Below are positions 1 through 64,000 of a stretch of 64,000 nucleotides of DNA, in pieces (within the stretch, counting starts at the first letter, position 1; every line of letters begins with the position of its first letter). A program made the position numbers and the translations under genes. This DNA is from Arachidicoccus soli (GTDB lineage Bacteria > Bacteroidota > Bacteroidia > Chitinophagales > Chitinophagaceae). The notes under the pieces were generated by a model, which was given only the letters and a program-made list of their open reading frames with translations, had not been told where the DNA came from and made no database searches. Location of the stretch: positions 2,170,001 through 2,234,000 of the forward strand of contig NZ_CP032489.1 in assembly GCF_003600625.1 (NCBI RefSeq). Direction: 5' to 3'.

Positions 1-477
1 ATTCAGCCAAATTGTTGCCCTGTAATTAATACCATTGAATTTTAGCCAGATCCTTTTTTTCGTAAAATTTACTGGCATATGAAAAGAAGTGCGATACCAA
101 TAATGATAAAACGCGCGACCAACATCAGCCATATCCGGTATGAGGTAATGATCTCTTTTGTTAACATCACCAAAGTAAGGATCCGGATAGATTTTGTTTT
201 TCACTAAAGATGTAAGCACGGTTCCGGGCACGACTGCTTGCATCCAGCTATCTTCATCAAATCCTTGCGATGAAACAGCAGTTCCATCCTCAAAAACACT
301 GTCGGAACGCTTCATCTTCCAATCACAATGACCAGGGAAGGATGGATTATTACTCAAGAATATGGACTGTGAAGAGGAAGATGCCATACTTAAACTTCCT
401 GTCTGTGCATTAGAAATAAATGCCCAAGAAAGTAGAAAGACTAAATCAATTCCCAAGTTAAAATATTTTCTATTCAT
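1..477 (-). CDS. Glycoside hydrolase family 2-type enzyme, N-terminal part (runs off window)
   Basis: The frame is open from an ATG at 477-475 to the window edge, giving 159 residues. It starts with a hydrophobic signal peptide ending near SNAQ. It continues with the jelly-roll sugar-binding domain that opens GH2 enzymes, seen in the series FDEDSWMQAVVPGTV, LTSLV, YPDPYFGDVN and WYRTSF...LKFNGINYRATIWLN. The GTVLTSLV...YPDPY...N pattern is usual in GH2 beta-mannosidase and exo-beta-glucosaminidase relatives. The catalytic barrel lies outside the window, so the exact activity cannot be told. It is the most downstream visible gene of the leftward PUL and is probably exported to the periplasm. 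The family is fairly sure; the substrate is unknown. Confidence 0.8.
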   Translation of the reverse strand, partial: MNRKYFNLGIDLVFLLSWAFISNAQTGSLSMASSSSQSIFLSNNPSFPGHCDWKMKRSDSVFEDGTAVSSQGFDEDSWMQAVVPGTVLTSLVKNKIYPDPYFGDVNKRDHYLIPDMADVGRAFYHYWYRTSFHMPVNFTKKRIWLKFNGINYRATIWLN

Positions 478-718
478 AATAGCTTTTACTCAGTTCCATT
501 CATTCATGGTTTAAATATTTAAAATTACGAAATCGAGTAATAGAGGACTAGTTTTAGTTATTGATACTGCATAAATTATTTCCCGGCAAGATAGCAGCAT
601 GTAACTTCATTAATTATTGACAATTATTTATCCTTCCATTCTCTTGACAGGAATAAGTTGTGGGGGTTAGCAATATATAGTAAAGGAAGATAGCATACCG
701 ATCCAACTTATTTCTCTA

Positions 719-1576
719 CTACTCTAGACTGATATGATAAATTTTATCCAATATTTTTAATGCATAACGTTGACCAAGTATCAGTTGACTTCTAGTATCA
801 AAATGTGGGTTATTAATATCCCCTCTTAATGGAGTTAACCCTTTTGTATTAACGCAATCAGTGTTTTTTATTTCATTTGGAACCTCATCAATTATTGTAT
901 TCATCTTTTCTGATCCTTTTTTCCATCGGCCGATTTCCCCTGCTACAAAATACACATTAGCTCCCAAATCCTTTCGGAGGTCTTTTACTAGTTTTTTTAA
1001 TAAGGGAATATAGCCCTCCGGTGCTTTTGAATTTGCTTCGCCTTGATGCCATATAATAGCTTTTAATGTTCCATATTTTTCGGCTTTTTTTAATTGCTTA
1101 ACTGCATTTTCATATAAATTAAAATCATTAGGTCCATTATACCCTTTTTCCCAACTTTCAATTCTGGTATCCCCTCTTGCATTTACGACGAGGCCAATCT
1201 TTTTCCCACTCAACTCCCCTAATTCTTTTCCAAAACTATAAGAAGGATTCAAAGCTTGCATAGATAAAATTTTTCTTACAGTTGAATATTTATTCATTGG
1301 AGTAGAAGCTCTTTCAAAATCAATTCCGTTAAACAAATAAACATCACGTAAGGTATCTTTCTCTTTAGCTGTTATAATAGCCCGGCCAGACATATTTGAT
1401 TGACCAATCATTAAATAAATATCAAGATTTTTTGCTGCTGTATCATTAGGCAAATTGATGTCGTTTGTAGTTCTATTTTCAACCATTTTATTTGCGAATA
1501 GATTCTGTGCATATATTAGCAAATAAGCAAAAAATGTCCCAATTATAAAATATTTTAAAAAAGTAATTCTTTTCAT
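719..1576 (-). CDS. Secreted SGNH-type carbohydrate esterase (sialate O-acetylesterase/CE6-like, SASA domain)
   Basis: This 285-residue protein has an N-terminal hydrophobic export segment (about residues 8-28). An SGNH-hydrolase core follows: IGQSNMSG with the likely nucleophile Ser60, the WHQGEAN block in the middle, and a C-terminal HFDTRSQLILGQRYA block with the likely catalytic His258. These blocks are typical of the SASA/CE6 family, which removes acetyl groups from sugars, including acetylated xylan. Lying between a GH2-like and a GH-D-like gene in the PUL, it probably deacetylates the glycan so that the hydrolases can act. The fold is well supported. Whether it acts on xylan, sialic acid or another acetylated sugar cannot be read from the sequence. 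Confidence 0.8.
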   Translation of the reverse strand: MKRITFLKYFIIGTFFAYLLIYAQNLFANKMVENRTTNDINLPNDTAAKNLDIYLMIGQSNMSGRAIITAKEKDTLRDVYLFNGIDFERASTPMNKYSTVRKILSMQALNPSYSFGKELGELSGKKIGLVVNARGDTRIESWEKGYNGPNDFNLYENAVKQLKKAEKYGTLKAIIWHQGEANSKAPEGYIPLLKKLVKDLRKDLGANVYFVAGEIGRWKKGSEKMNTIIDEVPNEIKNTDCVNTKGLTPLRGDINNPHFDTRSQLILGQRYALKILDKIYHISLE

Positions 1577-1688
1577 TCTTGTTTTTTTATTAAAGACTTA
1601 TGCATTTCATCTTGAATAAATATTTATTTTATTATTTTCTTTTGACAGGACTGTGAAAGAGCTTTTAAAGCGAAAAATATTTATAGAA

Positions 1689-3839
1689 TTAAGGATTTAA
1701 GATTACTTCTGCTTGATTACTATTATTAGGTTTAGATAATTTCAAACTAAATAAATGAGTAGCAGGGTCAATAGTCACTTTTCCTATGTTGGAATGAATG
1801 CTCGATCTACTATATCCTTGCAGAATAACTTGTTGTTCAGAGGGAGCGAACAAAACTTTTATTTTTAATTGACTTCCAACTTCTTCAATGGATGCAATTC
1901 TCTTTTTCCCGGTAGCGGCAATTTTATTTTCATCACCCAAAAATGCTATTCCAGAAGAACTTACTGGAGCAAGTATGTAATAAGCATAATTTGATTCAGG
2001 GATTTTATCTGAAAAAAGATCTTTTGCATCTACTTCTTTAGCTTCCTTTGAAATAGGGTTATAAACAATAACTTCATTTTTCATTCCTAGTTCAGCTGGA
2101 CGAAAGTGAAATATTTTTTCATCCTCAGCGTGATTACAAAAAGCAAATAAATAATTTGTAGTAACGCTTTGGTGTTTTGTATAGGTATAGGCAAGTATGG
2201 GAGAATGCTTGTGATTTGCCATCATTATAAAATCTTGATCTAAAGGAAGGATTGGAACATCAGGTCTCACAATCTGACCATCTTCTCTACAACTTAGCAT
2301 AATGTTATGTTTACTCTCCTTACCAATCGCATCTCCTGTACCAACAGGACCAGAAGACAAAACAGATAATATCATATTACCAAGTTCTGTACTTTTAAAC
2401 ACATCGCACCATGGCATTGCTCCTGTTTCATAAGCTAATTGAGAAGTAAAAATAAACTTCATCCACTTTTCAGGATTAAACCGATCGTCACTCGTACGTA
2501 TCGTGGTTAGATTATTATATTTAAGACCTTGAAGGAAATATCGAGGCATTGCCATGCAATACTGTAAATTCATTTTTTCTTTTGCTGCAGCATTTGCCAT
2601 TCCATCTGTAAATGAATCAGCTACATTAAGGGTAGCACCCATCTCAGGAGAATTCCTATATATAAAATCCAACCAATCCTGTTCATAACAGACCACTCCT
2701 GAACTTTTAAGATAGCTCATAATATCTTTCCAGAATAACGGATCAGGGGACATGATCCCAGAAACATTGTATTGTTGGTGATAAGGGCTTCTAGGGTCAA
2801 TCCACCGATTATGTGTAGCTAAAGGCAACCCTAATTTACGTTGAAAACTTGCCATTCCATGTGGAAATAAAAACGGATCGGCTCTGTACTCCATTAACCC
2901 ACCGTAACGATTCCAGGGACCTCTTGGCAAATTTTTGTTTTTAAAATCATCTCCAAGTTTATCATTTGGACCATAATCAGTTTTTTCATACCACCAACTG
3001 TCCAGTTGCATATAACCAATAGGTATATGTTGTTGTTGGTAGTATTGTTTTAGCTTCAGTAATGTATTACTATACCCTATTGTCGTATCATAGTTATAAT
3101 AATAATCTGCACCATTATCTGTCCAGTAGCCATAATATTTCAAAAGCGGATCAGCATCTTTATCAGGAAAGTTTCGATGATATAAGCTACGTAAGGCAGT
3201 CCCCCAATTATTCCAGCTTTTATGAATACTATTATCCAGAACCATTATCGTTGAATAGGAAAACCCTTTGGGGAAGCTAGTAATCTCAGCATTTAATGAG
3301 CTGGCAATTTGATGTAACCCGTCTCCTTTCATTTTAGCTACCATAAAATGTGATGCTGGAGAAATGATACAAGCCTTATTTTGTTTGTCATATAAAAGCC
3401 AAGGAGTAGATGTCTGTTCCAAAAGAAATCTCGGCCATGCAAAATGATCATTATGATAACTAAAATGGTATAAATCACTTGGGATGACATCAAAGTCAGG
3501 AAAACTGCTCAGCGGGGCCGAACTTCCTTCTGGTAATGTTATTGTAAAAATAACTACAGGTGCTGCATTATACCATCTTATGCGTCCAATATCTTGACCT
3601 TTATTCCAACTAAAGCTTATACTTTTAAAACTACCTACCTCGTCACTTCCATTTCCTTGACTAATATCAGACAACCCCTCGCCTACCGTACCCGAGAAAG
3701 TCCAATGCAATGCATTTGATGTTATTTTATATTGCCCCGAAGTGGAATTGACTCCCACTTCAATATTGGAAAATTGTTGAGCAGATAAACTGATACATGT
3801 AAACAACATACATGTAAGGAAAAATGAATTAAGCTTCAT
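1689..3839 (-). CDS. Secreted clan GH-D-like glycoside hydrolase (GH27/GH36-related)
   Basis: This 716-residue protein has a signal peptide ending near SLSAQQ. I recognise no close named family, but its motifs line up in order with clan GH-D alpha-galactosidases. HIPIGYMQLDSWWY (Asp280) matches the GH27 block for the start of the barrel. SGVVCYEQDWLDF (Asp388) matches the nucleophile strand. TIRTSDDR (Asp451/452) matches the acid/base strand. GPVGTGDAIGKE matches the later substrate loop. The N-terminal 230 residues look like a beta-sandwich and the last 120 like a C-terminal sandwich. It lies in the PUL between an esterase and GH67, about 210 bp downstream of a conserved operator-like element at 4046-4130. 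It may release an alpha-linked galactose-type side chain; it could also be an undescribed family in the clan. Confidence 0.6.
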   Translation of the reverse strand: MKLNSFFLTCMLFTCISLSAQQFSNIEVGVNSTSGQYKITSNALHWTFSGTVGEGLSDISQGNGSDEVGSFKSISFSWNKGQDIGRIRWYNAAPVVIFTITLPEGSSAPLSSFPDFDVIPSDLYHFSYHNDHFAWPRFLLEQTSTPWLLYDKQNKACIISPASHFMVAKMKGDGLHQIASSLNAEITSFPKGFSYSTIMVLDNSIHKSWNNWGTALRSLYHRNFPDKDADPLLKYYGYWTDNGADYYYNYDTTIGYSNTLLKLKQYYQQQHIPIGYMQLDSWWYEKTDYGPNDKLGDDFKNKNLPRGPWNRYGGLMEYRADPFLFPHGMASFQRKLGLPLATHNRWIDPRSPYHQQYNVSGIMSPDPLFWKDIMSYLKSSGVVCYEQDWLDFIYRNSPEMGATLNVADSFTDGMANAAAKEKMNLQYCMAMPRYFLQGLKYNNLTTIRTSDDRFNPEKWMKFIFTSQLAYETGAMPWCDVFKSTELGNMILSVLSSGPVGTGDAIGKESKHNIMLSCREDGQIVRPDVPILPLDQDFIMMANHKHSPILAYTYTKHQSVTTNYLFAFCNHAEDEKIFHFRPAELGMKNEVIVYNPISKEAKEVDAKDLFSDKIPESNYAYYILAPVSSSGIAFLGDENKIAATGKKRIASIEEVGSQLKIKVLFAPSEQQVILQGYSRSSIHSNIGKVTIDPATHLFSLKLSKPNNSNQAEVILNP

Positions 3840-4045
3840 AATTTTAATTAGATTTTTAAAAAAATGCTGTGAAACAAGGTCTACAATAAAAGCAATAAGG
3901 CTAAGGAATAGAAAGTCTTAAAAAGTCCATATTATAGAGAATAACCAATCTTGATTACTCCTACTTATTTATTTTGGAAAAAATAAATATTGAAATTTAT
4001 CATCGCTGTATTTCCATTAAAATTCCCTTACTTCAGCTTCTATCA

Positions 4046-4130
4046 TAAAACAAATATTCGTTTGTAAAGCTGGTATTTTTTTCTAACAAGTAATCTACAT
4101 TTCCTCTCATCAATTCTACATTTCTTATAA
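4046..4130. promoter_or_regulatory. Conserved PUL operator-like element, site A
   Basis: This 85-bp stretch opens with ACAAATATTCGTTTGT (inverted ACAAA/TTTGT arms). Thirty-three bases after the TTTGTAAA block it carries a 10-bp direct repeat, TCTACATTTC, at 4094-4103 and again at 4115-4124, exactly 21 bp apart (two helical turns). The same layout recurs at 19366, 25452 and, less exactly, at 9151 and 34891. It lies upstream of the minus-strand gene starting at 3839. AraC-type response regulators of HTCS systems commonly bind spaced direct repeats, so this is a likely binding site for the PUL regulator. The rest of the 3840-4195 gap holds no gene that I can see. Confidence 0.6.
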
Positions 4131-4195
4131 ATTTATTAAGAATGCCTTTCCCCTTTCCGGACATTTTCTATAAAGCGTTTAGATGGTTTACTTTC

Positions 4196-6391
4196 TTATT
4201 CTAAAGGAATATTTTTCCCGCTTGTTTTGGAAAAGAATTCCAAACAAGTATTTCTCCATTTTTTGTAATGGATAAGCTGACTATTCAATTTATCTAAAAC
4301 CATTGAATATCTTTCACGATCAATCTTGCCTTTTAAAGAGGACCATTCTTTAATAAGCATTGCTGCATAGTTATATCCGCTTTCGTATTTAAAACACAAT
4401 TCCTCCCAAAGGCTTCTACCGGATTTCATTGTATAATCCCAGGGAACGAAGTGAAACCAAAGTAAATCCTGCTCAGGGCAAATATTTAGCTGATTAAACA
4501 GAGTATAAAGAGGCTTATGATATTCACTTACGGCATTCGTTCCGGATTTCTTCCAATTATTTGTATAATTCTCTATACGGTTATAACCCATTTTACTTTT
4601 ATTTGAACTAGTCTTATCCCATCCTTTCTCTTGATGATTTGTCCTATTATAACCGATCCCATTTTGATCTGCAAACCAAAAATCATTTACCCTGCCAGCA
4701 GGATCAGGATCATTATGATCTGAGCCACATACAAAATTCAACCCTAAAGGACTTCTTACATTCACTGCTGCTTCCCAAGAGCCTGCCATCATATCTGTAA
4801 TAGTTTTCACTAATTTAGCGTCATTCCCCCAAGTCATTCGCACCCACTCATCTGCAATGGTATCCGCATTCAATTCGGGATCCCAGGCAAGGCGGCCAAA
4901 TGCATACCAATTTGCCTGAGCAAACAAATGGCCACACCAATCACTGTCATCTCCCATATTTGCCACCCCAGCAACACCAGTTAATTTATAATGATCTACA
5001 ATACCTTCCACAATCTTGGCAATGGTCGAGCCCTTTCCCTTTTCGTAGGTATCTGAACTGAAAACTTCTTCCCATTCTTTTCCTAAATAAACCAAATCAG
5101 TAGCTCGACCTAAATATTCTTGTTCGATCTCAAATTCCATCATCATGGGTGTTTTTGGCATCGAACCCCAAAGCGGGTGAAAAACTTCACGAGGTTGATA
5201 ATCAAGCGGTCCATTCTTGACCTGAAGAATAACATTCGAATCGAATTTTCCATCAAGGGGATGAATTTGTTTATAAGAACGCTGTGCTCGATCTAAATCT
5301 ATTTTGGGGTTATAAACGAATGCTCTCCAAAAGATGATACCTCCATGTGGTTTTAAAGCCCTTGCCAGCATATTGGCCGCATCCGCATCATCACGACCAT
5401 ATTTCTGAGGACCTGGCATACCTTCAGATCCAGCCTTTACTAAGAAACCTCCGAAGTCAGGTATCAAAGAATAAATTTCATCTGCTTTGTCTTTCCACCA
5501 TTGCGCAACTTTTGGATTCAAAGGATCTGCTGTTTCACAAGTTCCAATCCTTTCGCTTTTTTTATTGGGAATTGGTTTTAACGGGGCATCCAGACTTATT
5601 GAAAGATAAATGCGAATGCCATAGGGTCTATATGCGTCTGCGAGGATGGCAACTTTTTTCAAGTCAGAACTACGAAGTAGGTTAACAGGAAAATCATTTA
5701 TTACTGCTCCATTAATCCCAATAGAGGCATTGGCTCTGGCATAATCTATATTTCGTTTTCTTATATTATTGTTCGACAGTTTATTCCAGTCTGTAAGATT
5801 TACCGAGCCCCCAAAATAAGTTCTCTTCTTCGAAAAGCTATCCCAATGATTTAATAATCGAAATTGAGTTTTTGGATTGTTTATAATTTTAAGTGCGGAT
5901 AAGTTTTTATGTGTTTCTAATAAGCGCAAAAATGCAAATGTTCCATACAAAGCTCCTAATTCTGTTTTGGCGCCGATGACCGTAATATTTCTTTTAGAAT
6001 ATAAAATATAACCCTCTTGATTCAGATTTTTAAAATCGTTTGATATTTTAACTTCAAGGCCTCTTCTTTCCTGCATAGGAGCATTGACAATCGGTATTTT
6101 TTGACCTAAAATTCCTGATAATCCGCGCTGAAGTTCTGCTTTTATTACTTGTATAGTAGGGGATATTCCAGGAACAACAATCTGCGTAAGTCTTTGCTGG
6201 TATTTTGCCAATATTATTGGATCCTGAATTTTATGGTATCGTAGCCATAAATCATATCCATTTTCATCTTTTGGAAAAGCTTCAGAAGCAGGCTTAGCTC
6301 CTTTAAAAGAATTTGAATGATAAGCAAATGCAGGTATACAGAATACGCATAAGATAACCAGCAAAAAAGTATTTACTTTTCTAGCATTCAT
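4196..6391 (-). CDS. GH67 alpha-glucuronidase
   Basis: This 731-residue exported protein (signal peptide to about residue 23) reads along its length like GH67. It has an N-terminal GH67N domain with the ENGYDLWLRYHKI block, the FRLLNHWDSFSK barrel entry, FLVKAGSEGMPGP with the putative acid Glu323, VKNGPLDYQPRE with Asp397, and EIEQEYLGRATDLVYLG with Glu425. These match the catalytic acid and the paired carboxylate base of the family. GH67 removes 4-O-methyl-glucuronic acid from the non-reducing end of xylo-oligosaccharides. The length is as usual for the family. Upstream neighbours are GH31 and FGE in the same direction. With GH115 at 19819 it indicates a glucuronic-acid-decorated substrate. 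Confidence 0.92.
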   Translation of the reverse strand: MNARKVNTFLLVILCVFCIPAFAYHSNSFKGAKPASEAFPKDENGYDLWLRYHKIQDPIILAKYQQRLTQIVVPGISPTIQVIKAELQRGLSGILGQKIPIVNAPMQERRGLEVKISNDFKNLNQEGYILYSKRNITVIGAKTELGALYGTFAFLRLLETHKNLSALKIINNPKTQFRLLNHWDSFSKKRTYFGGSVNLTDWNKLSNNNIRKRNIDYARANASIGINGAVINDFPVNLLRSSDLKKVAILADAYRPYGIRIYLSISLDAPLKPIPNKKSERIGTCETADPLNPKVAQWWKDKADEIYSLIPDFGGFLVKAGSEGMPGPQKYGRDDADAANMLARALKPHGGIIFWRAFVYNPKIDLDRAQRSYKQIHPLDGKFDSNVILQVKNGPLDYQPREVFHPLWGSMPKTPMMMEFEIEQEYLGRATDLVYLGKEWEEVFSSDTYEKGKGSTIAKIVEGIVDHYKLTGVAGVANMGDDSDWCGHLFAQANWYAFGRLAWDPELNADTIADEWVRMTWGNDAKLVKTITDMMAGSWEAAVNVRSPLGLNFVCGSDHNDPDPAGRVNDFWFADQNGIGYNRTNHQEKGWDKTSSNKSKMGYNRIENYTNNWKKSGTNAVSEYHKPLYTLFNQLNICPEQDLLWFHFVPWDYTMKSGRSLWEELCFKYESGYNYAAMLIKEWSSLKGKIDRERYSMVLDKLNSQLIHYKKWRNTCLEFFSKTSGKNIPLE

Positions 6392-6464
6392 ATTAATAAG
6401 GTTTACGCAGCCAGAGAAATTAAATTTTCTGAATCTGTTTTACAATTAAAGAAAGAAGTATCTT

Positions 6465-9038
6465 TTAGTCATTCTCCAAGCCAAGTCCTTTTATAAAGGT
6501 GGTTATGCTTTCTTTTCTTACATCTTTCATGTCATGCATCATCTCTGGAATTTTGGGAAAATCTTCATTAAATTTATTGACTAGCTCTTCAAATTTATTC
6601 GGATAATATTCCAGCGAACGATTCAACTCTTCCATCTCTGCCACTCGGTAAGGAAATACTATATAGGCATCTTGGTATTTCAACTTCTCACTCATATTGT
6701 AAAGTCGCTTCATCTTTTCCGGTAAGCCGTTGATATCTGCATTATTTCCTTTATCATAATGGATTACACATCCGCTCCCTTTTGATGTTTGTACATTCGG
6801 AATATACACTTCTATACTCATCTTATCACCATTATAATACCAGTGTGCACTTTTCCCATCGGGTTCATAAGGTATTTCTTTATCTGCAATCGTTATCGAT
6901 TTGGGCATTGCTCTTCCATAAAAACTTACCCTATAGGCTCGTGCTGTTCTCATCCCGGTGAAATGTCCTTTTACCGGATTGATTTTTAAAGTGAGGCCCT
7001 CCTTATTTTCAACGGTTTGATAATTGGTCTCGCTGTAACGATCGGCATAATCTTTATTATCTCCATTATCTTCATATAAATTCCCGGCTCCTGTGCCTCC
7101 TGGAAAAACGCCCAAATGAATCAGTGCCGGCTGACATTGTAAATTGTGGATCGTATCGGCATTCATCGGGATTATTGCACCTGCCTTTACGTACAGGGGG
7201 TATTCATCTATGGAGAATTGTCTATTCACTATTTGTCCACCTTTTAGTAAGGTCCCCGTATTCCATTCGTACCAATCATTTCCTTGTGGCAACCAGACTT
7301 GTTTGGTGGAGATTCCATTGCTATCGGCTGGAGCTCCTATTGGCGCAACTAACATATCATCGCCGAACTGATATTCTCTCGTGTATTTATACGCATTCTC
7401 TGTTTCTGGATAATTGTAATACAGGGGGCGGCAAAGTGCTAGCGCTGAGTCATAGGTTTTGCGTGCCATCGTATAGATATAGGGCGCTATCTGATAGCGG
7501 AATTTAATCGCATTATATATGGCATCGAAATAAACACCTCTGAAATTCCATACTTCTTTGTTCAGCAACCCATTCTTGGTGGAATGTGTTCTGAAGATTG
7601 GGCTTAACACTCCATATTGCACCCATCTGGCGAACATTTCCGGGTCGATTGTCTGTGTTCTTGACAGGGGATTGTGTCCTCCTATATCGTGACTCCAATA
7701 ATCGTACAAAACATTGGATGCCGTATTGGTAAAATAGGGTTGGTATTCCAATGACTTCCAGGATATGTCTGCATCGCCGGAAAACCCTACTTGATATCTG
7801 TGATTGCCCAGTCCGCCCCAACGATGATAAAAAAGTGGACGTGTGTTGCCGTATTTTATCTTCTCGGTAAAGAAGACATAATTTAACCACCAGGTATTAC
7901 TTAAGCTTTTTATCTTTTTATCGTTGGGCCATTGCTGCCAGTCTAACCACCAGAAGTCTACACCTTGTTTCTCGTATGGATTTAATATTGTGTCAAACCA
8001 GGTTTTTACATATTTTTTATCGGAGACCACGTAGGGGATCGTTTTATGTCCAGTGGTATCAAAGTTCATGGCTTTGGCAAAGGAGGCATATTGTCTTTCT
8101 TGTGGCCCTACTCCATCGGCGGGATGCAGGTTTAGGGTGGTTTTCAGATGTTCTTTATTGGTCCAGGCCAGGAACTTCCCTGGATGCGGAAACAAACTGC
8201 TATCCCAGGTCCAGCCGGTCCAGCCTTGTTTGTGCCAGTCCATATCTATCACTAACACATCTAGCGGAACATCGAATTGTTTGAATTTGGCAATTAGGTT
8301 TCTGAATTCATTATCTGTATAACGCCAGTAGCGTGACCACCAGTAGCCAAAGGCATATCTTGGGGGCAAAGGAACTTTTCCGCCTATCATCGCATAATCG
8401 CGCAAGGCCATTTTATAATGTGAACCGTACATCAACACATACCAGTCTTGCGCGCTATGTCTGGCTGTCGTATCTACCCATTGGAAAGCTGCATTGTCAA
8501 ATAACAGGCTATGGCTATCGTCTATTAATGTCCAACCGTCTCGTGCTAATATCCCTTTCTCTAAGGGTATCTTTTTGCCGTCGCGCATGTCGCCATTATA
8601 GCCGTCGAGTGTTCTGTAGGTCCCCATTAAATTATCCTTTTGCTCCATTCCGGGACGCCAGCTAATCGGCTTTTCTGATTTATTATAATAAGTGATCTCT
8701 AAATTTCTCTCCGTAAACTTACCGGAACCTATCTTATATCTCAACAAAAGTGAATCTGTGCGTATGATTAACCAGCCTCTTTGTATTTTTTGACTAAAGG
8801 AAGCAACGGGTAAATTTCTATTTACTACCACAAAGGATGCCTGATCCGTAAAATGGCCCAAACTATCCCATTCAAGTCTTATCATCACCGGTGATAATAC
8901 AGTAAAGCGTACATCCTTCTCCGGATGTATTACGGCAGCTCTATTAGCAATAGGATGGTAATCTTGCGCCGAAGCAGAAATAGGAATCACAAATAAAAAA
9001 ATTGCAATTAGCTTTAAAACCAAATCTTGAAACTTCAT
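6465..9038 (-). CDS. GH31 alpha-xylosidase/alpha-glucosidase-type enzyme
   Basis: This 857-residue protein has a signal peptide ending near SASAQ. It has the GH31 order: N-terminal beta-sandwich, the PLPPRYAFGYWWSRYWRY entry to the barrel, VLVIDMDWH, GVDFWWLDWQQW with the nucleophile Asp366, GFSGDADISW with the acid/base Asp422, and a C-terminal DUF5110-like sandwich (GNLYEDNGDN). The last 80 or so residues form an extra charged helical tail (MKRLYNMSEKL onward) that I do not recognise as part of the core. GH31 acts on alpha-glucosides and alpha-xylosides; which one cannot be settled here. It follows an operator-like site at 9151-9190 and probably shares transcription with GH67, 73 bp downstream. 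Confidence 0.9.
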   Translation of the reverse strand: MKFQDLVLKLIAIFLFVIPISASAQDYHPIANRAAVIHPEKDVRFTVLSPVMIRLEWDSLGHFTDQASFVVVNRNLPVASFSQKIQRGWLIIRTDSLLLRYKIGSGKFTERNLEITYYNKSEKPISWRPGMEQKDNLMGTYRTLDGYNGDMRDGKKIPLEKGILARDGWTLIDDSHSLLFDNAAFQWVDTTARHSAQDWYVLMYGSHYKMALRDYAMIGGKVPLPPRYAFGYWWSRYWRYTDNEFRNLIAKFKQFDVPLDVLVIDMDWHKQGWTGWTWDSSLFPHPGKFLAWTNKEHLKTTLNLHPADGVGPQERQYASFAKAMNFDTTGHKTIPYVVSDKKYVKTWFDTILNPYEKQGVDFWWLDWQQWPNDKKIKSLSNTWWLNYVFFTEKIKYGNTRPLFYHRWGGLGNHRYQVGFSGDADISWKSLEYQPYFTNTASNVLYDYWSHDIGGHNPLSRTQTIDPEMFARWVQYGVLSPIFRTHSTKNGLLNKEVWNFRGVYFDAIYNAIKFRYQIAPYIYTMARKTYDSALALCRPLYYNYPETENAYKYTREYQFGDDMLVAPIGAPADSNGISTKQVWLPQGNDWYEWNTGTLLKGGQIVNRQFSIDEYPLYVKAGAIIPMNADTIHNLQCQPALIHLGVFPGGTGAGNLYEDNGDNKDYADRYSETNYQTVENKEGLTLKINPVKGHFTGMRTARAYRVSFYGRAMPKSITIADKEIPYEPDGKSAHWYYNGDKMSIEVYIPNVQTSKGSGCVIHYDKGNNADINGLPEKMKRLYNMSEKLKYQDAYIVFPYRVAEMEELNRSLEYYPNKFEELVNKFNEDFPKIPEMMHDMKDVRKESITTFIKGLGLEND

Positions 9039-9147
9039 CGATACTTTTTTTTAAAAAATAATTAAATAACCTTTCACAGTCTAACGAAAACAAGCGCCAT
9101 TAATTGTAAAAAAATTAAAAAGTAAAACTTTCCCTACCGAATTTGGA

Positions 9148-9195
9148 AAAGCAACATATCCTACAAATAAATTCATACATTTTATATGCTATTTT
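9148..9195. promoter_or_regulatory. Conserved PUL operator-like element, site F (partial)
   Basis: The stretch AGCAACATATCCTACAAATA followed by ATTCATACATTTTATATGC matches the right half of the operator-like element at 19411-19450, where AACATATCCTATCAA precedes ATTCTACATATTTTATAA. The two half-sites are 21-22 bp apart, as in the other copies. It lies 110-160 bp upstream of the GH31 start at 9038 and downstream of the FGE gene. The ACAAATATTCGTTTGT left part is not clear here, so confidence is lower than for sites A, B and D. Confidence 0.45.
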
Positions 9196-9259
9196 CAATA
9201 TAGTTATTTCGCTTTTAGAAGCGATTGGGGTTAATGAAAATCAATAAGAATTGCATTTT

Positions 9260-10213
9260 TTATAAGTCCATCGCACATCTAAACCCTAAATTAGACGCAG
9301 AGCTATCGGAAGTATTTGAAGAACGTGCCGCAACTCTGTATCTATTGCAATAAGATTTATGGCAAAGAAAAGATCCTCCACGCATCACTTTAGTTTCTCC
9401 TTTCACCGGGCCTTTAGGATTTTCTATTGTTCCATTAATATGAAAAGTAGCGCTAAACCAATCACTACACCATTCCCATACATTGCCCGCAACATTGTAG
9501 AGTCCAAAATCATTGGGCTTAAAACTATCTACAGGTGCTGTGCCCAAAAAGCCATCCTCTAAACTATTATATTCGGGAAAAGAGCCTTGCCAAATATTAC
9601 AACGATGTTCACCATCTGGTGTTAACTCATTCCCCCAAGGATACTTATTTTGGACCAAACTACCCCTTGCAGCATATTCCCATTCGGCTTCAGTAGGCAA
9701 TCTTTTAGCCGCCCATTGGCAATAAGTCATAGCATCATTCCAAGACACGTGTACCACGGGGTGGTTCATTCTATCATTAATATGACTATCTGGGCCCTCC
9801 GGCTGATTCCATCTTGCACCAGGAATTACACACCACCAAGGTGCATTTGCTGCCACCTGCGGATCCGTATTTTTTATTTTTTCGGAAAGAAGTCCATCAA
9901 AAACGAATGACCATTCATATTTTTCTGCATCAGTTATATATCCTGTTGCCTGAATGAACTCCTGAAACTGTAGGTTAGTCACTGCTGTTGGGGATATATA
10001 AAAAGGCTTTAGTTTTATTGCTCTTATTGGCCCTTCTCCATCAGCAAGAAACCCTTCTTCATCTTCCGTCCCCATTAAAAAACTACCTCCCGGCAACGGT
10101 ATCATATTATTATTGTTGACTGGCTTTGGCACCACATCTAATTTAGTGGGCGCTAAAGGATTTTCCGATCCACGCGAAGCTGTACAACAAGCTGGTTGAT
10201 TTTTATTTTCCAT
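9260..10213 (-). CDS. Formylglycine-generating enzyme (aerobic sulfatase-maturating enzyme)
   Basis: This 317-residue protein has the full FGE/SUMF1 fold: IPLPGGSFLMGT at about 38-50, VTNLQFQEFI, NHPVVHVSWNDAMTYCQWA, RLPTEAEWEYAARG, the NVAGNVWEWCSDW block, and VMRGGSFLCHKSYCNRYR with the copper-binding/catalytic cysteine pair Cys284 and Cys289. Many FGE-sulfatase-domain proteins lack this pair, so this looks like a true maturase. It converts the cysteine of the CxPSR/CxPTR motif in sulfatases to formylglycine. All four full-length sulfatases in the window carry that motif. There is no clear signal peptide; the short N-terminal ACCTASR segment is cysteine-rich. It lies directly downstream of a sulfatase gene. 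Confidence 0.93.
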   Translation of the reverse strand: MENKNQPACCTASRGSENPLAPTKLDVVPKPVNNNNMIPLPGGSFLMGTEDEEGFLADGEGPIRAIKLKPFYISPTAVTNLQFQEFIQATGYITDAEKYEWSFVFDGLLSEKIKNTDPQVAANAPWWCVIPGARWNQPEGPDSHINDRMNHPVVHVSWNDAMTYCQWAAKRLPTEAEWEYAARGSLVQNKYPWGNELTPDGEHRCNIWQGSFPEYNSLEDGFLGTAPVDSFKPNDFGLYNVAGNVWEWCSDWFSATFHINGTIENPKGPVKGETKVMRGGSFLCHKSYCNRYRVAARSSNTSDSSASNLGFRCAMDL

Positions 10214-10363
10214 TGAGATAGATAAAAGTATAAAAATGATTTAAGTGTACAAATACAATAAAGAAAATCAGATTCGATGGATGATTAATGATCAATAAAG
10301 TATCCATTCCTTATTTGCGCATAAATATAAAAATTATGCTTTACCTATAATGCATATTGACTT

Positions 10364-11983
10364 TTACATCACATCTGGATCCTTATAAGGCGACCAATAA
10401 TTATGTGTATCTCCTCTGTAAATATATCTATTTCTGGGAAGTGGTAAGGGATCCTGCGTTCGCAACTCCCAGGCCATCATGTCCTGCAACAGTTCCATCT
10501 TTTTACTTTCATATTTTTTGTCTTGAAACAAATCATTTATTTCTCCTTTGTCTTTTGCTAGATGATACATGCGTCCATTGCCTTGCATGTCATACTCTAA
10601 TTTCCATTCATCTTTTCTCAACATTCTTAATGTTCCGCTTTGGGAATAACTGTTCAGTTCGTCAAATTCATTCTTTCCTTTAGCAAGGCATCCTTCCTTA
10701 TAAGGATCTAACTGATGTACACTCGTATAGTCACGTCCTCCAAAGCCTTGTTGTACTATAATACTGGAGAACTCTGCCTTTGGATAATCTTTCCCTTGCA
10801 GCAGCGGCCATAGGCTACGCCCTATAACCCCATCAGGCAATTCCTGTCCGATAATATCACAGATCGTGGGCAGTATATCTATATTGGAGACGTGGGCATT
10901 ATGGGGCGCTTTGTTTTTTGATATCTTAGGGCCGTGCCAAACCATTGGAATCCGAGTTAAACATTCAGGTACCCCAGCTCCTTTTTTGATTAATCCATAT
11001 TCCCCTGTATAATCCCCATGGTCGGCAACAAATAGAAAGATCGTATTTTCATACAATGCTTCCTGTTTCAAAAAATCGAAAAAACGTTTCATTTGGTCGT
11101 CGATCAATCGAAGCATTCCATAATAATTACTCCGTATTCTTGGAATATGTTTTTCATAATCACCATAACCCATTTTTTCCAGTTGATGCTGCATCTTTAG
11201 CTTCTTTCCCTTTACTTTCAAATCTGCTTCTCCTGCAGCCATTGGTGGAAGCTTATCTGGTGGAAACATTGAAAAATAGGGCTCTGCAACCTCATAAGGA
11301 TTATGCGGTTCGGGAATAGAAATATAAAGAAAAAAGGGGTCTTCTTTTCCCTTTAGTGTTTTTATCCAACCGATTCCATCTGAAACAATTCTTGCAGGCT
11401 GTTCCATCTCTGCAGCAAATGGTGCAGCTTTAAAATCTGCATAAAAATGCGTACCGCGTAAGTATTTATTTACCTCTTTAAGCTGAGGGTCATCTACCTG
11501 AGGTTCTCCAAGATGAGAATATGTTTTGAAATAATCAAATTTCTCCGGATGTAAATGCATAAAGGAATGTTCCGTTTTACCTACAATACCCGTCTTATAT
11601 TTTTGTTCATTCAATACATCAATAAGACTTTTGGAATAGGTCGCATCTTGTATATTCCAATTGGACCTTACACGCGTCGCATTGGGTGTGCGGCCTGTTA
11701 ACATAGCCGTCCGACTGGGAACACAGGCAGGAAAAGCACAATAAGACTTGTCAAACCATGTACCATTCTCCGCCAAGCTATCTATAAAAGGCATCGTGTC
11801 CAACCCAAAACCTTCTCGCTTACAGGCATCGGCACGTAGTTGGTCACATAAGACCAAGACAATATTGGGCTTCTTTTGCGGAGCACTATATTTAGAAAAG
11901 GATTTTAGCCCTTTTGGAACAAACGGTGTCAACCCTAAAATACCTAAACGCTCTAATGCAGCTTTGCGCGTAATATTATCCAT
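10364..11983 (-). CDS. Type I sulfatase (full-length copy of a duplicated gene)
   Basis: This 539-residue alkaline-phosphatase-fold sulfatase has the metal-binding CDQLRAD block near residue 46, the maturation motif ACVPSRTAMLTGR with the formylglycine Cys87, GIVGKTEH, and FLFVADHGDYTGEYGLIKKG for the second metal-site aspartate and histidine. The start has a weakly Tat-like stretch (NITRKAALERLGILG) rather than a plain signal peptide. It hydrolyses sulfate esters on the PUL glycan after maturation by the adjacent FGE. From 10353 to 11304 its DNA is almost identical to 41960-42911, which is a truncated copy. Its context places it between FGE and the GH105-type gene. Confidence 0.9.
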   Translation of the reverse strand: MDNITRKAALERLGILGLTPFVPKGLKSFSKYSAPQKKPNIVLVLCDQLRADACKREGFGLDTMPFIDSLAENGTWFDKSYCAFPACVPSRTAMLTGRTPNATRVRSNWNIQDATYSKSLIDVLNEQKYKTGIVGKTEHSFMHLHPEKFDYFKTYSHLGEPQVDDPQLKEVNKYLRGTHFYADFKAAPFAAEMEQPARIVSDGIGWIKTLKGKEDPFFLYISIPEPHNPYEVAEPYFSMFPPDKLPPMAAGEADLKVKGKKLKMQHQLEKMGYGDYEKHIPRIRSNYYGMLRLIDDQMKRFFDFLKQEALYENTIFLFVADHGDYTGEYGLIKKGAGVPECLTRIPMVWHGPKISKNKAPHNAHVSNIDILPTICDIIGQELPDGVIGRSLWPLLQGKDYPKAEFSSIIVQQGFGGRDYTSVHQLDPYKEGCLAKGKNEFDELNSYSQSGTLRMLRKDEWKLEYDMQGNGRMYHLAKDKGEINDLFQDKKYESKKMELLQDMMAWELRTQDPLPLPRNRYIYRGDTHNYWSPYKDPDVM

Positions 11984-12078
11984 GATATTTTTAGTTTATT
12001 TTCAATCTAAGGAACATTAGGATATTTTAAATCATTAGGAAATCTTGCGATTAGCATCTACTATCTTACCCTAAATAC

Positions 12079-13221
12079 TTAACGAAGGAGCGCTGTTGCA
12101 CACCATAACAAAGGAGCCTGGCCGTGTAAGTCGCCAGTATTCTTTTTTCTATTGAGGTAATACTGCCGGTCATTTTTCTTATTGGTTCCTTCGCATACGT
12201 TACGAATATTATTATTATCGATATAACTAATCAATGCCAACCAAGCTTTTCTAGCGGCCGGCCCATAGGTATCCTTATCAAGCCAGCCTTCTTTTACACC
12301 TGTTATGAATGCATAGGTAAACATACCAGTAGCAGAAGTCTCCTCCCAAGCAGTAGCATCATCAACCAACTGCCGCCACATGCCAGTAGGCGCCTGATAT
12401 TTTAATAAAGCTTGCATCATCGAGCGATACCCCTTTAGAATTCTTGGACGGTCGGGAGAATTTTTAGGTAAGACTCGAAGCATTTCTGTCATACCAACAG
12501 CCATCCATCCATTACCTCGCCCCCAGAAAAAGGGTACATCCGGGGCGTGATAAAATAGACCGTTAGGTTGTTGTAATGAATCTAGATAATGTGTCATTTC
12601 TTTAGCCGCACGATGAAGATATATCTTCTTACCTGTTGTGAGATATGCCTGAGTCTGAAGCGAAGTAATCATATACATATCATCAATCCACATACGGGTT
12701 TCCCAAGAAAAGCCTTTTTTATAATAATAGTAAGAAGTTGGCGTAGCCTTTTTGCCAAAGGGCTTTCCCCATTGCTTGTCTGCATATGAAGTTGCCAGAT
12801 TCAGATATTTTTTATCATGCGTCTGTCTGTAAAGTGCAAATGGGACAATACCAAATACCGCAAAATCTACATGATCCGGAACAGGCAGCATGCTTGCCCT
12901 ATTCCCTTCAAGGGGTTGAAAGGCATCCGCTAATTCTTGCTGTAAAGTTTTGTCTTTAGTTATGGCAGCAAATTCTAAGGAGCCAAACCAAGTAATAGTT
13001 ACCGGATAATGAACATAATGTGGCGGTTTATCTTGAATCAAAAAACTGTTCAATGTACCAACAAAGTGATCGGCAATTCGTTTACCAATCTCTTGAGGAG
13101 AATCTCCTTTGGGGAAATTTTTCAAATAGTCCCTACTTTTTTGGGCAGGTAACTGTGTAAAAGCAAAGCAGCATATTATTACTGACAACTCTATAATTCT
13201 TTTTTTTCGCATAAGAATCAT
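12079..13221 (-). CDS. GH105/GH88-type unsaturated glycuronyl hydrolase
   Basis: This 380-residue protein has an N-terminal signal peptide (to about LPAQ, residue 27). It has the alpha6/alpha6-barrel signatures of GH105/GH88: DHVDFAVFGIVPFALYRQT, ETRMWIDDMYMIT with the likely catalytic Asp180/181, FYHAPDVPFFWGRGNGWMAVGM, and WEETSATGMFTYAFITGVK. These enzymes remove the unsaturated uronic acid left at the end of oligosaccharides by polysaccharide lyases. No lyase is visible in the window, so a lyase is either encoded beyond the left edge or supplied elsewhere. The gene is followed by the sulfatase at 10364, 95 bp away. The fold is well supported; GH105 versus GH88 is less so. Confidence 0.85.
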   Translation of the reverse strand: MILMRKKRIIELSVIICCFAFTQLPAQKSRDYLKNFPKGDSPQEIGKRIADHFVGTLNSFLIQDKPPHYVHYPVTITWFGSLEFAAITKDKTLQQELADAFQPLEGNRASMLPVPDHVDFAVFGIVPFALYRQTHDKKYLNLATSYADKQWGKPFGKKATPTSYYYYKKGFSWETRMWIDDMYMITSLQTQAYLTTGKKIYLHRAAKEMTHYLDSLQQPNGLFYHAPDVPFFWGRGNGWMAVGMTEMLRVLPKNSPDRPRILKGYRSMMQALLKYQAPTGMWRQLVDDATAWEETSATGMFTYAFITGVKEGWLDKDTYGPAARKAWLALISYIDNNNIRNVCEGTNKKNDRQYYLNRKKNTGDLHGQAPLLWCATALLR

Positions 13222-13412
13222 TATTTTAACTTTTGTAAATTATAATACTTCGTGAACAACCTATTTTCAAATCTTTATTTTGTAAGCTATGGACAACTAT
13301 TTTAACTCCATGAAGCATCCTATATAAAATAAAGAATTCACGCATCCTATAATTTGGTTTATTCTTTTAAACACTTTTCCAAACTTTTATTTAATTACCA
13401 CTGGAGTTATTT

Positions 13413-13442
13413 GTTCGGCATATCCTGTCTAATATGCCGAAC
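13413..13442 (-). terminator. Perfect 11-bp hairpin downstream of susD
   Basis: GTTCGGCATAT (13413-13423) and ATATGCCGAAC (13432-13442) form a perfect 11-bp stem with an 8-base loop. It lies 43 bp after the susD stop and about 190 bp before the GH105-type gene. There is no long U-run on the minus strand, so it may act as a weak terminator or as an RNA-stabilising structure that separates the levels of SusCD from those of the downstream enzymes. A second pair of GCATCCTATA repeats lies at 13315 and 13342. Confidence 0.55.
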
Positions 13443-13484
13443 GAGTTCAGACCTTTTCACTTTCCAAGACCTCTACTTAGGTCA

Positions 13485-15371
13485 TTACCATCCGTAATTC
13501 TGCACAAGGTTAGTATTTTTATCTATCTCAATTTGAGGAATAGGAAATAAATAATCTTTTTTTGTAAATGTCCTGTTTTGAATTATCACAGTTTTATAAA
13601 ACACTGCTGCTCCTGCGGCTTGACTATTTACATCTAAACCTGTAGAAGCCAATTCCGCCTGACTTGGCTGAGAATTCAACCCATACATAGGACCGTTATC
13701 GACTTGGGTGCCAATCAACCATCTGCGAACATCCCAAAACCGATGATTTTCAAAGGCAAATTCCACCCGCCATTCATTATGAATTCGCGCACGCATCCCA
13801 TCCTTTGTATTATCATTTGAAATAATGGGTAAAGCCGGCATAGAGACTCTTGCCCTTACCTGATTTACCGCATCAAACACATCTTGGGTCGGCGCATCTT
13901 CGTATTCATTCATAGCTTCGGCATAAGCTAAAAGAATTTCCGGATATCTAAAAATAGGATAATTCCTGTTTGCGTTTCCACTCGAGGTTTTGGTATTTAC
14001 TCTTGGGTCGCACCATTTTCTCCATCCATATCCAGTTACATTATTTGTACCAGATTTAGGCCAACCGTCACTCGCACCATTTGCACTTCCATAGTAAGAA
14101 TAGATAGTAGTTCTCGGATGGCTAGCAGAATCCCAATATTCTCCATTAAACATAACAGTTGCATAAAAACGGGGATCCCTGTTTTTATACATATTAGATA
14201 TATTTTTCACACTTCTAAATGCCTTCCCATCCCATAATTTACCATTCCAAAAACCAGTAGAATCATAACCTGAATTAGGATCTGTGATCGGTAAACCATT
14301 GCTCATTTCATAAGTATCTACAAAGTTTTGAAAAACGCTCAATTTACCATGCGCCTTCCAAGCTTTTGAATCCTTTCCATTTGGTAAATAGTTAGACTCG
14401 ACCGTTCTGGTGGCACTAAACATTTTTGGCAAAATCGTTTCATTGTATTCTCTCGAATAAAACAATTGTGCGTAATTATCTATAGGGTTACCAGGGTCAG
14501 GGTTGTATAAGGAATATATACCAAGATCCATTACCGCTTTAGCAGCATCTGCTGCAGCTTTCCATTTGTTCTTATCATAGGTCTGTGAAAAGAGTTGCGT
14601 CCCATCAGGATTTTTGACGCTAGCATACATTGTATTACCATTGAATAATGGGCTAGCCGCATATAGCAATGTGATTGCTTTTAAGGTTAATGCGGCCCCC
14701 TTTGTTATTCTACCAACCTCACTTGGGTTATCCGAATATGAAAGGGGTAGTACAGCAGCTGCAGCATCACATTCTGAAGTGATAAATTTTACAACAGAAT
14801 CCACCGGGCTTCTCATTATATTTAACACATCTGTAGATTCACTAACATCATAAGATTTCTTTACAAGTGGAACCGCTCCGTACCTTCTCAATAATTCAAA
14901 ATAGATCATTGCCCTTAGAAATCTGGTATCGGCTTTATAACCTGGAATACGAGACGAATAATAGTCCTTTTTATCATCCGGAATCTTAGCATTATCAATA
15001 TTCTCTAAGAGAATATTTGCTAATCTGATGTTCTGATAGGAAGGTGTCCAATTTCCCAATGCATTACTTACAGGACTCCAACCACCTGAATTAAAGGATA
15101 ATTCTACAGGACTTTCCCAATGGTTCATGCATTCATCTGTACAAGCATCTAATAATGCACCATTGTATCCTCCGGTTTCTAAAAGACCAAAATCCTGTAT
15201 GGTATTACCATATAAATTTGCCCATATTAATTCAGCATTTGCAATATTCCCTAGAACATCAGCACTAGAAATTGTTTCCGATGGGACTACATTAAGGTAT
15301 TTTTCACATCCATAGAAAGATACACTCCCACATAGAAGAAGAAAAATAGCTATTATCTTATATTTTTTCAT
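13485..15371 (-). CDS. susD: SusD/RagB-type outer-membrane glycan-binding lipoprotein
   Basis: This 628-residue lipoprotein has a signal peptide with the lipobox ending at Cys22 (SFYGC). It has the typical start of SusD mature proteins (EKYLNVVPSETIS), TPR-like helices including RFLRAMIYFELLRRYGAVPLV, and the C-terminal family blocks YPIFRYPEILLAYAEAMNE, VNQVRARVSMP and WRVEFAFENHRFWDVRRW. It caps the SusC transporter at the cell surface and binds glycan. The gene follows susC at 15426 with 54 bp between them, the usual SusC-SusD order. Its binding specificity cannot be read from the sequence. Confidence 0.95.
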   Translation of the reverse strand: MKKYKIIAIFLLLCGSVSFYGCEKYLNVVPSETISSADVLGNIANAELIWANLYGNTIQDFGLLETGGYNGALLDACTDECMNHWESPVELSFNSGGWSPVSNALGNWTPSYQNIRLANILLENIDNAKIPDDKKDYYSSRIPGYKADTRFLRAMIYFELLRRYGAVPLVKKSYDVSESTDVLNIMRSPVDSVVKFITSECDAAAAVLPLSYSDNPSEVGRITKGAALTLKAITLLYAASPLFNGNTMYASVKNPDGTQLFSQTYDKNKWKAAADAAKAVMDLGIYSLYNPDPGNPIDNYAQLFYSREYNETILPKMFSATRTVESNYLPNGKDSKAWKAHGKLSVFQNFVDTYEMSNGLPITDPNSGYDSTGFWNGKLWDGKAFRSVKNISNMYKNRDPRFYATVMFNGEYWDSASHPRTTIYSYYGSANGASDGWPKSGTNNVTGYGWRKWCDPRVNTKTSSGNANRNYPIFRYPEILLAYAEAMNEYEDAPTQDVFDAVNQVRARVSMPALPIISNDNTKDGMRARIHNEWRVEFAFENHRFWDVRRWLIGTQVDNGPMYGLNSQPSQAELASTGLDVNSQAAGAAVFYKTVIIQNRTFTKKDYLFPIPQIEIDKNTNLVQNYGW

Positions 15372-15425
15372 AATTAAAATGATTTATTGTTGTATCCTTA
15401 GATAATTTTTTAAAGCCTACAAAAT

Positions 15426-18400
15426 TTAAAAAGTGAAATTGATACCCGCATTAATAACTTTTTGTTGCGGATAGGTACCCGTTCCCCCGTTCGCAATTTC
15501 CGGATCAAAGATTTTCAATTTATCCCATGTAAGTAGATTAATGCCATTTACGAAAATGCGAGCTTTTTTAATACCCATTCTTTTCATCCAAATTTCTGGG
15601 AGGCTATATCCTAATTCAACAGTTTTAAGTCTCAAATAATTACCCGAACGCAACCAAAAAGTAGATGATTGTTGATTATTCGTGTTTACTTGTGATGACA
15701 TACGAGGGAATTCGTAATTACGATCTGGATTAGATGCAACCCAATGATTATTAATAACATCCTCCAATACACCTGAAAAACGAGCAAAGGGAAAAATACC
15801 ACTTCCTATCGTCATCAGTGAGCCACCAAGCCCTGATTGAAAAAAGACACTTACATCTACATTACTATAGTGATAAGAAAGGCTAAGTCCCATTATTGTT
15901 GTGGGGTTCGTCACACCAGGAATATATCCTTGATCTAAATTATTGATAACACCATCTCCATTTAAGTCTTTATACTTAATATCTCCAGGTTGTATGGTAC
16001 CTCCAAAAAAAGATTGATCCGGACTAGATGCAATATCTGCAGCATCTTTAAATAAACCAAGAGCAGTATATCCTTGATGCTGTCCTATCTGTGTACCAGT
16101 CGTAGCTTGCCATTCACGTCCTGTATATTGGGGTTCAGAATAATATATTATCTTATTCTTTGCATAAGAAGCATTAAATCTGATATCATAGCCTTGTTTC
16201 CCAAAATTTTTGCGATGATCAATGGAAAATTCGAAACCATGATTGTTAATGATACCTCCATTTGTAGGAGGGACATCCATTAATCCAAGATCTGCAGGAA
16301 TTAATTGTGAGGTCAGTAAAATATTGGTTCTGTGATCCCAGAAATAATCTGCCGTTAAAGATAGCGCATTCTTCCAGAGAGACAAATCCAGCCCAATATT
16401 TGCATTTTTAGATTTTTCCCAAGTAATTCCAGGATTCCCGGTCTGAACTTCTTGTGCTCCTGCATAGCTATTACCATCATAGTTTTGTCCGAATTTATAG
16501 CCACTAGCAGTAATGGTCCAAGTTGATAAATATAAGAACCTGCTTCCTCCAATTTGATCATTACCTACAACACCAAAGGATCCTCTTAATTTTAAATTAT
16601 CAATGAAATCGAATGTTGAGTTATCCGCTATAAATTTTTCTTTTGAGACAACCCACCCTGCCGATACGGCTGGGAAAAAACCTAAACGATGGCCCGGTGC
16701 AAAGTTCTCAGACCCATTATATCCTCCGTTCAATTCCAATAAGTATCTGTTGTTATAATTGTAAGACACACGTCCTACTAAACCATCATATTTATAAGGC
16801 AACCCCAAAATTGCATTAGCTTGTCCACTACTTATAGCATCAAAAAAACTCGATTGATTGTATACCATTACAGCGTGCACTGAATGTTTTCCAAAATTTC
16901 TATCATAGTTTAAATAGTATTCTAAAGTTGTTCTACGATGACCATTTGCAGTAATATTATAACTCAAGGTTCCATCTCCTTGTCTTAAAGTTTGATAAGT
17001 TCCATTAGCAGCTAGATCTGTTACTGTGTCCGCAAGAATCCCTGGCAATAGCCCATATTGATAAGCTGAACCACTCAATGATCGATCAACATTTCTATAA
17101 TTTAAGTTATCGAAAGACATACGCACACGAGTGCTTAATCCTTTCACTAATGAACTCATATCCCACTTAAACCCAGCGGTGGATTGTAGTGTAGTTTCAA
17201 AATTTCTTTGATATCCAGAATTAACCAATAAATCATAAGGCGATGTTACAGATGGCATACCTGGAACGGATCCATCAGGATTCGTTAATGGGAAGTACCA
17301 TGAAGGCGTCTGTTTTATGTCACCAAATATACTACTCGCAGAAGTGCCTGGATAATTCCTGTCACGCACAATTGCACCTAAATTCAATTCCATGGTTAAG
17401 CTCTTCGTAATCTGTAAATCAATATTTGAGCGAAAGTTATATTTATTTGTAACAGCTTGAATATCGTATTGTTTTATCTGATCTTCAAAATTATACAAGC
17501 CATTTTGTTTCAAATAAGACATTGATACGAAATACTTGGCGAAATTGGTTCCCCCAGATACGTTCAAGTTGCCTTGCGTTAAATAAGAATAAGGCTTCAA
17601 CATTACATCCTCCCAATCTACATTTGGATAAAGATATTGGTAGGCCGGATGAGTCCTATCTTTATATAAGTTCAATACAGAATCGGTATATGGGTTTGTC
17701 ATTCCATCATTTACCAACCCCTCACCATATAATTTCAAAGCATCATAAGAATCTGCATATTTTGGTAATCTGGTTGGAGATTGCCAGCCATTCTGTGCGG
17801 TAAAACTTATCGAAGGAGTAGCATTCGTACCTCTTCGGGTTGTCACCAAAATAACACCATTTGCTCCTTTTATACCATAAATAGCGGTGGAAGCAGCATC
17901 TTTTAAAATAGTAATGTCTGATATTTCATTCGGATCTAAATTTGAAAAGTCTCTCTGTATACCATCTACCAATACAAGAGGAGCGTTACTACCTGTAGTA
18001 CCCAACCCTCTTATATATAAATTGGCTCCATCAGCGCCAGGCTCTCCACTATTTTGAATGGTAATCAAACCGGGTAACCTTCCAGCCAGTGCATTGCTGA
18101 GATTTGCAACGGGGCTTTGCAAAAGTTCTTTCTGACTTACAGAAGAGATCGCACCAGTAATATCCAATTTTCTTTGAGTGCCGTATCCAACGACAACCAC
18201 ATCATTTAGAGAACTATCCGCTATCTCTTTTAGTTTAACAGTTATATTTTTCTCTGCTCCTAAATAAATATTTTGAGAAAGAAACCCTATATAGGTTACC
18301 CTCACAGTATCCCCATTTTTTGCTTCTAAAGTAAAAGCACCATTTGCATCTGTTAGCGCTCCCTTATTATTCGAGCCAATCACTAAAAGCGAAGCACCTT

Positions 18401-18587
18401 GGATGGCAATACCACTTGAATTTGTTACTTGACCATGGTATATTTCAATTTTATTCTGTGCAAAAGTTTGAATAGAGTACATTGTTAATAAGAGGGGCAA
18501 GCATATTGAGATTAATTTTTTGAGCCACTCAACCTCAGAATAATTTCTTTTATTTTTGTATGTAGGAATATATTTCATATGAATCAA
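15426..18587 (-). CDS. susC: SusC/RagA-type TonB-dependent outer-membrane transporter
   Basis: This 1053-residue TonB-dependent receptor has a signal peptide ending near FAQ, after an unusually long charged lead (about 35 residues before the hydrophobic core). A carboxypeptidase-regulatory-like domain follows at about 48-125 (GQVTNSSGIAIQGASLLVIG). Then come the TonB-box/plug region (VVVVGYGTQRKLDITGAISS, IRGLGTTGSNAPLVLVDGIQ, DITILKDAASTAIYGIKGAN) and a beta-barrel ending in the terminal phenylalanine of NAGINFTF. It imports oligosaccharides with the downstream SusD. An alternative start at the second Met (codon 4) is possible. A long leader region of 1.2 kb precedes it and carries operator-like site B. 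Confidence 0.95.
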   Translation of the reverse strand: MIHMKYIPTYKNKRNYSEVEWLKKLISICLPLLLTMYSIQTFAQNKIEIYHGQVTNSSGIAIQGASLLVIGSNNKGALTDANGAFTLEAKNGDTVRVTYIGFLSQNIYLGAEKNITVKLKEIADSSLNDVVVVGYGTQRKLDITGAISSVSQKELLQSPVANLSNALAGRLPGLITIQNSGEPGADGANLYIRGLGTTGSNAPLVLVDGIQRDFSNLDPNEISDITILKDAASTAIYGIKGANGVILVTTRRGTNATPSISFTAQNGWQSPTRLPKYADSYDALKLYGEGLVNDGMTNPYTDSVLNLYKDRTHPAYQYLYPNVDWEDVMLKPYSYLTQGNLNVSGGTNFAKYFVSMSYLKQNGLYNFEDQIKQYDIQAVTNKYNFRSNIDLQITKSLTMELNLGAIVRDRNYPGTSASSIFGDIKQTPSWYFPLTNPDGSVPGMPSVTSPYDLLVNSGYQRNFETTLQSTAGFKWDMSSLVKGLSTRVRMSFDNLNYRNVDRSLSGSAYQYGLLPGILADTVTDLAANGTYQTLRQGDGTLSYNITANGHRRTTLEYYLNYDRNFGKHSVHAVMVYNQSSFFDAISSGQANAILGLPYKYDGLVGRVSYNYNNRYLLELNGGYNGSENFAPGHRLGFFPAVSAGWVVSKEKFIADNSTFDFIDNLKLRGSFGVVGNDQIGGSRFLYLSTWTITASGYKFGQNYDGNSYAGAQEVQTGNPGITWEKSKNANIGLDLSLWKNALSLTADYFWDHRTNILLTSQLIPADLGLMDVPPTNGGIINNHGFEFSIDHRKNFGKQGYDIRFNASYAKNKIIYYSEPQYTGREWQATTGTQIGQHQGYTALGLFKDAADIASSPDQSFFGGTIQPGDIKYKDLNGDGVINNLDQGYIPGVTNPTTIMGLSLSYHYSNVDVSVFFQSGLGGSLMTIGSGIFPFARFSGVLEDVINNHWVASNPDRNYEFPRMSSQVNTNNQQSSTFWLRSGNYLRLKTVELGYSLPEIWMKRMGIKKARIFVNGINLLTWDKLKIFDPEIANGGTGTYPQQKVINAGINFTF

Positions 18588-18967
18588 TTGAGTTTAAGAC
18601 AACCATTTAATAAACAGCTAATTATTTTATTTTTTTTATTGACTTATGTGTATAAATTTTGATTCCTTATAATTTACCCTATTCCTTCCTAAATGTTTAT
18701 CAATTAGGAAGTAAGGAGAATAGGGATTCTAAGAAGTTTTCTTATTTATATATCTTTGATGCTCTCAAAAATGTTTCCTTTAAAAATGCATTCAGCTCCA
18801 AGATTAGTTCTGAAAAAACTTTCCTTATAGAAGAATTGCATGTTAGCCTGTCGAAACGAGTAATGCTTTTGAATTATTGTCTTTTGACCTTTCCTCATAA
18901 TTTTTAAGAAATATATAAGTAATTCCAGTTTTGACTTTACACTTATTAGGCAAAATCCTCCGGCAAC

Positions 18968-18986
18968 AGGAGGCAAAGAGCCTCCT
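18968..18986. other. Short perfect hairpin AGGAGGC/GCCTCCT
   Basis: A 7-bp perfect stem with a 5-base loop lies about 380 bp upstream of susC. There is no T-run on either side. On the plus strand the arm looks like a Shine-Dalgarno sequence, but no start codon follows in a credible frame. It could be a transcript structure in the susC leader. Confidence 0.3.
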
Positions 18987-19363
18987 AGCATATTTATCAA
19001 ACCCTATCCCTTTTAAATAATTCTTGTATGCAAGAATTTCAACCCTTTCATTTATTTACGACAAACACTTCCTAATATTGAAACACATATCAGCAATCGG
19101 CTCCTTTTTATATTCAATTACATTCTAGATGGTTTCCTGATCAATAACAGTAATCATATAATGACAAATAAAACTTCTAATAAACTAGGTTTTCTTCTTA
19201 CAAAAGGCAGCATAATTTTTTTTTAATTTTAAAAGTTAATTTCAAAAATTTCTTTCCAAAATATTGATCAATCTTAAGATAAAGACCTATTACGTCTTGT
19301 AAATCGAAAATTCTCTGAGGGCCCCTGCTCCATTCAATTTTTCATTCTTTTAACTTAAATACT

Positions 19364-19450
19364 AAAACAAATATTCGTTTGTAAAATTGCGGCTTTTATT
19401 TAACAAGCTATCAACATATCCTATCAACAATTCTACATATTTTATAATTT
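19364..19450. promoter_or_regulatory. Conserved PUL operator-like element, site B
   Basis: This copy starts with AAACAAATATTCGTTTGTAA, whose core is identical to site A. Thirty-three bases after the TTTGTAAA block it shows TCAACATATC at 19411-19420, then TCTACATATT at 19432-19441, 21 bp apart. AT-rich sequence (TATAATTTTATTAAT) follows. It lies about 780 bp upstream of susC (18587), in the gene-free leader. Conservation with sites A and D over a span with no coding constraint indicates regulatory selection. Confidence 0.65.
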
Positions 19451-19750
19451 TATTAATACTTTCTTCTTAAATATTGAAATAAAGTAAACTAAATACAATA
19501 CGATCATGTTAACGGCTATACTTTCTTCTTAATTGCCTTCTTCATAACATTTATATATCTAATACTTATACAATAAATCGTATAAAAGCTGAATTTCTAT
19601 TAATTTCTTCGGATCTGATTGCGTATAGTGTCCTATTATTAATTAGATGGTTGCATTCAGATTCCATCGCAGGATGATTCCCTTACCCTTGCGTTTACAA
19701 GCCTTCAAGAAGGAGTTTCACCGGTTTGCGAAGACCTTGCATAGCAATTA

Positions 19751-19791
19751 AAAAAGGTCGCATCCATTTTTTATAACGAATGCAACCTTTT
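19751..19791 (-). terminator. Rho-independent terminator of the GH115 gene
   Basis: On the minus strand AAAAGGTTGCATTC pairs with GGATGCGACCTTTT across a loop of about 12 bases and is followed by a run of T. It begins about 28 bases after the GH115 stop codon at 19819. The layout is that of an intrinsic terminator and separates GH115 from the susC unit. Confidence 0.75.
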
Positions 19792-19818
19792 CATCCAAAT
19801 CATGAAATCTATATACTA

Positions 19819-22728
19819 TTACTTTCCTATTGTCGGCTCAGGCCCCAGATATGACCTTTTCATTCCACCAAAATCAATTACAATTTTTTGAATAACCATT
19901 CCCGGATCGCCGGCAATTAATTTTAAGATATGCTTACCCGGTTTATCAATACTGAAAGTCGTCGTATTGATAGCGGCGTTTCTGATAACATTCGATTTCC
20001 AGGAGAAAGAATACTCATCCGATGCCGTGGTCGCCCAGTGCGTATAACTATCGTCTATTTTAATTCCATACCGTGTTTCATGTTCTTTGTTCCTGGCAAA
20101 AACAGGTAATGCATAAGTGTAAACTGTTACAGATCCAGCATCTGTCGTATAAAAATCATATTCAGTACTTGAAGAGTTCCATGCATGATCAGTCACATCT
20201 CCCAATTGCAAACTATTCCCATTATAGCCCAGCTGTTTAACTACTTGTACCTTTACCCCTTGTTTTTCTGTTTTTCTATTAAACTTACTGGGGTCAATAG
20301 AAACCACTCCATTATCTTCTACCGGCATACCTTTAACTTCTTTTACAGGAGCATTTTTAGGATTAAATAATGAAACATATACAAGCTCAGTTTTATTTGC
20401 CCCGGTTATTTGTATACTAGCCTTGATATCGCTACCTATAGGAGCCTTCGACCAGTCCACGGAAACCCAAATATCATCTTGTGTACCTGTGTTTCCTTCT
20501 GTTTTACTTAATTGAAGCCAGTTACTATTAGTGGTAGCGCTCCAACTCAATGCTTGCTTGCCTTTATTGTATACTTCTATTTTGTATCTCCCTTTAGTAA
20601 AAATACTAAAACGAGGAAGTATATGATAACTACTAAAACCATTGATACCATCTTCGCCAGAAACAAAAATCCCCATCGCGGCGCTTTCAGGTAAATTAAT
20701 TTGTTCTGTTGGTGCTGTTTGAGGTTTAGGAAGTTGGTCAGGTGCGGTCATAATACCATTCCATTTTCCATTCAGCAACCCATTATAATGTTTGGTAATA
20801 AGCGCAATGCTATCGTGATAAATAGTTACATCTTTACTTAACTGATTGGTTAAAGAACGGCCTTGCCTTGCGTACCAACGATTCTTTTGTGCAACCAGCA
20901 TCTTTTTATTCATCAGATCAGCCCCTTTAACAGGATAGTAGACCAATTCATAGAAAGCGGGTACATATTCTTTAGGTAAATCTTCCATAATACCTTTGGC
21001 TTGCGCAGATATGGCATCATACTCATTTAGTCTATTTTGTGCTTCATTGTAATTCTGAAAAGAAAAATCGGTATTAATAATATGCTCTTCAGAGAACATG
21101 CTTTTCCAATCAAAATCCCAACCCATATATTCAGGTTTGCGTTCAAAGCCTAAACGATAATAATTATGCATTATATCCGCTAAATCATTTTTGTATTTTT
21201 CTCCAAAAATAGAGGCTAAGAAACTGGATTCATAATCAGGAATATTATCATAATTGATTTTATTTATATTCCAGGCCATGTCCATAAAAAATTGAATCCC
21301 CAATTCTCCTGGTTTAAGATCACCAACATTTAATAACCAATAACGTTTTGCCCCTGTTTCATAAGCTTTATGCATTTCCTCATAAATTAAAGCCGGAGGA
21401 GTCGTATTAATCCATAAGTAATCATTGGGCTCCCCTAAATATGAAATATGATAATATACACCTGCACCGCCTGATCGTTCTTCTTCCTTACTGTCGCTTA
21501 AGCGCTTGATATAACCAAAATTATCATCAGGCCAAACCAACGTGATATCATCAGGCAACTTCATTCCCTGTTCATAAATGTTTAAAACTTCTTTATAAGG
21601 CACAAATATTTGCGGTATTGAATCAATAGGCTTTTTTATATATTTCTCAAGAATACCTCTTTCATCTCTAATCACACTTTCTAACACATTAACTTTACTA
21701 TATCCTTTGGGTACATCCGCCATAGGACTGTCATGAATACCGCGAAGCCCCATGGTATATATATTCTCATACGGAGAGTTTTCTCTTACTCTCTTATCTA
21801 GTACACTTAATATTCCATCTTTATTGGTCACATAATTCCAATCGCCATTCATTTTATGACTCCATTCACTCGCATTGTTAAACAGCAAAGGCTCTGTATG
21901 ACTAGAGCTCATAATGATGGCAAAGCTGTCAGCTACCAATTTATTCTTTGGGTATTTATTGAATGCAGTCGGTGGGTGCATAGCTGGTGCAAGTGTATTG
22001 GCTTTTAGACGTAAAAGAAGTTCACAAATCCTTGCATAGGTATTAGGCCCGATACTCTTGATATTGGGATCCATATTTTTGGAAGCCCATGGACGCATCC
22101 CCCAATCTTCATCATTGATAAATATGCCTCTAAATTTCACCGATGGTTCTTTTGAACTATAATCGATGTTTGGTATGTATATATTTTTTTGCTTTTTCAC
22201 TGGAACGTCTGCCCACCAATACCAGGGAGAAACCCCGATAGCTTTAGAAATTGTAAAAGTACCGTAAGCCGTTCCGCGTCTGTCACTTCCAACAATTACC
22301 AAGGCTTGTGATACTTTTGGGAATGGGTTTTTTATAACTTTAATTATAAACTGCTCCCACCCTCCACGGATTGAATCTACATTTATCTTTTTACTGCTGA
22401 TAAGTTTATCTATTAGTTTATTTTCGCCAAGCGTACCTATAATGACAACAGTTTTTACGGTAGGATTTGATGAGCTAGTCACTGTTGGCTCTTCTCCTGA
22501 AACGCTACTTATATCTTTTGCAAATAAATGTGCAACTTTAGCCACAACTTCAGCATCTGCCTGATCATAATAAATAGTGGAGATGTGTTTCTCTGCAACT
22601 AAGGGAAAAGCATTTTCACCTTTTTGCACTTTATTTTCTACCCTTATTTGGGCAGATCCCGGAAAACTCATTCCTAAAGCTAAGCCAAGCAGACCAACCC
22701 AATACAACTTCATCTTCATATATTTCAT
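19819..22728 (-). CDS. GH115 alpha-glucuronidase
   Basis: This 969-residue exported protein (signal peptide to about GSAQ, residue 27) matches GH115 in order: an N-terminal domain with VIIGTLGENKLID and VSQALVIVGSDRRGTAYG, the SPWYWWADVPVKK block, KFRGIFINDEDWGMRPWA, LKANTLAPAMHPPTAFNKYP, SSSHTEPLLFNNASEW, WPDDNFGYIKRLSD, and a C-terminal Ig-like domain with LPRFSIF and WLQLSKTEG. GH115 enzymes remove (4-O-methyl-)glucuronic acid from internal residues of xylan, and some act on arabinogalactan. Together with GH67 at 4196 this gives both internal and terminal glucuronate removal. It is transcribed on its own and followed by a good terminator. Confidence 0.92.
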   Translation of the reverse strand: MKYMKMKLYWVGLLGLALGMSFPGSAQIRVENKVQKGENAFPLVAEKHISTIYYDQADAEVVAKVAHLFAKDISSVSGEEPTVTSSSNPTVKTVVIIGTLGENKLIDKLISSKKINVDSIRGGWEQFIIKVIKNPFPKVSQALVIVGSDRRGTAYGTFTISKAIGVSPWYWWADVPVKKQKNIYIPNIDYSSKEPSVKFRGIFINDEDWGMRPWASKNMDPNIKSIGPNTYARICELLLRLKANTLAPAMHPPTAFNKYPKNKLVADSFAIIMSSSHTEPLLFNNASEWSHKMNGDWNYVTNKDGILSVLDKRVRENSPYENIYTMGLRGIHDSPMADVPKGYSKVNVLESVIRDERGILEKYIKKPIDSIPQIFVPYKEVLNIYEQGMKLPDDITLVWPDDNFGYIKRLSDSKEEERSGGAGVYYHISYLGEPNDYLWINTTPPALIYEEMHKAYETGAKRYWLLNVGDLKPGELGIQFFMDMAWNINKINYDNIPDYESSFLASIFGEKYKNDLADIMHNYYRLGFERKPEYMGWDFDWKSMFSEEHIINTDFSFQNYNEAQNRLNEYDAISAQAKGIMEDLPKEYVPAFYELVYYPVKGADLMNKKMLVAQKNRWYARQGRSLTNQLSKDVTIYHDSIALITKHYNGLLNGKWNGIMTAPDQLPKPQTAPTEQINLPESAAMGIFVSGEDGINGFSSYHILPRFSIFTKGRYKIEVYNKGKQALSWSATTNSNWLQLSKTEGNTGTQDDIWVSVDWSKAPIGSDIKASIQITGANKTELVYVSLFNPKNAPVKEVKGMPVEDNGVVSIDPSKFNRKTEKQGVKVQVVKQLGYNGNSLQLGDVTDHAWNSSSTEYDFYTTDAGSVTVYTYALPVFARNKEHETRYGIKIDDSYTHWATTASDEYSFSWKSNVIRNAAINTTTFSIDKPGKHILKLIAGDPGMVIQKIVIDFGGMKRSYLGPEPTIGK

Positions 22729-23050
22729 TTTTTAATAAAAGTACCTTAGTATAAATTTAAAACTTTAGCAATAAGACCCGGACTCCTGCCCATTTATAAT
22801 CCTATTAAAGGAGATAAAAACTTATCTATTACCCGTTAATTCTGCTAGTATTCTCTCATCATTTATATCACACAACTCTAAACCAAAACAGATAAAAGAA
22901 AGTCTGGAAATGTTTAGCCGGATCTCTTTTACAAAAGTTATTTTATAACGGCTCTTGTTATTTCAATTATTTTTTTAAATCATACATACAAAACCTTACT
23001 CTTAGTGTGCCTTTCAATATTGATGTCCAGTTTTTAAGAATTTCCCACTT
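22729..23050. other. Gene-free gap upstream of GH115
   Basis: These 322 bp between the galM stop and the GH115 start carry no open frame of interest and no clear copy of the operator-like element. They presumably hold the GH115 promoter. I could not pick out a convincing Bacteroidota TTTG/TAnnTTTG pair. Confidence 0.4.
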
Positions 23051-24214
23051 TTATTTTTTCACCGAAAAAATATATTCCGATTTAGTATGATAAACTTGCC
23101 CTGGTTTTAACTCCGTTGTGGGAAATGAGGGCTCATTGGGGGAATCAGGAAAATGTTGTGTCTCCATCGCAAAGGCTGTCCTGAAACTGTCTTTCACTCC
23201 ATTATTAAACGTGTTGGCTGCATTCATAAAATTGCCACTATATACTTGCAAGCCGGGCTGGTCTGTGTATACCCGCATTTCTATGCCTGACTTATCTCCA
23301 TCAACTATCGCAGCTAAATGCCAATCATTGGTACTATCCAATACATAATTGATATCGTAGCCTTTACAGTTTTTTAATTGCTGATTATCCGCATCTATTC
23401 TCGAACCCATCGTCATGGGCTTTCTAAAATCAAATGGCGTATTGGTGACGGATGCTATTTTACCTGTAGGTATTAATGTAGTGTCTACTGGCGTATAGTT
23501 GCTGGCAAATATCTGAAATTCGTGATTTAGTATAGTCCCTGAACCTTCTCCGTTTAAATTGAAAAAGCCGTGATTGGTCAGGTTTACGACTGTTGGCTTA
23601 TCGGTACGGGCTTCATATTCCATCTCTAAGCCATTTTTATTATTTAGATGATAGGTGACTTGTACATTCATATTACCGGGGAAGCCTTCTTCCATATCTT
23701 TGGACACTCTTGTAAAGACAATAGTGCTGCTATCGGGTTGTGTTGCATTGAAAACCTGATATTGAAAACCTTTTTTCCCGCCGTGTAATGTGTTGGGGCC
23801 GTTGTTTAAGAATAAATGATATTGTTTGCCTTCCAAACTAAAGCTGCCTTTGGCTATACGGTTGCCAAACCTCCCAATCGTCGCACCGTAATAGGGCTCT
23901 GTTGATTTTTGATAGTCGGCTACGCTCTTGAAGCCGCATACTACATTTACCATTTTCCCATTTTTATCCGGCACTTGCAGGCTTACCAAACGGCCTCCAA
24001 AATTGGTAAAGGTGGCGACCATCCCGTTGGCATTTCTGAGTATGTATAAATCGGTATTCATGCTATCAACTGTGGTCTCAAAACCTGACTTATCCAACAA
24101 TACAGAAGATTTATTGTTATCAGTTTTTGTTTGGGAATTGTGACAAGAGAACAAGATGGCACAGCTAAGGCTTGCGCCTAAAACAGTTCTTATGTGTTGT
24201 TTATTCAATGGCAT
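23051..24214 (-). CDS. galM: Aldose 1-epimerase (mutarotase), lipoprotein
   Basis: This 387-residue GalM-family protein has a lipoprotein signal (LFSC, Cys24), so it is likely anchored in the periplasm. Family blocks run in order: TFTNFGGRLVSLQVPDKNGK, YYGATIGRFGNRIAKGSF, GPNTLHGGKKGFQYQVF, VVNLTNHGFFNLNGEGSGTI (the conserved catalytic-site His), a GYDINYVLD block, and AMETQHFPDSPNEPSFPTT with the C-terminal Glu. It interconverts alpha and beta anomers of released sugars. It follows the GH5-like gene by 12 bp, so the two form an operon. A 5' fragment of a second, divergent copy is present at 35290-35621. Confidence 0.93.
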   Translation of the reverse strand: MPLNKQHIRTVLGASLSCAILFSCHNSQTKTDNNKSSVLLDKSGFETTVDSMNTDLYILRNANGMVATFTNFGGRLVSLQVPDKNGKMVNVVCGFKSVADYQKSTEPYYGATIGRFGNRIAKGSFSLEGKQYHLFLNNGPNTLHGGKKGFQYQVFNATQPDSSTIVFTRVSKDMEEGFPGNMNVQVTYHLNNKNGLEMEYEARTDKPTVVNLTNHGFFNLNGEGSGTILNHEFQIFASNYTPVDTTLIPTGKIASVTNTPFDFRKPMTMGSRIDADNQQLKNCKGYDINYVLDSTNDWHLAAIVDGDKSGIEMRVYTDQPGLQVYSGNFMNAANTFNNGVKDSFRTAFAMETQHFPDSPNEPSFPTTELKPGQVYHTKSEYIFSVKK

Positions 24215-24226
24215 GTTTTGTGTTTT

Positions 24227-25306
24227 TTATTTTTCTGAATTTAGTTTCCGGATAAGATCTGTTTCGTCTTTTCTGTAGGGGGTAAAGTCTTTTCTAAAAA
24301 TGTCGTGAAACCATTCTGCAGGCTGGCTCCCATCTGGAATGGGGTGATCCCAGGCATAGATGGTATTGGTTTTCCCTTCTACAAATCCCCAGTTGATGGC
24401 GCCTACATCTTCTTTTTTCAACATAGGTAGTATATTTGAAAAACGGCTGTTTCTTGGTCTTGCCATATATTCCGTACAAATCAGTGGTTTACCAAAGGAT
24501 TTTAGTAGCTGTATGACACGCAGATGCATGGGGGGCTCTTCATAATCGTGATAGGTAATTATATCTGAATTGGCTATTTGAAAAGCATTGAGTTTTTCAA
24601 AATTCCAGTCCCATAAACCTGCTGTAATAGGCTGATCGGGGTTTACGGCTCGGGCCCAAGTGAAAATGGCTTTTAATAAGGGTAGCGATTGAATGCCTTT
24701 ACCGCTGTTGCCGGGTTCATTGTATAAGTCCCAGCCTAAGATGCGTTTGTCGTGTTGAAAGGTCGTAAGTATATCTTTTACATATTTCTCCAAGCCGGGG
24801 AAATTGGCCGCGTTTTCTGAAGCCGGTTGGCCAGGGTCTTGCATCCATCCTGAATTATGCACCCCTGGTTTGGGGGCCGGCTGTAGGCCAGCTTTAGGGT
24901 CTTTATTCCAGCAATCGTCAAAGAAAACAAACAGGGGTTGGATGCCATGTTTTGCAGCGATTGCTAAAAACTTATTCATTCTTTTTTTGAAGCCTTGGGG
25001 GTCTTCTTTCCAGGCTACGCTATGTAGGAAAACACGCATCGTATTAAAACCGATACCTTGAGCCAAACCCAATTCCTTATCAATTAAATCGGGGCTAAAG
25101 GTATCGGCCTGCCACATCTCCAACTGATTTACCGCATTACTGGGGATATAATCGGCTCCGCTTAGCCACTTGTGTGCTCCATACCATTTGTTGGCTTGAT
25201 TTACGGTCCATACTTTACCTATTACTTCGCTATTGCCCTGCGCTCGTGAATTGATACTTGCCAATACAAATAGTCCTACTAAAGCAGATTGAAAGAGTTT
25301 TCTCAT
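24227..25306 (-). CDS. GH5-like clan GH-A glycoside hydrolase
   Basis: This 359-residue exported enzyme (signal peptide to about SRAQ, residue 23) has a TIM-barrel pattern of clan GH-A. GFNTMRVFLHSVAW carries the conserved Arg, GWDLYNEPGN the acid/base Glu197, TYHDYEEPP a substrate-contact His, and LICTEYMARP the nucleophile Glu279. The length suits a single catalytic domain of GH5 or a near family. The substrate (beta-xylan, beta-mannan or another) cannot be told. It is the first gene after the divergent promoter region shared with the sensor kinase at 25620, and operator-like site D lies between them. Confidence 0.75.
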   Translation of the reverse strand: MRKLFQSALVGLFVLASINSRAQGNSEVIGKVWTVNQANKWYGAHKWLSGADYIPSNAVNQLEMWQADTFSPDLIDKELGLAQGIGFNTMRVFLHSVAWKEDPQGFKKRMNKFLAIAAKHGIQPLFVFFDDCWNKDPKAGLQPAPKPGVHNSGWMQDPGQPASENAANFPGLEKYVKDILTTFQHDKRILGWDLYNEPGNSGKGIQSLPLLKAIFTWARAVNPDQPITAGLWDWNFEKLNAFQIANSDIITYHDYEEPPMHLRVIQLLKSFGKPLICTEYMARPRNSRFSNILPMLKKEDVGAINWGFVEGKTNTIYAWDHPIPDGSQPAEWFHDIFRKDFTPYRKDETDLIRKLNSEK

Positions 25307-25449
25307 TGATTATTTTAATTTTATTGTTTTTTCTTAAATTATTCCTTTGAAGGTACATCCTTGGAAACACATGTTTTCAGGGGTATTCCAAAGTTGGGCG
25401 TACAATCTGTATTAAGATCCCCTTTTTGATTTCTTAGGGAATAAATCAT

Positions 25450-25520
25450 CCTTTGTAAAATTGCATGTTTTCATTTACAAATATTCTACATATCCTATCA
25501 ATGATTCGACGTTCTTTATT
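25450..25520. promoter_or_regulatory. Conserved PUL operator-like element, site D, in the divergent promoter region
   Basis: TTTGTAAAATTGCATGTTTT starts at 25452. Thirty-three bases after the TTTGTAAA start lies TCTACATATC (25485-25494), then TCGACGTTCT (25506-25515), 21 bp apart. This is the same spacing as at sites A and B. It lies between the leftward GH5-galM unit and the rightward kinase-regulator genes, so it may control both and allow autoregulation. No gene is present in the rest of the 25307-25619 gap. Confidence 0.6.
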
Positions 25521-25619
25521 ATTCTCCCGAAGAAAGTGTTTGGAGTCATTGAATAACTTAACTTCCATTATGAAAAATGAATTTCATTATTCGTTTATAA
25601 TTATTACATTATCTGATTT

Positions 25620-28600
25620 ATGACAACAAGGATAAAACTGTTCCAAACAACCTGCATTTGTCTTTTATTTCTATTTGCCCACCATGTTGCCGCATTTAGT
25701 CAACCCTATTATTTTAGGCATTACCAGGTAGAAAAAGGTTTATCAAATAACACTGTATTTTGCTGCGTACAAGACAAACAGGGGTTTATATGGATGGGCA
25801 CAAAAGAGGGGCTAGACCGATTCAACGGCTATAGTTTTGATGTATATAGAAGTGGTGACAATAGTGGATTAGGCGATAGTTATATACGCAGCTTATATAT
25901 TTCTCCGAATGGAGATATGTATGTAGGCACCAGAATTGGGGTATATAAATACTTGCCTTCTAAGGAAAAGTTTTTAAAAATTTTAAAAACAAATAAAGAG
26001 GTTACAGATATTCAAAAAGACACATTTGGTAAACTCTGGATTATCTCCGACGGCAATCTAATAGTTTATAATGAACAAACAGATGTGCAAACAAACTACT
26101 CTAATCTGCATCATTTCTCTGCTAATTCTATATGCATCACTCCCGACAAAAGTTTATGGATTGCCACTCCCGAAGGACTACTTAAAAAATGGCTTCCACA
26201 AACTCAATCGTTTTCAACCTATGACGTATTTAAGAATGAGCAAACTAATTTATCAAAATGGATAGAAAGAATTATCCCAACCTCTAGCGGGAAAATCCTT
26301 ATCGGCACCGCCAATTATGGTGCAAAATATTTTAATCCAGAAGATAGCAGTTACAAAAATATCCTTACCAGAAATAACAGTAACAATGGTATTTACGTAC
26401 GTGACTTCTTGCAAACTTCTGACAGCACCATTTGGATGGCGACGGAATCGGGTTTGTTTATTTATAATTTAAAGAAAGCCACTTATACCAATCTTACTCA
26501 GAACTACGGCGACATTTATTCATTAAGCGATAACGCTATTTACACCCTTTGTAGAGATAAAGAAGGCGGTATTTGGGCCGGAACTTATTCAGGAGGCATT
26601 AATTATTACCATCCGCAATATTCATTTTTTGAAAAATATTCTCCACTCAACAGCAACACCACCTCACTTTCCGGCAATTTAATAAGTGAAATTTGTCCCG
26701 ATAGTTATGGCAATCTTTGGATTGGCACAGAAGACGCTGGGTTAAATCAATTTCACCTTAGAAACAAAGTAATAACTCACTTTAAAGCGGACGATAAAAA
26801 ATATAGTTTAGACCCCAACATACACGCCTTACTGAATATTGGTTCTAAATTGTTGATTGGCACATTTGAACATGGGCTTGACATTTTGGATATTCCTTCA
26901 GGAAAAATTATCCAGCATTACCCTTCAAAAAATGCAGATAAAGTGTTGAAAAGCAGTTTTTTTGTTTCGCTATGTCGCACTCAGGATGGGATAATATATA
27001 CAGGCACCCGATTTGGCTTATATACGGTTGACTTAAACACTGGAAAATTTAAAAACGTAAATACAGATTTATCCAATTATTTTATTCATTCACTCAGAGA
27101 AGATAATCATCAAAATTTATGGATAGGCACCATGGGAAATGGTTTATATAAATTATCATTAAAAACACATCAATTAGAAAATTTAAAGAGTGCCTTTGCG
27201 GCAAGTAATGGTGCAGGAATTAATTGGATAACGACCATATTCAACGACGACTTTAATAACATCTGGGTTGGCACAGAAGGAAGCGGGCTATTTAGATACA
27301 ATGCTGCAAAGAAAATATTTGAGAACTATTCGAAAAATGCAAATTTCCCAGGCAATACAATTTATGAAATTTTGGAAGATTCTAAACATACCTTTTGGAT
27401 TACTACCTCCAAAGGTTTGGTACATTTTAATCCACTAAGCAAAAAGGTTATAAACATTTATACGACAGCCAATGGGCTATTGAGCGATCAGTTTAATTAT
27501 AGCTCAGCTTATAAAGATTCTACGGGCAGAATGTATTTTGGCTCAGTAAAAGGAATGATAAGCTTTAATCCTGACAATATAAAATATTCCAATTTTCGCC
27601 CACCTGTTTATATACTGTCGCTGCAGGCAGGAGATAAAAAAATAAAGTTTCCTGAAGTGGAGCGCAAGGCTACTACAGTAGAGCTGACAAGCGAACAATC
27701 TTCCTTCTTTATAAATTTTTCCGCATTAAGCTATGTAGCTCCTGAAATGACGCATTATAGATATCTTATGAAAGGTATCGATAAACATTGGATAACCATT
27801 GAATCTAATCAGCCAGTTGCATATACAATGTTACCTCCAGGTAAATACACTTTTAAGGTACAGGCTGCCAACCAAAACGGACAATGGGCAGGCAATATTG
27901 CTCAATTGAAAATAAAGATTTTACCTCCTTTCTGGCGAAGTGATACTGCTTATTTATTATATAGCTTATTGACTATTGCTATCCTATTTTTCATTATTCG
28001 TAGTTATCATTTAATGATGGTAGAAAAAGGCAGAAGGCAAATAGAAGAAATAGAACATGAAAAGGACAAAGAAATATATAAATCTAAAATAGATTTCTTT
28101 ACGAATGTCGCCCATGAGATAAGAACACCCTTAACTTTAATAAAAGCTCCCTTAGAGAAAATAATTAAGCAAATAGAAACACTGCCTCACATAAAAAAGT
28201 ATTTGCTTACTATGCAACGTAATACAGATAGAATAGTAAAACTAAGTGAAGAGTTACTCGACTTTAGAAAAACGGAAGTCAATGGTTTTCAACTTGACTT
28301 GTTGCCACAAGACATCAATGCGATTATAAAAGAAATCGTAGAGAATTTTGAAGAAGCGATATTCTCTAAGAAATTACAATTGCAGCTACATATATCTCAT
28401 CAACCATTAATCGTCAATATTGACAAAGAAGCATTTACAAAAATCATTTCCAACCTCTTAAACAACGCTATAAAATATGCCAAAAATGAAATAATTATCA
28501 CAACTATACATCTTTCAAAGACCTCGAATAACGTCACCATTGTATTTCAGAATGACGGAATTAAGATTGCACCCGAAATGTCAGAGAAAATATTTGAAGC

Positions 28601-28766
28601 ATTTTATCGACTGGATGCCGCCAAAGGCCAATCAGGCTCCGGGCTTGGACTCACGCTTTCAAGATCCTTGACTCTTTTGCACAATGGAAGTTTAGAACTA
28701 GTATTTGAAGATGATAAATTCAATACCTTCATCTTAACTTTACCATTTAACACTAAAAATAATTAA
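25620..28766 (+). CDS. PUL sensor histidine kinase of the HTCS type, without receiver and DNA-binding parts
   Basis: This 1048-residue protein has a signal peptide (to about AFSQ), then two-component-regulator propeller repeats (about 35-690; repeated QGFIWMGTKEGLDRFNG-like blocks) and a Y_Y_Y domain (about 695-755, YMLKGIDKHWI-like). A transmembrane helix follows near 772-795, then a HisKA domain with FTNVAHEIRTPLTL (phospho-accepting His832) and a HATPase domain (NLLNNAIKYAKN, GSGLGLTLSRSL). Classical HTCS proteins continue with a receiver and an AraC-type DNA-binding domain; here the stop follows the ATPase domain, and those parts form the next gene after one base. It most likely senses an oligosaccharide in the periplasm. 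Confidence 0.92.
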   Translation: MTTRIKLFQTTCICLLFLFAHHVAAFSQPYYFRHYQVEKGLSNNTVFCCVQDKQGFIWMGTKEGLDRFNGYSFDVYRSGDNSGLGDSYIRSLYISPNGDMYVGTRIGVYKYLPSKEKFLKILKTNKEVTDIQKDTFGKLWIISDGNLIVYNEQTDVQTNYSNLHHFSANSICITPDKSLWIATPEGLLKKWLPQTQSFSTYDVFKNEQTNLSKWIERIIPTSSGKILIGTANYGAKYFNPEDSSYKNILTRNNSNNGIYVRDFLQTSDSTIWMATESGLFIYNLKKATYTNLTQNYGDIYSLSDNAIYTLCRDKEGGIWAGTYSGGINYYHPQYSFFEKYSPLNSNTTSLSGNLISEICPDSYGNLWIGTEDAGLNQFHLRNKVITHFKADDKKYSLDPNIHALLNIGSKLLIGTFEHGLDILDIPSGKIIQHYPSKNADKVLKSSFFVSLCRTQDGIIYTGTRFGLYTVDLNTGKFKNVNTDLSNYFIHSLREDNHQNLWIGTMGNGLYKLSLKTHQLENLKSAFAASNGAGINWITTIFNDDFNNIWVGTEGSGLFRYNAAKKIFENYSKNANFPGNTIYEILEDSKHTFWITTSKGLVHFNPLSKKVINIYTTANGLLSDQFNYSSAYKDSTGRMYFGSVKGMISFNPDNIKYSNFRPPVYILSLQAGDKKIKFPEVERKATTVELTSEQSSFFINFSALSYVAPEMTHYRYLMKGIDKHWITIESNQPVAYTMLPPGKYTFKVQAANQNGQWAGNIAQLKIKILPPFWRSDTAYLLYSLLTIAILFFIIRSYHLMMVEKGRRQIEEIEHEKDKEIYKSKIDFFTNVAHEIRTPLTLIKAPLEKIIKQIETLPHIKKYLLTMQRNTDRIVKLSEELLDFRKTEVNGFQLDLLPQDINAIIKEIVENFEEAIFSKKLQLQLHISHQPLIVNIDKEAFTKIISNLLNNAIKYAKNEIIITTIHLSKTSNNVTIVFQNDGIKIAPEMSEKIFEAFYRLDAAKGQSGSGLGLTLSRSLTLLHNGSLELVFEDDKFNTFILTLPFNTKNN

Positions 28767-28767
28767 A

Positions 28768-29553
28768 ATGCTAGAAGAAGATAAAGTTTTGGCAACTGTT
28801 TTAGTAGTTGACGACAATGAAGAAATTTTGGAATTTTTAGCAGACGATCTCGAAGACAAATACAAAGTTTTGACTGTAACGAATGTAAAAGCAGCGTTTG
28901 AAGTCTTAGAAAAAAATATGATTGAGCTCATCATTAGTGATGTTATTATGCCTGAAATAGATGGATACACCTTTTGCAATCTTATAAAATCGAATATTGA
29001 ATATAGTCATATCCCATTTATTTTACTAACCGCTAAAAACACTTTACATTCAAAAATAGAAGGTCTAGAAAATGGCGCTGATGCATATATAGACAAACCT
29101 TTCTCTCCTGAATACCTTCAGGCACAAATTGCAAGCCTACTCATAAACAGAGGTAGAATGAAAGAGTTTTTCTCCTCCTATCCTCAAGCTAATTTAAAAA
29201 CAGTTACACATTCTTCAGCCGATGAAAAGTTCTTAACTAAACTCAACAGTTTTATTCTTCAAAACCTGGGTGCGCCGGAATTAGATGTGGATGCACTCTC
29301 CAATAGCTTGTATATTAGCCGCCCAACTTTGTATAGAAAAATTAAAGCCATTTTAGACATAACGCCTAATGATTTAATTAATATCACCAGATTAAAAAGA
29401 GCAGCAGAGCTATTGGTTCAAGATAAATATTCGATAACAGAAATTTCGATGATGGTGGGATTCAACTCCGCAACACACTTTGGAAGAAGTTTCTTAAAAC
29501 AATTTGGAACAAGCCCGAGTACTTATTTACAAAAAGTAAAAGAGTCTAATTAA
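28768..29553 (+). CDS. Response regulator with AraC-type DNA-binding domain (second half of a split HTCS)
   Basis: This 261-residue protein has an N-terminal receiver domain: VLVVDDNEE for the acidic pocket, SDVIMPEIDG with phospho-acceptor Asp58, LLTAKN, and DAYIDKPF with the conserved Lys. A linker follows, then an AraC-type helix-turn-helix domain at about 160-258 (LSNSLYISRPTLYRKIKAI and the second helix block ITEISMMVGFNSATHFGRSF). Its ATG lies one base after the kinase stop, so translation is probably coupled. It is the likely DNA-binding factor for the repeated operator-like elements. The gene starts cleanly with a receiver, so this looks like a true two-gene arrangement rather than a sequencing frameshift. 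Confidence 0.92.
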   Translation: MLEEDKVLATVLVVDDNEEILEFLADDLEDKYKVLTVTNVKAAFEVLEKNMIELIISDVIMPEIDGYTFCNLIKSNIEYSHIPFILLTAKNTLHSKIEGLENGADAYIDKPFSPEYLQAQIASLLINRGRMKEFFSSYPQANLKTVTHSSADEKFLTKLNSFILQNLGAPELDVDALSNSLYISRPTLYRKIKAILDITPNDLINITRLKRAAELLVQDKYSITEISMMVGFNSATHFGRSFLKQFGTSPSTYLQKVKESN

Positions 29554-30109
29554 AGAAAGTTCAATCATTTAAAGCTAAGCAAGAAAGTGTATTATTCTAT
29601 ACCCACTTCTTTATCATCAAATAACCCAATGCCGGCTCGTTTAACAGTCTTTCTATTTCAGATTGAATGATACCCTATGTCTGGGCAGTTAGCCGTTCCT
29701 CAAAAGTTTGTAATTCCTTTCTATGTGAACTACCCTATTTGCCATACTTGATAAGAGGATACTGCACTTAATCTGATAATGATTATTCTATAGATTTTAA
29801 AAAAAGAGAAATATAATAGATAATCAATCGCTACATAAAAGAAATGCGTTGAAGCGTTTTTCAAGCTTATGCTTAAACAAATAGCTGCTCTTATTCTTTA
29901 GAGCAGCTATTGGGAAACCTAATACTTCGAGCATCTTCAGTTATCTCTGATAGATTATATTTAAAAAGAATCCATTTTTTTAGATTCACACAATAAATTA
30001 ATAATTGTAAGAAGCGAGATACCTTCTTGTAAAGTGAATACCCTGCTTATGGCTAAAACATCTAACAATTTTGTCCACTTGAACTGTACAATTAGTTTAG
30101 TAAAACATA
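29554..30109. other. Convergent intergenic gap with gene remnants
   Basis: This 556-bp gap lies between two convergent units. On the minus strand near 29600-29740 a decayed frame reads SHRKELQTFEERL, a stop, then QSEIERLLNEPALGYLMIKK. It looks like the end of a lost gene, but I do not recognise it. The hairpin at 29881-29910 follows. Nothing else is supported. Confidence 0.4.
29881..29910. terminator. Bidirectional hairpin between convergent genes
   Basis: ATAGCTGCTCT (29881-29891) and AGAGCAGCTAT (29900-29910) form a perfect 11-bp stem with an 8-base loop. It lies between the rightward regulator gene and the leftward second susD, where a shared terminator is expected. The T-runs are weak on both strands. 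Confidence 0.6.
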
Positions 30110-31852
30110 CTACTGGTATCCTGGATTTTGTTTTATTTTCCCGTTTGACAAATTAATTGTGTTGATGCCAATTGGGAAAATATCGGTATGGTTATCCGCA
30201 TCGGGCTTTTTATCCCACCATGTACCTGTACTAAACACTCCCCAGCGAATTAAATCTGTTCTTCTCCTGCCCTCTCCAATAAACTCTCTTCCCCATTCAT
30301 CGATCATTTCCTGATCAGTTAATTGGCTTCCGTCTGCTTTGTATAAACTTGGAGAATTCTCTGGAAAATCCCTTTTCCTTACATCATTCAATAGGGCGGC
30401 TGCTCCGGCCTTATCTCCTGCACGATATTTACACTCTGCAAGCATATAATATATTTCCGTAAGTCGTATTTCAGCATAACCAGAAGTGATTCTATTATCA
30501 TCAGTTGTAGGATAAAATGGGTATTTTATAAAATAAACGCCAGAACCGTAATCGGCATGATTCATGTCGGACTCTTTATCAGTAAGCGGTACTCCAGGGC
30601 GTGTTTTTAAAAACCATCCTACCTGATCTCTGATAAAAAGTGGATATCCCCCATCCTTAACAGACCTGATAGAATCGGGCTGACCATTGGTATTGGTAAA
30701 CGCGCAATATCCATACAAGAACATCCCTTCCCGTTTACTATTACCCAAATTCCTATACCTTTTTAATCGGTAATCGTCTGGATATTTTTGGAATTTTACA
30801 AATGGTTTTCCCAAGGCAAAAGGATATTCAACGCTATCCACATCCCTGCCAGGCTGCATAGCAAATTCAGTATTCGCTTTCCCCCAATCAGAAAATCCGA
30901 AATATCTAGGAGCATCATAAGTCATCTCCCACCAATACATACCACTAGTATATTGCCAGTGCGTCTGATTTAAGGTGCTCGGAAACACAAAAATATCTTC
31001 AGAATTTACAGATGTATTTGTATAATCAAATGGTCCGTACCAGGTACTATCTAACCGGTAATTACCATACTTTCCATTGATAATATCCTGACATATTGTG
31101 GCACAATCTGCAAAATGGTCAACACCCGTCCATACTTTTGAATTCAAATATAGTCTTGCTAATAAGGCTGCTGCGCCTGCCTTTGTCCATCTTCCTGCCC
31201 AATTACTTCCAAGTTGATCTCTCGTTGGCAAATCTGGAATAGCAGCTTCCAACTCAGATTGAATAAAATTGAAGGCCTCTTGAGGTCCAACTTGTGAAGG
31301 ACTTTGAGTAGAATCCTTTACCTCTTTTACCAAGCAAATATTCCTGTAGAAGTCCAATGCGCGCAAATGAAACCATGCGCGCATAGTTCTCAATTCCGCT
31401 TTAAAATCGGTTAATTCTGCTGGGGTAACATTCAGTGCTGCAGGGTTCTTAATAGATTCCATATCCTGCAATGAGTTAGTTGCCAAAACAGCACCTTGAT
31501 AGAATGCAGTCCATGCTCCATCACAAAATGCATCTGTCGGAACCCAGGTATGATAATGCATACGGAAGAAATAATTTCCGTTCAACCAGTCTCCACGACG
31601 ATTAGGAGTCATTAATTCGTCAGAAGCATCTTCTTCTGCCGCAAAAATATCATTCCCCTGTATACTCCAGTACCCATGTTCAAAGGAGCGAATAAAATCC
31701 AGTATTACCGAATTTCTGGAAGTAAGAAATTGGTTTGCTGTTATAGAACTGTAGGGAACTTCATCCAACTTAGTACAACTATTAATTCCCCAAAACATGA
31801 TACTAATCATCAGGAAAATTCCGACATATTTAAAAAATAATTTCTTGTTCAT
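30110..31852 (-). CDS. susD: Second SusD/RagB-type lipoprotein
   Basis: This 580-residue lipoprotein has a lipobox ending at Cys26 (GINSC). The mature start is TKLDEVPYSSITANQFL. Family blocks include LRTMRAWFHLRALDFYRNIC, AAALLARLYLNSKVW, the C-terminal YAEIRLTEIYYMLAECKYRAGD, LNDVRKRDFP and GREFIGEGRRRTDLIRWG. It follows the second susC by 20 bp. It differs strongly from the SusD at 13485, so the PUL probably binds two distinct glycans or two parts of one. No enzyme gene follows it; it ends at the convergent hairpin. Confidence 0.94.
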   Translation of the reverse strand: MNKKLFFKYVGIFLMISIMFWGINSCTKLDEVPYSSITANQFLTSRNSVILDFIRSFEHGYWSIQGNDIFAAEEDASDELMTPNRRGDWLNGNYFFRMHYHTWVPTDAFCDGAWTAFYQGAVLATNSLQDMESIKNPAALNVTPAELTDFKAELRTMRAWFHLRALDFYRNICLVKEVKDSTQSPSQVGPQEAFNFIQSELEAAIPDLPTRDQLGSNWAGRWTKAGAAALLARLYLNSKVWTGVDHFADCATICQDIINGKYGNYRLDSTWYGPFDYTNTSVNSEDIFVFPSTLNQTHWQYTSGMYWWEMTYDAPRYFGFSDWGKANTEFAMQPGRDVDSVEYPFALGKPFVKFQKYPDDYRLKRYRNLGNSKREGMFLYGYCAFTNTNGQPDSIRSVKDGGYPLFIRDQVGWFLKTRPGVPLTDKESDMNHADYGSGVYFIKYPFYPTTDDNRITSGYAEIRLTEIYYMLAECKYRAGDKAGAAALLNDVRKRDFPENSPSLYKADGSQLTDQEMIDEWGREFIGEGRRRTDLIRWGVFSTGTWWDKKPDADNHTDIFPIGINTINLSNGKIKQNPGYQ

Positions 31853-31872
31853 TTCTATAATATTTACAGATT

Positions 31873-34842
31873 TTAAAAATGTATTTGAAGGCCAAACAGC
31901 AATTGTAATGCAGCAGGATAATAGCCAATTCCGTAATTAGTGCCTGGCCATAGTCCTGTAGTGGGCACAGCATCGGGATCACCTCCGGTATACTTGGTAA
32001 ACGTATGTAAATTCCTTGCTGTTGCGTATACGCGAATCGACCTAAAGGCATGAAAGTTAGAAGAAAACCGTTTTGTGTAGCCCAGGGAAACATTGTCAAT
32101 TTTTACGAAATCACCCGGTTCTAAGAAATAATCCGACAGTATTGCCACGGTTTTCGGATTAGTGAGTTTGGAATACCTGCTTTTTTTATCAAAGGCCGAT
32201 GTCAGCAAATTTGCTGCGCCATTTTGTTGCGCAGGAGTTCCCAAGTAGAATGCATTTACATTGAAAATCTTATAACCGAAGGCACCCCGCAGAGCTATAC
32301 TCAAATCCCAGTTCTTATACTTAAAATCGTTCCCAAGGCTTGCCATAAATTTAGGTAACCCGTTGCCCACGTTGCGCTTATCCGAATTACTGGCTTTATT
32401 AGCAGGGATTATTTCACCAGCAGCATTATAAACCTGCAATGCCCCTGTGCTATCTACTCCGGCGGACTTTAACGTATAAAATTCACCAATTCGTACATTT
32501 TCTGAATCGCGTTGTAGATATCCGGGACTACCCGGAGCCGGCATACCTGGTCCATTTAGATATGGCACGCCTGAATACAACTGATTCGAAAAAGAAGTGA
32601 GTTTGTTACTATTTGTATTCCCATTAAAAGAGAGATCCCAAGAGAAGTTTTTGCTTCTCACCAATGCGGCATTTATGCTAATTTCAATGCCGGAATTGAC
32701 CATTGTCCCTAAGTTTACTTCCGTATTGGACTGTGCATTGGGAGGGATAGGAACGGAAACCTTGTATAATAAATTTTTGTTCTTACGGGTATAATAGTTG
32801 AGGCTTCCGGATACCCTATTGTTCAGTAATCCAAAATCAAGCCCTACATTAAAATTAATACCTTTCTCCCATTGTAGATAAGGATTGACATTTTGAGAAG
32901 GTCCATAATCCTGCAAATAAGTTCCATCATATGGGTAATACCCGTATCCTCCATAAGTTTGCAATGAAGTATAATCATCGAAATCCTGATTGCCCGTAAC
33001 GCCGTAATCCGCTCTAAATTTTAAATAGTTTAACCATTTGCTTGTACCTCGCATAAAGCTTTCATCGGAAACATTCCACGCCGCGCTTACTGCCGGAAAA
33101 TCGCCCCATTTATTATTCGTTCCAAACCTTGTAGAGCCCTCATGCCGTAAGCTTGCAGTTAAAAAATATTTTTTCCCATAATCATAAATCACCCTTCCAA
33201 AGAAGGCAATCAGCGTGTTGCTCTTTTGGGTAGATCCCATCCCTGTCACCCCTAATTCTTGGTTATATAACCCAGACCCAAGATTATTCCATTGAAATGC
33301 ATCAAAAGGCATTCCTTCATTGTTTGCGTCAAATTCCTGATAGTTGTTGTTATAATAAGAATAGCCCGCTAACGCCTTGAATGAATGCTTATGAATGTTT
33401 AGAGAATAGTTACCAACCCATTCCAATGTTTTCTGGGTAGTATTTTCTTGTTTTTGTGATGCAACATTTCGCCCGTTTCCACTATTCACTACTTGCACGG
33501 TTGTAAGTGTAGATGGTGTAAAACCAAGGGTTTTCATATCGAAATTTGTTTGCCCAATAGTAACAGTAGTGTTTAAGTTTTTTAGGATATTCAGTGTAAC
33601 CGCAGCATTCATATCTAGTTCTTTAATCTGCTGTTTGTTGAGAATTACTTTTGCAGCCTCTACCGGGTTGTTGTAAGCAAATGCTCCATTAAAAAATGCA
33701 TAGCCTCCTGTGCTGTCATAAATCGGTAAGGTAGGATTGAGTACTAAAGCTGCTCCAAACCCACCTCCGTTCGTATTCGTGTTAGCGATACGGGGTGCGA
33801 TATTCAGTTTAACATTAAAAAAACCATTTCCAGATGTATGATTAAAACTGAGTCGGCCTCCATATTGCTGTTTTGTTGCTCTAAGGTCAAGTCCTTGAGC
33901 ATCTCCATAGTCAATAGTTGCAAAAAAATTATCTTTTGCACTTCCTCCCGAAAACTGTAATGTATGCTTTTGTCCAAAACTGGGCTGTCTTGTTACTGCT
34001 TTTAACCAATCGGTATTTGACCCGAAATCAACTGCATTAGGGATTTTCGCTAGATAATCAGCTTTGGATAATACCTGAAGTTGATTTGTGGGGAAATTCC
34101 AAAAGGCGTTCACATCATACATTGTCGAAGAATTAAGTGTTCCTGATTTTGTGGTTATTAATACCACACCATTGCTTCCACGTGTTCCGTAAATAGCAGA
34201 AGCCGCACCGCCTTTAAGTACATCTACTGATACAATTGCGTCTTGATTAATATTATCGATATTCCCGGGGACACCATCAATTATATACAATGGGGTTGTA
34301 CCTGCGCCCATAGAAGAAACTCCTCTTAGCTGCAATGTAGCAGAGGAGTTTGGATTCGCACTACCTGTATTTTGTATTGTCAGGCCGGCTACTTTTCCCT
34401 GTAAACCCATGAGAGGATCATTGTTTGCACCTATTAGCATATCTTTTGCATCCACATGTGTAATAGCACTAGTAACTTCTTTCTTATCCAATGTACCATA
34501 ACCAATACTCACTAAAGTAACAGTTTTAAGGCCATTGTTTTGACTCCTTAATATTACTTTTAGCAAGGTATTTCCAGTCGGCTTTATAATGGTATCGGCA
34601 TAACCTATATAACTAAAAACAAGAGCAGCAGATGTGGGGTCCTCTAGTGTAAAATTGCCACTTGAATCTGTGAATGTGCCCTTAATACTTTCTTGGATTT
34701 TTACTGAAACTCCTGACAACGGATTGTTATTCTCGTCTGTGACAATACCTCTTATTTTTTTTGTCTGGGCAAAGGTCATAAAAGACATAAATAATAGTGT
34801 CATAAAGAAAATGCTACTAAAAAATGCCATTTTACATTTCAT
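31873..34842 (-). CDS. susC: Second SusC/RagA-type TonB-dependent transporter
   Basis: This 989-residue receptor has a signal peptide to about TFAQ and a carboxypeptidase-regulatory-like domain at about 28-105 (RGIVTDENNNPLSGVSVKI). The plug blocks are VSIGYGTLDKKEVTSAITHV, LRGVSSMGAGTTPLYIIDG and VSVDVLKGGAASAIYGTRGS, and the beta-barrel ends in FGLQIHF. It pairs with the SusD at 30110. Operator-like site C lies 40-130 bp upstream, so it is likely under the same regulator as the first pair although separated from it by the regulator genes. Confidence 0.95.
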   Translation of the reverse strand: MKCKMAFFSSIFFMTLLFMSFMTFAQTKKIRGIVTDENNNPLSGVSVKIQESIKGTFTDSSGNFTLEDPTSAALVFSYIGYADTIIKPTGNTLLKVILRSQNNGLKTVTLVSIGYGTLDKKEVTSAITHVDAKDMLIGANNDPLMGLQGKVAGLTIQNTGSANPNSSATLQLRGVSSMGAGTTPLYIIDGVPGNIDNINQDAIVSVDVLKGGAASAIYGTRGSNGVVLITTKSGTLNSSTMYDVNAFWNFPTNQLQVLSKADYLAKIPNAVDFGSNTDWLKAVTRQPSFGQKHTLQFSGGSAKDNFFATIDYGDAQGLDLRATKQQYGGRLSFNHTSGNGFFNVKLNIAPRIANTNTNGGGFGAALVLNPTLPIYDSTGGYAFFNGAFAYNNPVEAAKVILNKQQIKELDMNAAVTLNILKNLNTTVTIGQTNFDMKTLGFTPSTLTTVQVVNSGNGRNVASQKQENTTQKTLEWVGNYSLNIHKHSFKALAGYSYYNNNYQEFDANNEGMPFDAFQWNNLGSGLYNQELGVTGMGSTQKSNTLIAFFGRVIYDYGKKYFLTASLRHEGSTRFGTNNKWGDFPAVSAAWNVSDESFMRGTSKWLNYLKFRADYGVTGNQDFDDYTSLQTYGGYGYYPYDGTYLQDYGPSQNVNPYLQWEKGINFNVGLDFGLLNNRVSGSLNYYTRKNKNLLYKVSVPIPPNAQSNTEVNLGTMVNSGIEISINAALVRSKNFSWDLSFNGNTNSNKLTSFSNQLYSGVPYLNGPGMPAPGSPGYLQRDSENVRIGEFYTLKSAGVDSTGALQVYNAAGEIIPANKASNSDKRNVGNGLPKFMASLGNDFKYKNWDLSIALRGAFGYKIFNVNAFYLGTPAQQNGAANLLTSAFDKKSRYSKLTNPKTVAILSDYFLEPGDFVKIDNVSLGYTKRFSSNFHAFRSIRVYATARNLHTFTKYTGGDPDAVPTTGLWPGTNYGIGYYPAALQLLFGLQIHF

Positions 34843-34884
34843 AAAAAAGAATTTAAATTGAAAGATTTATCCATTATTTAACAA

Positions 34885-34970
34885 GCTAAACAAATATTTG
34901 TTTGTAAAGTTGGCTCATTAAAATAATAGGGACTCTTCAATCCGTCTCAATCATTCGATAAAATTTATCA
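34885..34970. promoter_or_regulatory. Conserved PUL operator-like element, site C (divergent right half)
   Basis: AAACAAATATTTGTTTGTAA at 34888 matches the left part of sites A and B, with one change inside the ATATTCG core. The right half is less alike: TTCAATCCGTCTCAATC then ATTCGATAAAATTTATC, which still follows the TCAACATATCCTATCAACAA/TTCTACATATTTTAT order of site B. It lies just upstream of the second susC start at 34842. Confidence 0.5.
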
Positions 34971-35289
34971 TTTCTTAAGCACACCCTTAACATATTCACA
35001 CTTATCATATGTTTATGTTATTGTTGAGTAAACTAAAACACACTTGCCATTTAAGATCTTGCAAATTACTTCTATGTTTTCTTCGAAAAAGAATAAAAGC
35101 AATTCGTCTGCATATTCCTCTCAAACCGGTACAAAAATTCCATAGCAAACTGATACAAGCTTCTAAATGGGTAAATGGAGGCCGCCAGGCAACCAGCCGA
35201 GCTGTGATGGTACCGATCAATTAAGCGAAGATTATGGGGGGGTGCTTAACCGTCTAACCAAGTTAAGCCGAATGGTGTATGGACTTACC
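34971..35289. other. Unassigned gap between susC2 and the galM fragment
   Basis: Overlapping open frames on both strands near 35005-35224 have no family resemblance and no good start. The sequence is richer in G and C from 35160 to 35290 than its surroundings and ends exactly where similarity to galM begins. It may be the scar of a mobile element or of a recombination event, but no transposase motif is visible. Confidence 0.35.
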
Positions 35290-35621
35290 CCAAACTAAAG
35301 CTGCCTTTGGCTATACGGTTGCCAAATCTCCCAATCGTCGCACCGTAATAGGGCTCTGTTGATTTTTGATAGTTAGCTACGCTCTTAAATCCGCAAACGA
35401 CCACCCAAATTGGTAAAGGTGGCTATCATACCATTGGCATTTTTTATTATATACAAATCTGTTTAGGCCATCGACGCTCGTCTCAAAACCTGACTTATCC
35501 AACAATACAGAAGATTTATTGTTATCAGTTTTTGTTTGGGAATTGTGACAAGAGAACAAGATGGCACAGCTAAGGCTTGCGCCTAAAACAGTTCTTATTT
35601 CTTGGCATGTTTAATGTTTTT
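35290..35621 (-). pseudogene. galM: 5' fragment of a second galM gene
   Basis: The minus strand here matches the first quarter or so of galM at 23833-24214, including the lipoprotein signal (FSCHNSQTKTDNNKSSV) and the later YYGATIGRFGNRIAKGSF block. It has lost about 60 bp in the middle and part of the sequence around the start codon, and it shows frame breaks. Similarity stops abruptly at 35290. Divergence of several percent shows it is not a very recent copy. It lies directly after the sulfatase gene at 35629, so an ancestral sulfatase-galM operon was probably cut here. Confidence 0.85.
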
Positions 35622-35628
35622 TACCATC

Positions 35629-37320
35629 TTAAGGTTTAGGAAATACGTGCACCTGATGAGCCCATTTTTGCCACATACGATCCATATCTTTTACTTTTTC
35701 TGGATATTTTGCGGCTAAGTCATTCATCTCAGTTTCATCATCATCAATATGAAAAAGATGCCATTTTTTATCTTGACTACGTTTTACCAGTTTCCAACCT
35801 TCATAACGAACATACCCACTGCCAAAATGTTCATTAAATAATGCTTCATGTTTAGCTCCTTTTTTGCCAGCAAATATGGGTGCTAAGCTGATGCCTTGCA
35901 TCGGGGTAATAGCATGCCCTTTAAACTCTTTTGGGTATTTTGCATGAGCCAAATCCACAAAGGTTGCCATGAAATCCATTACATGCCCTAAATGTGCATC
36001 AAAACTTCCCTTTTTAAGTTTTAGTCCTTTTGGCCAAAATGCAATCATAGGTGTATGAATTCCCCCTTCATAAGAAATAGATTTCCAATATTCGTAAGGA
36101 GTATTAGAAACATTTGCCCAACGAGGTCCAATGGAAGAATAAGTTGTTTCTACACCTGGCGTGTACTGTTTTTTAGTATCATACATAATCTTACGGCCAT
36201 CTCTAGTTTCACTTGGTCTGTCAAAACCAGGACCATAATTAGCCGCAATTTCCGCACTCGCACCATTATCACTTAGAAATAAAATGATGGTATTATCTAA
36301 CTGTCCAGTTTCTCTTAAAGCTTTAATAATGCGACCAACACCTTGATCTAAACAATCAATCATTGCAGCATGTACTGACATAGTTTCTGCATCCCAAATG
36401 CTATCAGGATTATTTTTCCATTTTAGATCATCTTTCCAACGAGGTGAAAGTGGTGCTTTTTTAGGATCAATCAAACCCATTTCTACCATACGTTTATATC
36501 TTGCTTCCCGTATTGCTTCCCAACCTTTCTTATAAGTATTTTTATATTTTGCAATATCTTGAGGTTTGGCCATTAAAGGCCAATGTGATGCATTCTCTGC
36601 CACATACATGAAAAATGGCTTATCCTTTTTGCTCATTTGATGAATGAAGGATGCAGCCGTATCGTTAATGGCATCCGTATGATAATAATTCTTTGGAACA
36701 GTCTTTACTGCCGTACTATCATGGACAAGGCTAAATGGATCGAAATAATCTACAACACCCCAAATCGTTCCATAGAATTTGTCAAAACCACGTTTGATTG
36801 GATATTGATCTAATGGCGAAAATAATGGATGGAAAGCTTGATGGTTTAACCAAGCCAATTGCTCTTTTTTGGTCGGTTGAGTAACGGTGTTCGACACATG
36901 CCATTTGCCAGACATAGCTGTTTGATAACCAGCCGCTTTTAGAACTTCAGCAATTGTCACCGTATTATCGGTTAGGAATCCACGATAACCAGGTTCATGC
37001 TGGTCAGTAGTCATTTCTCCAATCCCGGCTTGTTGGTTATATAAACCAGTCAATAGTGAGGCTCTAGTAGGGCAACAACGAGAAGTATTATAAAAGTTGG
37101 TAAACCGGACTCCATTAGCAGCGAGCCAATTAATATTAGGGGTATGGATTTCTCCACCAAAACAACCAGGATCAGAAAACCCCATATCATCGGCAAGTAT
37201 AACAATTATATTAGGCCGATTATCCTTTTTCTTATGTGAAGGTAATTTATAGCTACTAATAAGGCTTATTATAAGCATAAACAAAACAGACAATATCCAA
37301 TATTTCCTATCTTTCAACAT
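35629..37320 (-). CDS. Type I sulfatase (arylsulfatase-like)
   Basis: This 563-residue exported sulfatase (hydrophobic segment at about 8-24) carries ILADDMGFSDPGCFGG for the metal site, SRCCPTRASLLTG with formylglycine Cys82 in a C-C-P-T-R motif, YQTAMSGKWHV, AENASHWPL, and IILFLSDNGASAEI for the second metal-site Asp-Asn. The C-terminal subdomain ends with LFHIDDDETEMNDLAAKYPE. It is similar in plan to the sulfatase at 40118 (both have the Q-Q-G-DR-type long insert and a C-terminal WEKWA/WQKWAHQ block). It needs the FGE at 9260. The sugar and sulfate position are unknown. Confidence 0.93.
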   Translation of the reverse strand: MLKDRKYWILSVLFMLIISLISSYKLPSHKKKDNRPNIIVILADDMGFSDPGCFGGEIHTPNINWLAANGVRFTNFYNTSRCCPTRASLLTGLYNQQAGIGEMTTDQHEPGYRGFLTDNTVTIAEVLKAAGYQTAMSGKWHVSNTVTQPTKKEQLAWLNHQAFHPLFSPLDQYPIKRGFDKFYGTIWGVVDYFDPFSLVHDSTAVKTVPKNYYHTDAINDTAASFIHQMSKKDKPFFMYVAENASHWPLMAKPQDIAKYKNTYKKGWEAIREARYKRMVEMGLIDPKKAPLSPRWKDDLKWKNNPDSIWDAETMSVHAAMIDCLDQGVGRIIKALRETGQLDNTIILFLSDNGASAEIAANYGPGFDRPSETRDGRKIMYDTKKQYTPGVETTYSSIGPRWANVSNTPYEYWKSISYEGGIHTPMIAFWPKGLKLKKGSFDAHLGHVMDFMATFVDLAHAKYPKEFKGHAITPMQGISLAPIFAGKKGAKHEALFNEHFGSGYVRYEGWKLVKRSQDKKWHLFHIDDDETEMNDLAAKYPEKVKDMDRMWQKWAHQVHVFPKP

Positions 37321-37573
37321 AATTAGTATTTTAAAAAATTATTCCTTTTATTACATTATTTTAATTTCTAAGAACAAGAGAAATACTTCTGTTCAATTGA
37401 TACTTAGCAATAATTGGATATTTGCATCTACTCCAATTACATAAGCTTCGGTAGGAATATTATTTCATAAAAATTAATAAGCAATTTATATAAAAAGAAC
37501 TAAAATGGCTATACAATGATTAAGTGGGTTCTTATAATAAATATTAATTAAAAAAGCGTAAAGTATTTCTATA

Positions 37574-38959
37574 TTACTGCCTGGTTGGGTTGGCGCGATC
37601 AGGTGTCAAATCAGGCAAATAGGTTCTCCATGTAATTAATTTCCTTTTTAATTCTTTGACGATTTCGGGATGTTTTTCTGCAACATTCGTTGTTTCAAAA
37701 TAATCCGTATCCATATCATAAAGCTCAACATCGTTCATATGATAATCAACTAGCAATTTCCATTTGCCGGAACGTATGGCTAAGTTCGGGCTATGGTCTC
37801 TACCTTTAGGATAATTAAATGCATAGCTATTTCTTCCATACTCCCAATACATGTCCTTATCTCTTGCCGAAGGTTTTCCTAACAAAACGGATTCTCTATT
37901 TTCTCCATCTCCTTTATAATTCGCTGGCAAACTAGCAGAAGCCATAGCTGCAAAAGTCGGGAACAAATCGGTAGAATTTAATACAGAAGCACTATCTGTC
38001 ACACCTTCTTTAATATGACCAGGCCATTTTGCAATAAAAGGCATACGAATTCCTCCTTCATAAAGTGAAAGTTTGCTTCCACGCAATCCAGCTTCTCTAC
38101 TTCCTCGAAAGCTTGGTAAAGGACCATTGTCACTAGTAAATATAACAATCGTATTATTTTCTATTCCCAATTTCTTAATGCCGTCAAGTAAACGCCCAAT
38201 TTGTTTATCGTATTCTTTAAGCACTAATTTAAAAGATTTCTCCTCTTCTGGATTCATGGGGTATTGCCCTGAATAACGCCAATCCACTTCGGGAACCCAA
38301 GGCGTATGCATATCATCGGGCCAAAGATTTACATAACAAGGCTTTCCATTATGACGTTTTAAAAAATCTAAGGTTTTATCAACAAAATATTGGGTCCTAT
38401 TCCAACGCTTAATACTGTCTTTCTTTGACCAGATCCAGTTCGTAGCAGTTAACAATGGGTCTGGATCAGGACTTTCATAAGTGCTCGCATGTTCATCAAA
38501 ACCATATTTGGGAAAATTAGGCGCATTTTTAATATCTCTACCTCCTCCCATGTGCCACTTCCCAAAATGACCCGTTACATAACCTGCAGACTTCAATACT
38601 TTTGCAATGGAAGGTGCATCTACATTTAAATAATTTGCTTGTTCAGCTAATCCATTACTACGCCGATCATTTAAATAAGTAGTAAAATTCCACTCAGCAG
38701 GGAACATCCCAGTTAATAGACTTACTCTAGAAGGACTACAAATAGGTGCTGCGCTATAATATTGTGTGAACTTTGTACCTTCTTTAGCTAAACGATCTAT
38801 GTTTGGAGTAGGAACAAACTTTCCGCCGAAACATCCAATATCACTATAACCCATATCATCTGTAAGGATTAAAATAATATTTGGCTTTTTTTGTGCATTC
38901 ACCTTTTGCAAAAAAGTAAACGCCAGCAGCAAAAAGATAAGTCTTTTCAACATTCTCAT
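37574..38959 (-). CDS. Type I sulfatase
   Basis: This 461-residue exported sulfatase (signal peptide to NAQ, residue 23) has LTDDMGYSDIGCFGG, APICSPSRVSLLTGMFP with formylglycine Cys74, VTGHFGKWHMGGGRD, WPDDMHTPW, and IVIFTSDNGPLPSFRG. It ends with the usual VELYDMDTDYFETTNVAEKH block. It is a subfamily distinct from its two larger neighbours, as its length and the substrate-loop sequence around YNLWPDD differ. It stands between two other sulfatase genes in the same direction, with gaps of about 250 bp and 75 bp. Confidence 0.93.
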   Translation of the reverse strand: MRMLKRLIFLLLAFTFLQKVNAQKKPNIILILTDDMGYSDIGCFGGKFVPTPNIDRLAKEGTKFTQYYSAAPICSPSRVSLLTGMFPAEWNFTTYLNDRRSNGLAEQANYLNVDAPSIAKVLKSAGYVTGHFGKWHMGGGRDIKNAPNFPKYGFDEHASTYESPDPDPLLTATNWIWSKKDSIKRWNRTQYFVDKTLDFLKRHNGKPCYVNLWPDDMHTPWVPEVDWRYSGQYPMNPEEEKSFKLVLKEYDKQIGRLLDGIKKLGIENNTIVIFTSDNGPLPSFRGSREAGLRGSKLSLYEGGIRMPFIAKWPGHIKEGVTDSASVLNSTDLFPTFAAMASASLPANYKGDGENRESVLLGKPSARDKDMYWEYGRNSYAFNYPKGRDHSPNLAIRSGKWKLLVDYHMNDVELYDMDTDYFETTNVAEKHPEIVKELKRKLITWRTYLPDLTPDRANPTRQ

Positions 38960-39035
38960 ATTTTCGATTTTAATTTTTATAGTTTATTGATCAACAGAAA
39001 TATTCATTTTTGATTGAAAATAAAATAAACTCGAT

Positions 39036-39690
39036 TCAATTCTTTATTAACCAATTGTTAGGGGCAACAAATCCTTTACGCCCTCCTCCATAAGTAGGTA
39101 CCTGTTGTGCAGGTTTTATATTATCAAAAGGTCTTACCTTTTTTATTAAATCATTATATGCATCTGGTTCTTCATTTTTAATATTATTTCTCTCTGCTGA
39201 ATCTTTAAGTATATTAAATAAAATGTTTTCTTTCTCTTTCATTTCAGGGTTTCCTGAATGAGCTTTTATTAACTTCCATGGACTATGAATTATAGCTCCA
39301 TACCCCAAATACAAAATCTATCCATACTAGACACTCAACCTTGCAGCAAAGCAAGAACATTGATTCCGTCAAAGGGATTTTTAGGTGTATCTTTTACACC
39401 GGCAATTTTAAGTAAAGTTGGCATTACATCCACATACCCCATTACCTGATTTAAGGTTTTGCGTCCTTTGAAACCATCAGCCCAACGAATTATTGCAGGC
39501 GGACGAACGCCACCAGACCATACTTGAAATTTCCAGCCTTTAAACCACCACTAGATCCTCCTTCATTTTTAGCAGCACCATTATCACTAAAGAAAAGGGC
39601 TAAGGTATTTTTTTCAATTCCAAGCTCATGCAATGTTTTTAAGATCCGACCTTTTAAATTCTACTTAATTTATTATCAGCAATTGAATCC
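39036..39690 (-). pseudogene. Decayed sulfatase gene, C-terminal half only
   Basis: Read on the minus strand with frame shifts, this region gives GRILKTLHELGIEKNTLALF, FSDNGAAKNEGGSSGGLKAG, ADGFKGRKTLNQVMGYVDV and FDGINVLALLQ. A stop and frame change follow, then the open frame 39036-39314 (HSPWKLIKAHSGNPEMKE, ending in WLIKN). These are successive blocks of the C-terminal half of a type I sulfatase. The N-terminal half with the formylglycine motif is missing; only traces like KDSIADNKLS remain near 39690. Not functional. The open frame 39036-39314 alone should not be called a gene. Confidence 0.85.
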
Positions 39691-40117
39691 TTAGATGCAT
39701 AAAATATAAAATCAGGTTTTTGGGACTACTTTAAAATTCATTGTATTTCACAACACTTAAACTAATATTCGAACTGAATAAACATGTACCAATAATAGTA
39801 ACCTCATCAAAGAATTACCACTACCTATTGAAGAAATATTTTTCTTTTCCAAATAATAAAATTTGAATAAAAGTTATATCTCTTTATTCAAACAAACCAT
39901 AAGCAGCAACATCTTAATCTTTCTTTTAAATCTTTCTAAATACCTGTGTGAGCTGTTATCACATCTATATGTTTTATAGAAATCATTAATAGAATATGGC
40001 TCACGAGAACTCTTAATCAAATTGATTTCCTTCCCAATAAACTTAAGAAGATGAAACGCTTGCTCAATGTATAGTTAAAGCAATTAGATTCCCATTAATT
40101 CTTTGTTTAGACATTTT
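39691..40117. other. Gap with an unrecognised minus-strand remnant
   Basis: On the minus strand a frame without a start codon runs from about 40063 to a stop at 39874 and reads FHLLKFIGKEINLIKSS, then NDFYKTYRCDNSSHRYLERF and a lysine-rich end. It has protein-like composition but no family that I recognise. It may be the end of a lost gene. The rest is AT-rich without features. Confidence 0.3.
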
Positions 40118-41914
40118 TTAAAACCCGGGATACTCCCAAGGTGTCGACATATAATAAGATCTTTCTGCAGCTTTTTCTTCTTTCCAGGGCATTGGATATA
40201 CATTGGTCTGATGGGCCCATTTTTCCCACATAGCAGCCATTTTTTTTACTATTTCTGGATACTCCGCCGATAAATCTTTCATTTCACTTCGATCTTTCTC
40301 CATATCATAAAGCTGCCAGGGAAGTGCTGTAAAAGTTTTCCAACTCCCGTAATCACCATGCATAATACCACCCGAGACGATTTTCCATTTACCCATTCGC
40401 ATAGCCTTGTTTCCTTCGTGTTCCCAATAAATAGCTCTCGGCTCTAAATTTTGATTACTGAAAGTAGGCACAAGACTTACCCCAGACACGGGCGTAATTT
40501 TGTTACCATTATATTCTTCAGGATAATTAGCATGAGCCAATTGAACAATAGTAGGCATAATATCTATTTCATGTCCCACTTGTTTTCTTAGTGCTCCTTT
40601 TTCTGCTTTAACTCCATCAGGCCAATGTATTATGAGCGGAGTAGCAATACCACCTTCATAGGTAAAGTTTTTGAATTTTCTAAAAGGGGTATTAGAAAGA
40701 GTTGCCCAGGGTTTTAAGTAAGCCAAATAAGTATTTTCAGGACCAGCCATCACCTTTTTGCCCATAATAGAGATATCGCCATCATGTGTAATAGCTGGCA
40801 CTACAGCATATTGTATGTCATCTTTTCCCAGCCGTTTTAATTTTGAGGTATCCTTCGCCACAAAAGTAATTTTGCCATCTTCTTGATTACCATATCCGGT
40901 ACCTTCGGCATTACCTCCATTATCTTGGAGAAAAATGATAACTGTATTTTTATAAATACCTTCCTTTTTCAATTCACTAACTATTCTTCCGATCCCTTTG
41001 TCCATGATCGTAATCATAGCAGCATAAGTTTCCATTCTACGTTCCATTGGACCTTTATCTTGTTCTTCCGCCCAAGGTTTTGTATCCAGAGGAGATAAAT
41101 CTACGGTAGAATCTATTACCCCCAATTGTTTCTCCCGCTTTAATCTTTCTCTCCGTAAATCATCCCAACCCGCGTTAAACTTTCCTTTGTATTTTTCAAT
41201 AGCCTCTTCCGGAGCTTGCATTGGCCAGTGCGCAGCAGTATAGGCAACATAGGCAAAGAAAGGTTTCTTTTTGGAACGATCTTTTATAAATTGAATAGCA
41301 TTGTCTGTAATGGCATTCGTAAAATAATATTGATCCGTATGATAGCCAGGGTCATTTTGAGGAGTAATTAATTTGTTACCTCGGCATAATGTAGGAGGGT
41401 CATAATAATTACCAGCCCCGTCAAGTATACCATAAAATTTCTCAAAACCTCTTTGTAATGGCCAGTCATGTTCTGTTTTCCCAGCATGTGTATTACGACA
41501 CAAGTGCCATTTGCCAGCCATTAGTGTCGCATATCCTGCTTTTTGCAAAACCTGAGCAATCGTAACACAATTATCATTTAACTCATCTGTATAGCCAGGT
41601 AAATGAAAATTTTTAGCCGTCATCCAGCCTAAACCAGTTTGCTGTGGATATAATCCAGTCATCAGCGCAGCTCTTGATGGACAACAATGATCCATATTGT
41701 AAAACTGTGTATAACGCAGTCCGCTCATTGCAAGATCGTCCAAATTGGGTGTGGAAATCTCACTCCCATAACACCCAAGATCAGAAAAACCCATATCGTC
41801 TGATAAAATCAAAACGATATTAGGCCGTTCCTTATGATTGTTCTTACTCTGCGCATAACTTTTTAAAAAGAAAAAAGGAGCGAATAATAGCAGAAATGAA
41901 AATGATTTGTACAT
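40118..41914 (-). CDS. Type I sulfatase (arylsulfatase-like)
   Basis: Starting at the ATG at 41914 gives 598 residues with a good signal peptide (YKSFSFLLLFAPFFFLKSYA). The frame can be extended to an ATG at 41962, but those 16 residues include the junction with the copied sulfatase fragment and would spoil the signal peptide. Motifs are LSDDMGFSDLGCYGS, MDHCCPSRAALMTG with formylglycine Cys77, YATLMAGKWHL, AYTAAHWPMQ and IIFLQDNGGNAEG. The last is a variant of the usual SDNG with Gln before Asp, which keeps the metal-binding Asp-Asn. It resembles the sulfatase at 35629 in plan. It is probably periplasmic. Confidence 0.93.
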   Translation of the reverse strand: MYKSFSFLLLFAPFFFLKSYAQSKNNHKERPNIVLILSDDMGFSDLGCYGSEISTPNLDDLAMSGLRYTQFYNMDHCCPSRAALMTGLYPQQTGLGWMTAKNFHLPGYTDELNDNCVTIAQVLQKAGYATLMAGKWHLCRNTHAGKTEHDWPLQRGFEKFYGILDGAGNYYDPPTLCRGNKLITPQNDPGYHTDQYYFTNAITDNAIQFIKDRSKKKPFFAYVAYTAAHWPMQAPEEAIEKYKGKFNAGWDDLRRERLKREKQLGVIDSTVDLSPLDTKPWAEEQDKGPMERRMETYAAMITIMDKGIGRIVSELKKEGIYKNTVIIFLQDNGGNAEGTGYGNQEDGKITFVAKDTSKLKRLGKDDIQYAVVPAITHDGDISIMGKKVMAGPENTYLAYLKPWATLSNTPFRKFKNFTYEGGIATPLIIHWPDGVKAEKGALRKQVGHEIDIMPTIVQLAHANYPEEYNGNKITPVSGVSLVPTFSNQNLEPRAIYWEHEGNKAMRMGKWKIVSGGIMHGDYGSWKTFTALPWQLYDMEKDRSEMKDLSAEYPEIVKKMAAMWEKWAHQTNVYPMPWKEEKAAERSYYMSTPWEYPGF

Positions 41915-41959
41915 AGAATAATACTTTACTTTGATTTGATTAAAAATATTTTTAAATTT

Positions 41960-42911
41960 CATATTGACTTTTACATCACATCTGGATCCTTATAAGGCGA
42001 CCAATAATTATGTGTATCTCCTCTGTAAATATATCTATTTCTGGGAAGTGGTAAGGGATCCTGCGTTCGCAACTCCCAGGCCATCATATCCTGCAACAGT
42101 TCCATCTTTTTACTTTCATATTTTTTGTCTTGAAACAAATCGTTTATTTCTCCTTTGTCTTTTGCTAGATGATACATGCGTCCATTGCCTTGCATGTCAT
42201 ACTCTAATTTCCATTCATCTTTTCTCAACATTCTTAATGTTCCGCTTTGGGAATAACTGTTCAGTTCGTCAAATTCATTCTTTCCTTTAGCAAGGCATCC
42301 TTCCTTATAAGGATCTAACTGATGTACAAACGTATAGTCACGTCCTCCAAAGCCTTGTTGTACTATAATACTGGAGAACTCTGCCTTTGGATAATCTTTC
42401 CCTTGCAGCAGCGGCCATAGGCTACGCCCTATAACCCCATCAGGCAATTCCTGTCCGATAATATCACAGATCGTGGGCAGTATATCTATATTGGAGACGT
42501 GGGCATTATGGGGCGCTTTGTTTTTTGATATCTTAGGGCCGTGCCAAACCATTGGAATCCGAGTTAAACATTCAGGTACCCCAGCTCCTTTTTTGATTAA
42601 TCCATATTCGCCTGTATAATCCCCATGGTCGGCAACAAATAGAAAGATCGTATTTTCATACAATGCTTCCTGTTTCAAAAAGTCGAAAAAACGTTTCATT
42701 TGGTCGTCGATCAATCGAAGCATTCCATAATAATTACTCCGTATTCTTGGAATATGTTTTTCATAATCACCATAACTCATTTTTTCCAGTTGATGCTGCA
42801 TCTTTAGCTTCTTTCCCTTTAATTTCAAATCTGCTTCCCCTGCAGCCATTGGTGGAAGCTTATCTGGTGAAAACATTGAAAAATAGGGCTCTGCAACCTC
42901 ATAAAGATTAT
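41960..42911 (-). pseudogene. Truncated 952-bp copy of the sulfatase at 10364 (3' part)
   Basis: From 41960 to about 42911 the DNA matches 10353-11304 at a constant offset of 31607 with only scattered base changes and no net insertion or deletion. The open frame 41971-42921 starts in unrelated sequence (ISDNL) and joins the sulfatase at YEVAEPYFS. It therefore lacks the first 220 or so residues, including the metal-site aspartates and the CVPSR maturation motif, and cannot be an active sulfatase. The left border falls on the start codon region of the sulfatase at 40118, and the right border lies 38 bp from the gap stop codon. Confidence 0.9.
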
Positions 42912-42948
42912 CAGATATCATAAGGCTTCAAATATTCGCGAAAAATTA

Positions 42949-43926
42949 TTAGATCAGCGAAACCAATTCGGCAATACGGTTGGATATACCTACTTCGTTA
43001 TCGTACCAGGCTACCACTTTAACCATATTGCCTATAACTTTTGTTAACCCGCCATCAACAATGGAAGAATGTGTGTTACCAAGAATATCTGATGATACAA
43101 ATTGTTCTTCTGTATACTCCAATATGCCTTTCAACGAAGTTTCAGCATAATGTTTAAAAAAGGCATTTACTTCTTCAATTGCTACCGCTTTTTTAAGATT
43201 GATAGCCAAATCGACAATGGAAGCATCTATTACAGGTACCCTATAAGAATATCCGTCCATCTTACCTAAAAGATTAGGCAGTACGCTTCCAATAGCTTTT
43301 GCAGCGCCGGTAGTTGTGGGGATAATTGAGTACGAGGCCGCCCTCGCACGACGCAGGTCTTTATGAGGCGCGTCTTGCAAATTTTGATCAGCGGTAAAGG
43401 CATGCACAGTTACCATAAAGCCGGACTCAATGCCATACTCTTTATCCAGGATATAAAGGATCGGTGCAATACTTCCTGTGGTGCAAGAAGCGGTAGAATA
43501 GATCTGATCCTCGCCTATCAACTCATTATTAACACCATGTACAATCGTTTTAACACCACCGGTAGCTGGTGCGCTGATCAATACTTTTTTTGCACCTGCA
43601 ATAATATGTCTTTGTGCAGTGCTCTTCTCAGTAAAGCGCCCGGTTGATTCTATTACGACATCAATTTCCAGTGATTTCCAGGGCAACTTCTCCGGGTCCT
43701 TTTCCTGGAGCATAATGATCGACTTGCCGTTAACGACCAGCGCATTACCATCTATGAGAACATCACCAGGGAAACGCCCGTGGGAGGTATCATATTTTAA
43801 GAGATGTGCGAGGGTTTTCACATCTGTAAGATCATTAATAGCTACCACTTCAACAGCCTGTTGATTTTGTAAAGCTCTTAATGTCATTCGGCCTATTCGG
43901 CCAAATCCGTTGATTGCAATTTTCAT
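42949..43926 (-). CDS. gap: Glyceraldehyde-3-phosphate dehydrogenase, type I
   Basis: This 325-residue enzyme has the N-terminal Rossmann motif INGFGRIGR, an Asp32 after the second strand (favouring NAD), the active-site STASCTTGSIAPI with nucleophile Cys148, the phosphate-binding AAKAIGSVLP block, and the C-terminal WYDNEVGISNRI. The length is at the short end of the family but no block is missing. It catalyses oxidation of glyceraldehyde-3-phosphate in glycolysis. It is not part of the PUL and marks its right border. A GlxA-type regulator lies 91 bp upstream in the same direction; whether they are functionally linked is not shown. Confidence 0.95.
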   Translation of the reverse strand: MKIAINGFGRIGRMTLRALQNQQAVEVVAINDLTDVKTLAHLLKYDTSHGRFPGDVLIDGNALVVNGKSIIMLQEKDPEKLPWKSLEIDVVIESTGRFTEKSTAQRHIIAGAKKVLISAPATGGVKTIVHGVNNELIGEDQIYSTASCTTGSIAPILYILDKEYGIESGFMVTVHAFTADQNLQDAPHKDLRRARAASYSIIPTTTGAAKAIGSVLPNLLGKMDGYSYRVPVIDASIVDLAINLKKAVAIEEVNAFFKHYAETSLKGILEYTEEQFVSSDILGNTHSSIVDGGLTKVIGNMVKVVAWYDNEVGISNRIAELVSLI

Positions 43927-44017
43927 GATTAGTATATTTAAATAGAAAAAAATGGCTAATTCTTACACATTAGCACCGGCTATGAACCGGAGGGTTCTAA
44001 GTCATTTATAAAAAAGA

Positions 44018-45073
44018 TTAGATCGTATCGATTTTTTCAGTTGCTTGAGGTATCAGTAAGTCTTCCATTCCTGCTTCTTTTAAAGCAGTCTTGAAATTGC
44101 GACGGTAGTATGAGGGAGTTGTCATCAAATGCCGAAGGAAAATCCTCCGCATCGATACCAGGCTACCCAAGCCGCATTTTTCAGCTATCCTTTCAAGCGG
44201 GACATCTGTATCTTCTAAAAACTTACGAGCCGTTTCAACTCTGAGCTTCTCAATAAATTTGGCTGGCGGGATGCCCGTTTCTTTATGAAAAACCCGCGTA
44301 AAGTTACGAGTACTCATATTCATTTGCCCGGCGAGGCGGTTAACATCCACCGGTTCATGCAGATGCCCAATTAACCAATGTTGTATTTTTTGTCCAATAT
44401 TTTCACGCTCGTAAACTGGTAGCAGGCTGCCAAATTGTGTCTGAAAGCCTGGACGGCTCAGATAAAAAACTAATTTACGGGCTACTCTGATAGCAACATC
44501 TTTACCAAAATCCTCTTCAACCATCGCTAGCGATAAGTCGATGCCTGACGAAACTCCCGCTGATGTATAAATGTTGCCATCATTGGTAAAGAAATGATTG
44601 GAATTTACTTGTACTAAGGGGTACTCTTTTTTCAGCCTCTCACTCAGGTCCCAATGAGTGGTAACCCTTTTGCCATCCAGCAAGCCTGCTTTAGCCAATG
44701 TAAAGGCGCCACCACATACTGAGGCTATCCGGCGTGTATTTCCAGCATTAATTTTTGAAAGCCATTTATAGAAGTCCTCAAACGCCTCAACACTGCCCTC
44801 CCGGAAATCATTTCCGCAAACAATCAATGTATCAATCGGAGTAGATATTTCCATTACGCTGTAAGGGCAATGGATTTCTACACCTGTAGCTGCTGTAACC
44901 TTATGGTCTGCCGATGGTGCGGCAATTAATACCTCATAGCCACTGCCAGGCTGCAAATTTTGCAGACAATTATTGGCATGTGTAAAAACATCCGAAGGCC
45001 CTGAAAAATCAAGCAACATATTCCCGGTCATGACAACCATAACTACTTTTCTTTTTTCTTCTGTGCTAATCAT
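44018..45073 (-). CDS. GlxA-family transcriptional regulator (DJ-1/PfpI domain plus AraC HTH)
   Basis: This 351-residue protein has an N-terminal DJ-1/PfpI-like domain: VVMVVMTGNMLLDFSGPSDV at 10-29, and RRIASVCGGAFTLAKAGLLD with the nucleophile-elbow Cys near 120. The C-terminal AraC-type DNA-binding domain is at about 230-335 (LAGQMNMSTRNFTRVFHKET and IAEKCGLGSLVSMRRIF). This layout is GlxA/FtrA-like. It probably regulates a nearby gene in response to a small molecule. It lies upstream of gap in the same direction. Confidence 0.9.
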   Translation of the reverse strand: MISTEEKRKVVMVVMTGNMLLDFSGPSDVFTHANNCLQNLQPGSGYEVLIAAPSADHKVTAATGVEIHCPYSVMEISTPIDTLIVCGNDFREGSVEAFEDFYKWLSKINAGNTRRIASVCGGAFTLAKAGLLDGKRVTTHWDLSERLKKEYPLVQVNSNHFFTNDGNIYTSAGVSSGIDLSLAMVEEDFGKDVAIRVARKLVFYLSRPGFQTQFGSLLPVYERENIGQKIQHWLIGHLHEPVDVNRLAGQMNMSTRNFTRVFHKETGIPPAKFIEKLRVETARKFLEDTDVPLERIAEKCGLGSLVSMRRIFLRHLMTTPSYYRRNFKTALKEAGMEDLLIPQATEKIDTI

Positions 45074-45689
45074 AAACCAAAATTAAGGTCTTTAAACTTT
45101 GTCTCAAAGGACACAAATTATACAATTTAGGCCAATTGAATTTTGACAACTTATACGTTTATAAATTTCACCAATTCATAACAAATGAATGTTGTAAGCT
45201 CAAGAAAAGCCGATATGAATTTACAACATAATAACTTAGTATGGAGTATGGTAAAAGTAGCGACAACACAATCAGATATTCCTAAGCGGCCCCTTGAATT
45301 AGATGATAAGTAAGATTATCAATTTAAAAGTATATACAATAGACAAGCAAGGATAATATAGGCGACCGCAAAGATTACAAAGGGACTTTTCATTAGGAAT
45401 TCAATAATAAAGAAGAAATGTGCAGCGTACTAATCGATGAAACTTTTACATACCTCATTTATTAACTGGACAATTGACAAAGTAGTTCAGTCAGGCGTCA
45501 GCAAAGAAGGGTTGCGGCAGCCATGGTTATATTCTATCTTTAAAAGGACAAATAGCAGGAGGTAGTAAATGGATAATTTTTCGTATACTTATAAACTAAA
45601 CAGCAATGATTTGGCCCGCCTCACCAACTGCACAAGGGGACAGCACAAACCTATGCCGTAGTTGATAACCGATCATACCAGAAATACCA
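45074..45689. other. Gene-free region upstream of the TnpB relic
   Basis: No credible gene is visible on either strand. The open frame 45596-45826 on the minus strand is a shadow of the decayed TnpB. The promoter of the GlxA-type gene must lie in the first part. The rest is probably decayed DNA of the insertion sequence. Confidence 0.4.
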
Positions 45690-46088
45690 ACCTGACAAAA
45701 TAGCTCAGACAGGGTGGTCAAAAACCATAAACTCGCCAAACATATTTCCGATGCAAGTTGAGGAACTTTTGTTAGGTTGCTTGAATATAAAGTAGATTGC
45801 AACGATAAACAGATTGTAAAAATCAATCGTTTTTACCCAAGTTCAAAGACTTGTTTTGAGTGTGGTTGGATAAATCAAGACTTAAATCTTTCGATAAGAG
45901 AATAGACTTGCAAGAACGGACAGGTTTTAGACCCTGATCTAAACGCCGCAAGGAACATTCTTAAAGAAGGATTGAAAATAATATCGTCAGGAACTGGCGA
46001 TTACACAGGTGGGGACTCAAATAAGACTTTTGTAACAAAGTATATGTCTGTGAAACCCGAAGGTTATTTGTCTTTAGCAAATGGTTAG
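45690..46088 (+). pseudogene. TnpB (IS200/IS605-family OrfB) remnant
   Basis: Read on the plus strand the sequence gives VKNHKLAKHISDAS, a stop in place of the expected Trp, GTFVRLLEYKVDCNDKQIVK, INRFYPSSKTCFECGWINQD, a second stop in place of Trp, TCKNGQVLDPDLNAARNIL, and an end at SLANG. These are the conserved C-terminal RuvC/zinc-ribbon blocks of TnpB. The second zinc knuckle has lost a Cys (CKNG for CKNCG). With two stops and no N-terminal half it is dead. Its last codons overlap by 4 bp the stop codon region of the convergent TPR-HTH gene. Confidence 0.85.
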
Positions 46089-47908
46089 TTCACGGATGTT
46101 ATAAAAGCATCTAGATCGTCTTCTTTTCCCAGACCGAGTTTCTGTTTGAGTCGATATTTTGTCATTCGTACACTCTTGGATTCTACGTGAAGTAGTGCCG
46201 CAATTTGTTTGGGAGATAGTTTCATGTAGAGGTATGCACAATATTTCAGATCCAGAGAAGTAAGTTTCTGTTCCGCTTTTTTCTGTAGTCGTATAAAAAA
46301 ATCAGGATGTATATTCTCAAATTCAGTAATATTCTCGAAGTCCTCATCTACCCTAATTTCTTCATTAATAATTTTCTCCAATTGTTTAGAGGACTGCAAA
46401 CCTCCTTCTTTTAATAATTTATCTTTCAAATTGAGCAAAATCTCATTTTTATGCTCTACCTGAAGTGCTCCCGCCAATAATTCTTTTTGTAATTGTTCTT
46501 TCTGACTTTGCATCAACTTTTGCTCGGCAATTAATCTAGCAGCCTCTTCATCTTTTAGTTTTTCCCTTTGCAAAGAATACCGCAAACGAAAATGATAAGC
46601 AAGAAAAAGAAACAATAATCCCAAAACAGCTACGATGGCAATACCAATATATAAGTATGTTTGCTTTTTTTGAAATTGGTTACGTTGTTCCAATAATTTC
46701 AACGCTTTATCCTTTTTCTCATTTTGATATTTTGCTTCTAGCCGTTGTATAGTCTGATATTGTTGCTCGTCAAATTCTTTGTGATAAAAATTCAAGTATT
46801 GTTTATAATAACTTAACGCTTTTTTATCATCCCCTTTTTGTTCTTCCAACTTTGCCAATGACTGGTAGAGATTCATTGATAAATAATAATTTGTCGGATT
46901 AATAGCGTCCACGATATTTTTTTCTTTCAACAAAGCATTTGCTGCCGCATCCATATTTCCCCCGCGTTTGCTCAATTTGCTAATGATGTCATAGCAGTTG
47001 GCTTGCATCGTTTTATTATTATATGTTGTGGAAATATTTAATGCGAGATTCACATTATTTAAAATAGAATCTTTATACCAAGGCGGAAAATAATCCATAT
47101 AAATATCGGCTAAGTTCAATGCAGAAAGCGTTACGATACTCTGGTTTTTTATCCAGTCTTTTCGCGCCTTAAAAACTTGCACCGATTGTTGAAAACAATG
47201 TACTGCGGAGTCTAATAAAAGAGTATCTTTTTTAACTTCAAATCTTTGTAAAAAGTTGCTGCCGTTTATTTGCCATGCAGCCGTGAGCATTCCGGGGTCG
47301 TTGCTTTTCTCAGCTTGCGAAAGTGAAAGTTTTGCATAGTTGGTTGCTTTATCAGTATCTTCCCTCTCGGCATAAATTCCATATAGCAGATAATAAATAC
47401 TCGATTTGTACAGCCCTCCATTTACATCATCCAAATAGCTTAGCGCTTTTTGCCAGCTATTTAATGCTTCTTCCGGATGATTGTCAATATTTTGCTCAAC
47501 GCCCCGTCGATACCAAGCAATTCCTTTAAAGAATGGAGTTACATTTTTTGCTAAAAATAGGGCGCTATCAACTGCTAATTTTGCGGAATCTGTTTTTTGT
47601 GCAGCCAAATATAATGTCGCACGATAACCATAACTATAAGAAGCAGCGGCATTGTCTTTATGTTGCAGCGCATAAATTATAGCCTGATGATTTATTGTAA
47701 AGCTTTTTGGTAAATTGTCAAAAGACAAAGCATCCGACAAGCGAGCCATCGTCATTGCCCGTTGATGGGTCGAAATTTGATTATTTTGCAAAACCTGCAT
47801 CAATGAATCCGCAACGCGTTTTTGTGCCTTAACATTGATGGTAAAACATAGCAATATCCAAGAAGTCAAAAGTAAAACAAAGCGGTTTTTCATAGTATAT
47901 ATCTGCAC
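46085..47908 (-). CDS. Membrane-anchored TPR regulator with C-terminal LuxR-like helix-turn-helix
   Basis: This 607-residue protein has a signal peptide (to about VKAQ). TPR repeats occupy about 60-400 (repeated A-Y-x-x-A-L type helices such as EEALNSWQKALSYLDD). A transmembrane helix follows near 415-440 (TYLYIGIAIVAVLGLLFLFL), then a charged coiled coil (about 445-500) and a C-terminal domain with LDLKYCAYLYMKLSPKQIAA, LLHVESKSVRMTKYRLKQKL and GKEDDLDAFI, a LuxR/GerE-like helix-turn-helix. This architecture is common in Bacteroidota, where it is thought to pass a periplasmic signal to DNA. The target is unknown. It is transcribed away from the WG-repeat operon that starts 190 bp to its right. 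Confidence 0.85.
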   Translation of the reverse strand: MQIYTMKNRFVLLLTSWILLCFTINVKAQKRVADSLMQVLQNNQISTHQRAMTMARLSDALSFDNLPKSFTINHQAIIYALQHKDNAAASYSYGYRATLYLAAQKTDSAKLAVDSALFLAKNVTPFFKGIAWYRRGVEQNIDNHPEEALNSWQKALSYLDDVNGGLYKSSIYYLLYGIYAEREDTDKATNYAKLSLSQAEKSNDPGMLTAAWQINGSNFLQRFEVKKDTLLLDSAVHCFQQSVQVFKARKDWIKNQSIVTLSALNLADIYMDYFPPWYKDSILNNVNLALNISTTYNNKTMQANCYDIISKLSKRGGNMDAAANALLKEKNIVDAINPTNYYLSMNLYQSLAKLEEQKGDDKKALSYYKQYLNFYHKEFDEQQYQTIQRLEAKYQNEKKDKALKLLEQRNQFQKKQTYLYIGIAIVAVLGLLFLFLAYHFRLRYSLQREKLKDEEAARLIAEQKLMQSQKEQLQKELLAGALQVEHKNEILLNLKDKLLKEGGLQSSKQLEKIINEEIRVDEDFENITEFENIHPDFFIRLQKKAEQKLTSLDLKYCAYLYMKLSPKQIAALLHVESKSVRMTKYRLKQKLGLGKEDDLDAFITSVN

Positions 47909-48095
47909 AACAAATATAGTTGTTCTTGCTAAAACAATAATGTAACGATATTTTATTAAATATAAATCATTGTTTTACAATATTTTATATTTATGTAGAT
48001 GTTTTGTAGATGCTCTTTTTCAAGGATGTAGACAAATAGTAGGATAGTGAAAATTGGCGTTTGCATGCTAGATAAGCAATTTTGTAAAAAAATTT

Positions 48096-48425
48096 ATGCA
48101 TACAAAGAATCTTTCCATTATTGCTTACCTAACTATCATTGGCTGGGGTTTTTCTTATTTAAAATTCGGTAAAGAAAAGAATAATGAACTTCTGAAATAT
48201 CATCTGCGACAGTCATTGGGTGTCATGACTGTGAGCTGCTTATTCGGCATATTGATTTGGATAATCGCTGTTTTTTCCCCAACGATAGCTATACTATTCT
48301 CTTGGATAGGTATTCTTCTTTTTATTCTATTGGTTTTGGGCATTATCAACGCGCTTAATGAAACCCAACGGCCTGTTCCTATTATTGGCAAATTTTTTGA
48401 AAACAAGTTCTTCTTTATCAGCTAA
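48096..48425 (+). CDS. Small membrane protein, DUF4870/Tic20-like
   Basis: This 109-residue protein has about three hydrophobic helices (near 5-20, 40-65 and 68-90) and the family pattern NNELLKYHLRQSLGV followed by two helices and INALNETQRPVPIIG. This is typical of DUF4870/Tic20-related proteins, whose role in bacteria is unclear. It is the first gene of a rightward operon; the next start is 23 bp away. Its divergent position next to the TPR-HTH gene suggests, but does not show, that the latter regulates it. Confidence 0.75.
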   Translation: MHTKNLSIIAYLTIIGWGFSYLKFGKEKNNELLKYHLRQSLGVMTVSCLFGILIWIIAVFSPTIAILFSWIGILLFILLVLGIINALNETQRPVPIIGKFFENKFFFIS

Positions 48426-48448
48426 TTATAGAAAAATACCTAAAATTT

Positions 48449-50881
48449 ATGAAAGATCTATTCTTTATTCTGCTTTTCATATCTGGTTGTTATGTTGTGC
48501 AAGCACAAGATAGTCTATATGACGGCGGCTCTCATTTTGCCTTTGGCTTCGCTCATCTTGAAAAGGGCGGTCAAAGTTACTTTATAGACAGAACTGGTAA
48601 AATAGCTTTTAATGAAATAGTCAGAGGTGGTTTTCAAGAAAGAACAGATTTTTACGAGGTGAATGACAGCGATAGATCTTTATTGCCTCAAAGTTATGTT
48701 GAAGTGCGCAAGGGAAACAAGTTGGGCATACTTACCATTGAAGGTAAATGGATACTAAACCCTATTTACGATTCTATTGATACGCAAGGTATTTTTGAAT
48801 GGATTGTAAAAAAGTATGGCAAAAAATCTTTATTTACTTCACAGGGTTTTGAATTACCATTCCGGTTCGATATGGCTTATCGAATGGACAGTAATTATTA
48901 TCAGGTTGTGAATAAAGGCCTTTTTGGTATTTACAGCAAAAAAGAGGATAAATTAGTCGTTCCCATTATTTATCAAAATATGGACTATTGTTATAGCTGC
49001 GAAGCAAAAGGTAATTATTCCTTTGCGGAAAAAAATGGTAAATGGGGCGTTATCAACTTCCAAAACAAAGTGTTACTGCCTTTTGAATACGACCATCATC
49101 ATTGGAATATGCGCAGCGATGAATGGGTAAATTGTCTGTACAAAAACGGGAAACAGTTAGCTATTAACCTCCATACAAAGCAAGTAGATACTTGTAATTT
49201 TGCACAAGAACAAAATGAAGACACGACCCAATTGGCTCAAGGTTTTAGGCTAATAAGAAAGAAGGAGAAATATGGATTATTAAATCCTGCAGGGAAATTA
49301 GTTCTGGCTGTGAATTATGATTTCATCAACTACGAAGCAGACACTGTTGGAGGTTATCTTCCTGCACCTTTTGTTGCCATCAATCAAAATAATTTATGGG
49401 GCATTGCGGATACAACAGGCCGTATCATTATTCCGCCATTATACAATTCGGAATTACATATGGTTGCCGATAGTTTTTTCCTTTGCCACAAAGCAGATAT
49501 GGATATTCTTTTGAACAAAAATGGAGGAAAAGTCTTCAAGGGAAAATACGATGATATTCAATTGGAACATACTGATAATGATTCTTTATCTATCCCTTAT
49601 TTTCTATTAAAGCAAAATAATCATTACGGCATTTACAATCCACAAACAGATGTATGGGTTCAGCCTAAATTTGATGGTATAAGCCAATATTTATTTAGAA
49701 TTACATTGCCCAATGTTGTTAAAATAAAGCTCAATGATCAAGAAGGGTTATTGAATGTAAAAACAGGAAAGTTAGTCGTACAACCCATTTATCATTCTCT
49801 TGATAATGAATATCTTCCTAAAGGGCTAATGATTGTGCGCGGGGATGAAAAATATGGACTTTACAATTATTTAAACAAGAAATTGGTAGCACCTTTAAGT
49901 TACAGATATTTAGGCAAGGAAAAAATAGAAAGTTTAATTTTAACCTCTACATCTAAAGGCTATGGCCTAATGAATTTTGATGGGAAAGAAATTATCCCTA
50001 ACCGTTATTTTGAAATACGTGCTTTATCCAACGATTTTTACTTACTAACACGACAAGATAGTACTTATCAAAATATATACAGTTTTTTTAATAGTAAAAA
50101 CAATCATTTTACCACCCTTCCTTTTGATACGATTGATGCAGTTGAAGCAGATACGCTGATTATTGTTATTGATAAAGGGAAATATAAATTATACAACCTG
50201 CTAACTGAAAAAGTTATTGATGGAGCTTATTCCGAAGGTGGTTTTCCTGATTTAATACAATATTTCAGCAATGGATATGCGATTGTTCAAAAAAATAAAA
50301 AAGCAGGAATTATCAATGCGAAAGGTGATTTCATTATCCCTTTAAAATATGCCGGACTTTCCAATTTCCATAATGGGTATGCCCTAATGCTAAAGGGCGA
50401 AGACAGCCTGGGGAGGAGATTATACGGGTTTATTGATTCAACCGGGAAAGTAGTGATTCCTGCAAAATATGTTTTTGATGTAAATAAAAACATAGATGAT
50501 TATTTTCCGGATAGTTACCTTCTTCTGATTTACCAAGTAAATGAAGGTTCGCCAGAAAGAATTGGCCTTGCTACAAGAAAAGGAAAGGTATTAATTCCGC
50601 CCGCTTATGACAAAATAATTGCACAAAAAAATGGCTTTAATTATTTAGTAGAAAAAGATAAAAAGTTCGGCATTTTGGATAGTTTAGGTCAGATTATTCT
50701 ACCCATAACGTTTGATGATATTTCTTTAAATGAAGTTCCTATTTACGAATCGCATTATGCTTTTGAATTTCCGCTATTGGCTCAAAAAGGAAAGCTGTGG
50801 CAATATTATAATCGAAACGGAAAGTCGCTTCCTATCAAAGTAAAAAAGCAAATCAGTTTTAATCCAATTATAAATTTTTAA
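48449..50881 (+). CDS. Large secreted WG-repeat protein
   Basis: This 810-residue protein has a signal peptide to about VVQAQ (residue 20). More than ten WG-type repeats follow, of the pattern hydrophobic-G-hydrophobic-x-x-x-x-G-K-x-hydrophobic-x-P-x-Y-D. Examples are LGILTIEGKWILNPIYDSI, WGVINFQNKVLLPFEYD, AGIINAKGDFIIPLKYAG and FGILDSLGQIILPITFDDI. WG repeats form a beta-propeller-like or solenoid fold and are mostly of unknown function. There is no catalytic domain. The length and the absence of a sorting domain suggest a periplasmic or surface protein. It shares an operon with two more WG-repeat genes (53569 and 54794). Confidence 0.88.
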   Translation: MKDLFFILLFISGCYVVQAQDSLYDGGSHFAFGFAHLEKGGQSYFIDRTGKIAFNEIVRGGFQERTDFYEVNDSDRSLLPQSYVEVRKGNKLGILTIEGKWILNPIYDSIDTQGIFEWIVKKYGKKSLFTSQGFELPFRFDMAYRMDSNYYQVVNKGLFGIYSKKEDKLVVPIIYQNMDYCYSCEAKGNYSFAEKNGKWGVINFQNKVLLPFEYDHHHWNMRSDEWVNCLYKNGKQLAINLHTKQVDTCNFAQEQNEDTTQLAQGFRLIRKKEKYGLLNPAGKLVLAVNYDFINYEADTVGGYLPAPFVAINQNNLWGIADTTGRIIIPPLYNSELHMVADSFFLCHKADMDILLNKNGGKVFKGKYDDIQLEHTDNDSLSIPYFLLKQNNHYGIYNPQTDVWVQPKFDGISQYLFRITLPNVVKIKLNDQEGLLNVKTGKLVVQPIYHSLDNEYLPKGLMIVRGDEKYGLYNYLNKKLVAPLSYRYLGKEKIESLILTSTSKGYGLMNFDGKEIIPNRYFEIRALSNDFYLLTRQDSTYQNIYSFFNSKNNHFTTLPFDTIDAVEADTLIIVIDKGKYKLYNLLTEKVIDGAYSEGGFPDLIQYFSNGYAIVQKNKKAGIINAKGDFIIPLKYAGLSNFHNGYALMLKGEDSLGRRLYGFIDSTGKVVIPAKYVFDVNKNIDDYFPDSYLLLIYQVNEGSPERIGLATRKGKVLIPPAYDKIIAQKNGFNYLVEKDKKFGILDSLGQIILPITFDDISLNEVPIYESHYAFEFPLLAQKGKLWQYYNRNGKSLPIKVKKQISFNPIINF

Positions 50882-50899
50882 AGAAAAAAATCAGTTTTT

Positions 50900-51610
50900 A
50901 TGTTCCATCTTTTTAAAGAAAAATACATTCTAGACGACCATTATGAGCAACATCGGATGGCTGCGGAAAAAGAACCGCTACTCAATATTGGTGCGATGCT
51001 GTTGGAGTATAATCAATATCGCGATTCGTTAACCTTGAAATCCAGGCTTCAAGTAAAGCAACTTGAGCCTCTGTTGAACAATGCTTGGCAAGTATTTGAC
51101 AAAGCCTCTTGTATAGAGCTGTTGGATGAATTACTCGAACTTCCCAACCAGCAAAAATATAGGGATTATATAAACGCTATTTTATTACAACGACAAAATG
51201 TAAATCAATTGGCTTACGAAGTGTTGGTTGCTCCAGCACACTTATATACTTATCTCGAAAAAAATTGTCAAACGCTGTTTGAGCAATCTGGTAAAGCATT
51301 CGACCGTATTGAGTTTGATGGCATTGGGAATGTTTCCGCTTGGGATATAGAAAGGGCCGGACTGGTCGCGCGTTATGCCTTTAATATTGGTTGGTTGACG
51401 GAAGAAGAAACATTTTATCATCTCGAAAAATCTTTTCAATTGGCAAAAGCAAATTATCAAAATTGGGCCGATTATTATGTGGCCTACATGAAAGCGCGCA
51501 CCTTGTTTTACGAAGAAAGAGAAACGGATTATATAGATTATGTTTTGACATTAAAAAAATTATACAAAAGCACTGATTTCTTCTGCTTGAAATATCCTTT
51601 AAATAATTAA
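50900..51610 (+). CDS. DUF1266-domain protein
   Basis: This 236-residue protein has no signal peptide and so is probably cytoplasmic. Its C-terminal half carries VSAWDIERAGLVARYAFNIG, WLTEEETFYHLEKSFQLAK and NWADYYVAYMKARTLFYEE. This is the AWD-R...GW-EE...W--Y---Y--GR pattern of DUF1266, a family without a settled function. The N-terminal half is helical and not recognised. It lies 18 bp after the large WG-repeat gene and 6 bp before a lipoprotein gene, so it is clearly in the same operon. Confidence 0.75.
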   Translation: MFHLFKEKYILDDHYEQHRMAAEKEPLLNIGAMLLEYNQYRDSLTLKSRLQVKQLEPLLNNAWQVFDKASCIELLDELLELPNQQKYRDYINAILLQRQNVNQLAYEVLVAPAHLYTYLEKNCQTLFEQSGKAFDRIEFDGIGNVSAWDIERAGLVARYAFNIGWLTEEETFYHLEKSFQLAKANYQNWADYYVAYMKARTLFYEERETDYIDYVLTLKKLYKSTDFFCLKYPLNN

Positions 51611-51616
51611 GAAAAT

Positions 51617-52165
51617 ATGAATAAAAATATGAAGAATACAATTATCGGTCTGATAGCATCCACCACTATTTTGTTTAATTCTTCTTGTACAGGAGGTAGT
51701 CAAAATCTTTCTAAAGGAAAAGTGATAGATCCCCTACAAAATGAGTTAATAAAACTGGAAACCGATAAAAGCAATAATAGTAAGCGTTTTAGTGTGTTGG
51801 GCTATCCGGCATTCAATGCTGATATTAAAGCGGGGTACAATGATGACCCGGTTATTAATATTTATTCAGAGCCTAACGGCCAGGGCCGCTTATTGAATAG
51901 CTTCCCAATACATATTGGAAAAAATGCCAACGAAATATATGTACCTAAAGAATTTTCAAATCAAGATATTGTCGTGTATGACAACGAAGGGAAAAGCCAT
52001 AAATATGATGAAAAAATGCAGTTTTCTTTTTCGATGGATATGCAATTAAATAGGCCCAGAAATAAGAATTATCTGTTGAACAAAAATGGACTACCTCAAA
52101 TGGATAGCCTGATAATGGTTTATCCTACCTATTTTAATAACATCCTAATAGATGAAGTGAAATAA
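51617..52165 (+). CDS. Lipoprotein of unknown function
   Basis: This 182-residue protein has a lipoprotein signal with the lipobox ending at Cys24 (NSSC). The mature part has a short SH3-like stretch (DPVINIYSEPNGQGRLLNSF) but no family that I can name. Its spacing of 6 bp from the DUF1266 gene shows co-transcription. An 89-bp gap with a possible small hairpin (GAAGAT-TC-ATCTTC at about 52212-52225) separates it from the next gene. Confidence 0.7.
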   Translation: MNKNMKNTIIGLIASTTILFNSSCTGGSQNLSKGKVIDPLQNELIKLETDKSNNSKRFSVLGYPAFNADIKAGYNDDPVINIYSEPNGQGRLLNSFPIHIGKNANEIYVPKEFSNQDIVVYDNEGKSHKYDEKMQFSFSMDMQLNRPRNKNYLLNKNGLPQMDSLIMVYPTYFNNILIDEVK

Positions 52166-52254
52166 AAATTTAAACTTAATGAATCTATGGCGGTTGCGAA
52201 CACCTGCCATGAGAAGATTCATCTTCCATTATTTTTAAATTTCAAGAAGTAATT

Positions 52255-53073
52255 ATGACAAACATTGTATCACAAATTATCAGTTTGGTGGGTTACGGAA
52301 ATGACTATCTATATAACGGAACACTCCCCGTTGATTTTTACCCAGAACATCCAGCATTCCAATTTTGTAAAAAGGTTGATTTCATCGATCTGAAAGGCAA
52401 TGCTACGCCACTTTCTTCACAAAATGAAACCGTCGCAGAAAACCCTCTCGAATGGATGATTTATTTAAAATATAAAGGTTGCAAAAACTTACGCCTTTAT
52501 TTTCAATATTCCGGCGATGAGAATTTTCCAGATTATAAAAGTGCCGGAATGGTCGGTGGTGGTGGCTATTGGCGCATAGAGGCCAACTATGGAAGCAACT
52601 GTGATATTTGGGCGAGTCGATGGGAAGTAAATTCTAAGGATGATTCTGGAAAAAACATTTGGTCCGTAACATATGGTTTGCTGGCAAAAGATCAGCAACC
52701 AACAAATCTGCACTGCGACTTATCCATAATCAAAAATGTCACAAAAAAACGCCTTTCCGCTATATCAAATTTTGCAGCCAAGCAACAACTGAAAAATTGG
52801 CATCAAATTTTTGAAAACGCTTTGGCAGTTTTAGAAAATCCCGAATCGGCGGATAGCGATTTTCTACACTTGATGATTCCGAAGGAAAAATATTCCTTAT
52901 TGGCTCGTCAAATCATGTTTACAGCGTATGCCGCCTGGGTTTTCGGTGGAATAGGTTCATGGAACGATCTGTTTTTTAAAGACGGCAATACCCAAGACTG
53001 CTACGAACAGTTATCTTATAATTTATACGATAATATTTGTGTGAATATTATTGCATCTCTAAACTCCTATTAA
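52255..53073 (+). CDS. Cytoplasmic protein of unknown function
   Basis: This 272-residue protein lacks a signal peptide. The middle is rich in Trp and Tyr (WMIYLKYKGCKNLRLYFQYS, GGGGYWRIEANYGSNCDIW), and a helical end includes FTAYAAWVFGGIGSWNDLFF. I do not recognise a family. The C-terminal pattern AAWVFGGIGSWND resembles those in small proteins next to polymorphic toxins, but this is only an impression. It lies within the WG-repeat operon, 18 bp before the next gene, and its composition is normal for the window. Confidence 0.6.
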   Translation: MTNIVSQIISLVGYGNDYLYNGTLPVDFYPEHPAFQFCKKVDFIDLKGNATPLSSQNETVAENPLEWMIYLKYKGCKNLRLYFQYSGDENFPDYKSAGMVGGGGYWRIEANYGSNCDIWASRWEVNSKDDSGKNIWSVTYGLLAKDQQPTNLHCDLSIIKNVTKKRLSAISNFAAKQQLKNWHQIFENALAVLENPESADSDFLHLMIPKEKYSLLARQIMFTAYAAWVFGGIGSWNDLFFKDGNTQDCYEQLSYNLYDNICVNIIASLNSY

Positions 53074-53091
53074 TATTTTAAAATAATAAAA

Positions 53092-53544
53092 ATGAAGAAA
53101 TCAAATCTCACACTGCTATTATTAATATTTTTCAGCGCAGCATTTGCACAACAGAATCCTGATAAAATTATCTTGTCAATTAGCCGAAATGGCAATACCC
53201 ATCAAATGTATGTGGAAAATGCAAGTATCGATTTCAACAAACTTGACCTGGATACGTCTATTGACAGAAATGGGTCAACTGTTGTTATGATTAACTGCGA
53301 CAGCCTGCCCCGTTTTATATTGGAAGCCGCTGGTGGAGATACCGACAACAAAATAAATGTTAGCATACACCAGGAAGACAAAAACGGCAAAGTGCTAAAA
53401 TCCTATCAGTTAAAAAACGCTTTAATTACCGATTTTTCAGATTCCATGAACGGTAAAACTGAAGAGGATAATCTGGATAATCGTGGAGCTTACTCGATAA
53501 CAATTATGTCGAAGAATTTGAAAATTAACGAAATAAAGATGTAA
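53092..53544 (+). CDS. Small secreted protein, faintly Hcp-like
   Basis: This 150-residue protein has a signal peptide ending near AFAQQ. The mature part is predicted mainly beta. The end KSYQLKNALITDFSDSM and GAYSITIMSKNLKINEIKM follow the order of the last strands of Bacteroidota Hcp-type (TssD) proteins, in which an L-x-NA-x-V-x-Y-x-E block precedes a T-I-x-I-SA-x-x-I block. Known TssD proteins lack signal peptides, so if the fold is shared the function differs. The similarity is weak and by eye only. It lies between an unrecognised gene and a WG-repeat gene in the same operon. Confidence 0.5.
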   Translation: MKKSNLTLLLLIFFSAAFAQQNPDKIILSISRNGNTHQMYVENASIDFNKLDLDTSIDRNGSTVVMINCDSLPRFILEAAGGDTDNKINVSIHQEDKNGKVLKSYQLKNALITDFSDSMNGKTEEDNLDNRGAYSITIMSKNLKINEIKM

Positions 53545-53568
53545 TAACTACCTATTAAAATACAATAA

Positions 53569-54801
53569 ATGAATATCAAAAAACGTTCATTAACTTTCAT
53601 TTTGTGGCTTTGCATGATCGTTACAGCACCAGCACAAAAGCTGCATTTTGTAGTCACCCCCGATAATACTTTTGGCAGCATCAGCAATTTTTCTGAGGGT
53701 TTGGCTAAAGTGAATTTAAAACAAGACAGTGTTGGTTTTATAAATACATCCGGGCAATTTGCATTTGCATCTACTTTTGAAAATGCCGGCAATTTTCACT
53801 GTGGAAGAGCGTATGTTCGAGCAACAATGAAGGGGCAATCTAAATTTGGCTTCATTAATGAAAAAGGAAAAATAGTGATTCCCTTAATTTATGATGAAGT
53901 GGAAGATTTTTCCTGTAACCGTACAGCAGTGAATAAGGATGGCATCTGGAAAATCATTGATCGAAATGGACATACAATTATGAATGATTCCTTGTTGATA
54001 ACTGAAACAGAAATTGATGACGCCTCCGATACCGCATATTATTGGGAAGATACGGAGCCACCGGCTTTTCACGATAACCGAATGCTGGTGAGAAACGAGA
54101 CAAATTATGGTTATGTAGATACCATGGGGATAATCGTGATTCCTTGCCGATACAACGCTGCGTTCGCCTTCTCTAACGGAGTGACAATTGTCGCACCGAA
54201 AGGCGTCGACGCCCCTGATAAAAACAATGCCCCTAATTTTTTAGATAGCTTGTATAATAGCCTTCCCGATGGTCAGACATCTCAAAAACTTTCGACGATA
54301 GATACTTCTGGAAACCTACTTTTTAGTTTTAATAAAAATCAGCTACCAGATTTAGGCGTATCATTTTCAAACAATCTTATTCGTTTTCAAGATCAGAATA
54401 ATCAATGGGGCTTTATCAACAAAACGGGAAAGGTTGTTGTGCCAGATACACTTGCTTCTACACCCGAACCCTTCTCGGATGGTATGGCCATTTTATGGCC
54501 GAATAAACAAATTCTTATGAGGAACCCAGTGCCTTTAACTGTAATTGATACAACAGGAAAAATAATGTCCACTATTTCTTTCGTTAATGACGATGGATGG
54601 ATGCAAGACAAAGACCTTTTATTTCACGAAGGATTACTTTCGGTAAAAATCAATAATCTTTGGGGCTATGTGAATAAGTCTGGAGAAATTATTATAAAGC
54701 CTCAATTTGAAGAAGCATTAGGCTTTCACGATAGGTGTGCTGTAGTGGTAACGAAGGAAGGAAAGGTTGCCGTAATTAAAAACCCTTTGAAAAATGAATA
54801 G
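53569..54801 (+). CDS. Secreted WG-repeat protein
   Basis: This 410-residue protein has a signal peptide to about APAQK. About six WG-type repeats follow, including VGFINTSGQFAFASTF, FGFINEKGKIVIPLIYDEV, YGYVDTMGIIVIPCRYN, WGFINKTGKVVVPDTL and WGYVNKSGEIIIKPQFEEA. There is no other domain. Its 3' end overlaps the next WG gene by 8 bp, so the two are translationally linked. It resembles the 810-residue protein of the same operon in repeat style but is half as long. Confidence 0.88.
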   Translation: MNIKKRSLTFILWLCMIVTAPAQKLHFVVTPDNTFGSISNFSEGLAKVNLKQDSVGFINTSGQFAFASTFENAGNFHCGRAYVRATMKGQSKFGFINEKGKIVIPLIYDEVEDFSCNRTAVNKDGIWKIIDRNGHTIMNDSLLITETEIDDASDTAYYWEDTEPPAFHDNRMLVRNETNYGYVDTMGIIVIPCRYNAAFAFSNGVTIVAPKGVDAPDKNNAPNFLDSLYNSLPDGQTSQKLSTIDTSGNLLFSFNKNQLPDLGVSFSNNLIRFQDQNNQWGFINKTGKVVVPDTLASTPEPFSDGMAILWPNKQILMRNPVPLTVIDTTGKIMSTISFVNDDGWMQDKDLLFHEGLLSVKINNLWGYVNKSGEIIIKPQFEEALGFHDRCAVVVTKEGKVAVIKNPLKNE

Positions 54802-56356
54802 AATCAATTTAATATTAATAATGGCGATTATAGTAATGAGTTGTAAAACAGTTGCAAAGATGCCAAATATTGCGATGCAATTACATCCCTGGTTATCATC
54901 TAGCGGAAAATTTGGTTATTGCGACAGCGTCGGGAAAATAATAATTTTACCTCAATATGATAATGCAGATTTATTTCAAAATGGATTTGCAGTTGTGTGT
55001 AGAAACGAAAAATATGGCGTAATTAATGAAAAAAACAAAGTGATTATACCTTTAAATTATGCTTATGCAAAAATAGTTTCGCAAGCCCCTTTCACCTTAC
55101 TAATTACTAAAAAAGAATATAATGACTGGTGGCATTTTTGGCAATGGAAATGGTGGCCCCAATGGAATATTTTAAGTAGCTCTCATTCTGGCCCAAATTT
55201 AGTTACCAAAGTGCCTAAAGCCAAATGGCAAATACGTTCTTTGCCTCGAAAAAAACTCCTGTACAATCTTCGCAAAATGGACAATAAAGATGCTTGGGGA
55301 GTCAGCCAGTATTGGAAGAAAGATTGGGTGCCAGATAGAAGAATTCCTTCAGAAATTAAGATTACTTCAACCCAAAATTTTTTATCTATCAATGGTCAAG
55401 CCTATTTATGGGAGACCAATGCTTATTTAAAACCCATCAAAGGAAATCTGTTTGACATTATCAATGATAGCATATTGCTGATGAAGAAAGGGGAAGATTA
55501 TTATTTGTCAGATGAAAAAAGTAAACGAATTAATAAGGAAGTGTTTACTTTAAAGGATGGCATTCATTTTAAAACTTCAACAGGAGAAAATATTATTATA
55601 AGTAAAGAAGGCAATCTGGGCGTGAATTATCCAGTCATTCCACAACCAATATTTGAAAACAAAGAAGGCGTTATTTTTTTCTCCCCCAATTTTTCAAAAC
55701 CTTTTCCTGCGACCATCAAAGACTATCATTTTCAAGACGAAAAATTAACGGCAAAAACTATTCTTCAAGGAGCGGTTACCATTACCGATATGCCTAATAA
55801 AAATTATTTCGCGATTATAGCCGGTGTTGGTAAAGTTTCAGGTTGGAGCTATTTCCTTCTGAACAAAGATGGAAGTTGGAATACAGCTATACCGGCTTAC
55901 CGAGGGCCAAAACAAATATTGACGGATGGCAGAATAACTTTTGAAAGCGCATCGATAAAAGGTGTTTTAGATACCAACCTGCAATTTTATCAAATCCCTT
56001 TGGTGTATATTATGCCATGCTCACAAAATCATTATTGGTATATGGGAGAAGATACATCTACGAAAAAATTTGGTGTATATGATGCCCTAAAAATGCGATG
56101 GCAAGTTCAGCCAAAATACAGTTATTTACAAGATGAAATTGCACCCGGAATTGCCATTTATACAGAGGTAAAAATAGATAGCAGAGGCGATCAGAAAGAA
56201 TGGTTTGGTTTACTCAACTTACAAGAAGATAAAGAAATAACGCCACCTGTTTATGACTTTATACAAACTGATGGAAAAGTAAGCAGGACGATCGATAATA
56301 AACGAATCATTTTTTATATCAATCCTTTAACAGGTTTTGAATACAGAAGCAAATAA
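54794..56356 (+). CDS. WG-repeat lipoprotein
   Basis: This 520-residue lipoprotein has a very short signal ending at Cys17 (IVMSC). The first part has two clear WG repeats (FGYCDSVGKIIILPQYDNA and YGVINEKNKVIIPLNYAYA). The middle (about 110-300) is Trp- and Lys-rich and has no recognisable repeats. The last 130 residues carry degenerate repeats (FGVYDALKMRWQVQPKYSYL and WFGLLNLQEDKEITPPVYDF). It overlaps the preceding gene by 8 bp and ends the operon. An ATPase gene of opposite strand follows after 93 bp. Confidence 0.82.
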   Translation: MNRINLILIMAIIVMSCKTVAKMPNIAMQLHPWLSSSGKFGYCDSVGKIIILPQYDNADLFQNGFAVVCRNEKYGVINEKNKVIIPLNYAYAKIVSQAPFTLLITKKEYNDWWHFWQWKWWPQWNILSSSHSGPNLVTKVPKAKWQIRSLPRKKLLYNLRKMDNKDAWGVSQYWKKDWVPDRRIPSEIKITSTQNFLSINGQAYLWETNAYLKPIKGNLFDIINDSILLMKKGEDYYLSDEKSKRINKEVFTLKDGIHFKTSTGENIIISKEGNLGVNYPVIPQPIFENKEGVIFFSPNFSKPFPATIKDYHFQDEKLTAKTILQGAVTITDMPNKNYFAIIAGVGKVSGWSYFLLNKDGSWNTAIPAYRGPKQILTDGRITFESASIKGVLDTNLQFYQIPLVYIMPCSQNHYWYMGEDTSTKKFGVYDALKMRWQVQPKYSYLQDEIAPGIAIYTEVKIDSRGDQKEWFGLLNLQEDKEITPPVYDFIQTDGKVSRTIDNKRIIFYINPLTGFEYRSK

Positions 56357-56449
56357 AAACATATTTTAATAAGAGCTTAAGAGGCAAAATTAAACTGGAA
56401 TTCATCTTTCAACGATACAATTCCACTTATTGTCAAACATGCTTTTAAA

Positions 56450-57688
56450 TTAAACGCCCCATAAAGAGGATATTGGCACAGCCTGGAGGTTTTTCCCACC
56501 AAAACCACCTATCGTTTGATTGCCGCTATATAATACGATCCCTTTTTTAAATTTTGGACCTGTTAACGCTGCAAAATGCTTTAATCCCCTAAAGTCTTTT
56601 TCATTCACGGAGGCTTTTGATTTGACTTCAATTGCATATAGGTTTCTATACTTATCTTCCAGCACAATATCTACTTCGGCGCCTTTATGTGTGCTGAAAT
56701 GGTAGGGTTTTAAATAGGTGTCAGACCAGGTGATTTGTTTAATAATTTCCATAGATACAAAGTTTTCCAGAATCAATCCTGCAGTTGTCCTGTCTTCTAA
56801 TAAGCGTTTTCCTTCTCCTCTCAGGTAGGACAAAAGACCTGAGTCATTTATATATATCTTGGGAGACTTTACATATTTACCTTCTGCATTTGGCGTCCAT
56901 GCCGGAATTTTATTGATTAAAAACACCTGTTCCAGAAGTGCCATATATCTTTGTAATGTAGTGTTCTTAATGCCTGATAATCGTGCAATGTCGGAAAGGT
57001 TGATCGTGCTTCCTGCCCTTATAGCTATTAATTGGAGGACGTTAGGCAATTGTGTCAGGCCTTCAATGTTAGCTAAATCTTTTATGTCCTTTTGTAGAAT
57101 GGCAGTTATATATGATGAGAACCATTTATCTCTCCTGATTTCTGTTTCTCTTTCAAGAACCTCCGGATAGCCTCCAATGAGCATATTTTCTACAAGCGCT
57201 TCCCAGGAACAATCTGTATTGGAGAACCTGCCGTTTTCTGAAATCAGTATGTCTAAAAAATTGGATTTTGCGCCTTTAATTTCTCCTTGAGAGAGCGGCC
57301 ATAGGTGATGCATTTCAATTCTCCCAGCTAAAGAGTCCGACAGTGTGGGCAGTGCCATTACTTCACTGGAGCCGGTCAGGATATATCTTCTTTGCATTCT
57401 GTCTTCGTCCACCAGTTTCTTGATACTCAAGAATATTTCCGGCGCTCTTTGTACCTCATCTATAATGAGGTGCTTATTCTGACTCAAAAGAAACCCTAAC
57501 GGGTCAGTTTTTGCAGCAGCCAGTGTGGTCGGGTCATCAAGAGTCACTGCCGTACCGGTAAATATTCCTTTTTCAATGAGTTGCTTGCAAAGTGTGCTCT
57601 TTCCCGTCTGCCTGGCACCAGAAATTAATATTACAGGGGTATCTTTCAGTGCGTCTTTTATAAAAGGGTTGATAAATCTTTCATACAT
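56450..57688 (-). CDS. AAA ATPase with DUF4143 domain
   Basis: This 412-residue protein has the Walker A motif ISGARQTGKSTL near residue 20, Walker B KHLIIDEVQRAP, and the YILTGSSEVMALP sensor block. After about residue 190 it has the DUF4143 part (LLEQVFLINKIPAWTPNAEG, KIYINDSGLLSYLRG) and a restriction-like fold ending with GAEVDIVLEDKYRNLYAIEV followed by KSK (D...E-V-K). These ATPases are frequent, strain-variable genes in Bacteroidota with no settled function. The start codon is preceded within 65 bp by a palindrome and a direct repeat (57719-57750). The gene is intact. Confidence 0.88.
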   Translation of the reverse strand: MYERFINPFIKDALKDTPVILISGARQTGKSTLCKQLIEKGIFTGTAVTLDDPTTLAAAKTDPLGFLLSQNKHLIIDEVQRAPEIFLSIKKLVDEDRMQRRYILTGSSEVMALPTLSDSLAGRIEMHHLWPLSQGEIKGAKSNFLDILISENGRFSNTDCSWEALVENMLIGGYPEVLERETEIRRDKWFSSYITAILQKDIKDLANIEGLTQLPNVLQLIAIRAGSTINLSDIARLSGIKNTTLQRYMALLEQVFLINKIPAWTPNAEGKYVKSPKIYINDSGLLSYLRGEGKRLLEDRTTAGLILENFVSMEIIKQITWSDTYLKPYHFSTHKGAEVDIVLEDKYRNLYAIEVKSKASVNEKDFRGLKHFAALTGPKFKKGIVLYSGNQTIGGFGGKNLQAVPISSLWGV

Positions 57689-57718
57689 AACTCTAAATAT
57701 TTTTATTTAGATCAAATT

Positions 57719-57750
57719 TACCCATTATATGGGTAAAATTTACCCATTAT
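57719..57750. promoter_or_regulatory. Palindromic operator-like repeat upstream of the DUF4143 ATPase
   Basis: TACCCAT-TAT-ATGGGTA (57719-57735) is an inverted repeat with 7-bp arms. The unit TACCCATTAT occurs at 57719 and again at 57741, 22 bp apart. It lies 31-62 bp before the ATPase start codon, where a repressor, possibly the ATPase itself, could bind. No helix-turn-helix gene lies next to it. Confidence 0.5.
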
Positions 57751-57860
57751 AAGGTTAAATATTAAAATAGCAATTTCATACTAACGCGGTTTTGAAAGAT
57801 TTTTTTGATAACCAGCTTTTTAAAGCAGGTAAGGAGTAATTATAACTTACTATAAATCAA

Positions 57861-57886
57861 TGACTAAATTAATCGTTATTTAGTCA
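57861..57886. promoter_or_regulatory. Palindrome upstream of the ATPase-DinB chimera
   Basis: TGACTAAAT (57861-57869) and ATTTAGTCA (57878-57886) form a perfect 9-bp inverted repeat with an 8-base spacer. It lies about 20 bp before the ATG at 57905 of an ATPase N-terminal fragment. The position relative to the start is like that of the palindromes at the two intact ATPase genes, but the sequence differs. Confidence 0.45.
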
Positions 57887-57904
57887 ACACATTAACGATA
57901 CCAC

Positions 57905-58027
57905 ATGAATTTGATTAAAAGAAAACTGGAGGATCTGGTTACACCACAACTTGGTAAAAATAAGGTGATCCTAATTATGTGTACCCGGCGAGTGAAAAAT
58001 GCACCATTGGAAGACAAAAAGTGCTAG
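57905..58027 (+). pseudogene. 40-codon chimera: ATPase N-terminus joined in frame to a DinB fragment
   Basis: The first 30 codons read NLIKRKLEDLVTPQLGKNK then VILIMCTRRV, which is how DUF4143/AAA_14-type ATPases begin, up to the GARRVGKT Walker A motif. Right before GKT it joins KNAPLEDKK, which matches the end of DinB (DNA polymerase IV). The 27 bp 57995-58021 match 59920-59946 at 25 positions. The frame ends at a TAG. Too short to fold as either parent; probably a recombination scar, although it keeps an intact start and frame. Confidence 0.7.
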
Positions 58028-58039
58028 CTGGGAACATTT

Positions 58040-58785
58040 GGCACACATGTGTGCCGAATTAAATTGGTCACATATCCTTTGGCAATGAGGGTTACAGATA
58101 AAAGTGCCCGTGATTACTATCTCAAAGAATCGGCCGAAAATAATTGGGCAGTACGCACTTTGGAGAGAAATATCAATACGTTGTATTATCAGCGTTTATT
58201 GTCATCGCAAGTCCGACAACCAGCAAAAGACGATATGAATGAAAAATCAAAAGATTTTCAGCTTAATAACAACGAATTTATACGCAACCCTGCGGTATTG
58301 GAATTTTTAAATATTCCTACCAACTATGCTTATACTGAAAAGCAATGGAGCAGGCATTGATTGATAACCTCCAGCATTTTTTAATCGAACTTGGCAAGGG
58401 CTTCGCTTTCGTAGCAAGGCAAAAATATATCCGTACGGAAACTACAGATTTCTTTTATGATCTAGTATTTTACAATTATATCTTGAAATGCTTTGTGATT
58501 GTAGAATTGAAAACAAATAAAATAACCCATCAGGATATTGGTCAATTGGATATGTATGTACGAATGTTTGACGATTTAGAAAAGCGGGAAAGCGATAATC
58601 CAACCATAGGTATTTTACTGTGTACGGAAACAGACCATACCATTGCAAAATATTCTGTACTTCACGAGAACAAACAACTTTTTGCCAGCAAATATTTGCC
58701 CTACCTGCCAACAGAAGAAGAACTGATTGCCGAGATAGAAAGAGTAAAACTCCATTTCAAATTGGGAAATGATAAGGGAGATTAA
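58040..58785 (+). pseudogene. DUF1016 (YhcG-type) PDDEXK nuclease, frameshifted
   Basis: Three frames combine into one protein. MCAELNWSHIL starts at 58047, after a perfect 16-bp palindrome GGCACACATGTGTGCC at 58040-58055. SARDYYLKESAENNWAVRTL through NIPTNYAYTE lies in the frame of 58049-58360. EQALIDNLQHFLIELGKGFA lies in the frame of 58345-58785, with the nuclease core FYDLVFYNY, VIVELKTNKI and GQLDMYV. The blocks are in the correct order for the DUF1016 family, whose members occur with restriction-modification and other defence genes. The N-terminal domain is cut short. The last 146 codons could still make the nuclease part alone. Confidence 0.85.
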
Positions 58786-59034
58786 TTAATCACAATGTGG
58801 TGTTACCGATTGGCGTCATCACATGCAGCACTTCCAAATCATTGCCAAAGGAATATAAAAAGTTGCTACTAATTGCTAAAGAAATTGAAGAAAAATTGCA
58901 AGGTTTTTTAAATGAATGATAAAGCGGCACTTATGGAAATATATTCGTTAGAGCCTTATAAGGCTTGGCTTTGAAAATAAAGAAGGCAATCAGGAGGTTG
59001 GCTCGTCGTAAACGAATATATAGTTAAAGGTTGG
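58786..59034. other. Short open-frame remnants between the nuclease pseudogene and a small gene
   Basis: On the plus strand a frame without a start reads NVVLPIGVITCSTSKSLP, KEYKKLLLIAKEIEEKLQGF and ends at LNE (stop at 58918-58920). A second frame from the overlapping ATG at 58914 reads NDKAALMEIYSLEPYKAWL and stops. They look like ends of lost genes and I cannot name the families. Confidence 0.35.
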
Positions 59035-59226
59035 ATGTGCAAATATACATATCCTGATGGCTCATATAAATACACAGAGTTCGTGAAAGATCATTATATA
59101 GACGAAAAAATTGCTCGAAAAATTGCTTCAGATAAAAATTCTGCTATGTCGACCGAAACATTAGAAAATATGTGTGAAGCAAGAAACATAACGCTAGAGC
59201 AGTTTTTCGCAGCAATTAAAAGATAG
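59035..59226 (+). CDS. Small protein of unknown function, possibly N-terminally truncated
   Basis: This frame gives 63 residues from the ATG at 59035: CKYTYPDGSYKYTEFVKD, HYIDEKIARKIASDKNSAM, then a helical end. The same frame is open upstream for about 18 codons without ATG (GGWLVVNEYIVKGW), and that sequence also looks coding. The present gene may therefore be the end of a longer one whose start was lost. No family is recognised. A short T-rich hairpin (AATCGTGAGGTTGACTT) follows the stop. Confidence 0.45.
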   Translation: MCKYTYPDGSYKYTEFVKDHYIDEKIARKIASDKNSAMSTETLENMCEARNITLEQFFAAIKR

Positions 59227-59298
59227 AAGTCAATCGTGAGGTTGACTTTTTTGTTTTTGGAGAAATAATTAGATCTTTGTAATTAAAATACATCAATT

Positions 59299-59454
59299 AT
59301 GGCTATTACTATTAAATCTGTACCAGTGCTGAAAGATAGAGTGGCAGCTACTTTTACAAAAAAGATAGCCGAAAACGCTGCTAAAAAATCGTCAGTAAAA
59401 TTTACCGAGCAAATAAATATTTCAAATAAAATCTTAGCTAAAGCAAAAATCTAG
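59299..59454 (+). CDS. 51-residue protein in front of the GNAT-DinB chimera
   Basis: From the ATG at 59299 the frame reads AITIKSVPVLKDRVAATFTK, KIAENAAKKSSVKFTEQIN and ends at ILAKAKI with a TAG. It is lysine-rich, small and helical. It lies immediately before, and in the same frame as, the GNAT-DinB frame starting at 59467, with only the TAG and four codons between them. Small basic or DUF1778-like partners often precede GNAT genes as antitoxins. That role is possible here but the family is not recognised. Confidence 0.5.
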   Translation: MAITIKSVPVLKDRVAATFTKKIAENAAKKSSVKFTEQINISNKILAKAKI

Positions 59455-59466
59455 AACTACTTTGAA

Positions 59467-60036
59467 TTGGGATTCTTACTTGACAAATGTACCCTCCGAA
59501 TATATAACGAAGAAATTTTAAAATTTTGTACCACTTTTGATTGCGGCAATCAGGATTTAAATGATTTTTTTGCTAATGATCCACTAAACTATTCTTCTGA
59601 ACTTTTGGGTAAGACGTATTTTTATTACCAGATTGTAAGAGGCATTGACAACAGGCCGGTACAACCAAATCGCGCAACCAAATCCGTTAGCGTGGAATAC
59701 ACTTACCAGGAAGACTTAATAACAAAGGAAGCTATGCTGCCGGAGCTGGAAGCGCTTTGCGAACGATTGGCCGAACGCCTGCAACGTCATCATTTAAAGG
59801 GCAGGACGATTACTGTTAAGTTTAAGTTTCACGATTTTACGATTATGACGCGCAGCCATTCGCTGTCTGCGTTGATTAATGACAAAGAAAATATTATTCA
59901 GACGGTAAATATTATTTTGAAAAATGCACCGTTGGAAGATAAAAAGGTAAGGCTTCTCGGAGTTGGTATTTCCAATTTTGAGTTGGCTGCTGAAAAGAAA
60001 AAAGACAATACTCCTATACAACTGAAGTTGTTTTAA
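59467..60036 (+). pseudogene. dinB: In-frame chimera of a GNAT acetyltransferase N-terminus and a DinB C-terminus
   Basis: The frame begins at a TTG and encodes 189 residues. Residues 1-50 (LRIYNEEILKFCTTFDCGNQ, DLNDFFANDPLNYSSELLGK) are the start of a Bacteroidota GNAT-type acetyltransferase. From about residue 52 it is the little-finger domain of DNA polymerase IV (FYYQIVRGIDNRPVQPNRAT, KSVSVEYTYQEDL, LKGRTITVKFKFHDFTIMTR, PLEDKKVRLLGVGISNF). Both parents share a GK near the joint (LLGKTY in GNAT, FGKSG in DinB). The polymerase palm and fingers and the acetyl-CoA site are absent, so neither enzyme can work. The little finger alone could still bind DNA or the clamp. Confidence 0.8.
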
Positions 60037-60056
60037 CTGCACTAATAGCTTACCAA

Positions 60057-60107
60057 TTTTATAATTCGCCAAAAGTGTCGAAAAAACACAGATTTGGCGG
60101 AATATAA
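60057..60107. repeat. 51-bp repeat, left copy, bracketing an ATPase gene
   Basis: This copy starts TTTTATAATTCGCCAAAAGT and ends TTTGGCGGAATATAA. It is 51 bp long and matches the right copy at 61532-61582 at 43 of 51 positions, in the same orientation. The ends form an imperfect inverted repeat (14 of 16 pairs in the right copy). It lies 4 bp beyond the ATPase stop codon and may also serve as its terminator. Confidence 0.75.
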
Positions 60108-60111
60108 AAGT

Positions 60112-61527
60112 TTAATCTGAAAATAAGCTATCCAGTTCAATCGTGTTTTGAACCAGTTCGCGATTGTATGCATTGTCTGTCACGCCGAACGTTGTTACCA
60201 TCGTAAGAAAAATATTCTTATGTGTATTTGCTTCCTGTTGTAAGGCGGCTATCTTATTCTTTAAATTCAGGTAATAATTTTTGTCAATAGCGAACGAAGC
60301 ATTATAGAATTTCATCTCACACAGGTTCATAATATTGTCATCTCTGTCAATCAATAAATCAACCTGGGCATTTTCATTAAACCAACTGCTGTTCGTGGAA
60401 TATATGGCATCAATCCGGAGCGCCTTTTTAATCTGGCTGATATGCTTTAAGCAAAGCGTTTCAAAACTGAAGCCTGCCCACGATATATAAGACGGACTCT
60501 TATGCAGCCTTTGCCATGTTCCGGGGCCGCTGTTCCTGTTATTTTGGATGAATTTTAAGTAGAACTTTGAATATTCGTCAGAAAGCCTGTAAAGGGTGAG
60601 TTTTTTCTTCTTTCCATAATAAGGGTATTCGCTCACGAAACCCGATTCCATCAGTTCTTCTAACTTAATGGAGAAATCACCACCACTCGGTATGCCACTC
60701 TTTTCAATCAGTTCCTGCCTTATGATGCCTTTATTAGAGGCTGCAAGCACTTTGATTAAGGCAAGGTGCTTTTCAGAATCATCAAAAAGGGATGCATACA
60801 ACAGGTCAAATTCATTCCTTAATATACCGTCTTTCTCAAAGCACAGCTTATCTATATTCTGCGCTACGCTTAATCCTTTTTGCAGCTTCTCAAGATAATG
60901 CGGGATGCCGCCCATTGCCATATATACCTGTGTGATGTCATAATGCGTATAACTGATACCCCGGCTTTTAAGGAATTGTGCGGTTTCATTAAGATTAAAA
61001 GGCAGCAATCTTATTTGCCTTGAAATCCGGTTATGCAGTCCGCCCTTATTCCTGATAATCTTTTGTATCATATAAGATGCCGCGGAACCGCATATCACTA
61101 CAATCAAATCGTTACGTTTTGTACAATAGCGGTTCCAGAAGTTTTCAAACGCAATAAGGAATTTTGACCGCGCTGTTGCTATCCAGGGAAACTCATCAAT
61201 GAATATAATTTTCTTTTCTTCTCCCTTTAGCCCATCAAGGTAATTTTCCAACGCGGCAAATGCTTCCATCCAGGTCGGAGGTGCTGGTATGGTATGCTTT
61301 GTTCTCTTAGATATTTCTTTAACAAAGCTCTTAAGCTGGTCGTTCATCGACCCTTTATACAAGCCGGTAACTTCAAATACCAATTCATTTTTGAAAATCT
61401 CCCTGACCAAAAAAGTCTTGCCTACCCGTCTTCTGCCATATATGGCAATCAGCTCCGACTTATCGTTGTCAAGGGCTTCCTTAAGTAAGCCTGTTTCATA
61501 TTTTCTGCCTATTAACCTTGCCATCAT
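60112..61527 (-). CDS. AAA ATPase with C-terminal nuclease-like domain
   Basis: Starting at the ATG at 61527 the protein has about 471 residues. It shows LIGRKYETGLLKEAL at the start, Walker A AIYGRRRVGKTFLVREIF, Walker B KIIFIDEFPWIA, and VVICGSAASYMIQKI. Winged-helix segments follow (RQELIEKSGIPSGGDFSIKL) and a C-terminal part with QVDLLIDRDDNIMNLCEMKF, a D...E-x-K nuclease-like pattern (DUF234 type). This is the archaeal-type ATPase family found widely as strain-variable genes. It is bracketed by 51-bp repeats within 12 bp of both ends and lies between the GNAT-DinB chimera and an integrase chimera. Its role is unknown. Confidence 0.85.
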   Translation of the reverse strand: MMARLIGRKYETGLLKEALDNDKSELIAIYGRRRVGKTFLVREIFKNELVFEVTGLYKGSMNDQLKSFVKEISKRTKHTIPAPPTWMEAFAALENYLDGLKGEEKKIIFIDEFPWIATARSKFLIAFENFWNRYCTKRNDLIVVICGSAASYMIQKIIRNKGGLHNRISRQIRLLPFNLNETAQFLKSRGISYTHYDITQVYMAMGGIPHYLEKLQKGLSVAQNIDKLCFEKDGILRNEFDLLYASLFDDSEKHLALIKVLAASNKGIIRQELIEKSGIPSGGDFSIKLEELMESGFVSEYPYYGKKKKLTLYRLSDEYSKFYLKFIQNNRNSGPGTWQRLHKSPSYISWAGFSFETLCLKHISQIKKALRIDAIYSTNSSWFNENAQVDLLIDRDDNIMNLCEMKFYNASFAIDKNYYLNLKNKIAALQQEANTHKNIFLTMVTTFGVTDNAYNRELVQNTIELDSLFSD

Positions 61528-61531
61528 CAAG

Positions 61532-61582
61532 TTTTATAATTCGCCAAAAGTAAGCAAAAAACGACGTTTTGGCGGAATATAA
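61532..61582. repeat. 51-bp repeat, right copy, upstream of the ATPase gene
   Basis: TTTTATAATTCGCCAAAAGT at the left and TTTTGGCGGAATATAA at the right end enclose a poorly matched middle. The two ends form a near-perfect inverted repeat with 14 of 16 pairs. It lies 4 bp upstream of the ATPase start codon. It could be a promoter-operator hairpin, an end of a small mobile element, or both. See the copy at 60057-60107. Confidence 0.75.
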
Positions 61583-61590
61583 TTTTAAAT

Positions 61591-61765
61591 AGTTGACGGG
61601 CAATCTTATAAGTTGGTAATCTCCGTAAAGCCGGCACTGCAAATGCCCGAAAATAAACCGGTAGCATATTACGGTGCTATAATGGCTGCGGCCTTTGTGA
61701 AACGAAGTGCCGTAATTTGCTACACCGCTTTGAGCGCCGCCAATGGTTTCTTTGTAAAAGAATGA
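61591..61765 (+). pseudogene. Unrecognised open-frame remnant next to the ATPase element
   Basis: A frame without a start codon reads VDGQSYKLVISVKPALQM, PENKPVAYYGAIMAAAFVKR and SAVICYTALSAANGFFVKE, then a stop. The sequence looks protein-like, with alternating hydrophobic stretches, but I cannot name the family. Its upstream part ends near the right 51-bp repeat, as if the ATPase element had replaced it. Confidence 0.35.
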
Positions 61766-61788
61766 AATGATTGGCGGCGGCATTTTTC

Positions 61789-63297
61789 CTACGCCACTTT
61801 AAGGGGTCTGGACATAAAGTTTTGCAGGTTCAGGAAAAATCCCCTGTTCTCCGTCATGCCGAAACGAAATAAGTTCCAAAGCAAAGAGCAACCCATCTGC
61901 GCCAATGTGGAATTAATGAACAAATCCTGCTTATTCAACGTTTCCGCTAACGAGCAACTCGGCGTTGTATCTTCTCGTTCCGATCGTTTCAACAGATTTT
62001 TATACTCGTACGTGATAGACGGCAAAATGCCGACAGGCTTATATTTTTCGGATGTGGGCTGCTTAATCTCTTTTGCAGTCGCAAGAACTACCTGCCCTGT
62101 ATATTGACTGTTACCGCAATCAAGCCAGTATAACGGTTCATCAATACGGTAATGAACAGTCTTTGCGACTTCATTAATGATAGCAGCTATTTCAAAGCGT
62201 GCCTGTACGGTATCAACGCAGGAAATATAAATATTGGCATTTGCATTCTCGGGAATTGCATTATAGAATAGATCATTTTCCAACCTGGACATATTCTTGC
62301 TAATCTTCTTTTGAGTAGCTCTGGCATATCTTTCCGTTGTCCGGGTAGTTTTATGCCCTAACATTTTCCCGACCGTTGATAAAGGGACGTCATTTTCAAG
62401 CGTTATTACAGTTGCAAAAGTGTAACGGGCAATATGACTGGTCAAATCAACCCCGATATTACATTTTTGCGCAATAATTTTAAGGTGTTTATTATAATAT
62501 TGATTAGAAAATACAGGTAGTAGCTTCCTCTCAATTATTCTACAGGGATGATTGTTGTATTTTTCAATTATTTGTAGCGGTAATGGTAGGAGTGGCACTC
62601 TTTCTTTAGTTTGAGTTTTATCTCTGACATTTCTAATCCATTTCTTTCCATCAATTCCGGTATATATGTCGTTTACATCAAGGTCCTTTAATTCAGCGTA
62701 AGCAAACCCTGTAAAAATGCCGAATAAGAAGGTGTCCTTGTATTCATTAAGCTTGGCTCCTAAATCCGTATTGATCAATTTTAAAATGTCTTCCATTACC
62801 ACAGGTTCAGGTTCAGTATCTATGTAATTACATTTAAATCCGTGTATGGGATTTTTTAATAACCAGCCGTTATTGACTGCCCGGTCAAATATTTGTTTGA
62901 CATTCTTAATATATTTCATTGCAAGGTTATTGCCGGCGTTATCTACTAATGTGAGATAATCATAAAAATTCTGCGCAAATGCATAAGTGATTTTTTCCAA
63001 AGGGAATATGGAACAATTATAATGATACCAGCAAAAGGACTGAATTTTATTTTTTGTGACTATCCATTTTCTAAACGTGGAGTATTTACGCTGGCCACCC
63101 ATTGCTTTTCTTAAAAATTGCAATAAAAATTCGTAAACTACAATAGAAAGATTTTTCTCGGCATTGGATTGTCCATAGAAATTATTAGATTTCTTGTACA
63201 GTTGTTCTATCTGTTGTTTAATGCGCTGCCTTTCCGTATTTAATTGAACTTTCAGTTCTTCCAATTTGCGGAATAAGGATTTAGAGGGTTTCGACAT
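61789..63297 (-). CDS. Chimera: tyrosine recombinase joined in frame to PRTRC-system ThiF C-terminus
   Basis: This gene encodes 502 residues. Residues 1-342 are a Bacteroidota tyrosine integrase: an N-terminal SAM-like core-binding domain, then FLFGIFTGFAYAELKDLDV, SHIARYTFATVI with His288 and Arg291, MLGHKTTRTTERYARATQKK with His315 and nucleophile Tyr324. The usual first catalytic Arg is replaced by Ala, as in some family members. From about residue 345 it switches to the C-terminal half of a PRTRC ThiF-family protein (NIYISCVDTVQARFEIAA, YWLDCGNSQYTGQVVLATA, CSLAETLNKQDLFINSTLAQ, RGFFLNLQNF). The integrase part is almost complete and may still be active. The joint is near 62265. Confidence 0.82.
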   Translation of the reverse strand: MSKPSKSLFRKLEELKVQLNTERQRIKQQIEQLYKKSNNFYGQSNAEKNLSIVVYEFLLQFLRKAMGGQRKYSTFRKWIVTKNKIQSFCWYHYNCSIFPLEKITYAFAQNFYDYLTLVDNAGNNLAMKYIKNVKQIFDRAVNNGWLLKNPIHGFKCNYIDTEPEPVVMEDILKLINTDLGAKLNEYKDTFLFGIFTGFAYAELKDLDVNDIYTGIDGKKWIRNVRDKTQTKERVPLLPLPLQIIEKYNNHPCRIIERKLLPVFSNQYYNKHLKIIAQKCNIGVDLTSHIARYTFATVITLENDVPLSTVGKMLGHKTTRTTERYARATQKKISKNMSRLENDLFYNAIPENANANIYISCVDTVQARFEIAAIINEVAKTVHYRIDEPLYWLDCGNSQYTGQVVLATAKEIKQPTSEKYKPVGILPSITYEYKNLLKRSEREDTTPSCSLAETLNKQDLFINSTLAQMGCSLLWNLFRFGMTENRGFFLNLQNFMSRPLKVA

Positions 63298-63299
63298 CG

Positions 63300-63332
63300 G
63301 GGAGTTTGTCTAACAAGACGGCTCCCTTTTTT
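63300..63332. promoter_or_regulatory. Nested hairpin immediately upstream of the integrase start
   Basis: GGGAG-ttt-GTCT-aaca-AGAC-gg-CTCCC (63300-63326) is followed on the plus strand by TTTTTT. Read on the minus strand it is a hairpin ending two bases before the integrase ATG. It could be a terminator for plus-strand transcripts or a structure controlling translation of the integrase by hiding its start. Confidence 0.5.
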
Positions 63333-63383
63333 ATGTCCATTCTTAATCTTGGCAATACAATGTTAGCTAAATTACCTTCTCTA

Positions 63384-63596
63384 TCAGCAGCAAGAATTTC
63401 CGTTTTGCTTTGGTGGACATACAACTGTACCGTAGCTACAATAAACGCAACAGTCGCCGTGTTTGGGTTTTAGTCTTGTCTTGCAGTTTTCGCATTCATA
63501 AAAAAACTGGCAGGCATCTGTCGGCATTGTTTCTTCCTTTTGGTGTCCGCAATTGGGGCAAGTGATTGTTGATTGAAGTATTATTACTTTGTCCAT
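63384..63596 (-). CDS. GDCCVxC-domain zinc-ribbon protein
   Basis: This 70-residue protein has TCPNCGHQKEE as a first Cys pair, ECENCKTRLKPKHGDCCVYC as a second, and VCPPKQNGNSCC at the end. The GDCCVxC motif with surrounding cysteines defines a small family that occurs with mercury and other heavy-metal resistance genes; in some members the motif holds selenocysteine. Here it is Cys. It lies 1 bp from the MerT/MerP-like gene in the same direction, so they form an operon. The function is probably metal binding or thiol chemistry. Confidence 0.8.
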   Translation of the reverse strand: MDKVIILQSTITCPNCGHQKEETMPTDACQFFYECENCKTRLKPKHGDCCVYCSYGTVVCPPKQNGNSCC

Positions 63597-63597
63597 T

Positions 63598-64000
63598 TTA
63601 TTTATTGATAATGCTTGATGAGATTACTTTATACCCGATATTGTTTACAATATTTGAAAGACTGTCAACCGATGTTTTTGAATTGTCAAACTTTACGATT
63701 GCATTTGCATTCTTATAAGAAGTGTTTGCTTCAATTACTCCGTTCACATTTGAAAGTTCGCCATTAATGTGTGCTGTGCAACCCTCACAGTCCATTCCAC
63801 TAATGTTTAATTGAACCGTTGCAATATTGCTTTTGTCAACTATAATAACTTTTGTCTCCTGTGGCTTTGGATAAAATATTTTTGCGTAATACGGAAATGC
63901 TATCAATACTCCAGCAACAACAGTAACAATAGCTAAAAATGATTTTGATTGCCAAAATGATTTTTTATTGTCAGCCTCACACCCGCAGTCAACCTGTTTT
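63598..64000 (-). CDS. MerT-MerP-like mercury transporter, C-terminal part (runs off window)
   Basis: The frame is open to the window edge. From the edge it reads QVDCGCEADNKKSFWQSK, a transmembrane stretch (FLAIVTVVAGVLIAFPYYA), then an HMA metal-binding domain with LNISGMDCEGCTAHIN (the metal-binding Cys pair) and the usual ferredoxin-like ending IVNNIGYKVI. The CGCE cysteines plus the FPYYAKIFYP exit of the membrane helix are typical of the end of MerT, here fused to a MerP-like domain. It imports Hg(II) for reduction. A gene prediction starting at 63906 would be a truncation. The 5' part lies beyond 64000. Confidence 0.8.
   Translation of the reverse strand, partial: KQVDCGCEADNKKSFWQSKSFLAIVTVVAGVLIAFPYYAKIFYPKPQETKVIIVDKSNIATVQLNISGMDCEGCTAHINGELSNVNGVIEANTSYKNANAIVKFDNSKTSVDSLSNIVNNIGYKVISSSIINK

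Follow-up and report, generated by a model that had tools for sequence, protein, structure and literature searches.

A tandem 21-bp element at four promoters of an Arachidicoccus soli glycan locus: candidate operators of a neighbouring two-component regulator

Introduction

When a non-coding element recurs upstream of several transcription units of one glycan locus, does it serve as the operator of a shared regulator, and of which one? This question is raised by a 64,000-nt stretch of Arachidicoccus soli DNA (the window; bases 2170001-2234000 of a single 4.10-Mb contig). Its glycan locus comprises two SusC/SusD pairs, GH67, GH115, GH88, GH31, several sulfatases and an aldose epimerase, and also encodes a sensor kinase and a separate response regulator. 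On the sequence evidence below, four copies of the element are very probably tandem activator operators joined to promoters, each predicted to be bound by two monomers of the response regulator encoded at 28768.

Results

Target genes and the sensor pair

The element precedes four target units, and the sensor pair lies between two of them:

719-3839, minus strand: target unit 1, a putative operon of a 716-aa protein (1689-3839; family not recognised) and a SASA esterase (719-1576)
4196-18587, minus strand: target unit 2, SusC1, SusD1, then GH88, sulfatase, FGE-type protein, GH31 and GH67; presumed transcript extent
19819-25306, minus strand: target unit 3, a putative operon of a 359-aa protein, aldose epimerase and, after a 322-bp gap, possibly GH115
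30110-34842, minus strand: target unit 4, SusC2 and SusD2
25620-28766, plus strand: sensor histidine kinase with propeller repeats, Y_Y_Y, HisKA and HATPase (Pfam)
28768-29553, plus strand: response regulator with receiver and AraC-type HTH

The 359-aa protein (24227-25306) matched no family in Pfam or NCBIfam, and the GH5 label given to the gene at 25306 in the earlier note was dropped. Copies of this protein, 46-73% identical, occur in 7 of 10 related loci examined. As the families of the 359-aa and 716-aa proteins are unrecognised, we are unsure of the substrate of the locus. Some segments are present twice. From the aldose epimerase gene, stretches of 112 and 143 nt recur upstream of susC2 at 94% identity (35290-35604 versus 23833-24199), likely a duplication scar. 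A 300-nt sulfatase segment is duplicated at 98% identity (10346-10645 and 41953-42252); overlapping the second copy is a 316-aa sulfatase-like frame whose matches cover the later part of sulfatase models only.

Together, the two sensor proteins contain propeller repeats, Y_Y_Y, HisKA, HATPase, receiver and HTH_18 (Pfam). These domains are divided between two frames: the 1048-aa kinase stops at TAA (28764-28766), with no receiver or DNA-binding domain found in it by Pfam, and the regulator begins at ATG 28768. As a single HTCS polypeptide carries sensor kinase, receiver and AraC DNA-binding domains, the pair lacks the defining HTCS feature. In all likelihood, it works like an HTCS. Regulator residues 9-260 aligned with a solved hybrid two-component regulator at 3e-52. 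The regulator also has the inhibitory S/CHIP-DK signature, which is defined by S/C-H-I-P in the receiver loop, a D in helix 1 of the DNA-binding domain and a K in its recognition helix. SHIP lies at residues 80-83, and D152 and K191, 39 residues apart, were assigned by the published 39-residue spacing and not from a structure. For the sensor, a search of named genomes gave matches of only 21-35% identity.

Anatomy of the element

The earlier note had described three clear copies with spacings of 33 and 21 bp. We found the same arrangement: TTTGTAAA starts at 4061, 19378 and 25452, the first repeat unit begins 33 bp further on and the second another 21 bp on, start to start, at all three sites. 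Read in gene direction, sites 1-3 share an ATAA block upstream, then the pair of repeat units, and a conserved box. The two partial copies that would have brought the number to five fared differently. The one upstream of susC2 (34963) proved to be a full fourth member in exact register, and the one at 9148 found no support. Together with seven sites found in three genus relatives, the four window sites form a gapless 74-column alignment, from which the anatomy and register of the sites are read directly. The scores below are from the 74-column model of these 11 sites:

4064-4137, minus strand: site 1 (about 51 bits); element start 4123, unit 1 4131-4111, unit 2 4110-4090; precedes the 716-aa gene and SASA esterase
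4065-4072, minus strand: -7-like box of site 1, CAGCTTTA (4072-4065), predicted start near 4060
19381-19454, minus strand: site 2 (about 52.5 bits); element start 19440, unit 1 19448-19428, unit 2 19427-19407; precedes susC1
19382-19389, minus strand: -7-like box of site 2, CAATTTTA (19389-19382), predicted start near 19377
25455-25528, minus strand: site 3 (about 50 bits); element start 25514, unit 1 25522-25502, unit 2 25501-25481; lies before the 359-aa gene and galM and diverges from the sensor gene
25456-25463, minus strand: -7-like box of site 3, CAATTTTA (25463-25456), predicted start near 25451
34904-34977, minus strand: site 4 (about 51 bits); element start 34963, unit 1 34971-34951, unit 2 34950-34930; precedes susC2/susD2
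34905-34912, minus strand: -7-like box of site 4, CAACTTTA (34912-34905), predicted start near 34900

The orientation of all four sites is that of the minus strand, toward the genes downstream. Since the site has a direction and site 3 faces away from the sensor gene, this site probably does not serve to activate the sensor pair.

Twenty-one columns are invariant in the 11-site alignment, among them A10 T11 A12 A13, G22 A23 A24 T25, T29 G30 A31, A33, G43, C66 A67 and T70 T71 T72. Self-similarity of the operator part peaked at 21 bp (0.604; next 0.414). The repeat unit is therefore 21 bp long, and the 10-bp unit proposed earlier is a part of it. Within single window sites, units 1 and 2 agreed at 14, 12, 11 and 9 of 19 positions. 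Unit 1 has the core TNATAA and unit 2 the core TGAKA, each followed by a second block containing GA. The TGA of unit 2 is present in all 11 sites; in unit 1, only one window site has TGA, and the remaining three have TTA or TAA.

The downstream block is a probable promoter element

The TTTGTAAA block, previously taken as part of the operator, corresponds to the -7-like box of a probable promoter, to which a palindrome is added at three sites. Passages of PMC7366714 and PMC9723704 report the -7 consensus TAnnTTTG for Bacteroides and flavobacteria; as marks of a primary-sigma Bacteroidota promoter, we used this -7 sequence and TTTG at -33. CAnnTTT (columns 66-72) is invariant in the 11 aligned sites and fits TAnnTTTG at A and TTT, with a deviating first base. 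The TTT of the box (CAnnTTTA) lies 41 bp after the TGA of unit 2, and unit 2 ends just upstream of the expected position of a -33 element. Among 22 family sites, no trimer stood out at -33. Family promoters L150, L152, L156 and L146 have in common a CGATTGC some 14-19 bases downstream of the -7 TTT.

Three of the four promoters also have the palindrome-like block:

4050-4068, minus strand: TTTACAAACRAATATTTGT, a palindrome-like block of 19 bp that overlaps with the predicted start and the -7 box
19367-19385 and 34890-34908: further exact copies of the block

This raises the alternative that TTTGTAAA forms part of the palindrome TTTACAAACRAATATTTGTTT, itself a second operator on which a repressor would cover the start site, so that the promoters would need both activation and derepression. 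Such a repressor would supplement the activator operators and not replace them. The three places are the only mismatch-free ones in the genome, all in the locus, although site 4 has otherwise diverged from sites 1 and 2. However, the palindrome is missing from site 3 and was not seen in the seven relatives' sites, and at two or three mismatches the genome holds 38 places, about twice the 17 of a reversed-pattern control, with 14 of 27 loci examined intergenic. We consider the repressor unlikely, if worth keeping in mind. The stretch of roughly 790 nt that separates susC1 from the predicted start of site 2 (18588-19377) contains short frames only and had no Rfam match; at gathering thresholds, Rfam found no family anywhere in the window.

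The element has four strong sites in this genome

A 25-base two-unit pattern with up to three mismatches matched only sites 1-3 in the whole genome (reversed-pattern control, 0). With a 64-column matrix from these three sites, 34963 ranked fourth at 28.6 bits, the next place scoring 11.8. The repeat part of the three-site matrix alone gave no separation, with 12.5 for 34963, 12.4 for the 9148 copy (scored at 9180) and 12.2 for an unrelated place. With a matrix built from the seven relatives' sites only, the window sites took the top four ranks (scores from 38.1 to 27.6; maximum of 40 simulated windows 11.1). The operator part of this matrix gave 34963 a score of 25.0, with 9148 absent from the best eight; the relatives-derived columns after the operator did not by themselves recover the window promoters. 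Site 4 is thus set apart from 9148 by its promoter block and by the relatives, not by its repeat part. The copy at 9148 was dropped, with a unit spacing of 23, no promoter block in register and 3.0 bits in the 74-column model.

Across the 4.1-Mb genome, the 11-site model found four strong sites at 50.6-52.4 bits, followed by 16.9. It scored every position inside the window and the best 150 first-look candidates per genome elsewhere, so weak sites may be missed.

The element accompanies the regulator across the genus

We compared six genus genomes (the window genome and G001-G005), a small sample. The model gave 14 strong matches, four in this genome, five in G001, two in G003, three in G004 and none in G002 or G005. 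The weakest scored 34 bits and the next match in any of the six genomes 16.9; 11 of the 14 are training sites of the model. The three others lie before a SusC-like gene (G001 129644), before a 460-aa gene followed by SusC/SusD (G004 contig 27) and before an ortholog of the 359-aa gene adjoining a regulator ortholog (G001 120334). The earlier note had asked whether a genome scan would find the element scattered away from glycan genes, and no such scatter was seen: all 14 matches precede glycan-locus genes. Downstream on the same strand, the nearest gene is SusC-like in six cases, the 359-aa gene or its ortholog in four, the 460-aa gene before SusC/SusD in two and another locus gene in two (the 716-aa gene here and a 443-aa gene beside a sulfatase in G001). 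A regulon inside and perhaps outside the locus had been suggested. The inside part stands with four sites; outside the locus, this genome has no strong site, and G004 has one on another contig.

Co-occurrence with the regulator was directly visible. Orthologs 63-65% identical to the regulator were present in G001, G003 and G004 only, the best response regulators of G002 and G005 being 44-45% identical; the element is thus found in the four of six genomes with a 63-100% identical regulator and is absent from the two others. This tracking supports the earlier proposal of a regulator site, with the regulator at 28768 as the protein that most likely controls it. A site lies in the divergent intergenic region of the sensor, in the same orientation, in the window and in three of the five genus relatives (G001, G003, G004). 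In G001, the sensor is in two frames and the regulator ortholog is some 59 kb away. The genus sites were first found with a window-derived matrix, and on the repeat alone the G004 site fell below the 95% null (15.8 versus 16.9).

Could another regulator occupy the sites, such as a global regulator or the 46% identical response regulator paralog encoded at 2476048? The paralog is from the same protein family, and specificities can overlap among AraC-type regulators. Yet G002 and G005 have a paralog-type regulator and no element, the paralog's own upstream region carries a different tandem (the same 21 and 41 bp in other letters), and the element adjoins the regulator at 28768. We regard this alternative as improbable.

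The geometry is shared across the family

The circularity of a genus search with a window-derived matrix is avoided by a family-wide test. A search of 294 family genomes for sensor relatives found a match at 1e-200 or better in 75. From the 43 loci retained, 36 intergenic regions could be used, all of them bordered upstream by a divergently oriented gene; they represent 24 genera, the window's own and 23 others. Seven loci were left out, among them L072 and L147, which have no usable sensor frame, and L075 and L079 (gaps below 90 bp, upstream gene not divergent). The window and two genus relatives with the element were deliberately excluded from the 36 regions. Seven regions come from sensors that are fused by frame length, and several genera contribute more than one region.

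In a motif-free test of 30 spacings on the 36 regions, 21 bp gave z scores of 8.26, 7.82 and 7.59 at three window widths, and the second-best direct-repeat spacing, 11 bp, gave 3.1-5.2. A smaller test on 15 regions was weak (z 2.57), with 21 bp still the highest of 30 spacings. The regions share a core near TTGAGACA and then TGAnACGA 21 bp on. When each genus was left out in turn, the motif was stronger on the expected strand than on the reverse in 35 of 36 regions, and its score exceeded all 50 first-order Markov simulations in 30 (the exceptions were L065, L073, L074, L076, L157 and L164). A re-trained reverse-strand control (total 940.9 versus 927.7) was discarded as invalid, since training can converge on the same motif.

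The distance to the promoter is equally regular. A matrix trained on all 36 sites gave 31 of them a score above 15; of the 31, 27 had sufficient length for the test, and in 20 of the 27 a TTT lies 40-41 bp after the second TGA (other offsets, mean 1.12 and maximum 4). The window sites themselves scored only 12.5, 11.3, 10.4 and 21.7 on the family matrix, on which single simulated regions reached 18.3; the letters of the window have therefore drifted. With midpoint rooting, six fused sensors (L064, L155, L162, L068, L069 and L071; 1324-1332 aa) formed one well-supported clade among unfused ones. By frame length, L162, L075 and L076 are fused. The nested position of the fused clade suggests that sensors have switched between fused and unfused on more than one occasion.

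That the copies are mere remnants of a promoter segment duplicated within the locus, with no shared regulator, is a reading to which 4023-4148 and 19340-19465 (75% alike over 126 nt) and the other duplicated window segments lend something, but one we give hardly any credence, as conservation is uneven, with cores and -7 box kept and the stretch between them not, as the element also lies at the sensor's divergent region in three other species, and as the regions of 24 genera as a set favour the same spacing.

Discussion

Overall, these data suggest a model of tandem activator operators, in which we infer binding, phosphorylation, activation and the ligand. Periplasmic sensing of a sugar from the polymer of the locus would render the kinase (25620) active, which would then phosphorylate the separate regulator (28768). 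Two regulator monomers would bind head to tail on the tandem site, with the downstream monomer next to RNA polymerase; as the two head-to-tail units measure 21 bp each, the monomers can sit side by side on one DNA face, two helical turns apart. The bound regulator would recruit RNA polymerase to a weak promoter, and the four units would switch on together. What had been an operator-like element thus becomes a four-promoter regulon with an assigned regulator, whose binding is predicted, and a testable geometry.

Beyond the locus, we think it fairly likely that fused and unfused HTCS-type regulators of the family follow one rigid code, with two 21-bp units and a TTT 40-41 bp after the second core. 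If so, the regulator would replace the -33 contact, letters would drift while the geometry stays, and regulons would be predictable from sequence across the family.

In a classical two-component system, kinase and regulator are encoded by separate adjacent genes, as in the window. The classical comparison has an OmpR-type output; the window pair differs in its propeller-type sensor and AraC-type output, as in HTCS. The element itself resembles an HTCS-type operator, being a direct repeat of about 21 bp upstream of glycan-locus units and conserved upstream of orthologous units. According to the parts of Ravcheev et al. 2013 (PMC3878776) used here, direct-repeat motifs were predicted for 16 HTCS regulators of Bacteroides thetaiotaomicron, with a mean of 21 bp between tandem sites, and interpreted as a dimer on one DNA face. 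Like the window sites, these motifs lie upstream of SusC/SusD and glycan genes; the likeness is one of arrangement and spacing, not of motif letters, and in B. thetaiotaomicron sensor and regulator are one protein, whereas they are two in the window. As motifs with 21-bp periodicity were published in 2013, this kind of element was already known. The passages and section of PMC3878776 covered report no fixed distance to a -7 box.

The S/CHIP-DK modules of HTCS, with D1344 and K1383 39 residues apart like D152 and K191 here, are tied in the part of PMC11253607 consulted to the challenge of a fused kinase and regulator, whereas the window regulator is unfused. If the rigid code holds, SHIP-DK would not be a remedy for fusion, because unfused regulators keep it. 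What is unusual here is the unfused pair together with the rigid promoter geometry; in the literature searched, mostly listings outside the subscription journals, we found no description of an unfused pair with a 21-bp operator and a family-wide fixed -7 distance. The geometry provides a means of assigning operators to HTCS-type regulators in bacteria other than Bacteroides, and two properties usually discussed jointly, kinase-regulator fusion and the tandem 21-bp operator, here come apart.
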